A stretch of DNA of 35,271 bases from the NCBI GenBank assembly GCA_003141895.1, contig PLNT01000038.1, positions 1 to 35,271 of the forward strand. Reading direction: 5' to 3'. Shown in pieces: positions 1 through 35,271 of this stretch. This DNA is from Bacteroidales bacterium. GTDB lineage: Bacteria; Bacteroidota; Bacteroidia; Bacteroidales; VadinHA17. The notes under the pieces were generated by a model. That model was not told the origin of the DNA. It worked only from the letters and a program-made list of their open reading frames with translations, and made no database searches. The translations under genes were made by a program, and so were the position numbers. Within the stretch, counting starts at the first letter, position 1. Each line of letters begins with the position of its first letter.

Positions 1-48
1 TTGACGGCCATGCCCTTGGGGGGAGTGCCCATAGGGCGAGGGGGTCAA
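1..48. repeat. Imperfect GC-rich inverted repeat at window edge
   Basis: The ends TTGAC (1-5) and GTCAA (44-48) are inverted copies and enclose GCCC/GGGC pairs, in a stretch much richer in G and C than its surroundings. It overlaps the stop codon of the oxidoreductase gamma gene. It could be a hairpin at the 3' end of that operon or part of a dispersed repeat cut by the window edge. No clear T-run follows on the minus strand within the window. Confidence 0.35.
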
Positions 49-599
49 CTAGCTTTCTGTACCTCAGTAATAATCTCCTCTCCTCTGATAAGAGCCTTCT
101 CATTCATAGGAATAAGATTATGATATCTTTCAGGAAGTGACTTCTTCAATCCTTTAATGACGTTTTCAAGCTTAATGATCGGTTTCACTTTCAGGAAACC
201 TCCGAGAACAATCGTATTGAACGTTTTCGGGCTGTTCATCCTTGATGCTTCTTCAGCTGCATCAACACGGTAAATGTTTATATCCTTTCGTTCCGGATGC
301 CTCGTAATACCATTCCCATCATAAATCAGTACTCCGCCTGGCTTTATTGAACTCTCGAACTTATCGAGTGATTGTTGATTAAGTATAATTGCCGTATCAA
401 ATCTTTTAATAATTGGAGAACTAATCCTGTCATCACTTATTATTACGATAACATTAGCAGTCCCGCCTCGCATTTCCGGACCGTATGAAGGCATCCAGCT
501 GACTTCCATGTCCTGAATCACCCCTGAATAAGCTATAATTTTGCCCATTGAAAGGACTCCTTGTCCTCCGAATCCGGCTATAATTATTTCCTCAGTCAT
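45..599 (-). CDS. 2-oxoacid:ferredoxin oxidoreductase, gamma subunit
   Basis: Gamma (catalytic-domain III) subunit of a CoA-dependent 2-oxoacid:ferredoxin oxidoreductase, which oxidatively decarboxylates a 2-oxoacid to acyl-CoA in the cytoplasm. The N-terminal GFGGQGV (residues 9-15) is the family signature, followed by SYGPEMRGG (about 38-46). At 184 residues it is the usual length for a KorC/VorC-type subunit. It is the last gene of the operon, 13 bp after the beta gene, and follows the delta-alpha-beta-gamma order. The family also includes indolepyruvate and 2-oxoglutarate enzymes, so the substrate cannot be fixed from this subunit; the neighbouring aminotransferase and acyl-CoA synthetase favour amino-acid-derived 2-oxoacids. 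Confidence 0.93.
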   Translation of the reverse strand: MTEEIIIAGFGGQGVLSMGKIIAYSGVIQDMEVSWMPSYGPEMRGGTANVIVIISDDRISSPIIKRFDTAIILNQQSLDKFESSIKPGGVLIYDGNGITRHPERKDINIYRVDAAEEASRMNSPKTFNTIVLGGFLKVKPIIKLENVIKGLKKSLPERYHNLIPMNEKALIRGEEIITEVQKAS

Positions 600-612
600 T
601 GTCTTTGGTTCT

Positions 613-1404
613 TTATTTAGTTGGTAACTCTTCAGGTGTTTTAAGATCTCCCAGAGGGTAATATGGAAACATATTTTCTTCCATCCATTTATTCGATTGC
701 ACCGGCGTCATCTTCCAGCCTGATGGACAGTTTGATACTATTTCTACAAGACAGGTACCTTTATTAAGTTTTTGGTATTGAACTGCTTTTCTTATTGCTT
801 TCTTTGTTTTTTTTACGTTTGCTGCAGTATGTACACTCTGCCTTGTTACGTAATAGGATCCGGGAAGGGTGGCAACAATATCCGTTATTTTAAGAGGAAA
901 ACCCATTGTTTTTACATCCCTGCCGTATGGGGATGTTGAAGATTTCATCCCTGGAAGTGTGGTTGGTGCCATTTGTCCACCCGTCATTCCATAAATTCCA
1001 TTATTTATAAAAATGATCAGGATATTTTCTCCCCTGTTACATGCATGGATGGTTTCGGCTGTACCTATCGCAGCCAAATCACCATCCCCCTGATATGTGA
1101 ATACAAATTTTCCAGGTAACAAACGTTTTATTGCTGTTGCAACTGCCGGAGCCCTGCCATGTGCGGCTTCCTGCCAGTCAATGTCAATATAGTTGTACAT
1201 AAAGACAGAACATCCTACCGGTGAAACACCTATAGCTTCTGATTGAAGACCTTCCTCTCCGATTATTTCAGCAATTATCCTGTGAGCGGTTCCATGTCCG
1301 CAACCGGGACAGTACGACAGAGTGTTCTCTGTCATAATATTGGTTTTCTTATATACCAGATTTTCCGGTTTTATTATTTCCTTGATTCCCGAAAATTCAA
1401 CCAT
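613..1404 (-). CDS. 2-oxoacid:ferredoxin oxidoreductase, beta (TPP-binding) subunit
   Basis: Thiamine-diphosphate-binding subunit. The TPP/Mg motif starts at GDGD (106-109) and ends at NNGIYGMTGGQ (134-144). CPGCG (32-36) near the N-terminus is typical of this family, where cysteines bind a [4Fe-4S] cluster. The 263 residues are normal for KorB/VorB-type subunits. The stop of the upstream alpha gene lies 3 bp before this start, so the two are probably translationally coupled. An internal Met at residue 24 (MTENTLSYC) is a possible alternative start, but the longer form fits the spacing to the alpha gene. It acts with the alpha and gamma subunits as the decarboxylating core, and electrons leave through the ferredoxin-like delta subunit. 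Confidence 0.94.
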   Translation of the reverse strand: MVEFSGIKEIIKPENLVYKKTNIMTENTLSYCPGCGHGTAHRIIAEIIGEEGLQSEAIGVSPVGCSVFMYNYIDIDWQEAAHGRAPAVATAIKRLLPGKFVFTYQGDGDLAAIGTAETIHACNRGENILIIFINNGIYGMTGGQMAPTTLPGMKSSTSPYGRDVKTMGFPLKITDIVATLPGSYYVTRQSVHTAANVKKTKKAIRKAVQYQKLNKGTCLVEIVSNCPSGWKMTPVQSNKWMEENMFPYYPLGDLKTPEELPTK

Positions 1405-1407
1405 TGG

Positions 1408-2484
1408 TCAACCTCCTATGAGTTTTGATTTCAAACTTTCAACCACCTCTTCAGGTGTGGTAACAATTCCTCCCATTCTGCCAAAATGATAAACAGGAAC
1501 TTTTCCGTTAACAGAGAGAAGTACGTCTTCTACCATCTGTCCGGCACTCATTTCAACTGACAGCATACCCTTTACTTTGGCAGCAAGATTACTAATTCTT
1601 TTTGTCGGGAAGGGGAATAATGTAATTGGCCTCAACAAACCAACTTTTATTCCCTGTTCTCTTGCAATCTGCACTGATTTTTGACAAACTCTTGCACTGG
1701 TACCATAAGCAACCAGGAGATATTCAGCATCTTCGCACTGAAATTCTTCGAAACGCACTTCCTTTTCCCTTATTTCATTATATTTTGCAACAAGTTTCCT
1801 GTTAAACATTTCCTGCCTGTCAGGATCCAGATCAAGTGAAGTTATAATATTTCTTTCCCTCGTCGCAGGTTTACCCGTTGTAGCCCAGTCGGGAACAATC
1901 TTCGACCTTTCTTTCTGAGGACTCAGATAAACTTTCTCCATCATCTGTCCGATGGCGCCATCGGAAAGCATCATTACGGGATTCCTGTATTTAAAAGCCA
2001 GCTCGAAACTGAGATCCACAAAATCAGCCATCTCCTGGACTGATGCAGGAGCAAGTACAATAAGGTGATAATCACCATGTCCTCCTCCTTTTGTAGCCTG
2101 AAAATAGTCTGATTGAGCAGGCTGGATAGTACCAAGACCCGGACCACCCCTGACTACATTCACTATAAGACAAGGAAGTTCAGCTCCGGCAATATACGTA
2201 ATACCTTCCTGTTTCAGACTTATGCCTGGTGATGAAGATGATGTCATAACTTTTTTACCACATGCCGCACCCCCATAAACCATATTAATAGCTGCGATTT
2301 CACTCTCAGCCTGGAGAACTACCATTCCGGTAGTTTTGGAAGGATTAGCTTCCATCAGGTACTCAATTATTTCAGTCTGCGGTGTAATGGGATATCCAAA
2401 GTAGCCATCTACCCCGGCACGGATAGCAGCTTCAGCAACTGCTTCATTTCCTTTCATTAACCTTAATTCCTTTTCCATTACCAT
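1408..2484 (-). CDS. 2-oxoacid:ferredoxin oxidoreductase, alpha subunit
   Basis: Alpha (pyrimidine-binding, domain I/II) subunit. GNEAVAEAAIRAG (12-24) followed by YPITPQTEI (31-39) is the hallmark of the POR/VOR/KOR alpha family, and the C-terminal part carries the transketolase-like domain II (AYGTSARV, GLLRPITLFPFP). Its 358 residues match VorB/KorA proteins, which lack the long N-terminal gamma fusion of some KorA enzymes. It lies 2 bp after the delta gene and 3 bp before the beta gene. Proteins of this type are often called 3-methyl-2-oxobutanoate dehydrogenase subunit, but branched-chain, aromatic or 2-oxoglutarate substrates cannot be separated from sequence alone. Confidence 0.94.
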   Translation of the reverse strand: MVMEKELRLMKGNEAVAEAAIRAGVDGYFGYPITPQTEIIEYLMEANPSKTTGMVVLQAESEIAAINMVYGGAACGKKVMTSSSSPGISLKQEGITYIAGAELPCLIVNVVRGGPGLGTIQPAQSDYFQATKGGGHGDYHLIVLAPASVQEMADFVDLSFELAFKYRNPVMMLSDGAIGQMMEKVYLSPQKERSKIVPDWATTGKPATRERNIITSLDLDPDRQEMFNRKLVAKYNEIREKEVRFEEFQCEDAEYLLVAYGTSARVCQKSVQIAREQGIKVGLLRPITLFPFPTKRISNLAAKVKGMLSVEMSAGQMVEDVLLSVNGKVPVYHFGRMGGIVTTPEEVVESLKSKLIGG

Positions 2485-2486
2485 GC

Positions 2487-2711
2487 TTAAATTTTTGTTT
2501 TATAAACTGTTATAACTCCATCAGGGCAAACCATAGCACAATTGGCACACCCGATGCAAAGATCAGGATTTGCAGGAAATGCATAATTGTAACCCTTCCC
2601 ATTCACCTCTTTTGCCATTGCGATGGTACCAGTCGGACATGTGACCATGCATACTTCGCAGCCCTTACATTTCTCAATATTTACTACAATACTTCCTCTG
2701 ATTTTTGCCAT
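2487..2711 (-). CDS. 2-oxoacid:ferredoxin oxidoreductase, delta subunit (2[4Fe-4S] ferredoxin)
   Basis: A 74-residue bacterial-type dicluster ferredoxin subunit with two CxxCxxCxxxCP motifs (C15/18/21/25 and C52/55/58/62). It would carry electrons from the TPP core to soluble ferredoxin. I chose the ATG at 2709-2711 (MAKIRG). A longer reading from a GTG at 2750 would overlap the end of the aminotransferase gene by 20 bp and add 13 residues unlike the family. With the ATG, a 19-bp gap remains. The gene is 2 bp from the alpha gene, so the four subunits form a compact block. Confidence 0.92.
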   Translation of the reverse strand: MAKIRGSIVVNIEKCKGCEVCMVTCPTGTIAMAKEVNGKGYNYAFPANPDLCIGCANCAMVCPDGVITVYKTKI

Positions 2712-2730
2712 ATTCAATATATTTATTCCG

Positions 2731-4047
2731 TTATAGCGGATGGTCCTCACTAAATTTTTTTAAACGTATACTAAGGTCTGGGAATTGCGTACGAGGAACA
2801 AGAGAAACGCACGCTCTCAATCCATAAGGTCTGCTGCTGCCCGTTGTAACAAGAGAAATGGCGCTTATTCCATATCTTAGAAGCTGCAGGATCAATTCGT
2901 CTCCCTTCATTCCAGGATAAGAGACAGTAAAATAAAAACCGTCAGCCAATGGCTCATCAAGGTCTCTGTCGTAAACTATCTGGAAATTATTCGAAATAAA
3001 CATTTTTTTCATTTCCCTCGCCTTCTCACCATAATCCATCACATCGTCCCTATACTTGTACTCCCCGTTGTTAACTGCTTTTAATAGAGCAGCCAAACCA
3101 AACTGCACGGAATGAGAAACACCGGCAGATAATCCATATAAAGCTCCAAAGATAGCGGAATGTCCGAACTTATCGGTTGAATAATATCTTAAAAGATCAG
3201 GATAGGATCTTTCAAAGAGATGATCGGATATAGCCATCATACCTATTCTTTGCCCGGCATAACTGAATATCTTTGAACTGGAGATCAGCATAACATACTC
3301 ATCGGTATAGTGAGCAATTGTTGGCTGGAATGGAGGTTTCCCTGGATTTGAATAATCTTTCCGGAAGTCCATTCCGAAGTATGCAAGGTCTTCAATTACG
3401 ATAACATCATACTTTTTACATAATTCTCCAATAGTGGAAAGTTCTTCTTCTGTCAGGCAAATCCACGATGGATTATTTGGATTTGAAAAAAGTAATGATG
3501 AGATTTTCCGGGGTTTCAGATATGATTCGAGCTTGTCTTTAAGTTTCTTCCCCCTGTAATTAATGATATCGAATGAAGAGTAATCATGTCCAAGCATCTT
3601 TACCTGCTGCTTTTGAATGGGAAATCCCGGGTCGATAAAAAGCGTTCCCTCTTTCGTTTTGTCATTTCTGTTTGCCACAAGAAAACTTACCATTGCTCCC
3701 ATCATCGAACCAACTGTAGGAATACAGCCTTTAGGATCAATATCAACATTCAGAAATAACTTAATAAATCGAGCTGTTTCCTTTTTGAGTGATTCAATTC
3801 CTGTGATATCGGGATAGATCGATGCGACATTATTCCTTAACGCAGTTATTTCAGCTTCAATGGCTATTGACGGAGTTGAGAGACCCGGAACTCCCATTTC
3901 CATCCTGACGAATTTGACTCCTGTCTCCGCCTCAATCAGATTAACCAGGTAAACAATTTCGCGAATTGAAGCTTTGTTAAGAGAATGTATATCAGCCTTC
4001 TCACTCAGCTTCATTATCAGATCAGAAGATATCGGAATGTTAGTCAT
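2731..4047 (-). CDS. Class I/II PLP-dependent aminotransferase
   Basis: Fold-type I aminotransferase of 438 residues. Visible motifs are SNPNNPSW (188-195), the cofactor Asp and Tyr in EDLAYFG (D220, Y223), the Schiff-base lysine in SSSKIFSYAGQR (K259), and a C-terminal Arg in YGLRACVSL that would bind the substrate carboxylate. It should convert an amino acid to the 2-oxoacid used by the oxidoreductase encoded directly downstream. It lies 14 bp after the PaaK-type ligase gene. Specificity is not readable from sequence; context suggests aromatic or branched-chain amino acids. Confidence 0.88.
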   Translation of the reverse strand: MTNIPISSDLIMKLSEKADIHSLNKASIREIVYLVNLIEAETGVKFVRMEMGVPGLSTPSIAIEAEITALRNNVASIYPDITGIESLKKETARFIKLFLNVDIDPKGCIPTVGSMMGAMVSFLVANRNDKTKEGTLFIDPGFPIQKQQVKMLGHDYSSFDIINYRGKKLKDKLESYLKPRKISSLLFSNPNNPSWICLTEEELSTIGELCKKYDVIVIEDLAYFGMDFRKDYSNPGKPPFQPTIAHYTDEYVMLISSSKIFSYAGQRIGMMAISDHLFERSYPDLLRYYSTDKFGHSAIFGALYGLSAGVSHSVQFGLAALLKAVNNGEYKYRDDVMDYGEKAREMKKMFISNNFQIVYDRDLDEPLADGFYFTVSYPGMKGDELILQLLRYGISAISLVTTGSSRPYGLRACVSLVPRTQFPDLSIRLKKFSEDHPL

Positions 4048-4061
4048 TTCTGTAATAAAAG

Positions 4062-5363
4062 TTAATATTTCCGCTTATCAATTACGTGTTTAGCCTTTCC
4101 TTCACTGCGTTCAAGAACTTTGGGTTCGACGAGAGTCACTTTTATTCCCAGTCCTATTGAGTTCTCGAGATTTGTCTGCAGTTTATGCCTCAATGATTCC
4201 AGCTGACTTATTTTGTCCTGAAAGAAAGCTTCATCAACCTCTACTTTTAATTCAAGCGTATCGAGATTATTTATCCTGTCAACTATTAAGAGATAATGTG
4301 GTTTTATTTCGCTCATTTCGAGAAGAACACTTTCAACCTGTGACGGGAAAAGATTTACCCCGCGGATAATAAGCATATCATCACTCCGTCCGAGACATTT
4401 TTCCATTCTAACCATTGTTCTGCCACATTTGCACGTTTCATGCGTTAACCTTGTGAGGTCGCGGGTGCGGTAACGTATGAGAGGCAATCCTTCTTTTGTA
4501 ATAGTTGTAAATACCAGCTCCCCCGCACTCCCGGATGGTAAAACCTGAAGGGTCTCCGGATCGATAATTTCAGGATAGAAATGATCTTCCGCAATATGCA
4601 AACCCTCCTGGACAAGACATTCACTTGCTACTCCAGGACCTATTACTTCACTTAATCCGTAAATATCTATTGCTTTTATTCTCAGCTTATCCTCAATCTC
4701 CCGCCTCATATTCTCAGTCCAGGGCTCAGCACCGAACACTCCCACTCTTAACTTTAAGTCTTCACGTTTTATTCCACTCTCCTGAATTGCTTCAGCAAGA
4801 AAAAGAGCATATGATGGTGTGCAGGCCAGAACAGTGCTTCCGAAATCGTGCATTAGCTGAATTTGCCGCATTGTATTTCCCCCTGATATTGGAATTACAG
4901 ATGCACCAATTTTTTCGCCACCATAATGCAAACCAAGACCACCGGTAAAAAGACCATAACCGTATGCGACCTGGATAAAATCATTCCTGTTCGCCCCGGC
5001 ACTTGTAAGAGTGCGGGCCATTACCTCTGACCATGTGGAGATATCATTACGAGTATACCCCACTACTGTAGGTTTACCGGTAGTTCCCGAGGAGGCGTGA
5101 ACCCGAACAATTTCGCTCATGGGAACGGCAAACAGTCCAAAAGGGTAATTGTCTCTCAGATCCTGTTTTGTGGTAAAGGGCAGTTTTGCGATGTCATCAA
5201 TTGATTTGATGTTTTCAGGGCCTAATCCTGCCTTCTGCATTTTGTCCCTGTAATAAGGCACATTGAAATACACTCTTTCAACTGTCTCTCTAAGCCTTTC
5301 ACTTTGAATATGTCTGATCCCATTACGATCCATACACTCGAAAGGACGGTTCCAAATTTCCAT
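4062..5363 (-). CDS. paaK: Phenylacetate-CoA ligase family protein (AMP-forming)
   Basis: Adenylate-forming acyl-CoA ligase of the PaaK family at the usual length (433 residues). The phosphate-binding loop is [10 protein letters not shown] (89-98), the adenine-binding loop [10 protein letters not shown] lies mid-protein, RYRTRDLT marks the hinge region, and a late lysine sits in the C-terminal [12 protein letters not shown]. It would activate phenylacetate or a related aryl or indolyl acid with ATP and CoA to an aryl-CoA, AMP and PPi. It is encoded 8 bp after the ACT-domain gene. The pairing of a PaaK-type ligase with an ACT protein and 2-oxoacid:ferredoxin oxidoreductase genes is common in anaerobes that degrade aromatic amino acids (family knowledge). 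The exact acid is inferred. Confidence 0.88.
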
Positions 5364-5371
5364 TTTGTTGA

Positions 5372-5797
5372 TTATATCTTATACAAATCACTCGCTTTCA
5401 GCAATTCCATCTCATGTCTTTTAAGAGCTTCTATTGCTTTCTCAGTATCGCTACACCGAAGAATAATTATTGATTTAGCCCCGACAGAAAATGCATATGT
5501 ATATTCCACACTAATGTCCAAATCTGATAATATTCTAAGGATCTTTGCATAGTATCTGGCTTCATTGGGAGCCATAACTGAAATAACATCAGTCAGATTG
5601 ACTGTGAAATTCTTCTTTTTCAATGATACTCTCGCCTTATCAGGGTCTGATACAATAAGCCTTAAAATCCCGAATTCAGAAGTATCAGCAACGCTTAATG
5701 CAGTTATCCTGATATTCTCCTCTCCAAGAACTTCAAGCACTTCTGTAAGTCGTCCCGATTTATTTTCAAGAAAAACTGATAACTGATGGGTAATCAT
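5372..5797 (-). CDS. Tandem ACT-domain protein (amino-acid binding)
   Basis: A 141-residue protein made of two ACT domains (about 4-70 and 72-140). The first has the typical [18 protein letters not shown] pattern and the second the YTYAFS...IILR pattern. Such stand-alone double-ACT proteins occur next to PaaK-type ligases in many anaerobes and are thought to sense an amino acid or effector and modulate the ligase or its pathway. There is no DNA-binding or catalytic domain. It is encoded between the ADP-forming synthetase and the ligase, 8 bp before the latter. The ligand and target are unknown. Confidence 0.85.
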
Positions 5798-5868
5798 ATT
5801 TTTAACTATTTATTAAATAATTGAATTTCCGAATATAAATATAAATTTTCACTAGTCATAACTGATAT

Positions 5869-7926
5869 TTATCTCTCAATCCTTATCCTGGCATCAACTA
5901 CTGTAATCCCGTCCTGACTTCCTATCAAGGGGTTCAGATCCATTTCTTTTATTTCAGTAGCATATCGCAACAGACTAGAGAGTCTCACAATTATCTCAGC
6001 AAATTTTGGTTCATTAATTCCGGGTTTTCCCCTCGTCCCTCTTATAATACTGTAACTTTTCAGAGATCTTATCATTGATTCTGCTTCGCTGAATGTCAGC
6101 GGAGCAAGTCCCGAAGATACATCTCCCAGGGCTTCAACAAAAATTCCTCCCAGACCACAGAGAATGATATGTCCAAAACGAGGTTCATATTTTGCACCGA
6201 TAAAAAGTTCAGTCCCTGAAAGCATCTGTTGCATAAGCACTGCATTCACATCTTTGATCTGCATCATTCTCGTAAATTCAGCTTCGAGATGTTTTGCCGA
6301 TTTGATATTGAGGGTTACTCCCCCCACATCAGATTTATGTACGGGTCCAACGACTTTTAATGCAATGGGATAGCCTGTTCTACCGGCTTCTGCTAAAAGT
6401 TCTTCTTTTGAAGTAACTACCTTTTCTTTCACCACAGGTATATTCGCCGCTTTAAGAAGCTGTTGGATTATTACGGGTTCCTGATAACCGTCAGATGATT
6501 GATCTATTATCTGTCTGACCAGGTTAACATCAATATTTTCAAGGAATATTTTCTCATCCGCCGGCAAAGGAGTATTGAATATCTTTGTCAGGGCTCGACC
6601 CAGCACAACTTCATCGGGGAAATTAATGTGACCCTTATTAAGAAAATATTCCAGTTCTTTGGATGAACTTGTGATGGATGGCAATATCGGATAAAGAGGT
6701 TTATTGCATTCCTTAATTTTCTTATGAAGAAGGTCGTAAATATCTGTCATGTTATTCAAACCATTACTTCCGAAGATAACACTCATACCATCTATCAGGG
6801 GAAGTTCCTTATCGACATATTCAATTACCCTGTCGAGCTGTTCGTATGTGGCAGTTGCTATCATATCAATTGGATTGATAGCAGATGCGCCCGGATTCAT
6901 CATTGCAAGTAAATCATCATAAGGTTCTCCGGTTATTTTTGGAATATTCATTCCACCGGCTGACAGTGCATCAGTAAGCATTACGGCAGGCCCACCTGCA
7001 TGTGTAATTATTGCTATGTTTTTGCCTTTGAGTGGTTTGTGAAAGAATACCGATGCTACAGTTGTAAGTTCTTCGCGTCCTGAACATCTGACTATCCCGG
7101 CTTTACGAAATAATGCTTCCACCGCTGAATCAGATGAAGCCATTGCTCCTGTGTGAGAGGAAGCAGCCCTGCTGCCGGCTTCAGTTGTCCCAGCTTTAAT
7201 TGCTGCAATTCTGCACCCTTTTCTTATCAGCGATGAAGCATGATGAAGCAATTTATCAGGATTTCTTATGCTTTCTACATATATAAGTTTTATGGGTGAA
7301 CTTTCCCCTGGTTCGTAAGTATTATCCCAGTATTCAAGTACCTCCTCCACTCCAGTCTGTGCACTGTTGCCCACAGAATAAACACTCGAAAAGTTCAAAC
7401 CTTTAGGCATTGCTGATTCGAAAATAAATACAGCGGTTGCTCCTGAACCAGAGACAAAATCACATCCTCTTGCATTAAGCTTGGGCACGGGAGAAGTAAA
7501 GACTCCCTGATACGACTGGGTAATAACACCAATGCAATTTGGCCCGATAAGACAACCTCCTGATTTATCAATGATTTCAGAAACTTCATGCTCAAGTTTC
7601 TGTCCCTCGCTTCCAGCTTCACTGAAGCCTGCAGAAATAATAATAAATGCTTTTGTTTTTTTGTCGCTGACCAGGGTCTTTACAGCTGATAAACAGAGTG
7701 GTGCAGATATTGCAAGAATTGCCAGATCTGTATCAGGAATTTCATTTAGATCCCTGTAGGATTTTATCCCCTGTATCTTGTCCTGCTTAGGATTTACTAC
7801 ATAAAGGTTACCTGAGTATCTACCATCAATTATGTTTTTGAGAACCTTCCCTCCCGGTTTGAAAAGATCGTCTGATCCTCCTACAACAACAATGCTGGCA
7901 GGATTTATAAGTTTTTCGTTTATCAT
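5869..7926 (-). CDS. ADP-forming acetyl/acyl-CoA synthetase (fused alpha-beta)
   Basis: A 685-residue NDP-forming acyl-CoA synthetase that turns acyl-CoA, ADP and Pi into acid, CoA and ATP, so it conserves energy. The N-terminal CoA-binding Rossmann domain starts with SIVVVGGSDD (11-20). The succinyl-CoA-ligase-like domains follow, with the phosphohistidine expected at H258 in SSHTGAMASSD. An ATP-grasp domain fills about residues 460-685 (ALKVVGPVHKSDVGG, EMDLNPL). It is the first gene of the amino-acid oxidation operon, with 71 bp to the ACT gene. It would hydrolyse the acyl-CoA made by the 2-oxoacid oxidoreductase. Preference for acetyl, branched or aryl substrates cannot be read. Confidence 0.92.
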   Translation of the reverse strand: MINEKLINPASIVVVGGSDDLFKPGGKVLKNIIDGRYSGNLYVVNPKQDKIQGIKSYRDLNEIPDTDLAILAISAPLCLSAVKTLVSDKKTKAFIIISAGFSEAGSEGQKLEHEVSEIIDKSGGCLIGPNCIGVITQSYQGVFTSPVPKLNARGCDFVSGSGATAVFIFESAMPKGLNFSSVYSVGNSAQTGVEEVLEYWDNTYEPGESSPIKLIYVESIRNPDKLLHHASSLIRKGCRIAAIKAGTTEAGSRAASSHTGAMASSDSAVEALFRKAGIVRCSGREELTTVASVFFHKPLKGKNIAIITHAGGPAVMLTDALSAGGMNIPKITGEPYDDLLAMMNPGASAINPIDMIATATYEQLDRVIEYVDKELPLIDGMSVIFGSNGLNNMTDIYDLLHKKIKECNKPLYPILPSITSSSKELEYFLNKGHINFPDEVVLGRALTKIFNTPLPADEKIFLENIDVNLVRQIIDQSSDGYQEPVIIQQLLKAANIPVVKEKVVTSKEELLAEAGRTGYPIALKVVGPVHKSDVGGVTLNIKSAKHLEAEFTRMMQIKDVNAVLMQQMLSGTELFIGAKYEPRFGHIILCGLGGIFVEALGDVSSGLAPLTFSEAESMIRSLKSYSIIRGTRGKPGINEPKFAEIIVRLSSLLRYATEIKEMDLNPLIGSQDGITVVDARIRIER

Positions 7927-7948
7927 AGTCAGTTAAAATGGGAAAAAT

Positions 7949-7966
7949 TTGAATTCTGGAATTCAA
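7949..7966. promoter_or_regulatory. Operator-like perfect palindrome upstream of the amino-acid oxidation operon
   Basis: TTGAATTCTGGAATTCAA has perfect 8-bp arms around a 2-bp centre and lies 23 bp from the start codon of the ADP-forming synthetase gene, where a repressor or activator would act. It does not match the Rex box closely. The regulator is unknown. Confidence 0.4.
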
Positions 7967-8307
7967 TAATTCGTACAGACTGAAAACTACAATCCGGAAA
8001 ACAGCTTGAGATAGCCGACGTTAAGAGCAACTACAAATAAATAATTCTCTGATATATAATAACTTACAGCCAATTATCGATCTTTAATTTTTAAGGCAAG
8101 TTAATAAAAATAAATAGTTTAAAAACAAGATAATTATCATAGTAAAAAGTCAAGTACTTTATGAATTCAGGATAGGATTTTAAGATTGCTTCGTCCTCCT
8201 TCGTCGGACTCGCAATTGTAAATGTCAGATAATTTGGAGACAATTTTAGTTCTCAAATTCCGAAATAAAGGATAAGTGTTACTTATGTGTGCTCTGTGTT
8301 AACCCTT

Positions 8308-8467
8308 GGAGATCCCTCACTCCGTTCGGGATGACCGGTTATTTTTTTTGGAGGGGGGAGGCAGGGCGGAGAAGGCGATTTGCTGAGCAAATCGCCTTCT
8401 CCGCCCTGCCTATGTCTTATAGATAAAATGTCATTCCGAATGAAGCGTAGCGAAATGAGGAATCTCC
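8308..8467. repeat. Composite palindromic intergenic element with a 51-bp near-perfect hairpin core
   Basis: The outer arms 8308-8336 (starts GGAGATCCCTCACTCCG) and 8429-8467 (ends GAGGAATCTCC) are imperfect inverted copies. The core, 8360-8410, consists of two perfectly complementary 25-nt arms around one base at 8385. A second copy of the outer arms lies at 33649-33742, and the 39-nt right arm is identical in both. The element is non-coding and may be a REP/MITE-type repeat family or a very strong hairpin. Confidence 0.8.
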
Positions 8468-8571
8468 TTTGGTTGTCATAAATTCTTGTGCGCAAAATTG
8501 TATGATTCGGGAATATCCATATCATTATTAAATTGAACTTTATATATAACTATATTTATTTAAAGAATAAT

Positions 8572-8601
8572 CTTGTCAGATGTCTTAAAAAATTACTTTT
8601 G
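8572..8601 (+). promoter_or_regulatory. Candidate Bacteroidetes-type promoter for the C69 peptidase gene
   Basis: A -33-like CTTG (8572-8575), 18 bp, then TACTTTTG (8594-8601), matching the TAnnTTTG -7 consensus. The start codon is 40 bp downstream. The spacer is one base shorter than the usual 19-21 bp. Confidence 0.5.
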
Positions 8602-8641
8602 CAATTAGTCTGATTCAAGTAATGATGGTAATCTCTATAAA

Positions 8642-10258
8642 ATGAAAAACATAAATACCAGGTACGTTTTGACAATAGTTATATTAGTGTGCTTCTCTCT
8701 TTTCGCCCAGGCACAATACTCTGACATAGATACAGATGGGCCAGTATATGGTGAGAATTGTACAACAATAATGGTAGGAAAACTGGCATCTACTGACGGC
8801 TCAGTAATGACATCACACAGCTGTGATGGCAACTACCGGACATGGATTGAAATCTATCCGCATCAAAAATATGAGCCTGGAACATTGCATCCTGTTTACA
8901 CCGGAATGCTTCATACTGAAGAAGCATGGGATATGACCAAAGTTATTTTAAAGGGAAATATCTCAGAGGTTCCTGAGACTTACGCTTTTCTTAATACAGC
9001 TTACCCTTGTCTTAATGAGAAGCAGCTTGCTATTGGAGAAACTACTATTTACGGGAGAGAGGAACTTATGAATCCCGATGGTATGTTTATGATTGAAGAA
9101 CTTGAAAAGATAGCCCTTCAGAGATGTAAAACTGCAAGAGAAGCAATAACATTGATTGGAAGCCTTGCTGAGGAATATGGATATGCTGATCTGGCAGAAT
9201 GTATAACCCTGGCTGATCCAAAAGAGGTATGGCAACTGGAAATCGCTGGTTCAGGTAAAGGGAAACCTTCATCTATCTGGTGTGCAGAAAGAATCCCCGA
9301 TGAAAATGTTGGGATTTGCGCTAATATTCCCCGAATATCGGTTGTTGATTTTAAGAATCATGATTTTTTTATGTATAGTACCAATTTGCAAAATGTGGCA
9401 AAAAAATCAGGATACTGGGATGGAAAAGAGCCTCTGAAATTCTGGAAAATTATTAATGGGAAAAAACCATTCTCAATAAGGGAATTTTATATTTTAAGTT
9501 CGTTGGCTCCATCATTGAACCTTTCTTTTGATGCAGAAGAACTTCCTTTTTCTGTAAAACCAGAGAAAAAACAATCACCAAGAGACATTATGAAATTATT
9601 CAGGGAAACCTATGAAGGCACGCAATGGGACATGACAAAGAACCTGCTTGTGACGGTTAAAGAAAAGGATAAAGATGGAAACGAAATTGAAAGGCAGATC
9701 AAATCTCCCGTAATGAGCAACTGGATGAATAATGATCTCAGAACTTTGATCAATGAAATAAAACCCGGAACAATTGAGCGTCAAAGGACTATTGCAATTG
9801 CCGGATGCTCATATTCCCATGTAATTCAATGCCGTGACTGGTTACCAGACGAAGTCGGAGCTGTAGCATGGTTTTCATTCGATAACCCGGGAGAGAGCCC
9901 GCGAATTCCGATATTTTCAGGAGTTCTTAATCTTCCCGCTTCATTTAATATATGTGGTCAGCAACGCTACAGAACTGATGCAGCTATCTGGTCATTCCGT
10001 GAAACAAACAGGCTTGCTACAGTGAACTGGTCAAGAGGAAGAGCGCTTATTGAACCTGCGGTTCAGGAATTCGAAGACAAAGCATTTTCAGAATTGCCGG
10101 CTGTAGAAAAAAAAGTTATTGAGCTTGTTAAAGACGGAAAGAATGATGAAGCAAAGAAATTCGTTACTTCCTATACCAACAGTTTTGCGGATGCTGCCAT
10201 GAGAAGATGGGAAGACCTTAAGATAACTTTGTGGGGTATGTTTGGAAGAGGGTTTTAA
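8642..10258 (+). CDS. C69 family dipeptidase (secreted or periplasmic)
   Basis: An Ntn-type cysteine dipeptidase of the C69 (dipeptidase A) family, 538 residues. A signal peptide is seen (MKNINTRYVLTIVILV..., with AQAQ at residues 22-25 as the likely cleavage site). The catalytic cysteine is expected at C40 in ENCTTIMVGKLASTDGS, the typical N-terminal nucleophile region. It would release amino acids from dipeptides in the periplasm, fitting the amino-acid oxidation operon next door. The start is the first ATG ahead of the signal peptide. It is divergent from that operon and 38 bp ahead of hydE. Confidence 0.88.
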   Translation: MKNINTRYVLTIVILVCFSLFAQAQYSDIDTDGPVYGENCTTIMVGKLASTDGSVMTSHSCDGNYRTWIEIYPHQKYEPGTLHPVYTGMLHTEEAWDMTKVILKGNISEVPETYAFLNTAYPCLNEKQLAIGETTIYGREELMNPDGMFMIEELEKIALQRCKTAREAITLIGSLAEEYGYADLAECITLADPKEVWQLEIAGSGKGKPSSIWCAERIPDENVGICANIPRISVVDFKNHDFFMYSTNLQNVAKKSGYWDGKEPLKFWKIINGKKPFSIREFYILSSLAPSLNLSFDAEELPFSVKPEKKQSPRDIMKLFRETYEGTQWDMTKNLLVTVKEKDKDGNEIERQIKSPVMSNWMNNDLRTLINEIKPGTIERQRTIAIAGCSYSHVIQCRDWLPDEVGAVAWFSFDNPGESPRIPIFSGVLNLPASFNICGQQRYRTDAAIWSFRETNRLATVNWSRGRALIEPAVQEFEDKAFSELPAVEKKVIELVKDGKNDEAKKFVTSYTNSFADAAMRRWEDLKITLWGMFGRGF

Positions 10259-10284
10259 CCCCCGCCGCTAGCAGGTTATTTTTG

Positions 10285-10292
10285 TATCTTTG
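10285..10292 (+). promoter_or_regulatory. Candidate -7 promoter element for hydE
   Basis: TATCTTTG fits TAnnTTTG and ends 4 bp before the chosen hydE ATG at 10297. A transcript would start at or near the ATG, so the mRNA could be leaderless. No convincing -33 TTTG is seen at the right distance. Confidence 0.4.
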
Positions 10293-10296
10293 TATC

Positions 10297-11415
10297 ATGA
10301 TTATCAAAGAAGAAAAATTGACAATAAAAGAGATACTTGACCGGGAGGATTTCACCAGGGAAAACATCATTTCACTCTTGAATTCTGAAGGAGCTGATAG
10401 AACACTTCTGTTAAAAAAGTCAGCGGATATAAAAGAAAAATTCATTGGCAATAAGGTATGGTTCAGGGGATTAATAGAATTTTCAAATATCTGCAGCAAA
10501 GACTGCCTCTATTGCGGGATCAGAAAAGGAAATAAGAATTTAGTCCGGTATAATCTTTCAGATGATGAGATTATTGCTGCCGCCAGGTTCGCTTATGTCA
10601 ATAATTACGGATCATTAGCCCTCCAATCAGGCGAACTGGAAAGCCCGAATGTGACCAGCAGAATTGAAAACCTGCTTTACAAAATAAAAGATCTTTCTAA
10701 AGGAACACTCGGAGTAACCTTGTCTGTTGGTGAACAGGAACATAAGGTATACAAGAAATGGTACGAAGCCGGTGCCCACCGGTATCTTCTACGTATTGAG
10801 GCAACTAACCAGGCTCTGTATAATAAGATCCATCCCAATGATTCAAAGCATGATTTTAATCGTCGTCTCGGTTGTTTAAAAAGCCTCCAGGATATTGGCT
10901 ATCAGACCGGGACAGGCGTTATGATAGGGTTGCCGTTCCAGTCACTTGATGACCTTGCCGGGGACCTTCTTTTTATGAAAAATTTCAATATCGATATGTG
11001 TGGTATGGGTCCGTATATTGAACATGTTGATACACCGCTCTCTGCATATTCTGATGAACTTCTGCCTTTAAAAGACAGATTTGATCTTACTCTTAAGATG
11101 ATTGCGGTTATCAGGATAATGATGAAAGATATTAATATTGTTGCCGCAACTGCAATGCAGGCAATAGATCCTATGGGAAGAGAAAAGGCAGTTAAGATCG
11201 GTGCAAATATATTGATGCCAAATATCACACCCGGCAAGTACCGCGACAGTTATAAATTATATGATAATAAACCATGCACAGAAGATTCTGCAGAAGATTG
11301 TCAGAGTTGTCTGGAGGCACGGGTGAGTCTTGCCGATGCAGAAGTTGTTTATGGGGAATGGGGGGATTCAAAACATTATGAGCTAAGGAGAAGTAAAGAA
11401 GTTAGTAGTAAGTAG
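10297..11415 (+). CDS. hydE: [FeFe]-hydrogenase H-cluster radical SAM maturase HydE
   Basis: Radical SAM enzyme of H-cluster assembly, 372 residues from the chosen start. The cluster motif is CSKDCLYCG (C66, C70, C73). A second set of cysteines near the C-terminus (C327, C335, C338; spacing CX7CX2C) matches the accessory [4Fe-4S] site known from Thermotoga HydE. HydE acts on the iron-cysteine intermediate made by HydG during synthesis of the diiron subcluster. An upstream ATG at 10231 would overlap the peptidase gene, so the ATG at 10297 (MIIKEEK) is preferred. It lies away from hydG, on the opposite strand, with the PLP lyase gene following. Confidence 0.95.
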   Translation: MIIKEEKLTIKEILDREDFTRENIISLLNSEGADRTLLLKKSADIKEKFIGNKVWFRGLIEFSNICSKDCLYCGIRKGNKNLVRYNLSDDEIIAAARFAYVNNYGSLALQSGELESPNVTSRIENLLYKIKDLSKGTLGVTLSVGEQEHKVYKKWYEAGAHRYLLRIEATNQALYNKIHPNDSKHDFNRRLGCLKSLQDIGYQTGTGVMIGLPFQSLDDLAGDLLFMKNFNIDMCGMGPYIEHVDTPLSAYSDELLPLKDRFDLTLKMIAVIRIMMKDINIVAATAMQAIDPMGREKAVKIGANILMPNITPGKYRDSYKLYDNKPCTEDSAEDCQSCLEARVSLADAEVVYGEWGDSKHYELRRSKEVSSK

Positions 11416-11427
11416 TAGTAATAATTA

Positions 11428-11460
11428 ACCAGCACCCAGCACCCAGCACCTAACACCCAG
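11428..11460. repeat. CAGCACC-type low-complexity repeat (left copy)
   Basis: Runs of CAGCACC units follow hydE. They are complementary to the GGGTGCT runs at 13188-13220, so the PLP lyase gene and its leader lie between inverted low-complexity repeats. Such repeats are frequent between genes in related genomes. No terminator is evident here. Confidence 0.6.
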
Positions 11461-11505
11461 AATCAATGGCTCACATAACAATTTACATATTTTAACTAAT
11501 TATTC

Positions 11506-11536
11506 TTTGTATTTTTAAAAAATAAGACTAGGTTTG
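11506..11536 (+). promoter_or_regulatory. Candidate Bacteroidetes-type promoter for the Tyr leader and PLP lyase
   Basis: TTTG (11506-11509), exactly 19 bp, then TAGGTTTG (11529-11536), a full match to the TTTG-N19-21-TAnnTTTG consensus. A start site near 11543 would place the leader-peptide ATG about 10 nt into the transcript and give a leader of about 175 nt before the lyase gene. Confidence 0.6.
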
Positions 11537-11552
11537 AATCAGATATTAAGCG

Positions 11553-11618
11553 ATGGGTATATTTAAATTGAATATTGGTATTTATTATTATTATTATTAT
11601 AGACTGATATATAAGTAA
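11553..11618 (+). CDS. Leader peptide with six consecutive Tyr codons
   Basis: A 21-codon reading frame: MGIFKLNIGI, six TAT (Tyr) codons at 11583-11600, then RLIYK and TAA (11616-11618). It is the only ATG-initiated frame between the promoter and the terminator, and the ATT/TAT repeat is read as Tyr only in this frame. A seventh Tyr codon is at 11610-11612. It precedes a terminator hairpin and a tyrosine phenol-lyase-like gene, the layout of a translation-controlled attenuator. The chance that it is a simple AT-rich microsatellite cannot be excluded. Confidence 0.7.
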   Translation: MGIFKLNIGIYYYYYYRLIYK

Positions 11619-11664
11619 GTCCGATAAATAATAAGTGAAATCACTTTCAAAATATAAGGCTTAC
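11615..11664 (+). promoter_or_regulatory. Candidate antiterminator pairing
   Basis: GTAAGTC (11615-11621), which overlaps the leader stop codon, can pair with GGCTTAC (11658-11664), the 5' arm of the terminator, over seven base pairs including one U-G pair. A ribosome stalled on the Tyr codons would leave 11615-11621 free to form this pairing. A ribosome that reaches the stop codon would cover it and let the terminator form. Confidence 0.5.
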
Positions 11665-11687
11665 CAGGGAAATGGTAAGCCTTTTTT
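11656..11687 (+). terminator. Intrinsic terminator in the leader (attenuator)
   Basis: A perfect 10-bp stem, AAGGCTTACC (11656-11665) with GGTAAGCCTT (11674-11683), an 8-nt loop and six Ts (11682-11687). It lies 240 bp after hydE and 32 bp before the lyase ATG, too close to the gene to leave room for a second promoter. This suggests conditional termination rather than a plain end of the hydE transcript. Confidence 0.8.
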
Positions 11688-11719
11688 ATTTAAACCATTT
11701 AATCAACATAAAAATAACC

Positions 11720-13186
11720 ATGGAAAAAACTCAGAAAAAAGGTACTGTAAAATTCTTCAATGGAAAACAGATCCCCCTGGAAATGCATAAAGTGCGCATT
11801 GTTCAAAGTTTAAAGCTTGTTCCGGTTGAGCGAAGGCTCGAAGCAATCGGTGAGGCAGGATATAACTCGTTTCTGCTGGGCACGAAGGATATTTTTCTTG
11901 ATATGCTTACTGATAGCGGAACAAATGCAATGAGTGATGAACAGTTGTCAAAAATGTTTGTTGCTGATGATGCTTATGCAGGTTCTCAGAGCTTTGTTAA
12001 ATTTCAAAAGAGCGTTGAGACTGTTTTCGGAAAAAAACTGATACTGCCTGTTCATCAGGGTCGTGCTGCGGAAAATATTATTTCACAGACTTTTATCAAA
12101 CAGGGTTCAGTAATCCCAATGAACTATCATTTTACCACCACTTTGGCCCATATCCAGCTTAACGGTGGAAAAGTTGTTGAACTTTTTACACCTGAAGCGA
12201 TGAAGATCAAAAGCTCTCATCCTTTCAAAGGTAACATTGATATTATTCGTCTCGAAGAACTCATTATTAAAACCGGTCCGGCAAACGTTCCTTTTATAAG
12301 GATGGAAGCCTCTACGAACCTTATCGGTGGTCAACCATTTTCGATGGATAATTTCAAGAATGTCAGAAAAATTGCAGATAAATATAAATTAATTATAGTA
12401 CTGGACGCCAGTCTTATTGGTGAGAATGCATTTTTCATTCAGAAACGTGAGGAAGGATTTAAAGATAAGTCTATCGGGCTCATTTTGACTCAGATGTGCG
12501 ATTTGGCTGATATAGTATATTTTTCAGGTCGTAAAGTCAGCTCTTCCCGGGGTGGCGCAATCTGTACGAACAGTAAGGAATTGTTCAATAAAATGAAAGA
12601 TCTTGTTCCTCTTTATGAAGGGTTTCTTACCTACGGTGGAATTTCAATACGCGAGATTGAAGCAATGACTGTTGGTTTGTACGAGACACTCGAAGAAGAT
12701 GTTGTCGGACAATCTCCTTCTTTTATAAGCTATGCAGTTCAGGAACTCGACAAGCTGGGGATACCTGTAATAATGCCTGGAGGTGCACTTGGTTGTCATG
12801 TTGATGCCAAACAATTTCTTTCGCATATACCTCAGACTGACTATCCGGCTGGAGCTCTTGTCGCCGCATTCTATATTATCTCCGGCGTGAGAGGAATGGA
12901 ACGTGGTACAATGAGCAGTATCCGTGATGAACAGGGAAATGATATACTTGCTGATCTTGAGCTTATGAGGCTTGCGTTCCCCCGTCGTGTATTTACCTTA
13001 TCTCAAACTGAATATCTGATGGACAGACTGAACTGGCTATATCACAATAGAGAACTCGTCGGAGGGATCAGGTTTGTTGAAGAACCACCGGTACTGAGAT
13101 TTTTTACTGGACGTCTGGCTCCAATCGGGAACTGGCCTGAAAAACTGGTTGCGAAATTCAGAGCAGATTTTGGGGATAGCCTTTAA
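11720..13186 (+). CDS. Tyrosine phenol-lyase/tryptophanase-family PLP enzyme
   Basis: Beta-eliminating lyase of 488 residues. From remembered Citrobacter TPL it keeps most active-site positions: T64 (TPL T49), Y86 (Y71), R115 (R100), F138-T139 (F123-T124), N200 (N185), D229 (D214), the Schiff-base lysine K272 (K257), M393 and R395 (M379 and R381, the latter typical of TPL rather than tryptophanase), R417 (R404) and F461 (F448). Differences are L232 for R217, which touches the PLP hydroxyl, F302 for M288 and R271 for K256. TPL cleaves Tyr reversibly to phenol, pyruvate and ammonia. An upstream ATG at 11672 lies inside the terminator arm, so I chose 11720. It sits beside hydE and near hydG, where other genomes can have another ammonia lyase. 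Its actual substrate is uncertain. Confidence 0.8.
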   Translation: MEKTQKKGTVKFFNGKQIPLEMHKVRIVQSLKLVPVERRLEAIGEAGYNSFLLGTKDIFLDMLTDSGTNAMSDEQLSKMFVADDAYAGSQSFVKFQKSVETVFGKKLILPVHQGRAAENIISQTFIKQGSVIPMNYHFTTTLAHIQLNGGKVVELFTPEAMKIKSSHPFKGNIDIIRLEELIIKTGPANVPFIRMEASTNLIGGQPFSMDNFKNVRKIADKYKLIIVLDASLIGENAFFIQKREEGFKDKSIGLILTQMCDLADIVYFSGRKVSSSRGGAICTNSKELFNKMKDLVPLYEGFLTYGGISIREIEAMTVGLYETLEEDVVGQSPSFISYAVQELDKLGIPVIMPGGALGCHVDAKQFLSHIPQTDYPAGALVAAFYIISGVRGMERGTMSSIRDEQGNDILADLELMRLAFPRRVFTLSQTEYLMDRLNWLYHNRELVGGIRFVEEPPVLRFFTGRLAPIGNWPEKLVAKFRADFGDSL

Positions 13187-13187
13187 A

Positions 13188-13282
13188 CTGGGTGCTGGGT
13201 GCTGGGTGCTGCTGGGTGCTCTCTGGTGTTTGGAAAGTACCAAGTACCAAGCACCTGGTACCCAGAACCCAGAACCCAGAAC
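13188..13282. repeat. GGGTGCT and CCCAGAA low-complexity repeats between convergent genes
   Basis: Several GGGTGCT units (13188-13220) are followed by AAGTACC-like and CCCAGAA units, partly complementary to one another. The block fills the gap between the convergent PLP lyase and TM1266-type genes. The GGGTGCT part is the inverse of the CAGCACC run at 11428-11460. It may act as a weak bidirectional hairpin, but no T-run terminator is seen. Confidence 0.55.
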
Positions 13283-13807
13283 CTAGAATACCATGGTTCT
13301 GACATGAACTTTTGTTAATGATTTAAGGTCTTTTTCAAGCAGGATACGTTGTTTTTCATCGCCTCTCAGCTCCAGAATGATAAGTCCTGCAGGTTCACCG
13401 AAGAAGACCTCATTCACTCCCAATCTGGTTCTTATATTGCAGCCATAAGAGGTAAGAATTTTCTGAACAGCTGAAATCACAGATGGGTTTCGTTCAACAA
13501 GCATACCAAGTATTTCAACACTGTTTTTAACTGATTCTTTATTCAAATTTTCATTTTCAACCGTAAAAATCATTTCACGGATTTCAATTCCCTCAAGGGT
13601 TTTTAAATCAAATGCCAATTTCTCAGTATCAGCAGGATCTCCATTAAGATGGAGTATTATATAAGCTTCACGGCTGCAGATTTCATCTGTCACTTCATGA
13701 AATCCCATACGGGTTGTTATCACAGAAGCATGTTTGGAAAGTATACCCTGGGTAAGACCGGCTTCTTTTATCCTGTCTATTATTTTAATTCCGAGAACTT
13801 TTATCAT
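13283..13807 (-). CDS. Duplicated TM1266-type iron-only hydrogenase system regulator
   Basis: A 174-residue protein made of two ACT/NikR-like units (about 1-82 and 95-174). The units align with each other: ILSKHASVITTRMG with ILTSYGCNIRTRLG, and LKTLEGIEIREMIF with LKSLTKVHVRTMVF. The single-domain form, about 80 residues, is found with [FeFe]-hydrogenase maturation genes and is called a putative regulator; here it is fused in tandem. It is the last gene of the minus-strand hydrogenase cluster, 220 bp after hydG. There is no DNA-binding domain, and ligand and partner are unknown. Confidence 0.82.
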   Translation of the reverse strand: MIKVLGIKIIDRIKEAGLTQGILSKHASVITTRMGFHEVTDEICSREAYIILHLNGDPADTEKLAFDLKTLEGIEIREMIFTVENENLNKESVKNSVEILGMLVERNPSVISAVQKILTSYGCNIRTRLGVNEVFFGEPAGLIILELRGDEKQRILLEKDLKSLTKVHVRTMVF

Positions 13808-13899
13808 GATGACTAAAATTATGTTTTAAAATCTCTGTGTAAATCCGTACTCCTCGGTAGCTATCTGTGATAGTTTCTATTTTACTTTTTTGCCACCAA

Positions 13900-14016
13900 C
13901 CTGCCTGCCGGTAGGCAGGGACACCAAGTCAGAAAGGTTCATCAGTTATCTTTATCAGCTTAACTTTACGTCTTCGCGAGCAACTTTTATCTTTTCACTC
14001 CCGATAGCTATCGGGA
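13900..14016. repeat. Two short palindromic repeats downstream of hydG
   Basis: CCTGCCT-N6-AGGCAGG (13900-13919) and the perfect 18-bp palindrome TCCCGATAGCTATCGGGA (13999-14016). A relative of the first occurs at 29314-29334. Both lie in the 220-bp gap between hydG and the TM1266-type gene and look like dispersed intergenic repeats. Confidence 0.6.
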
Positions 14017-14027
14017 TGTCTTTTGTC

Positions 14028-15452
14028 TTAAAAGTAGAGATCCCTCTCTCCTGATTTAATCCTCTCAATCTTTTCCCTGGTACTTACCGCGATCTGAGGT
14101 TCAAGTTTTTCAAGGTTTTTTTCAATAGCCTTCCAACCTTTGTTAACTGTTTCACCAACAGCATAATCACAGATATATTCTGAAAGGGTTAGGATTGCAT
14201 TCGGTGAGCAGAATCTTTTTATGAATCCAGGAACTGAAAATTCCATAAAATGTTCTCCCGTACGTCCCATTCTGTAACATGATGTGCAGAATGAAGGCAA
14301 ATAATCATTATCCAGTAGTTCATCAACTACTTCCGCAAGTGATCTTGCATCATTAATTTTAAACTGTTCCCTGTTCAGATTCTGTTTTTCATTTTTAGTA
14401 TCAGCATAGGACCCAATTTCAAGTTTGGTCCCGCCATCTATCTGTGATACACCAAATTGCATCGCCTCTTTTCTTACTCCGGGAGATTCCCTTGCAGTCA
14501 ATATCAATCCTGTATATGGAACAGCTAATCTTAATATTGCAATAAGCTTTTTGAAGTCTTCGTCATTTGTTTCATATTTACCATCAATGTTCAGACTGAG
14601 GGCATCCTTGATACGCGGGAAAGAAATAGTATGAGGTCCGACATTATAACATGCTTCAAGATGATTAGTGTGACGGATGAGTCCCATCACTTCAAATCTC
14701 CAGTCGTAGAGACCGAAAAGTGCACCTATCCCAACATCATCAATACCGGCTTCCTGTGCCCTGTCGAGGGCCGTCAGCCGATATTCATAATCTCTTTTTT
14801 TCCCTCCCAGATGGTACCATTTATAAGCTTCAGGATCATATGTTTCCTGGAATACCTGGTAGGTACCGATGCCAGATTCTCCTACTATTCTGAATCCCTC
14901 TACATCAAGGGGAGCTGCATTAATATTTACCCTTCTTATTTCGCCATGACCTTTTTTGACTCCATATACAATTTTCACAGTATGAGCAATGTACTCAGGT
15001 GAATAGTCGGGATGTTCGCCATATACAAGGATCAGCCTTTTCTGTCCGTTATCTTCAAGAGCCTCAACTTCCTTAATAATATCATCGTCGCTCAGGGTTT
15101 TCCTTATTGCATCTGCATTCGTAACTCTGAAGCCACAGTACTGACAATTATTGACACATCGGTTCCCAACATATAGGGGGGCAAAAAGTACAATTCTGTT
15201 TCCGTATACTTTCTCCTTTAGTTCCCGAGCACCCTGCTTGATTTCATCAGCCAGACCGGTACCTATAGAATTTATCAGAACTGCAGTTTCTTCCATTGTC
15301 AGTCTCTGCTTATCAAGTGATTTAGCAATAACTTCCCTTACTCTCAGTTTATCGGGTTTAGTATTGTTTAACAGCTTCCATATTTCTTCAGGATCAATGA
15401 ATGGCTTCATTCTTTGATCGGGTATGCTTAATCTTTCAGGTGAAAACTTCAT
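14028..15452 (-). CDS. hydG: [FeFe]-hydrogenase H-cluster radical SAM maturase HydG
   Basis: Tyrosine lyase that splits tyrosine into p-cresol plus the CO and cyanide ligands of the H-cluster iron. The radical SAM motif is CVNNCQYCG (C99, C103, C106). The C-terminal auxiliary cluster motif is CTSCYRMGRTGEHFME (C389, C392), with a third cysteine C415 in RFCSPNA. The length of 474 residues is typical. It follows the ribF-like gene after a 188-bp gap holding an inverted repeat and a possible promoter, so it may be transcribed both from the hydC promoter and on its own. Its use of tyrosine is notable beside the Tyr-attenuated lyase gene. Confidence 0.96.
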   Translation of the reverse strand: MKFSPERLSIPDQRMKPFIDPEEIWKLLNNTKPDKLRVREVIAKSLDKQRLTMEETAVLINSIGTGLADEIKQGARELKEKVYGNRIVLFAPLYVGNRCVNNCQYCGFRVTNADAIRKTLSDDDIIKEVEALEDNGQKRLILVYGEHPDYSPEYIAHTVKIVYGVKKGHGEIRRVNINAAPLDVEGFRIVGESGIGTYQVFQETYDPEAYKWYHLGGKKRDYEYRLTALDRAQEAGIDDVGIGALFGLYDWRFEVMGLIRHTNHLEACYNVGPHTISFPRIKDALSLNIDGKYETNDEDFKKLIAILRLAVPYTGLILTARESPGVRKEAMQFGVSQIDGGTKLEIGSYADTKNEKQNLNREQFKINDARSLAEVVDELLDNDYLPSFCTSCYRMGRTGEHFMEFSVPGFIKRFCSPNAILTLSEYICDYAVGETVNKGWKAIEKNLEKLEPQIAVSTREKIERIKSGERDLYF

Positions 15453-15493
15453 TAGAATAATTTTAGTAACATTCTTTTACCACTCCTTTTTTT

Positions 15494-15587
15494 ACCTCAT
15501 CCCCCGTCCCCTTCTCCCAGGGTAGAAGGGGAGAAAGAAAAAAATGGTTTCTAGCCCCTCTCCCTTGGGAGAGGGGTTGGGGTGAGG
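15494..15587. repeat. Large imperfect inverted repeat in the ribF-hydG gap
   Basis: A CCTCATCCCC-rich left arm (15494-15532) and a GGGGTGAGG-rich right arm (15552-15587) are inverted copies with several mismatches. The right part contains CCCCTCTCCC-TT-GGGAGAGGGG, a perfect 10-bp hairpin on its own. This is a common intergenic repeat type in Bacteroidetes. It would fold in the hydG leader and might dampen read-through or stabilise mRNA ends. Confidence 0.65.
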
Positions 15588-15600
15588 TTTTAGCTAACTG

Positions 15601-15608
15601 CAAAGATA
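15601..15608 (-). promoter_or_regulatory. Candidate internal promoter for hydG
   Basis: On the minus strand this reads TATCTTTG, fitting TAnnTTTG. A start near 15594 would give hydG a leader of about 140 nt containing the inverted repeat. No good -33 element is seen, so support is moderate to weak. Confidence 0.3.
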
Positions 15609-15640
15609 ATCAACAAATGGCCTTCTTGTAATGATTCTGT

Positions 15641-16561
15641 TCAATAAATAAGTTCCGATATCTCCTCTTTTGCCAGATTGACTTTTGAAACGGACCGGCT
15701 GTCAGAGAAGTTTACTGCTCCATGAATCATTTTATGAAATGAGATAGTCAATTTACTATCCCTGTTAAAATTTCCCATGTCAAAAATATTGAGAAGAACT
15801 TCCGAAAAATTATCGCTTCTTTTATGGATAATTACCATTCCTTTTATACTATTCAGCTCAGATGTAACAGTAACTGCGTATATACCGTATTGTGGAAGAA
15901 TCTTGCATTCTTCAGTCAGTGGGATCTTAACAAAAGGTGGCAAATTAAAAGAACTCTCTATCTCATAAAATTCAGGTTTCCCTTTTATAATATAGTAATG
16001 ATCGAGATAGGCATTTGCCCTCTGAATATAACCATGGCTTATAGCTTCCCGTATTTTTGTGGAACTTACTGTTTCATTGTATACTTCCTGTTCAGGAATT
16101 TCTTCGGCTTCAAACTGGTATTTTCCCCGCCAGGCCCATAATTGTTTATAATCGCCCTCCTTATTAAATCCAAAATGATGATTGAATCCCACTACAACAA
16201 CTTTAGCATGGAGAATTCCGTGAAGCAGATCTCTTACGAATTGTTCACTTGTGATTTTTGAGAAATCTCTTGTGAATTCCACAATAATGACATTGTCGAG
16301 TCCGGTCTTTTCAAGAAGGTCGAGTTTTTCTTCCTGTGAATTAATAAGCTTAAGATCTTTTCCGGCTGTTTCGGGGTAAAGTACTTTTCTGGGATGGGGG
16401 TCAAATGTAACCAGGACAGATTCGCCGTTATACTTATCTGCCAGCTTATTGAGCCTGTTAAGTATGGTCTTATGTCCGAGATGAACTCCATCAAATGATC
16501 CGGTTGTTACAACAGGATTCATTATATTCTTTACCTCCCCGAAGCCTTTGAATATCTTCAT
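15641..16561 (-). CDS. ribF: RibF-like FAD synthase with a degenerate riboflavin-kinase domain
   Basis: The N-terminal nucleotidyltransferase domain is recognisable: GSFDGVHLGH (21-30), VTFDPHP (51-57), VVVGFNHHFGFN (122-133) and SSTKIREA (166-173). This half would make FAD from FMN. The C-terminal part (about 185-306) keeps the LPQYGIYAV strand of riboflavin kinases but lacks the G-rich loop and GFPTAN motif needed for ATP and flavin. It may therefore be an adenylyltransferase-only paralog. The 306-residue length is normal. It lies 14 bp after rex, an unusual place for a housekeeping ribF, and may supply or remodel flavin for HydB. A housekeeping ribF probably exists elsewhere. Confidence 0.8.
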   Translation of the reverse strand: MKIFKGFGEVKNIMNPVVTTGSFDGVHLGHKTILNRLNKLADKYNGESVLVTFDPHPRKVLYPETAGKDLKLINSQEEKLDLLEKTGLDNVIIVEFTRDFSKITSEQFVRDLLHGILHAKVVVVGFNHHFGFNKEGDYKQLWAWRGKYQFEAEEIPEQEVYNETVSSTKIREAISHGYIQRANAYLDHYYIIKGKPEFYEIESSFNLPPFVKIPLTEECKILPQYGIYAVTVTSELNSIKGMVIIHKRSDNFSEVLLNIFDMGNFNRDSKLTISFHKMIHGAVNFSDSRSVSKVNLAKEEISELIY

Positions 16562-16575
16562 TCCGATACAGAGAG

Positions 16576-17199
16576 CTAAATTTTATTCTCTTTTACAAAA
16601 TATGCAACTTTTTCGATTGAAGTTATCATGTCATACTCCTCAAGATAAACTCCGGAAGGCACGTTTAAAGGAATAGTGGTAAAATTCAGAATGCCTTTAA
16701 CTCCATATCTGACTATCTCTTCAGATATTTCCCTTGCGAAATCGGGAGGAACAGTCAGAATTGCTATTTTGATGTCAAGCTCTTTTATCATTCTTTCTAT
16801 ATCGCTGTATGGGTAACATTTTACTCCTGAAATAACTTTGTTAATCTTTTGCGGATCGTTATCGAATGATGCAACAAGATTAAGTTTTGAACGTTTTCCT
16901 TTAAAATAACCAGCAACTGCTCTTCCCAGATTACCTATTCCTACAACAGCGACATCCATGCTTTCGTTGCTGTCGATTATTGTACCGATTGTATCGATGA
17001 GTTCCCGTACATCGTATCCTTTTCTGAGAACACTCGAATAACCAATCAGCATCAGATCACGTCTTACCTGAACAGCGGTGATATGCAGACGTGCTGCCAG
17101 GTCGTGAGAAAAGATGTAATTTCTTTTTTCAATCAGGCATTCCAGAAGGGTTCTTCTGTACTCACTGAGCCTTTCAATGGTTTTTCCTGGTAATTTCAT
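16576..17199 (-). CDS. rex: Redox-sensing transcriptional repressor Rex
   Basis: A 207-residue Rex protein: an N-terminal winged helix (about 1-75, with TAVQVRRDLMLIG) and an NAD(H)-binding Rossmann domain with VVGIGNLGRAVAGY (85-98). Rex releases DNA when the NADH/NAD+ ratio rises and typically controls fermentation and hydrogenase genes. Two candidate Rex boxes lie upstream of hydC (25041-25081), about 8 kb away at the head of the same gene row, suggesting autogenous control of the cluster. It is 39 bp after the hybrid kinase gene and 14 bp before the ribF-like gene. Confidence 0.93.
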   Translation of the reverse strand: MKLPGKTIERLSEYRRTLLECLIEKRNYIFSHDLAARLHITAVQVRRDLMLIGYSSVLRKGYDVRELIDTIGTIIDSNESMDVAVVGIGNLGRAVAGYFKGKRSKLNLVASFDNDPQKINKVISGVKCYPYSDIERMIKELDIKIAILTVPPDFAREISEEIVRYGVKGILNFTTIPLNVPSGVYLEEYDMITSIEKVAYFVKENKI

Positions 17200-17238
17200 T
17201 GTTGTTAAATATTCAGTTTAGTTATATTAACCTGGTTT

Positions 17239-18375
17239 TCAATTAATAGTAACAGGTTTTTTAGGCAGTCTGATTGTAAATACTGTTCCAACATCGGGTG
17301 TACTGTCAACTTTTATTGTTCCATGATATAATTCTACCACTTTTTTTACAATCGATAAACCTAATCCGCTTCCGGAAATGTTCCTGGTTTTTTCATTTTT
17401 TATCCGTACAAATTCGGTAAAAAGATTTTCAGTATCATTTTTAGTAATCCCGATTCCTGTATCCGAGATGATGAGAATTGCTTCATTATCAGAGCTATCG
17501 ATTGTAACTTCAGCTTTACCGCCTATCTTATTATACTTGACCGCGTTTGAAATAAGATTATTGAAAATAATCTCCATGTCATCCGGGTCTGCCATTATAG
17601 TGACATCCGACCTTACATCAATGTTGATATTTATATCCATCTGGATCGCATATGGCTGAACTGTCACCATAGCTGCGGAAGCTACTTCTGCCAGATTGAC
17701 TTCCTGAATTTTTTCCTCTTTTCTTTCGAGACGTATTTTTGTGAAATCCAGAAGGTCCATTATCAGATTTCGCATTCCCTGGATCCTTTGCAACGACCTT
17801 TCAATTGGTGTAGCGTAATCATCTATCAGTTCGCCGGCCTGTTTACCCTGCATCATTCTCAGGTAACCTTCCAGTGCGTTAAGTGGTGCTTTTAATTCGT
17901 GAGATAATACCGAAAGGAACTGGTATCTTATTTTCTTTCCCTCCTGTTTCATCCGGTGGGTTATTCTCTTAAGGTACTGTTGTTTTGTTATGTTTTCTAT
18001 ACTCGATTTCAGCTCCTGAGGGGTAAATGGCTTCGGAATAAAATCTATCGCACCATCACGGGTAGCTCTGATTGCAACATCAAGCGAGGCATACGATGTG
18101 ATCATTGCCACTACAATATCATAATTCCTTTTTCTGATATATTCCAGAACTTCAACGCCCTGTATCCCGGGCAATTTATTATCAAGTAAAAGAATATCAG
18201 GCATGTCGCGCTCGAGAATTTCAATACCTTCTTCACCGGTACCTGCCTCAGTAACCTCGAATGTATAATCTTCATCCATGAAAGGATAGGTTACATGAAA
18301 GTTGTTAAGTATCCTGGATACACCAGATCGTATCCCCGGTTCATCATCAATAACGAGTACTTTCAGAACTGCCAT
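17239..18375 (-). CDS. Receiver-histidine kinase hybrid (N-terminal receiver)
   Basis: A 378-residue protein with a receiver domain first (about 1-125; acidic patch D11-E12, phosphoacceptor D65 in LLLDNKLPG, K115) and then a short coil, a HisKA domain (H159 in SHELKAPLNALEGY) and an HATPase domain (NNLISNAVKYN, ISDTGIGI, GSGLGLSIVKK). No membrane segment or DNA-binding domain is seen. It begins 1 bp after the lone receiver gene and could accept phosphate from the upstream H-cluster kinase and pass the signal on. The final output is not encoded nearby. Confidence 0.9.
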   Translation of the reverse strand: MAVLKVLVIDDEPGIRSGVSRILNNFHVTYPFMDEDYTFEVTEAGTGEEGIEILERDMPDILLLDNKLPGIQGVEVLEYIRKRNYDIVVAMITSYASLDVAIRATRDGAIDFIPKPFTPQELKSSIENITKQQYLKRITHRMKQEGKKIRYQFLSVLSHELKAPLNALEGYLRMMQGKQAGELIDDYATPIERSLQRIQGMRNLIMDLLDFTKIRLERKEEKIQEVNLAEVASAAMVTVQPYAIQMDININIDVRSDVTIMADPDDMEIIFNNLISNAVKYNKIGGKAEVTIDSSDNEAILIISDTGIGITKNDTENLFTEFVRIKNEKTRNISGSGLGLSIVKKVVELYHGTIKVDSTPDVGTVFTIRLPKKPVTIN

Positions 18376-18376
18376 T

Positions 18377-18772
18377 TCAAAGTTTTAATAATTTCATAAC
18401 TTCCTGGTCGAGCTGCTCAGGTCTTATCCCTTTTTCAAGATATTTATCAGCCCTTATCCATGACTTTTCCTGCTCAGAATCAATACTGAACGATAACCCG
18501 GTTTCGTGAGATACTGCTGTTGCCAGAATAACCGGAACATCAGGATATTTTCTTTTCATCTTATAGCATAATATAAAACCACTGTCATCATTTTCCATCA
18601 TGAGGTCGAATATTGCCAGATTGGGTTTGAATCTTGTTATTACTGCTTCTGCCTCAGCCTGACTTTCCACTGCAACAGTCTTATACCCTTCTTTTTCAAG
18701 ATTAAAAACTGTCTGAAACAGGTAATCAGGATCATCATCAGCAACCAGTATTGTTATATCACTCTTCTTCAT
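18377..18772 (-). CDS. Stand-alone response-regulator receiver
   Basis: A 131-residue receiver-only protein: acidic residues D12-D14, phosphoacceptor D56 in LAIFDLMM, a T85-A86 switch position and K114 in LEKGIRP. There is no output domain, so it should act as a phosphotransfer relay or bind a partner protein. It lies between the H-cluster histidine kinase and the receiver-kinase hybrid and may bridge them in a phosphorelay. Confidence 0.9.
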   Translation of the reverse strand: MKKSDITILVADDDPDYLFQTVFNLEKEGYKTVAVESQAEAEAVITRFKPNLAIFDLMMENDDSGFILCYKMKRKYPDVPVILATAVSHETGLSFSIDSEQEKSWIRADKYLEKGIRPEQLDQEVMKLLKL

Positions 18773-18800
18773 TATTCAACAAATATCTGAAAATTCTTTT

Positions 18801-18858
18801 ATCCGGCGTGCGTTATGCGGTACGATGTAAAAAAACCGGATATTGCATGCCGCATACA
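18801..18858. repeat. Inverted repeat between sensor kinase and receiver genes
   Basis: ATCCGG (18801-18806) and CCGGAT (18836-18841) are inverted, and CGTTATGCGG is approximately inverted in the CCGCATACAACG stretch. It lies in the 93-bp gap between two same-strand genes, likely an intergenic palindromic repeat or mRNA hairpin inside the operon. Confidence 0.45.
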
Positions 18859-18865
18859 ACGTATC

Positions 18866-20827
18866 TCATTCTTTTCTCCTTGGCAACACAATCTTAAAAC
18901 TCGTTCCGGTCGGGCCTTTAGCCGGATTATTATTTGAATCCGCTGTAATCTGACCTTTATGCATTTTAACAACTCCATAAGCTGTCGCTAAACCGAGACC
19001 TGTTCCATGACCAATACTTTTTGTGGTAAAGAATGGCTCGAATATCTTTGCCCTGTCTTCTTCCTTTATGCCAGTACCTGTGTCACTAATAACTATTATC
19101 ATGTCACTTAGGGTATCTTCCATTTTTATATTTATTGTACCCCCTCCCGGCATAGCATCAATGGCATTCTTTATCAGATTTGTCAGTACCTGCATCATCT
19201 GTTCCTGGTCGAGCATTGCTGATGGATTTGTGGTATGGTCATCAATATTGATTTTAACTTTTGGCGGAATAATAAGGCTTTCCAGGCTATGGTTTACCAG
19301 GTCTTTAATGCTAACCATCTGATGGTTCACCTGGTTCTTCCGTGCAAAATTCAATAATCCGGCGACAATTTTCTTACACCGTCCGGCCTGATCGACAATG
19401 AGCTGAAGATCTTCTCTCACCGGATCTTCCATCTTCGCTTCTTCCAGCAGGATGTTGCTATACATAATTACTACCCCGAGAGGATTATTTAATTCATGCG
19501 CAATACCTGCTGAAAGCTGACCCATGTGAGCAAGCTTCTCAGATTGTTTAAGAGCCTGTTTCATCGATGAGAGCTTCTCATTTGATAATGCCAGATCTTT
19601 TACCGATTTATGGAGCTTCTCAATTGTATAAGGGAGACACATTTCAACTTCTGCAAGGCCCTTCTTTATAGCAATCGCATGTTCAACACAACTTTCATAC
19701 CCACAGGCACCACAATCGAGCTGATCCTTTTTGGTCTTTTTCCCCATCTTAATCAAAATGTCATTTACATCATTCTCATTAAGAGTCTCAATACGACGAT
19801 CTTCAGCTTTATGTCTTACCGAAAGATCAAGTTCTGCAAATTCTTCAAATGACTTTTGCCAGTTTTCAGAATCAATATTCTGCATTTTACTGTTGGCATA
19901 AGAACTAACCAATGCACGACGATTATATTGTTTTCCGTTTTTTGATAATCCGGGTCCCATTATGCAACCTTCACAACAAAGCAACTCCATATGCTGTTTG
20001 CTTATCAAGCCTGCTTCAAATTCTTTCAGGGCTCCCTGGAAATCAATTCTTCCTTCAGCTGCTATTATATTTCCGGTTATGGCGTTATCACTTATTTTTG
20101 CAGTCTGAAGGAGACCACGGGCAACCGGGAATATCGCACCTCGTCCGCCGACAGGCTGATCAAAATCCACGGGAATGGCAGTTTGAGCAGTAATTCCACG
20201 GTCCGCGAACATATCTCTCAATTCCGTAAAAGTAATAGCTTCATCAATCTCAGTACTCTCAGCTTTTTTTGCTATGCATGGACCTATGAAGACAATTTTT
20301 ATGTCCTTTCCGTATTTTTCACGAACAACCCTGCTCATAGCTACCATTGGTGAGACTATTGGAGCAAGGTTATCTGCAAGTGCAGGATGATAGAATTTTA
20401 CGTAGTTTACGATAGAGGGACAATCAGAAGAAATATAAAAATTCTTGCTTTCAGAAACTAATTTTTTATACCTGTCAGCAACCAGGTCAGCACCAAAGGA
20501 AACCTCAGCAACATACATAAAACCAAGTGCTTTGATCATTCCTGTAAGTATCATGTGATCAGGAATATCACCGAACTCAGCCGGAAAGCTTGGAGCAATG
20601 ATTGCGGCTACTCTCGATTCAGTCTCCAGGAGCTTTATAACCCGATCGGTTGTATTGAGAAATACTTTTGCCCCCTGGCTACATACTTTAGTACAATTAC
20701 CGCATGCGATACATCTTTCATCTATTACTTCTGCCTGTCCGCCGACAATCCGGATAGCTTTTGCAGGACATTCCCTAACGCAAGTATAGCATGTACGGCA
20801 AAGTTCTTTTATAGTGTATACCAGCAT
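18866..20827 (-). CDS. Sensory [FeFe]-hydrogenase-domain histidine kinase
   Basis: A 653-residue cytoplasmic fusion. In order: a dicluster ferredoxin domain (C10/13/16/20 and C39/42/45/49), an H-cluster domain (about 75-315) with motifs SSDCPSIV (C136), GPCIAKK (C184) and LCCEGCIMGPG (C284 or C285, and C288), a [4Fe-4S] motif (CGACGYESC plus C397; about 372-397), a coiled coil, HisKA with H444 in GIAHELNNPL, and HATPase (SDTGTGI 581-587, GTGLGLA 608-614). Such group C-like proteins are thought to sense H2 or redox state through the H-cluster and signal by the kinase. It follows hydA by 18 bp and precedes the lone receiver gene, its likely partner. Confidence 0.9.
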   Translation of the reverse strand: MLVYTIKELCRTCYTCVRECPAKAIRIVGGQAEVIDERCIACGNCTKVCSQGAKVFLNTTDRVIKLLETESRVAAIIAPSFPAEFGDIPDHMILTGMIKALGFMYVAEVSFGADLVADRYKKLVSESKNFYISSDCPSIVNYVKFYHPALADNLAPIVSPMVAMSRVVREKYGKDIKIVFIGPCIAKKAESTEIDEAITFTELRDMFADRGITAQTAIPVDFDQPVGGRGAIFPVARGLLQTAKISDNAITGNIIAAEGRIDFQGALKEFEAGLISKQHMELLCCEGCIMGPGLSKNGKQYNRRALVSSYANSKMQNIDSENWQKSFEEFAELDLSVRHKAEDRRIETLNENDVNDILIKMGKKTKKDQLDCGACGYESCVEHAIAIKKGLAEVEMCLPYTIEKLHKSVKDLALSNEKLSSMKQALKQSEKLAHMGQLSAGIAHELNNPLGVVIMYSNILLEEAKMEDPVREDLQLIVDQAGRCKKIVAGLLNFARKNQVNHQMVSIKDLVNHSLESLIIPPKVKINIDDHTTNPSAMLDQEQMMQVLTNLIKNAIDAMPGGGTINIKMEDTLSDMIIVISDTGTGIKEEDRAKIFEPFFTTKSIGHGTGLGLATAYGVVKMHKGQITADSNNNPAKGPTGTSFKIVLPRRKE

Positions 20828-20845
20828 ACTATTTAAGGTTAAAAA

Positions 20846-22573
20846 TTAGAGTAATACATTTCTTTTTTCAAAATGCGTAAAGAAAATCTTTTTATCTGCA
20901 ATATCGGCATTTTCTTTTAATAGCTTCTCGTACAAGTTAATGAGAGAGGGAGATTTACATGGCTGATTAATTGCTTCCGTGTCGTCTGACTGGTAGACAA
21001 GTTTCGATCTGCATTTTATTTCATCTTTTGAAGTATTGAATGTCAGTCCTGCACCATGTACACATCCGCCCGGACAGGTCATCACCTCAATAAGATCATA
21101 TTTTTTACCATATGCAAGGGAAACCTTTAGTTTATCAAGACCGGTAAGACCATCAATTACAGCTACCCTGATTTCATTATCATCAATCAAAACGGACAAT
21201 TCCCTGAATGATCCTCCTGATCTGAGTTTCTTAAAAATCTGTTTATCAGGCTCTTTCTTCAGTTTCTGATAATAATATGACCTTATAACACCTTCAGCTA
21301 TCCCGCCAGATACTTCTGCAAGTATAGCCGCAGAACTTCGTCCTGCCAGAGGTTCATCAGCCGGTTCATTCTCAATATTTGAGGTGTCAATACCATATAA
21401 TCTTATTAATCTGGCAAGTTCCCTTATTGTAAGAACAGTATCAACATCACTGATACCTTTTCTCATCATTCCGTCGCGACGAGCTTCAAATTTCATTGCC
21501 ATGCAGGGAGTGGCAGATACTGAAAAAATCTCTTCAGGCTTAACCTTAAGCTGATCAGCCACCAGTGTTTTAATAAGGACACCTGTTATCTGCTGCGGAG
21601 ATTTTACTGTTGAAAGATCAGGAATAACCGAAGGCATAAATTGCTCTGCAAATTTGACCCATGCCGGACAGGCAGAGATATACAATGGCCTCTCAGATTT
21701 ATTTTCAATTCTTTCGGAAAGCTGAGCCGCAATTTCAGTAATACATACATCTGTTCCTAACCCGGTTTTATAAACCTTGTCAAACCCAATCTTCCGTAGA
21801 ATAGCATTAAGCGTTTTGTCAAATTCCCTGGTATATCTCATACCAAGCTCCTCGGCAATTCCGTAAACTGCCATTGAAGTATATTGAATAGCTTTTACTA
21901 TTTCGGGTTTATTAAGATATTCCTGTACTTCTGTAATATTATGTTTTTCATGTAGTGCCCCTGTCGGACATACCAGGACACACTGTCCGCAGTGAATACA
22001 ACTTGAAAAGTTGAAATCCCTGTCCATTGCAGCTCCCACATGTGTCTCTTTACCTTTATTAATAAAATCAAGAGATGTTGCAGTTATTATTTCTTCGCAT
22101 ACCCGCACGCATCGTCCGCAAAGAATACATTTGGACAGTTCCCTGATTATAGCAGGACTTGACTGATCGAGACGAGGTTTTATTTTTCTGCCACGAATTC
22201 GCCGCTCCCTGATATTCAGTTCCTCAGCCAAACGCTGGAGTTCACAATTCAGGTTTCTGTCGCAATAAAGACAATCATCAGGATGATTTGAAAGAAGCAA
22301 TTCAACAATAGTTTTTCTTGCAGTAATCACCCGTGGTGAATGCGTTTTAATTTTCATCCATTCTTCAACTGGCTGTGAACATGCAGTTACTAATCGTTCG
22401 CGGCCCTCTACTTCAACAACACACATTCTGCAGGCACCGGTGGGAGTAAACTCCTTCATCCTGCAGAGAGTAGGTATGATAATTCCATTGCGATTAAGAG
22501 CAGATAGAATAGTCTCACCCTTTTCAGCCTTGATCTTTTTATTATTTACCTGTATTGTAAAAAGCATAGACAT
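20846..22573 (-). CDS. hydA: [FeFe]-hydrogenase HydA of trimeric type, with an altered active site
   Basis: A 575-residue hydrogenase large subunit. It has a NuoG-like [2Fe-2S] site (C37/48/51/65), a His-ligated cluster (H97, C101, C104, C110), two [4Fe-4S] motifs (C149-C159 and C192-C202), then the H-cluster domain with all four cysteine ligands (C302, C357, C500, C504). Using remembered Clostridium CpI numbering, the proton-relay residues are changed: C299 is A301, E279 is I281, E282 is Q284; S319 is kept. K358, beside the distal iron ligand, is M360 and M353 is T355. L3 ends GAGL, not GGGQ. In HydABC complexes HydA couples H2 with ferredoxin; here catalysis may be biased, slow or sensory. 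It overlaps hydB by one base (TAATG). Confidence 0.92.
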   Translation of the reverse strand: MSMLFTIQVNNKKIKAEKGETILSALNRNGIIIPTLCRMKEFTPTGACRMCVVEVEGRERLVTACSQPVEEWMKIKTHSPRVITARKTIVELLLSNHPDDCLYCDRNLNCELQRLAEELNIRERRIRGRKIKPRLDQSSPAIIRELSKCILCGRCVRVCEEIITATSLDFINKGKETHVGAAMDRDFNFSSCIHCGQCVLVCPTGALHEKHNITEVQEYLNKPEIVKAIQYTSMAVYGIAEELGMRYTREFDKTLNAILRKIGFDKVYKTGLGTDVCITEIAAQLSERIENKSERPLYISACPAWVKFAEQFMPSVIPDLSTVKSPQQITGVLIKTLVADQLKVKPEEIFSVSATPCMAMKFEARRDGMMRKGISDVDTVLTIRELARLIRLYGIDTSNIENEPADEPLAGRSSAAILAEVSGGIAEGVIRSYYYQKLKKEPDKQIFKKLRSGGSFRELSVLIDDNEIRVAVIDGLTGLDKLKVSLAYGKKYDLIEVMTCPGGCVHGAGLTFNTSKDEIKCRSKLVYQSDDTEAINQPCKSPSLINLYEKLLKENADIADKKIFFTHFEKRNVLL

Positions 22574-24507
22574 TATTTAACATTTATAGCACTGAATTTA
22601 CAGATGTCAAAGCAGATACCGCATCCGATACATTTTTCCTCAACAATAAAGAATGGCTGAAGACGTGTTCCATAAATTGCATTTACCGGGCATTTGGAAG
22701 CACATGCAGTGCATCCTGTACATTTATCAACATCAATTGAAAATGTTCTCAGTCCCCTGCAAATATTTGCCCTGCATTTCCTGTCAAAAATATGTTCCTC
22801 AAATTCATCCCTGAAGTTTTTAAGAGCACTGATAAATGGATTAGGAGCTGTCTGACCCAGGCCACACAGTGAAGTGTCTTTCATAACAGAGGCTATAGTC
22901 TCGAGCTGCATTACTCCTTTAAAGCGTTCCAGGGTCGTTCCCGAATCTTCATTTAATGGCTTCCTTATTACACTTTCTAGTATTTCGAGCATTCTGCCGG
23001 TTCCTTCACGACAAGGAATACATTTCCCGCAGCTTTCATTGCGGATAAATTCCATATAATATCTTACAAGATCGACCATGCAGGTATTCTCATCGATTAT
23101 TACAAAGCCACCTGCTCCCATTCCAATACCTTTTTCTTTCAAATCCTCGTAATCGATGGCAATATCAAGATTATCGCTTGTAATAAATGAACCTGAAACA
23201 CCACCAAGCTGAATAGCTTTAAATTCTTTCCCTTCTTTGATTCCATCCGCAATATCTTCAAGAATTGTCCGGATTGTGGTACCCATTTCAATCTCAACCA
23301 CACCTGATAACCGGCCTTTACCGGCAACTGCAAATACTTTTGTACCTGGACTATTTTCCGTACCTATTGAACGAAACCATTCAGGTCCATTCTGCATAAT
23401 AAGAGGAACATTCATTAGTGTTTCCACGTTATTAATTACAGTTGGTTTACCGAATAGTCCCGACGAAGTAGGATATGGAGGTTTAAGCTGCGGCATACCC
23501 CGTTTACCTTCAAGAGTATTGATAAGTGCTGTTTCCTCACCACATACGAAGGCACCAGGCTCTACACGGATTATAATGTCAAGATTATAACCGCTCGAGA
23601 AAATATTATGTCCGAATACACCATAATCTCTTGCCTTGTCAATTGCTTTCTGAAGCCTGTTTTTCGCATGATCGGAACCCGATCGCATAAAAATTATAGC
23701 ATTGGAAGCTCCTATGGCATAGGCAGCAATGGCAATACCTTCTATCAACCTGTGAGGATCGCTTTCCAGGATAGTTCTGTCAGTAAAAGCTCCGGGGTCG
23801 CTCTCTTTAGCGTTGCAAATAAGATACCTTGCGTTTGAAGATGTATTAAGGGCATGTTTCCATTTAAGACCTGTGAGATAACCTCCGCCACTTCTTCCCC
23901 TGAGTCCGCTCTTTTCAATTATATCGCAAACTTCTTCAAATGTATAATGTCTAATTGCCTTTACAAATGCCCTGTAACCTCCTCTTGCTATGTATTCTTC
24001 AATATTCTCAGGATCATAACATCCGCAATTGCTCAGAATCACTCTTTTCTGGTTGGCAAAAAATGGCAATTCATCCATAAAAGGAATCCCTGACCATAAT
24101 TCAAAACCTTTTGTACCTGTTTGCCCGGCAAGATCATCCTCATTAATATCATTATGAAAAACCCCGTTCAAAAGAGGCTCCACTTTCTCTTCTGTAATAT
24201 TCCTGAAAAAGAGTTTATTCTTTCCCGGGATCTGAATACAAACCAGTGGTTCAAAAGTCGAGGGACCGGTGCAGCCAACATGTACTAATTCTGCCGATGG
24301 TTCATTTTCATTAATATACGTGTCGACTGCTGAACAAGTTTTTTCCGATCCGGCAATGACACTGCTTGTACCTGAAGAAACGTAGATCAACGGTTTATCA
24401 GATTTTTCACGTCTCACCCTGCACAAGACCTTCTCTGTTTCAGATGACAAAGTATCGGACTCATAAGTGAGGACCTTTTCGATCAGGAATGACTTTAAAT
24501 CTTCCAT
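22573..24507 (-). CDS. hydB: HydB, NuoF-like flavin/NAD(P)H subunit of trimeric hydrogenase
   Basis: A 644-residue NADH-FMN subunit of an HydABC-type complex. The N-terminal thioredoxin-like domain (about 35-100) has lost the usual [2Fe-2S] cysteines: VSSGTSSV and GCTGPST stand where CxxxxC and CxxxC are normally found. The NuoF core is clear: GLRGRSGGGYLTG (201-213), ICNAKESDPGAF (with K234 where an Asp is usual), GEETALINTLEGKRG, and a [4Fe-4S] site SCGKCIPC (C493, C496, C499) with C548. Two C-terminal [4Fe-4S] ferredoxin motifs follow (C596-C606 and C626-C636). It is 18 bp after hydC and overlaps hydA. It should exchange electrons between NAD(H) and HydA. Confidence 0.93.
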   Translation of the reverse strand: MEDLKSFLIEKVLTYESDTLSSETEKVLCRVRREKSDKPLIYVSSGTSSVIAGSEKTCSAVDTYINENEPSAELVHVGCTGPSTFEPLVCIQIPGKNKLFFRNITEEKVEPLLNGVFHNDINEDDLAGQTGTKGFELWSGIPFMDELPFFANQKRVILSNCGCYDPENIEEYIARGGYRAFVKAIRHYTFEEVCDIIEKSGLRGRSGGGYLTGLKWKHALNTSSNARYLICNAKESDPGAFTDRTILESDPHRLIEGIAIAAYAIGASNAIIFMRSGSDHAKNRLQKAIDKARDYGVFGHNIFSSGYNLDIIIRVEPGAFVCGEETALINTLEGKRGMPQLKPPYPTSSGLFGKPTVINNVETLMNVPLIMQNGPEWFRSIGTENSPGTKVFAVAGKGRLSGVVEIEMGTTIRTILEDIADGIKEGKEFKAIQLGGVSGSFITSDNLDIAIDYEDLKEKGIGMGAGGFVIIDENTCMVDLVRYYMEFIRNESCGKCIPCREGTGRMLEILESVIRKPLNEDSGTTLERFKGVMQLETIASVMKDTSLCGLGQTAPNPFISALKNFRDEFEEHIFDRKCRANICRGLRTFSIDVDKCTGCTACASKCPVNAIYGTRLQPFFIVEEKCIGCGICFDICKFSAINVK

Positions 24508-24525
24508 CAGGAAATTTTAACTGAA

Positions 24526-24996
24526 TTAGTCATTTTCAATAACATGCCTTAAACGTTTAAGCATTTCAGGTAAGTGTTCAGCTTTTATATGCGTTTTATA
24601 TTGCCCGTTCATGTAAATTACCGGACCATTGCAACAACCTCCCATGCAAGAGACAATCTCATAACTGAAAAGCCCATCCCTGGTTGTTTGCCCTGGCATC
24701 ACCCCGGTTTCTTCCCTGATTTTATTTATGATGGATTGAGATCCATTAAGAAAGCATGAAGTTCCATGACAGATCTTTATCTGAATTTTTCCGGATGGAA
24801 TAAACCTGAACCGGTCGTAGAAAGTAGCAAGCCCGTAAATCTTTGTAGTACTTAGTCCCAGAAAGTTTCCTGTTTTTACAATAGCTTCTTCAGAAAGATA
24901 TCCCAGATCATCCTGTATTTCCTGAAGCAATGGAATAAGATCTTCTCTTTTCCCTTGTTTGTATTTTTTCAGAATTATATCAAGATCAGTACTCAT
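24526..24996 (-). CDS. hydC: HydC, NuoE-like [2Fe-2S] subunit of trimeric hydrogenase
   Basis: A 156-residue NuoE/HydC family protein with a helical N-terminal part and a thioredoxin-like [2Fe-2S] domain. The cluster ligands are C76 and C81 (CHGTSC) and C117 and C121 (CMGGC). The length is typical. It passes electrons with HydB between the flavin and the cluster chain in multisubunit hydrogenases. It is the first gene of the hydrogenase operon, with a Rex-type operator and a promoter-like site just upstream, so the whole minus-strand row is probably read from here. Confidence 0.95.
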   Translation of the reverse strand: MSTDLDIILKKYKQGKREDLIPLLQEIQDDLGYLSEEAIVKTGNFLGLSTTKIYGLATFYDRFRFIPSGKIQIKICHGTSCFLNGSQSIINKIREETGVMPGQTTRDGLFSYEIVSCMGGCCNGPVIYMNGQYKTHIKAEHLPEMLKRLRHVIEND

Positions 24997-25025
24997 TCCG
25001 GCAAATTAATGTAATAATTATAACA

Positions 25026-25033
25026 CAAATATA
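25026..25033 (-). promoter_or_regulatory. Candidate -7 promoter element for hydC operon
   Basis: On the minus strand this reads TATATTTG, fitting TAnnTTTG. It lies 29 bp from the hydC start codon, giving a short leader, and just downstream of the Rex-type sites, which would cover the -33 region. Confidence 0.55.
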
Positions 25034-25040
25034 AATGTTT

Positions 25041-25081
25041 TTATTGTTAATAAATAAACATTGTTATTTTATTAACAATAA
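25041..25081. promoter_or_regulatory. Tandem Rex-type operator upstream of hydC
   Basis: TTATTGTTAATAAA (25041-25054) and its exact inverse (25068-25081) flank 13 bp. The segment 25061-25078, TTGTTATTTTATTAACAA, matches the Rex consensus TTGTTAAnnnnTTAACAA at 13 of 14 fixed positions. 25044-25061 matches at 12 of 14. The sites sit next to the hydC -7 element, where bound Rex would block transcription. Rex is encoded in the same cluster. Confidence 0.75.
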
Positions 25082-25200
25082 ATCATTATATATTTAAAAT
25101 ATCAACTTATTTATAATACATTGATTCCTAATGTATTGCTCATTACTAATAAGTTTCCAATGAAATAATTAAGATAATTCTGAGTTAAGATAGACCAGGG

Positions 25201-25221
25201 TTTCCCCGGTAAAAGGGGAAA
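25201..25221. promoter_or_regulatory. Short perfect inverted repeat upstream of the sensor operon
   Basis: TTTCCCC (25201-25207) and GGGGAAA (25215-25221) flank 7 bp, about 43 bp upstream of the candidate -7 element. It could be an operator for the sensor operon. No regulator is known for this sequence. Confidence 0.35.
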
Positions 25222-25263
25222 TAATGGATTCTATGAGGTTTATGGCACCTCGGAAATAATTAT

Positions 25264-25271
25264 TACTTTTG
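25264..25271 (+). promoter_or_regulatory. Candidate -7 promoter element for the sensor operon
   Basis: TACTTTTG fits TAnnTTTG. A weak TTTA at 25239-25242 lies 21 bp upstream as a possible -33 element. The start codon of the small [2Fe-2S] gene is 30 bp downstream. Confidence 0.5.
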
Positions 25272-25301
25272 AGAGATTGTTTATTTTGGAACAGTAAAAA
25301 T

Positions 25302-25556
25302 ATGGCACAAAGAGTTGAGATGAAAATCTGTCTTGGCAGTTCATGTTTTTCACGCGGAAATAAAGACGTGGTAATGTTTATCAGGGAGTACCTCAAAAAA
25401 AACCACCTTGATGACAAAGTTATCTTTAAGGGTGCACGTTGTATGGGTCATTGCAGCAACGGCCCAAATCTGAACATAAATGGTACAACTCTCGAAGGAG
25501 TAACGCTTTCTAAAATAGAAGCCATTCTTGAAAAAGAATTAGGCAAATTGGTATAA
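25302..25556 (+). CDS. Small thioredoxin-like [2Fe-2S] ferredoxin
   Basis: An 84-residue NuoE/HydC-like C-terminal domain standing alone. The cluster ligands are two Cys in CLGSSC near residue 11 and two in CMGHC near residue 47; GPNLNINGT then follows as in NuoE. I start at the ATG at 25302 (MAQRVEMK), which fits the promoter; an earlier ATG at 25269 overlaps the -7 element. It lies first in the operon with the H-cluster PAS protein and the phosphatase, so it probably delivers or senses electrons for them. It could also stand in for the cluster missing in HydB, which is speculative. Confidence 0.85.
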   Translation: MAQRVEMKICLGSSCFSRGNKDVVMFIREYLKKNHLDDKVIFKGARCMGHCSNGPNLNINGTTLEGVTLSKIEAILEKELGKLV

Positions 25557-25651
25557 AGAAGTTCGGAATACTTAAAGTTGACATGAAAATTATGTTCAAA
25601 CTTTAGTCACTCTAGGCACTTTAGGCACTTCAAACTTTAAAACTTGTTAAC

Positions 25652-27538
25652 ATGGCAAACAGGAAACCGGTTATTTACATAAATGATGAGAAATGCAGAA
25701 ACTCATATTCCTGCGTTCGTGTCTGCCCTGTCAACGCAATTGAGGTTAAGCCACAGAAAGCTCATCCGTACATTCTTCCAAACAGATGTATTGGCTGTGG
25801 TTTATGTTATGTAGCATGTACACCTCATGCCATTGAATTCAGGAACTCAAAGGAAGAAATAAAGAGTCTTTTGTCATCAGGCAGAAAAACAGCAGCTCTG
25901 ATAGAGCCAAGTATAGCATCGGAATTTGATGATATAACTGATTACAGGAAGTTTGTTGCTATGATCCGCGCCCTGGGGTTTGATTATGTACATGAAGATT
26001 CATTCGGCGTTGATCTGATTGCGGCAGCATATGCAAAACTTTTCCTGAAAGCCGAAGGAAAGTATCTGATCACTGCAAATTGTCCATCTATAGTTAAACT
26101 TATTGAAAAATTTCACCCGGAGCTGGTTCCGAATCTTGCCCCCATGGTCTCTCCGATAGTTGCAACTGCTATGGTTGTAAAAGAGCTTTATGGTCCCGCT
26201 GTTGCAAGTGTTCAGATTGGACCGTGCATCGATGCAAAAGATGAAGCCCTTATATATAATGATGGAAAACTGATTGACGGTGTACTTACGTTTGTTGAAT
26301 TGCGGGAACTTTTTGATGAATTTAGTATCCAGGAAAGACTGGTAAAAATATCAGATTTTGATCCACCTCATGGAAATTGGGGTGCCCTCTACCCTCTTCC
26401 GGCAGGAATTATCCAGGCAGGTGGTATAAAACGTGATATGGTTTCGAGCCGTGTTATAACAGCCTCAGGGAAAGAGGAAATTCTTGAAGCAATCAATGAC
26501 TTTGACAGTTATATAGATACTATTCAACACCATTTTAATCTTTTCTTCTGTCACGGATGTCTCCTGGGACCTGGCATGCAGCATCATAATGAACGGTTCA
26601 GGAGAAGAGCCCTGGTACGGAAATATGCTGAAAAAAGAGTTGGCAAACTAGATAAAGCAGTCTGGCAGAAAGATATGGACAAGTGGTCAAAGCTTGATTT
26701 CTCCAGGACGTTCACCCCTGATGATCAGCGAATTCCCGAACCTCCTGAAGAAGCGATAGCTGAAGTACTCAAAATTATCGGTAAAGATAATCCCGATGAA
26801 GAACTGAACTGCGGTTCATGTGGTTATCTGTCATGCCGTGATTTTGCATCGACTGTTGCGAAAGGGCTTGCAGTTCCTGAAATGTGCCACAGATTCAATC
26901 TACGGAATAAACAGGAGTATATTGAAACTCTCCGGCAGACAAACAGGAAACTTGCAGACACTAAAGAGGCCCTTAAGGAATCAGAAGAGCTTGCACGACG
27001 TGAAAAGGAAATTGCTCAGAGTGCTTCTGATATGATGAATAATATGCTTGAAAAACTTCCAACAGGAGTTGTGATTGTTGACAATAATCTAAAAATACTT
27101 CACTCAAATCAGAGCTTTATTAATATCATCGGTGAAGATGCAAAAGCCATATCAGATGTAATACCCGGACTAGCAGGTGCTGATATTAAAACGCTTATCC
27201 CTTTCAACGTGTATAATATGTTCACTTTTGTCCTTAAAGAAGATGAACCTGTTGTGAGTAAAGATGTCCATTTCGACGACAAAATGCTTAATATTTCAAT
27301 ATTTCCGATCAAAAAGAATAAAATCTGCGGAGCAACAATCCGTGATCTTTATTCACCGGAAGTTCAGGGTGAGGAAGTAACCAGCAGGGTGAGTGAGGTT
27401 ATTGAGAAAAACCTTGAAATGGTTCAGAAAATAGGATTTCTGCTCGGGGAAGGTGCTTCCGAAACCGAACAGATGCTTAACTCTATAATTGAGTCGTACA
27501 AAACAAAAAGCATGAATAAGAAAAACAACCTGAAATAA
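25652..27538 (+). CDS. Sensory [FeFe]-hydrogenase-domain protein with PAS domain
   Basis: A 628-residue protein related over its first 400 residues to the histidine-kinase fusion in this window. Ferredoxin motif one has Ser at the usual second Cys (C15, S18, C21, C25); motif two is intact (C46-C56). The H-cluster domain has TANCPSIV (C144), GPCIDAK (C192) and FFCHGCLLGPG (C300, C303; Cx2C). A CGSCGYLSC [4Fe-4S] motif, a coiled coil (about 430-465) and a PAS domain (about 470-570) follow. It carries no kinase or phosphatase domain itself; the SpoIIE phosphatase gene starts 6 bp downstream and is the likely output. Sensory [FeFe]-hydrogenases linked to phosphatases are known from clostridia. 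Confidence 0.88.
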   Translation: MANRKPVIYINDEKCRNSYSCVRVCPVNAIEVKPQKAHPYILPNRCIGCGLCYVACTPHAIEFRNSKEEIKSLLSSGRKTAALIEPSIASEFDDITDYRKFVAMIRALGFDYVHEDSFGVDLIAAAYAKLFLKAEGKYLITANCPSIVKLIEKFHPELVPNLAPMVSPIVATAMVVKELYGPAVASVQIGPCIDAKDEALIYNDGKLIDGVLTFVELRELFDEFSIQERLVKISDFDPPHGNWGALYPLPAGIIQAGGIKRDMVSSRVITASGKEEILEAINDFDSYIDTIQHHFNLFFCHGCLLGPGMQHHNERFRRRALVRKYAEKRVGKLDKAVWQKDMDKWSKLDFSRTFTPDDQRIPEPPEEAIAEVLKIIGKDNPDEELNCGSCGYLSCRDFASTVAKGLAVPEMCHRFNLRNKQEYIETLRQTNRKLADTKEALKESEELARREKEIAQSASDMMNNMLEKLPTGVVIVDNNLKILHSNQSFINIIGEDAKAISDVIPGLAGADIKTLIPFNVYNMFTFVLKEDEPVVSKDVHFDDKMLNISIFPIKKNKICGATIRDLYSPEVQGEEVTSRVSEVIEKNLEMVQKIGFLLGEGASETEQMLNSIIESYKTKSMNKKNNLK

Positions 27539-27544
27539 TTTTAA

Positions 27545-28729
27545 GTGAACAGAAACTTTTTTATAGAGGTAAACAGTCAGCAAAGGAACTTCGATGGAGA
27601 GAGAATCAGCGGGGATGTGTTTCTTTACAGGTATATAAAAGAAGAAGACAGGGTTATAGCAGTTCTTTCAGACGGTATGGGCCATGGTGTAAAAGCAAAT
27701 ATCCTGGCAACCCTTACGGCTACCATGTCAATTAATTTTACCCGTGAACATAAAGAAGTGGATCGCATTGCTGAGATAATAATGAATACCCTGCCGGTAT
27801 GCAGTGAAAGGAAAATCAGCTATTCAACATTTACAATAATCGATATTGAAAATACTGGTAGGGTTACCATCCTTGAATATGACAATCCATCATGTGTTGT
27901 TTTAAGAGGTAACCAGGTTTTTGATCCATCATGGAAAAAGGTCGTACTTGAAAAAGGGAAAAATACGGGTAAAGTACTCAAGACCTGTTCTTTTATGCCT
28001 GAAAAGGAAGACCGGATAGTATTTTTTTCCGACGGCGTTTCGCAAAGCGGGATGGGAAGCGAATCATATCCTTTCGGATGGGAAAGGGACAGTATAGCAA
28101 GCTATGCTGCATCTCTTGTTACCAATGAAGCTTCAATTTCAGCTATAATACTTGCCGGGAAAATTGTTACAATGGCTCATAAAAATGACAATTACAAAGC
28201 TTGTGATGATATCAGCTGCGCAATAATCTATTTTCGGGAACCACGAAAATTATTAATCTGCACAGGGCCCCCTTACGAAAAGGAAAAAGATAAGGAACTT
28301 GCAGCTAAAGTAATTGGTTATAAAGGGAAAGTGATACTCTCGGGTGGCACAACCGCGGATATTATTGCAAGACAATTGAACCGTAAAATTATTGATGAGT
28401 TAATTTTTGAAGATCCTGAATTACCACCTGAAAGTTTCCTGGAAGGTATTGATCTCGTTACCGAAGGAATACTTACTCTTCAGAAGGTAAACGAAATACT
28501 GAAAACTTATAATAACAGTATCAAACTTGGAAAGGGTCCTGCCGATAAGATAGTACGTCTGATAATGGAAAGCGATGAGATTCATTTTATCATCGGTACC
28601 AGAATAAATATCGCACATCAGGATCCAAATCTTCCGGTCGATCTTGAGATCAGGCGAACCGTTGTAAAAAGGATAGCACGTCTGCTTGAAGAAAAATGGC
28701 TTAAGAAGGTTACGTTTGAATATATCTAG
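27545..28729 (+). CDS. SpoIIE/PP2C-type protein serine phosphatase
   Basis: A 394-residue metal-dependent serine/threonine phosphatase. Metal-binding acids are visible in SGDVF (D24), SDGMGHG (D43), FFSDG (D163) and CDDIS (D221-D222). The PP2C domain spans about residues 5-230. The remaining 165 residues form a C-terminal domain (ILSGGTTADIIARQL, GKGPADKIVRLIMES) that I do not recognise. Translation starts at a GTG 6 bp after the PAS sensor gene. Such phosphatases usually act on anti-anti-sigma factors, but no anti-sigma or STAS gene is in this window. The upstream H-cluster protein likely controls its activity. Confidence 0.87.
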   Translation: MNRNFFIEVNSQQRNFDGERISGDVFLYRYIKEEDRVIAVLSDGMGHGVKANILATLTATMSINFTREHKEVDRIAEIIMNTLPVCSERKISYSTFTIIDIENTGRVTILEYDNPSCVVLRGNQVFDPSWKKVVLEKGKNTGKVLKTCSFMPEKEDRIVFFSDGVSQSGMGSESYPFGWERDSIASYAASLVTNEASISAIILAGKIVTMAHKNDNYKACDDISCAIIYFREPRKLLICTGPPYEKEKDKELAAKVIGYKGKVILSGGTTADIIARQLNRKIIDELIFEDPELPPESFLEGIDLVTEGILTLQKVNEILKTYNNSIKLGKGPADKIVRLIMESDEIHFIIGTRINIAHQDPNLPVDLEIRRTVVKRIARLLEEKWLKKVTFEYI

Positions 28730-28757
28730 TCGCTGAATATTTACGTTAATTCTAATA

Positions 28758-28843
28758 TTTGCCACCAAGACACTAAGGCGCCAAGTATCACCAAGGAATT
28801 CTTCATCGTAAACCTTTGTGTCTTTGTGCCTTGGTGGCAAAAA
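28758..28843. repeat. Inverted repeat between convergent phosphatase and NUDIX genes
   Basis: TTTGCCACCAAG (28758-28769) and CTTGGTGGCAAA (28830-28841) are inverted copies with further partial matches inside. It lies between the ends of convergent genes and may form a bidirectional hairpin. T-runs precede rather than follow the stem on both strands, so it is not a classic intrinsic terminator. Confidence 0.6.
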
Positions 28844-28845
28844 AA

Positions 28846-29277
28846 TTATTTATCACTCATTAAATACTCCAGTGTTTTTCTGAACAGATGTGGCTGAATA
28901 TCAGGATGTGTCAGATTTCCAGGAAGGCGATCCGTAAACATTGCTTCCGCAATTTCGGAAATGTCAGGAATTGGTCCAATTTCTGTAACATCTGCCAGAT
29001 ATAATCTCCCCCACCCCGTTTCTCCATCAATTGTCACTGAATATGTCGCCAGACATTCAAGAGTGAATTTTATTGCTCCGGTTTCTTCCATTAATTCCCT
29101 GCCGGCTGCTTCAAGTGAAGTTTCTCCTGGTTCAATGTGTCCACCGGCAATCTCCCATGTTGACCGTTTTTGGTGTCTGACAAAAATCCATTTGCCTTGA
29201 TATTTTGCTGAAATAACAGAATACGTAAGTTTTGAATCAGGTACATAAAGCTGGTCATAGAATTTGACAGTGGTCAT
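28846..29277 (-). CDS. NUDIX hydrolase
   Basis: A 143-residue NUDIX protein with the complete box GHIEPGETSLEAAGRELMEETG split here as GHIEPGETSLEAAG and RELMEETG (about 46-67), which binds metal and hydrolyses nucleoside diphosphate-linked compounds. I chose the ATG at 29277 (MTTVKFYDQ); a longer reading from 29349 would translate a palindromic intergenic repeat. The substrate is not predictable. It is alone on this strand, convergent with the phosphatase gene, with no sign of a link to the hydrogenase genes. Confidence 0.9.
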   Translation of the reverse strand: MTTVKFYDQLYVPDSKLTYSVISAKYQGKWIFVRHQKRSTWEIAGGHIEPGETSLEAAGRELMEETGAIKFTLECLATYSVTIDGETGWGRLYLADVTEIGPIPDISEIAEAMFTDRLPGNLTHPDIQPHLFRKTLEYLMSDK

Positions 29278-29313
29278 ATTAGTTTCCGGATAATGAGGTT
29301 TAAAAAATTTAAC

Positions 29314-29334
29314 CCTGCCTACACGGCAGGCAGG
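29314..29334. repeat. Short palindromic repeat upstream of the NUDIX gene
   Basis: CCTGCCT and AGGCAGG flank 7 bp. The same arms occur at 13900-13919 with a different centre, both next to CACC/CACAAAG-like stretches, so this looks like one dispersed repeat family. Confidence 0.55.
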
Positions 29335-29417
29335 CACAAAGTAACACAAAGTCTATGGGAAACAGGTTGCTAGTATAATTTATTAATTAATTACATTTAC
29401 GGGATAAAATTTCCCCG

Positions 29418-30599
29418 ATGATATTGTTCTTCATTCTTATTATTACAGAGATTCTTACAATTGTAGTTCTGCAACAGCATTTCTACCATTTTTCGCGAAC
29501 CATCCATTTTATATCAATAATATCTCATGTAATTCTTAGCCTCTGGCTTTGGATCTTTTTCTTCGAACTATCTTTCTACAACAGCTTTTACGACAACCCT
29601 AAGCATGTCTGGTTGATGATGAATCTGACAGGGATGTTCGCTGCGATAATCTTTCCCCGCATCATTCTTATTATTTTGCATTTCACCGGGAAATTCTTGA
29701 AACTTAAAAGCGGTAATCATTTAAGATGGCTTACCAACCTCGGAATGGTTTTTATGTTCATAGTTCTTTTAGTTATTGCTCTCAGTACTTTTTATGAAAG
29801 ATTTAATTTCACAACTGAAGAGATTACAATTAAAATAAAGGGACTTAATAAGGATCTCGACGGTTTGAGAATAGTCCAGCTTTCTGATATGCATCTATCT
29901 TCTTTTTATCATCATACGAAAGAACTTCAGGAAGTTATGCTGAAAGTTAATCAGCTAAAACCTGACATCCTCATTAATACAGGTGATTTTGTAACCTTCG
30001 GGTGGAGGGAGTTTGAAAGATACGATACTATACTTTCAAAAGCGTCGGGCCGATATGGCAATTTCGCAATCCTGGGGAATCATGACGTCGGAACGTATGA
30101 TCCGTTCTTCACTGAAGCAGACAGGGATAACAATATACTGATAATGAATAACCTTATTAAAGCCTCGGGTTACCAGGTTTTAAATGATGAATTTAAGAAG
30201 GTTAATGTTGGAAATTCTAAAATTGGTATGATAGGTGTTGTTACAGGAGGAAGGCATCCTCATATGACACACGGAAATCTTGATAAGGCAATCGCAGGGC
30301 TCGATAGTGTCGATCTCAAGATACTCCTAACCCATGACCCCAATCATTGGGAAGAAGCAGTTACGGGAAAAACCGATATTCAAATTTCTTTTTCAGGTCA
30401 TACACATGGAATGCAGATGGGAATAATAACAAAAAAATTCAAATGGAGCCCTGCAAAATATTTCTATCCACACTGGAACGGACTTTACCAGGAAGGTAGT
30501 CAGTATCAATATGTTAATCGTGGACTAGGTTGTCTGGCAATTCCTTTCAGAATCTGGATGCCTCCCGAAATTACTGTGATTACTCTAAAAAAGGAATAA
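29418..30599 (+). CDS. Membrane-anchored metallophosphoesterase (YkuE-like)
   Basis: A 393-residue protein with about four hydrophobic N-terminal segments (near 1-19, 31-51, 65-90, 108-125) and a calcineurin-like phosphoesterase domain. Metal motifs are LSDMHL (D157, H159), NTGDF (D190), GNHD (220-223), a His in LLTHDPNH and SGHTHG near the C-terminus. Such proteins act on phosphate esters or lipid-linked phosphates at the membrane; the substrate is unknown. It starts 140 bp after the NUDIX start on the opposite strand. The gene has no evident functional tie to its neighbours. Confidence 0.88.
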   Translation: MILFFILIITEILTIVVLQQHFYHFSRTIHFISIISHVILSLWLWIFFFELSFYNSFYDNPKHVWLMMNLTGMFAAIIFPRIILIILHFTGKFLKLKSGNHLRWLTNLGMVFMFIVLLVIALSTFYERFNFTTEEITIKIKGLNKDLDGLRIVQLSDMHLSSFYHHTKELQEVMLKVNQLKPDILINTGDFVTFGWREFERYDTILSKASGRYGNFAILGNHDVGTYDPFFTEADRDNNILIMNNLIKASGYQVLNDEFKKVNVGNSKIGMIGVVTGGRHPHMTHGNLDKAIAGLDSVDLKILLTHDPNHWEEAVTGKTDIQISFSGHTHGMQMGIITKKFKWSPAKYFYPHWNGLYQEGSQYQYVNRGLGCLAIPFRIWMPPEITVITLKKE

Positions 30600-30998
30600 C
30601 ACTATACACCGGATTTTTTCTATTGCCATTGGCTTTAGCCGACGGCAATAGAAAAAAAGAAACGGGCAGCAGTTAAACTGCCACCCGTTGACATTACCCT
30701 CGCTTGATCTTTTACTAAACCTACTAACCTACTAACCTGTTAAGAAATGAAAGGATAAATTATTGGGAATAATTTTCCATCCACTTGAGTCCGGGTAATG
30801 GTATATTAAAATTCAAAAACTATTTTAATAATAGACAAAACAGAATGTTCTGATATTCCCTGAAAAAATGATCCTTTGATTTTTTAACCTTTCCCAAATA
30901 ACAACAAATTCAACTGTAAAAGGTTCAATAGAATCTCCATTTAATTCTTCATTCATTTTTTAGTAAATTGAAGCACCAAAATAAATTTTACCCTTATT
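30600..30998. other. 399-bp intergenic region with palindromes
   Basis: No supported gene. The first 90 bp hold two palindromic units (30614-30689). The remainder is AT-rich, with CCTACTAA units near 30720 and no recognised promoter for the GH9 gene. Confidence 0.7.
30614..30689. repeat. Double palindrome downstream of the metallophosphoesterase gene
   Basis: Unit one has perfect 14-nt arms, TTTTTTCTATTGCC (30614-30627) and its inverse (30644-30657), around a 16-nt centre with GGCT/AGCC. Unit two, AACGGGCAGCAGTT (30661-30674) and AACTGCCACCCGTT (30676-30689), matches at 12 of 14. Both look like intergenic hairpins that could end or protect the upstream transcript. Confidence 0.65.
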
Positions 30999-32858
30999 AT
31001 GAAAAACCTCTCTATATCACTAATATTCTGCAGTTTAATTTGTGTCATATCGTGCCGGAATGAACCAGGCGAATGGATCAGGATCAACCAGATTGGCTAC
31101 AGGAATGATGACATTAAAACTGCGGTTTTTTTATCAGTGAATTCATTGGATCTAAAATCCTTTAAAATAATAGATGTAAAATCAGGTAAAGTGGTCATGA
31201 CTTTTGATAAAGTTTTTAAAACTGAATCTCTGTATCCTTTTAAAAGTTGCTACCGTTTACCGTTTACAAAACTGAAACAAACAGGTGTTTACAAAATTGT
31301 TGCCGGAAATGCTGAGTCTCCCGAATTCCCCATTGGGAAAAATGTGTACGATGGTACGGCTGATTTCCTGTTGAATTATATGAGGCAACAGCGAAGCGGA
31401 TTTAATCCATATGTGAAGGACTCTTGCCATACTCATGATGGTTATGAAATTTATGGTAAATCAAACGATTCAGCACATGTTAATGTTTCAGGGGGTTGGC
31501 ATGATGCCGCCGATTATCTCCAATATGTGGCCACTTCTGCAAATGCTACCTACCAGATGTTGTTTGCATATTCAGAAAATCCGGCTTCTTTCGGTGATGA
31601 ATATTCCGCAAATGGATTACAGGGTTCGGATAATTTACCTGATATTCTTGACGAGAGTAAATGGGGTCTCGACTGGCTTCTAAAAATGAATCCCGGTCCG
31701 GAAACTATGTATAATCAGATCGCCGATGATCGTGATCATATAGGATTCAGATTACCGAATCAGGATACTGCAAAATATGGAAAAGGTCGCGAAAGACCTG
31801 TATATTTTTGTACCGGGAAACCCCAGGGTTTATTTAAATATAAAAACAGGACAACAGGAATTGCTTCAACTGCCGGGAAATTCGCGTCAGCTTTTGCAAA
31901 AGGAGCGCAAGTCTTTGAAAAAATCAATCCTCAATATTCAAAATTACTGTTGAAAAAATCAATAGAAGCTTTCAGGTTCGGACTGGCTAATCCAGGCGTA
32001 TGCCAGACGGCTCCGGGCACCGCTCCATATTTTTATGAAGAAGACAATTGGGTTGATGATATGGAACTGGCAGCCATTGAATTATATAATATAACGCGGC
32101 AAACGGAATATTTGAAACAGGCTATACAATTTGGACGGAAAGAATTAGTCACCCCATGGATTGGCAGCGATACAGCCCACCATTATCAATGGTACCCTTT
32201 TGTGAATCTGGGACACCCTGCTATCGCAAGGCAGGAGAAAACACAGAATTCCAATGAATTTGCCGGTTATATGAAAAAAGGACTGGATCTTACCGAAATT
32301 AAAGGAAGGAAAAATCCTTTTCATGTTGGAATTCCCTTCATCTGGTGCTCTAATAATCTGGTAGCTGCAATATTAACCCAGGCTCATCTCTATTCGGATA
32401 TAACAGGCGACAGTTCTTATGCCGATCTGGAAGCTTCTCACCGCGACTGGCTTTTTGGGTGTAATCCATGGGGTACCAGCATGATAGTAGGCCTTCCGGA
32501 AAAAGGCGATTATCCTCAAAACTCGCATTCCTCATATGTTGCAAGAGGTGGTCAGGTTCCAGGAGGCCTGGTAGATGGCCCCGTTTATCCCACAATTTTC
32601 AATTCACTCAAATATATTTACCTCTCAAAAAAGGATGAATATGCACAATTCCAGACAAAACTGGCAGTTTATCATGATGACTTTGCGGATTATTCCACAA
32701 ACGAATGTACAATGGATGGTACTGCCAGCCTGACCTATTATCTTTCTTCCTTACAATCTCAGGCTGAGAGCGTATACAGAAATAACAATATTTCACGAAT
32801 CAGGGGAGCAATTGTCAGAATGGATACAACAAAAAGAAGATTTTCAGAAATTAACTGA
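30999..32858 (+). CDS. Glycoside hydrolase family 9 lipoprotein
   Basis: A 619-residue endoglucanase-type GH9 enzyme. A lipoprotein signal peptide is seen with lipobox VISC (C19), so it is likely anchored in the outer membrane or periplasm. An N-terminal Ig-like domain (about 25-115) precedes the alpha/alpha-barrel. Catalytic acids are expected at D169 and D172 in GGWHDAADY, and E569 in STNECTMDG as the proton donor. It would cut beta-1,4-glucans or related polysaccharides. No SusC/SusD pair or other carbohydrate gene is adjacent in the window. It ends 7 bp before the metallopeptidase start chosen here. Confidence 0.9.
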   Translation: MKNLSISLIFCSLICVISCRNEPGEWIRINQIGYRNDDIKTAVFLSVNSLDLKSFKIIDVKSGKVVMTFDKVFKTESLYPFKSCYRLPFTKLKQTGVYKIVAGNAESPEFPIGKNVYDGTADFLLNYMRQQRSGFNPYVKDSCHTHDGYEIYGKSNDSAHVNVSGGWHDAADYLQYVATSANATYQMLFAYSENPASFGDEYSANGLQGSDNLPDILDESKWGLDWLLKMNPGPETMYNQIADDRDHIGFRLPNQDTAKYGKGRERPVYFCTGKPQGLFKYKNRTTGIASTAGKFASAFAKGAQVFEKINPQYSKLLLKKSIEAFRFGLANPGVCQTAPGTAPYFYEEDNWVDDMELAAIELYNITRQTEYLKQAIQFGRKELVTPWIGSDTAHHYQWYPFVNLGHPAIARQEKTQNSNEFAGYMKKGLDLTEIKGRKNPFHVGIPFIWCSNNLVAAILTQAHLYSDITGDSSYADLEASHRDWLFGCNPWGTSMIVGLPEKGDYPQNSHSSYVARGGQVPGGLVDGPVYPTIFNSLKYIYLSKKDEYAQFQTKLAVYHDDFADYSTNECTMDGTASLTYYLSSLQSQAESVYRNNNISRIRGAIVRMDTTKRRFSEIN

Positions 32859-32865
32859 TTTTTTA

Positions 32866-33573
32866 ATGCGTAAAGATCAAAGAATATATAAAATAGATGA
32901 TTTAGAATTCACAGTTATTTATTCAAGAAGGAGAACTATTGGGATAAGTGTGCATCCTGATTCTTCAGTAATTGTTAGGGTTCCCTATCTTACATCTCAG
33001 AAAACAATCGCCAGGATTGTGAAGGAAAAGTATGACTGGGTTGTGAAACACCGTGATAATTACAGGAGACATAACAATAATAATCTGAACCGGTCATACT
33101 CTAATGGGGAGATTCATCTTTTCAGAGGTAATAATTCAAAGCTGGAAATTGAAAAATCAAATAAGTCCTATGTACGTTTTTTCGATAGTACTATACAGAT
33201 CGGGATTGACAAAACCGACAACTCTGCCGCTGTCAAAAAAGTACTGTACAACGGGTATAAAAATGAAGCATTGAAGCATTTTCCTGAATTAATGAGTAAA
33301 GTTCTCAGGGAACATGAAATCCAGGGTTTTACACCTAAAGGACTGATTGTAAGAACTATGAAAAGACGATGGGGAAGTTGTTCAAATAAAGGGATCATCA
33401 CATTAAGTACAGAACTGATAAAACTATCCGATATTTACATTGAGTATGTTATTCTTCATGAGTTGTGCCATTTGAAACATCATAATCACGGTCCGAAATT
33501 TTATGAACTTCTGTCAGAGGTTTTCCCCGATTGGAAACCGGTAAGAAAGGAGCTGAAGAAATATGTGCAGTGA
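32866..33573 (+). CDS. YgjP-type (DUF45) zinc metallopeptidase
   Basis: A 235-residue protein of the YgjP/WLM family. The zinc motif is HELCHLKHHNHGPKF (HExxH at 198-202, third His at 208). The preceding RRWGSCSNKGIITLS block is typical of the family. The function is unknown, possibly a protease. A TTG start at 32812 would overlap the GH9 gene by 47 bp, so I prefer the ATG at 32866, 7 bp after it. The tight spacing suggests co-transcription with the GH9 gene, though functions appear unrelated. Confidence 0.85.
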   Translation: MRKDQRIYKIDDLEFTVIYSRRRTIGISVHPDSSVIVRVPYLTSQKTIARIVKEKYDWVVKHRDNYRRHNNNNLNRSYSNGEIHLFRGNNSKLEIEKSNKSYVRFFDSTIQIGIDKTDNSAAVKKVLYNGYKNEALKHFPELMSKVLREHEIQGFTPKGLIVRTMKRRWGSCSNKGIITLSTELIKLSDIYIEYVILHELCHLKHHNHGPKFYELLSEVFPDWKPVRKELKKYVQ

Positions 33574-33648
33574 TGTGTCTAATAGACAATACTTAAATTG
33601 AATTATTGGTAAAGGATTCGCAATTAGTATGGTTCCATTTATGCATTT

Positions 33649-33742
33649 GGAGATCCTTCGCTCCGCTCAGGATGACATAGGATTTTGTGGGACTAATTTC
33701 ACATGTCATTCCGAATGAAGCGTAGCGAAATGAGGAATCTCC
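33649..33742. repeat. Second copy of the composite palindromic intergenic element
   Basis: The arms are 33649-33677 (begins GGAGATCCTTCGCTCCG) and 33704-33742 (ends GAGGAATCTCC). The right arm is identical over 39 nt to 8429-8467, and the left is similar to 8308-8336. The central 51-bp hairpin of the first copy is absent here, so the core is a separate, variable insert. Confidence 0.75.
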
Positions 33743-33757
33743 AATTCTCCCAACCTG

Positions 33758-35158
33758 CTACAGCACGTATTCCTGACCTTTTGCGGGTGCTTCAATATTT
33801 TTAAATCCGTCATCCGTCAGGAAAGAAATATACTTCTTCTGAGTTTCATATTCACCGTGAACTATAAACATCCTTCCCAATGAGTTTTTATCCTGGCAAT
33901 TTAAAAAGCTTATCATTTCTTTATAATCACCATGTCCGCTGAATGATTCAAGTTTTTTCACCTCAGCCTTAACCGGATAGATTGTTCCGAAAATTGAAAC
34001 TTCTTTATTCCCCCTGCCTATTTTTGCGCCAAGGGTAGAAGGAGCACAATATCCAACAATAAGAATTGTGTTTTTGGGGTTTGAAATGTTGTTTGCCAGA
34101 TGATGTTTTACACGTCCGGCTTCCATCATACCTGATGCAGAAATTATTACACAGGGGTTTTTATGATCATTGAGTTTCTTTGAATCTTCAACCTTGTTAA
34201 TGTAATAAAGATTGTCAAAACCGAATGGATCAGGGTCTTTCTCCAGAACATCACTGAAATTCTTATTAAAACATTCAGGGTGCATCCGGAAGACCGCGGT
34301 TGCATTCACTGCAAGCGGACTATCGACAAAAATATCAATCTTAGGAAGTCTTCCTGCATTGAAAAAGTTGTTGAGAGAAAAAACTATCTCCTGTGTACGG
34401 CCTACGCTAAAAGCGGGTATAATAAGCTTACCCTCTTTTCTTACACACGTATCGACAACAATATTCAAAAGTTCTTCTTCAGCTTCTTTTGAATCCTGAT
34501 GCAATCTGTCTCCATAGGTCGATTCTGTAATAAGTACATCTGCCTGAGGGAAAGGCTGTGGCGGAGTAAGAATCTGATCGGAAGGTCTTCCTATATCGCC
34601 TGTGTATGCAATTCTCTTAATTTTCCCGTTCTCTGATATTTCTATATTGGCTACACCGCTGCCAAGCATGTGTCCGGTATTTGTAAACTTAACCTTTATA
34701 TTGTCATCGATCCTGAATTTCATGTCGTTTGGAACCCCGATGAATAATTTCAGGCAGGCTGTTGCGTCTGCCTGTGTATAGATTGGTTCTACCTGCGGTA
34801 ACCCTTTCTTAATACGACGCTTGTTAAACGTTATTGTATCATGTTCCTGGATAAAAGCTGAGTCGGCAAGCATTATGGCACAAAGATCACGAGTTCCGTT
34901 CGTACAAATTACAGAACCCCTAAAACCCAGTTTATATGCATAAGGTATTAATCCTGAGTGATCAATATGTGCATGTGTAAGAATAATATGATCAATCTGC
35001 GAAGGATCGAACATCAGATCCCTGTTCATACTGTCTGTTTCCAGACCCTTACCCTGAAACATCCCGCAATCGAGAAGAATTTTTTTACCAGATTCAGTTG
35101 TAATCAGATGTTTGCTTCCTGTAACTTCCCTTGCTGCACCAATAAATTTTATTTTCAT
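33758..35158 (-). CDS. MBL-fold/beta-CASP metallo-hydrolase (RNA-processing type)
   Basis: A 466-residue metallo-beta-lactamase-fold enzyme of the beta-CASP class related to CPSF/YSH1-like RNA nucleases. Zinc ligands are in THAHIDHSG (H62-H67), a GTGHMLGSG block, AYTGDIG, and C-terminal motifs SASGMMEAGRVKHHL and FSGHGDY. It probably cuts RNA in the cytoplasm. It is convergent with the YgjP-type gene and starts near the window end. A role in RNA decay is inferred from the family. Confidence 0.88.
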   Translation of the reverse strand: MKIKFIGAAREVTGSKHLITTESGKKILLDCGMFQGKGLETDSMNRDLMFDPSQIDHIILTHAHIDHSGLIPYAYKLGFRGSVICTNGTRDLCAIMLADSAFIQEHDTITFNKRRIKKGLPQVEPIYTQADATACLKLFIGVPNDMKFRIDDNIKVKFTNTGHMLGSGVANIEISENGKIKRIAYTGDIGRPSDQILTPPQPFPQADVLITESTYGDRLHQDSKEAEEELLNIVVDTCVRKEGKLIIPAFSVGRTQEIVFSLNNFFNAGRLPKIDIFVDSPLAVNATAVFRMHPECFNKNFSDVLEKDPDPFGFDNLYYINKVEDSKKLNDHKNPCVIISASGMMEAGRVKHHLANNISNPKNTILIVGYCAPSTLGAKIGRGNKEVSIFGTIYPVKAEVKKLESFSGHGDYKEMISFLNCQDKNSLGRMFIVHGEYETQKKYISFLTDDGFKNIEAPAKGQEYVL

Positions 35159-35271
35159 TTTAAATTGAATTTTAGGGAATAAAGATATATAATATGAGGT
35201 TTGTATTATAGACCTATTAAATGAAAAAATAAACTCAATAATTTATAAATTTTACCCCCTTCCCAACCTTC

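Follow-up and report, generated by a model that had tools for sequence, protein, structure and literature searches.

A lyase gene of the tyrosine phenol-lyase (TPL)-like kind, in an uncultured Bacteroidales genome, is proposed to be controlled by a ribosome-mediated transcription attenuator of the his/ilv/trp type, which measures charged tRNA-Tyr and acts on this one gene; we put the probability of this reading at about 0.86. The window analysed is contig PLNT01000038.1, positions 1–35,271 (Bacteroidales bacterium, VadinHA17; GCA_003141895.1). The original prediction, an attenuation that depends on translation and senses Tyr, is supported by a layout conserved in 18 loci. The features of the window are as follows:

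11506–11536, plus strand: Bacteroidota-type promoter, TTTG-N19-TAGGTTTG, seen in the sequence (TTTG 11506–11509, TAGGTTTG 11529–11536) and presumed to be a promoter from the Bacteroidota consensus
11553–11618, plus strand: leader ORF of 21 codons, MGIFKLNIGIYYYYYYRLIYK and stop, seen in the sequence; a Tyr-rich leader is likewise placed in 18 loci including the window
11583–11600, plus strand: six consecutive Tyr (TAT) control codons, seen in the sequence
11602–11621, plus strand: possible protector hairpin 1:2, GACT (11602–11605) with AGTC (11618–11621), weak in the window and clearer in several relatives
11615–11621, plus strand: segment 2, the 5' arm of the antiterminator, GTAAGTC, overlapping the leader stop codon
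11658–11664, plus strand: segment 3, GGCTTAC, common to antiterminator and terminator
11656–11687, plus strand: intrinsic terminator, with an 11-bp stem (11656–11683), a loop of 6 and a T run of six Ts (11682–11687)
11720–13186, plus strand: TPL-like PLP lyase of 488 aa (NCBIfam models, predicted fold), the putative controlled gene
7926 to 45, minus strand: operon with an ADP-forming-type acyl-CoA ligase, an ACT pair, a PaaK-like ligase, an aminotransferase and 2-oxoacid:ferredoxin oxidoreductase subunits

The promoter, the Tyr-codon frame and the antiterminator coordinates of the original prediction were borne out on direct reading of the sequence. Its terminator was rightly positioned, but the stem is 11 bp by hairpin scan and not 10 bp. 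The GTAAGTC/GGCTTAC antiterminator pairing includes one G.U, and a seventh, isolated Tyr codon of the leader lies at 11610–11612. The terminator is separated from the lyase ATG (11720) by 32 nt; an alternative, longer lyase start at 11672 falls within the terminator. The lyase gene is flanked by simple repeats of the CCCAGCA / TGCTGGG type, in opposite orientation, at 11431–11462 and 13186–13290. Elsewhere in the window, a 20-pair inverted repeat (8362–8408) lies between divergent genes.

With ample Tyr, the ribosome would reach the leader stop codon and cover segment 2, so that the terminator (3:4) would form and the gene would be OFF. When charged tRNA-Tyr is low, the ribosome would stall in the Tyr run and leave segment 2 free to pair with segment 3 while segment 4 is still to be transcribed, and the gene would be ON. 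Translation of the leader, the direction of the switch and its kinetics are what we infer here. Folding was calculated assuming that the ribosome covers 14 nt. A ribosome in the Tyr run leaves free the RNA up to 11668, which folds as the antiterminator (−12.6 to −13.2 kcal), while one standing on the stop codon prevents this fold (−3.5 kcal). Once segment 4 is present, the most stable fold contains the terminator in all cases. Since the full RNA at equilibrium always prefers the terminator, the switch must be kinetic, as known attenuators likewise are.

We looked for the lyase in 98 relatives. Within the genus, 22 genomes, our own included, were found to have a full-length lyase gene at at least 63% identity, a count that omits gene fragments (L028, pieces in G044 and G095, and a second piece in G052). 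The Tyr leader and terminator are present in 16 of the 22 (L001, L003–L006, L008–L012, L015, L016, L018, L020, L021 and L023). The leader is lost or degraded in five (L007, L013, L014, L017 and L019), and the remaining gene, L025, belongs to another protein clade and has no leader. Two more leader loci (L037 and L038) came from a scan of named genomes, giving 18 leaders in total. In each of the 18, 11–17 nt separate the end of the Tyr run from segment 2; the spacing refers to the run itself, and L001 and L009 carry one extra isolated Tyr codon closer to segment 2. Relative to the start of segment 2, the end of the leader stop codon ranges from 6 nt upstream to 28 nt downstream; at stops as far as 28 nt past this point, a ribosome halted there would cover segment 2 in part. 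There are 3–9 Tyr codons per leader, and some of the 18 runs are broken by Cys, His or Phe codons. TAT and TAC are mixed in 11 of the 18 leaders, and therefore the amino acid is kept, not a TAT repeat. Outside the Tyr run the leader peptide differs between subclades, the run being preceded by KLNIGI or KLNISI in one part of the genus and elsewhere by MNIDHYRHYYYYC, MILSGCYYYHYYYYH or MKSTNYNINSLYYYY. A TAnnTTTG box was present in all 23 leader regions examined, including those of the leader-deleted L014 and L019.

A protein tree placed 22 rows (17 with a leader, five without) in one clade with support 100/100. Because the five leaderless genes are nested in this leader-bearing clade, they look like secondary losses. 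The lyase of G047 (L023 / L129) falls outside the clade, at a locus without shared neighbours, and has a closely similar leader (MIVKLNIGIYYYFYCSRILW); the leader therefore probably moved between lyase genes or predates the clade. The sister genes L013 and L017 have lost the Tyr leader, keep a terminator-like stem and have a hairpin where the leader ORF was, so that the switch may serve a different purpose there. At L133 (G044, 3137–3268), a lyase remnant of ~44 codons lies between hydE and a TM1266-like gene, the leader being gone too.

For wider relatives, the best 80 of 588 loci were taken; L032–L038 belong to the leader-bearing group, leaving 73 (L039–L111). The original prediction had named homologues without the Tyr codons or the terminator as evidence against it. 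This holds in part: the leader is lost or degraded in five of the 21 group genes, the rest of which keep it, and a leader with terminator was found at none of the 73 outside loci (best 80 of 588; L047 and L101 with shortened upstream DNA), using a filter of 4 Tyr in 7 codons that sparse leaders could escape, as it missed the real leader of L035, which is the same gene as L016.

The pairing was then scored across the 18 leaders. The terminator had 97.8% of cells paired (10 aligned pairs), where slid controls reached no more than 68.8%, and the antiterminator 89.6%, where they reached no more than 55.6%; the terminator share was equalled by 70 of 500 shuffles. Alignment of the leaders had been proposed as a check for conservation of the Tyr run and covariation in the stem. 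The run was conserved in the 18 loci, but only 3 of 10 stem pairs had changed in both partners, a count that 21 of 500 shuffles reach. None of the eight antiterminator pairs showed compensatory change, and all 500 shuffles do as well; change is restricted here because the arms are common to other helices.

The duplex of the segment 2 region with segment 3 reached −8.4 kcal or better in 17 of 18 leaders, and in 12 of the 18 it was matched by at most 5% of dinucleotide shuffles. L008 and L012 pair outside the common register, and in L004 segment 3 is mutated and the duplex is no better than shuffled (117 of 200 equally good). Antiterminator and terminator are thus mutually exclusive via the common segment 3, weakly so in L004 and in altered form in L008 and L012. 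The protector hairpin after the Tyr run had a mean z of −1.7 over the 18, with 13 below −0.5. The window is not among the 13: its protector segment is cut short by the seventh Tyr codon, and a longer fold pairs 7 of 7 positions upstream with the stability of shuffles. An inner hairpin between segments 2 and 3 was significant in none of the 18 leaders.

Taken alone, the Tyr run is at chance level. Our own genome has six matches to TAYx5 (5 separate places) versus 11 for a reversed control pattern, and the 62 genus genomes have 130 matches versus 358. The antiterminator duplex of the window (−8.4 kcal), taken alone, is a modest signal above chance, 3 of 200 shuffles being equally good. The layout is judged to be above chance because the whole arrangement is conserved in relatives. 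It is hardly credible that the Tyr run stands by chance beside an ordinary terminator without any regulation. TAYx5 runs are indeed common (48 of 62 genomes), if rarer than the control pattern, but such an accident is contradicted by 18 loci in which promoter, Tyr leader, segment 2, terminator and spacing are conserved together.

A survey of Tyr runs gave 39 rows at 37 distinct places (L197 = L175, L206 = L196), some pattern matches being without a locus. All three lyase rows had leader and terminator. Among the other 34 places only L185 gave a hairpin match, and by eye L185 has no leader; the four other Tyr-run places of our own genome gave no terminator match. No wider Tyr regulon was found among the 37 distinct places, a survey that leaders with fewer than five consecutive Tyr codons would escape. 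At tyrA of our own genome, which directly follows an aminotransferase-like ORF (L201; ORF named by eye), no attenuator was seen.

A covariance model, R1, was built from the 18 leaders and searched in 146 genomes. Its 16 strong matches (E of 7.6e-8 or lower) are the 16 leader genomes, as expected by construction, and there was no other strong match in the 146 genomes, the next having E 0.003 (stricter filters). Thirteen of the 27 weaker matches were opened, of which 12 were readable. Eight of these 12 lie before ilvD and have Ile/Leu/Val-rich peptides (L223, L224, L226, L228, L229, L231, L233 and L234), one lies before hisG and has four His codons (L225), and three are without such a leader (L227, L232 and L235). 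IlvD at L229 and HisG at L225 were confirmed by model; the other seven ilvD calls are by likeness of the first residues. L013 and L017, with their decayed leaders, account for two further weak matches. In our own genome, the contig that carries the window also has the leader VKISLIHIIILVLILAQRT and stop (G000:C8:223819, L237) before ilvD (start GTG), and the leader MYYKTTSHHHFHFCFQAR and stop (G000:C8:235931, L238) before hisG, of the Ile/Leu/Val and His type, respectively. The terminator-like stems after them reach −17.7 and −18.1 kcal folded alone; the hisG stem pairs otherwise when a longer stretch is folded. The predicted direction of the switch is supported by these leaders because the layout is used on synthesis operons in the same genome.

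The opposite direction would be expected of an inducer-type, tnaC-like leader, in which free Tyr or the poly-Tyr peptide arrests the ribosome and high Tyr turns on a degrading lyase. Such a leader would suit a catabolic lyase, and the tryptophanase/TPL family includes lyases with tnaC-like leaders. We nevertheless consider it improbable: there is no conserved arrest peptide, the peptide outside the Tyr run being unconserved between subclades, a run of control codons is the signature of starvation control, this genome has the same layout in its ilv and his leaders, and the terminator is intrinsic.

The enzyme itself was compared with protein families and structures. It passed the NCBIfam model PRK13238 (tryptophanase/TPL subfamily; 571.7 bits, cut-off 285), but scored 434.3 bits against TIGR02618, the TPL equivalog, below its cut-off of 720.7, and was also below the cut-offs of the tnaA and P. 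gingivalis-type TnaA equivalogs. The earlier description of the gene as tyrosine phenol-lyase-like can thus be kept, but not in the sense of a true TPL; judged by sequence, the lyase is a distinct TPL-like clade. Its nearest solved proteins are TPLs, both by sequence (382.6 bits) and by predicted fold (TM 0.87 by query length; model pLDDT 83.7). In the 18 aligned sequences of the clade, T124, M379, R381 and F448 (TPL numbering), the PLP lysine and Y71 are kept, the first four of which we take to be the phenol-side, or phenol-recognition, residues. In all 18, R217 is replaced by Leu and K256 by Arg (TPL numbering). Among the best 80 of 588 loci, relatives of the lyase come from records whose names include Bacteroidota, Verrucomicrobiota and spirochaetes, among others. 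A second homologue in our own genome (C26) has a tryptophanase-like VEIG in place of MERG and is without a Tyr leader.

If the switch works in the direction proposed, the lyase would be needed during Tyr shortage, and the simplest reason would be that it makes Tyr. In the reverse or replacement direction, TPL chemistry yields Tyr from phenol, pyruvate and ammonia, or from phenol and serine. A tyrosine-forming role is suggested because starvation control is opposite to the need of a Tyr-degrading enzyme, and of the readings considered, synthesis of tyrosine agrees best with this control. We tentatively suggest that the TPL-like clade might be an in vivo tyrosine synthase (phenol + pyruvate + ammonia, or serine), serving anaerobes as an emergency route beside TyrA that would come on when charged tRNA-Tyr falls, though this is more doubtful than the attenuator itself. 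TyrA (PF02153) was found in 59 of the 62 genus genomes, and G043, which bears the leader, is one of the three lacking a match. Of 29 other genomes with the lyase, 26 matched TyrA, 12 of the 26 by weak partial matches only. Because TyrA is usually present, the lyase is not the sole source of Tyr, and these counts rule out replacement of TyrA by the lyase as a general rule.

The attenuator could also be real and the lyase act on another substrate, Tyr shortage being a wider starvation signal that leads, for example, to the release of pyruvate and ammonia. The clade-wide changes at R217 and K256 and the usual presence of TyrA point this way, as does the neighbouring operon at 45–7926, which resembles arylacetate or aromatic 2-oxoacid metabolism; the retained phenol-side residues T124, M379, R381 and F448 and the Tyr specificity of the leader speak against it. 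Such a lyase is possible, but we would not presume it. The operon plausibly serves an exchange of arylacetates and aromatic amino acids. No leader with terminator was recognised by eye in 7927–8641.

The gene lies downstream of HydE (10231–11415) and upstream of a TM1266-like regulator and HydG (14028–15452), and the original prediction had suggested that the lyase might manage Tyr consumed by HydG. The switch would then serve HydG, Tyr spent on the CO and cyanide of the H-cluster making the gene needed. HydE and HydG do flank the lyase, and a hydE/TM1266/hydG neighbourhood is also seen in some other members of the genus. However, a HydG match is absent from four of the 16 intact-leader genus genomes (G012, G038, G043 and G045, which are 95, 94, 83 and 100% complete), HydG is over the cut-off in 28 of the 36 genus genomes without a full-length lyase gene, and HydE/HydG was found at none of the 73 loci L039–L111 (best 80 of 588; at most 8 kb each side). 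The first two counts contradict a role in managing Tyr for HydG, which we consider very unlikely, and leader and gene without HydG in the four genomes rule out the HydG neighbourhood as the reason for the leader. Outside the genus, the lyase gene has no widespread partner (76 of the best 80 of 588 loci, four without a called lyase ORF being dropped); the commonest same-position pair, an acyltransferase-like and a dehydrogenase-like ORF at +1/+2, occurs at four loci (names by eye; best 80 of 588). Two hydrogenase-like proteins encoded in the window are candidate H2 sensors: at 18866–20827 a hydrogenase-like domain is fused to a histidine kinase, and at 25652–28729 another hydrogenase-like protein is followed by a SpoIIE-type phosphatase.

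Attenuators of the his and ilv type are ribosome-mediated. Like known attenuators, the window leader has a short control-codon peptide, exclusive antiterminator and terminator, an intrinsic terminator and a stop codon near segment 2. Unlike them, it senses Tyr alone, and its target is a lyase-family gene and not a synthesis operon or a tRNA synthetase. The E. coli tryptophanase gene, which belongs to the same enzyme family, likewise has a leader peptide before it, tnaC; there, induction by free Trp works through arrest and Rho, whereas the window leader has a codon run and an intrinsic terminator. The Citrobacter and Erwinia TPLs are the best sequence and fold match to the lyase and have the phenol-side residues in common with it, but identity is about 40%, and R217 and K256 are changed in the lyase. 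Classic TPL is induced by Tyr through TyrR. T-box leaders have no leader peptide, and no Rfam family, T-box included, reached the gathering score in the window. The available text of one source names tyrosine T-box leaders (PMC1262725), which respond to the same signal as the window leader, uncharged tRNA-Tyr.

In the accessible part of another source, trp, pheA and pheST are ribosome-mediated attenuators (PMC11802643). The aroR leader before aroF of Corynebacterium glutamicum, as given there, contains Phe-Tyr-Phe and acts under Phe limitation (PMC11802643). In this aromatic attenuator, too, the control codons include one for Tyr, a single one in the text available, versus the Tyr run of the window leader. 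Leader-peptide attenuation of amino acid operons is mentioned for a flavobacterium in the part of PMC9723704 that is available. No Tyr-only codon-run attenuator was recognised in the full-text literature searched, which mostly lies outside subscription papers, and the closest reported leader found, going by the accessible text, is the Phe-Tyr-Phe leader of aroR (PMC11802643).

The mechanism proposed here is classical, its Tyr-only specificity is new, and its target, a TPL-like lyase under starvation control, is unexpected. It would add tyrosine-only specificity to ribosome-mediated attenuation and, with the ilvD and hisG leaders as internal controls, indicates that these uncultured Bacteroidales use attenuation for several amino acids. 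A gene of the tryptophanase/tyrosine phenol-lyase family would here be regulated like a biosynthetic gene, which makes the physiological direction of the enzyme directly testable.
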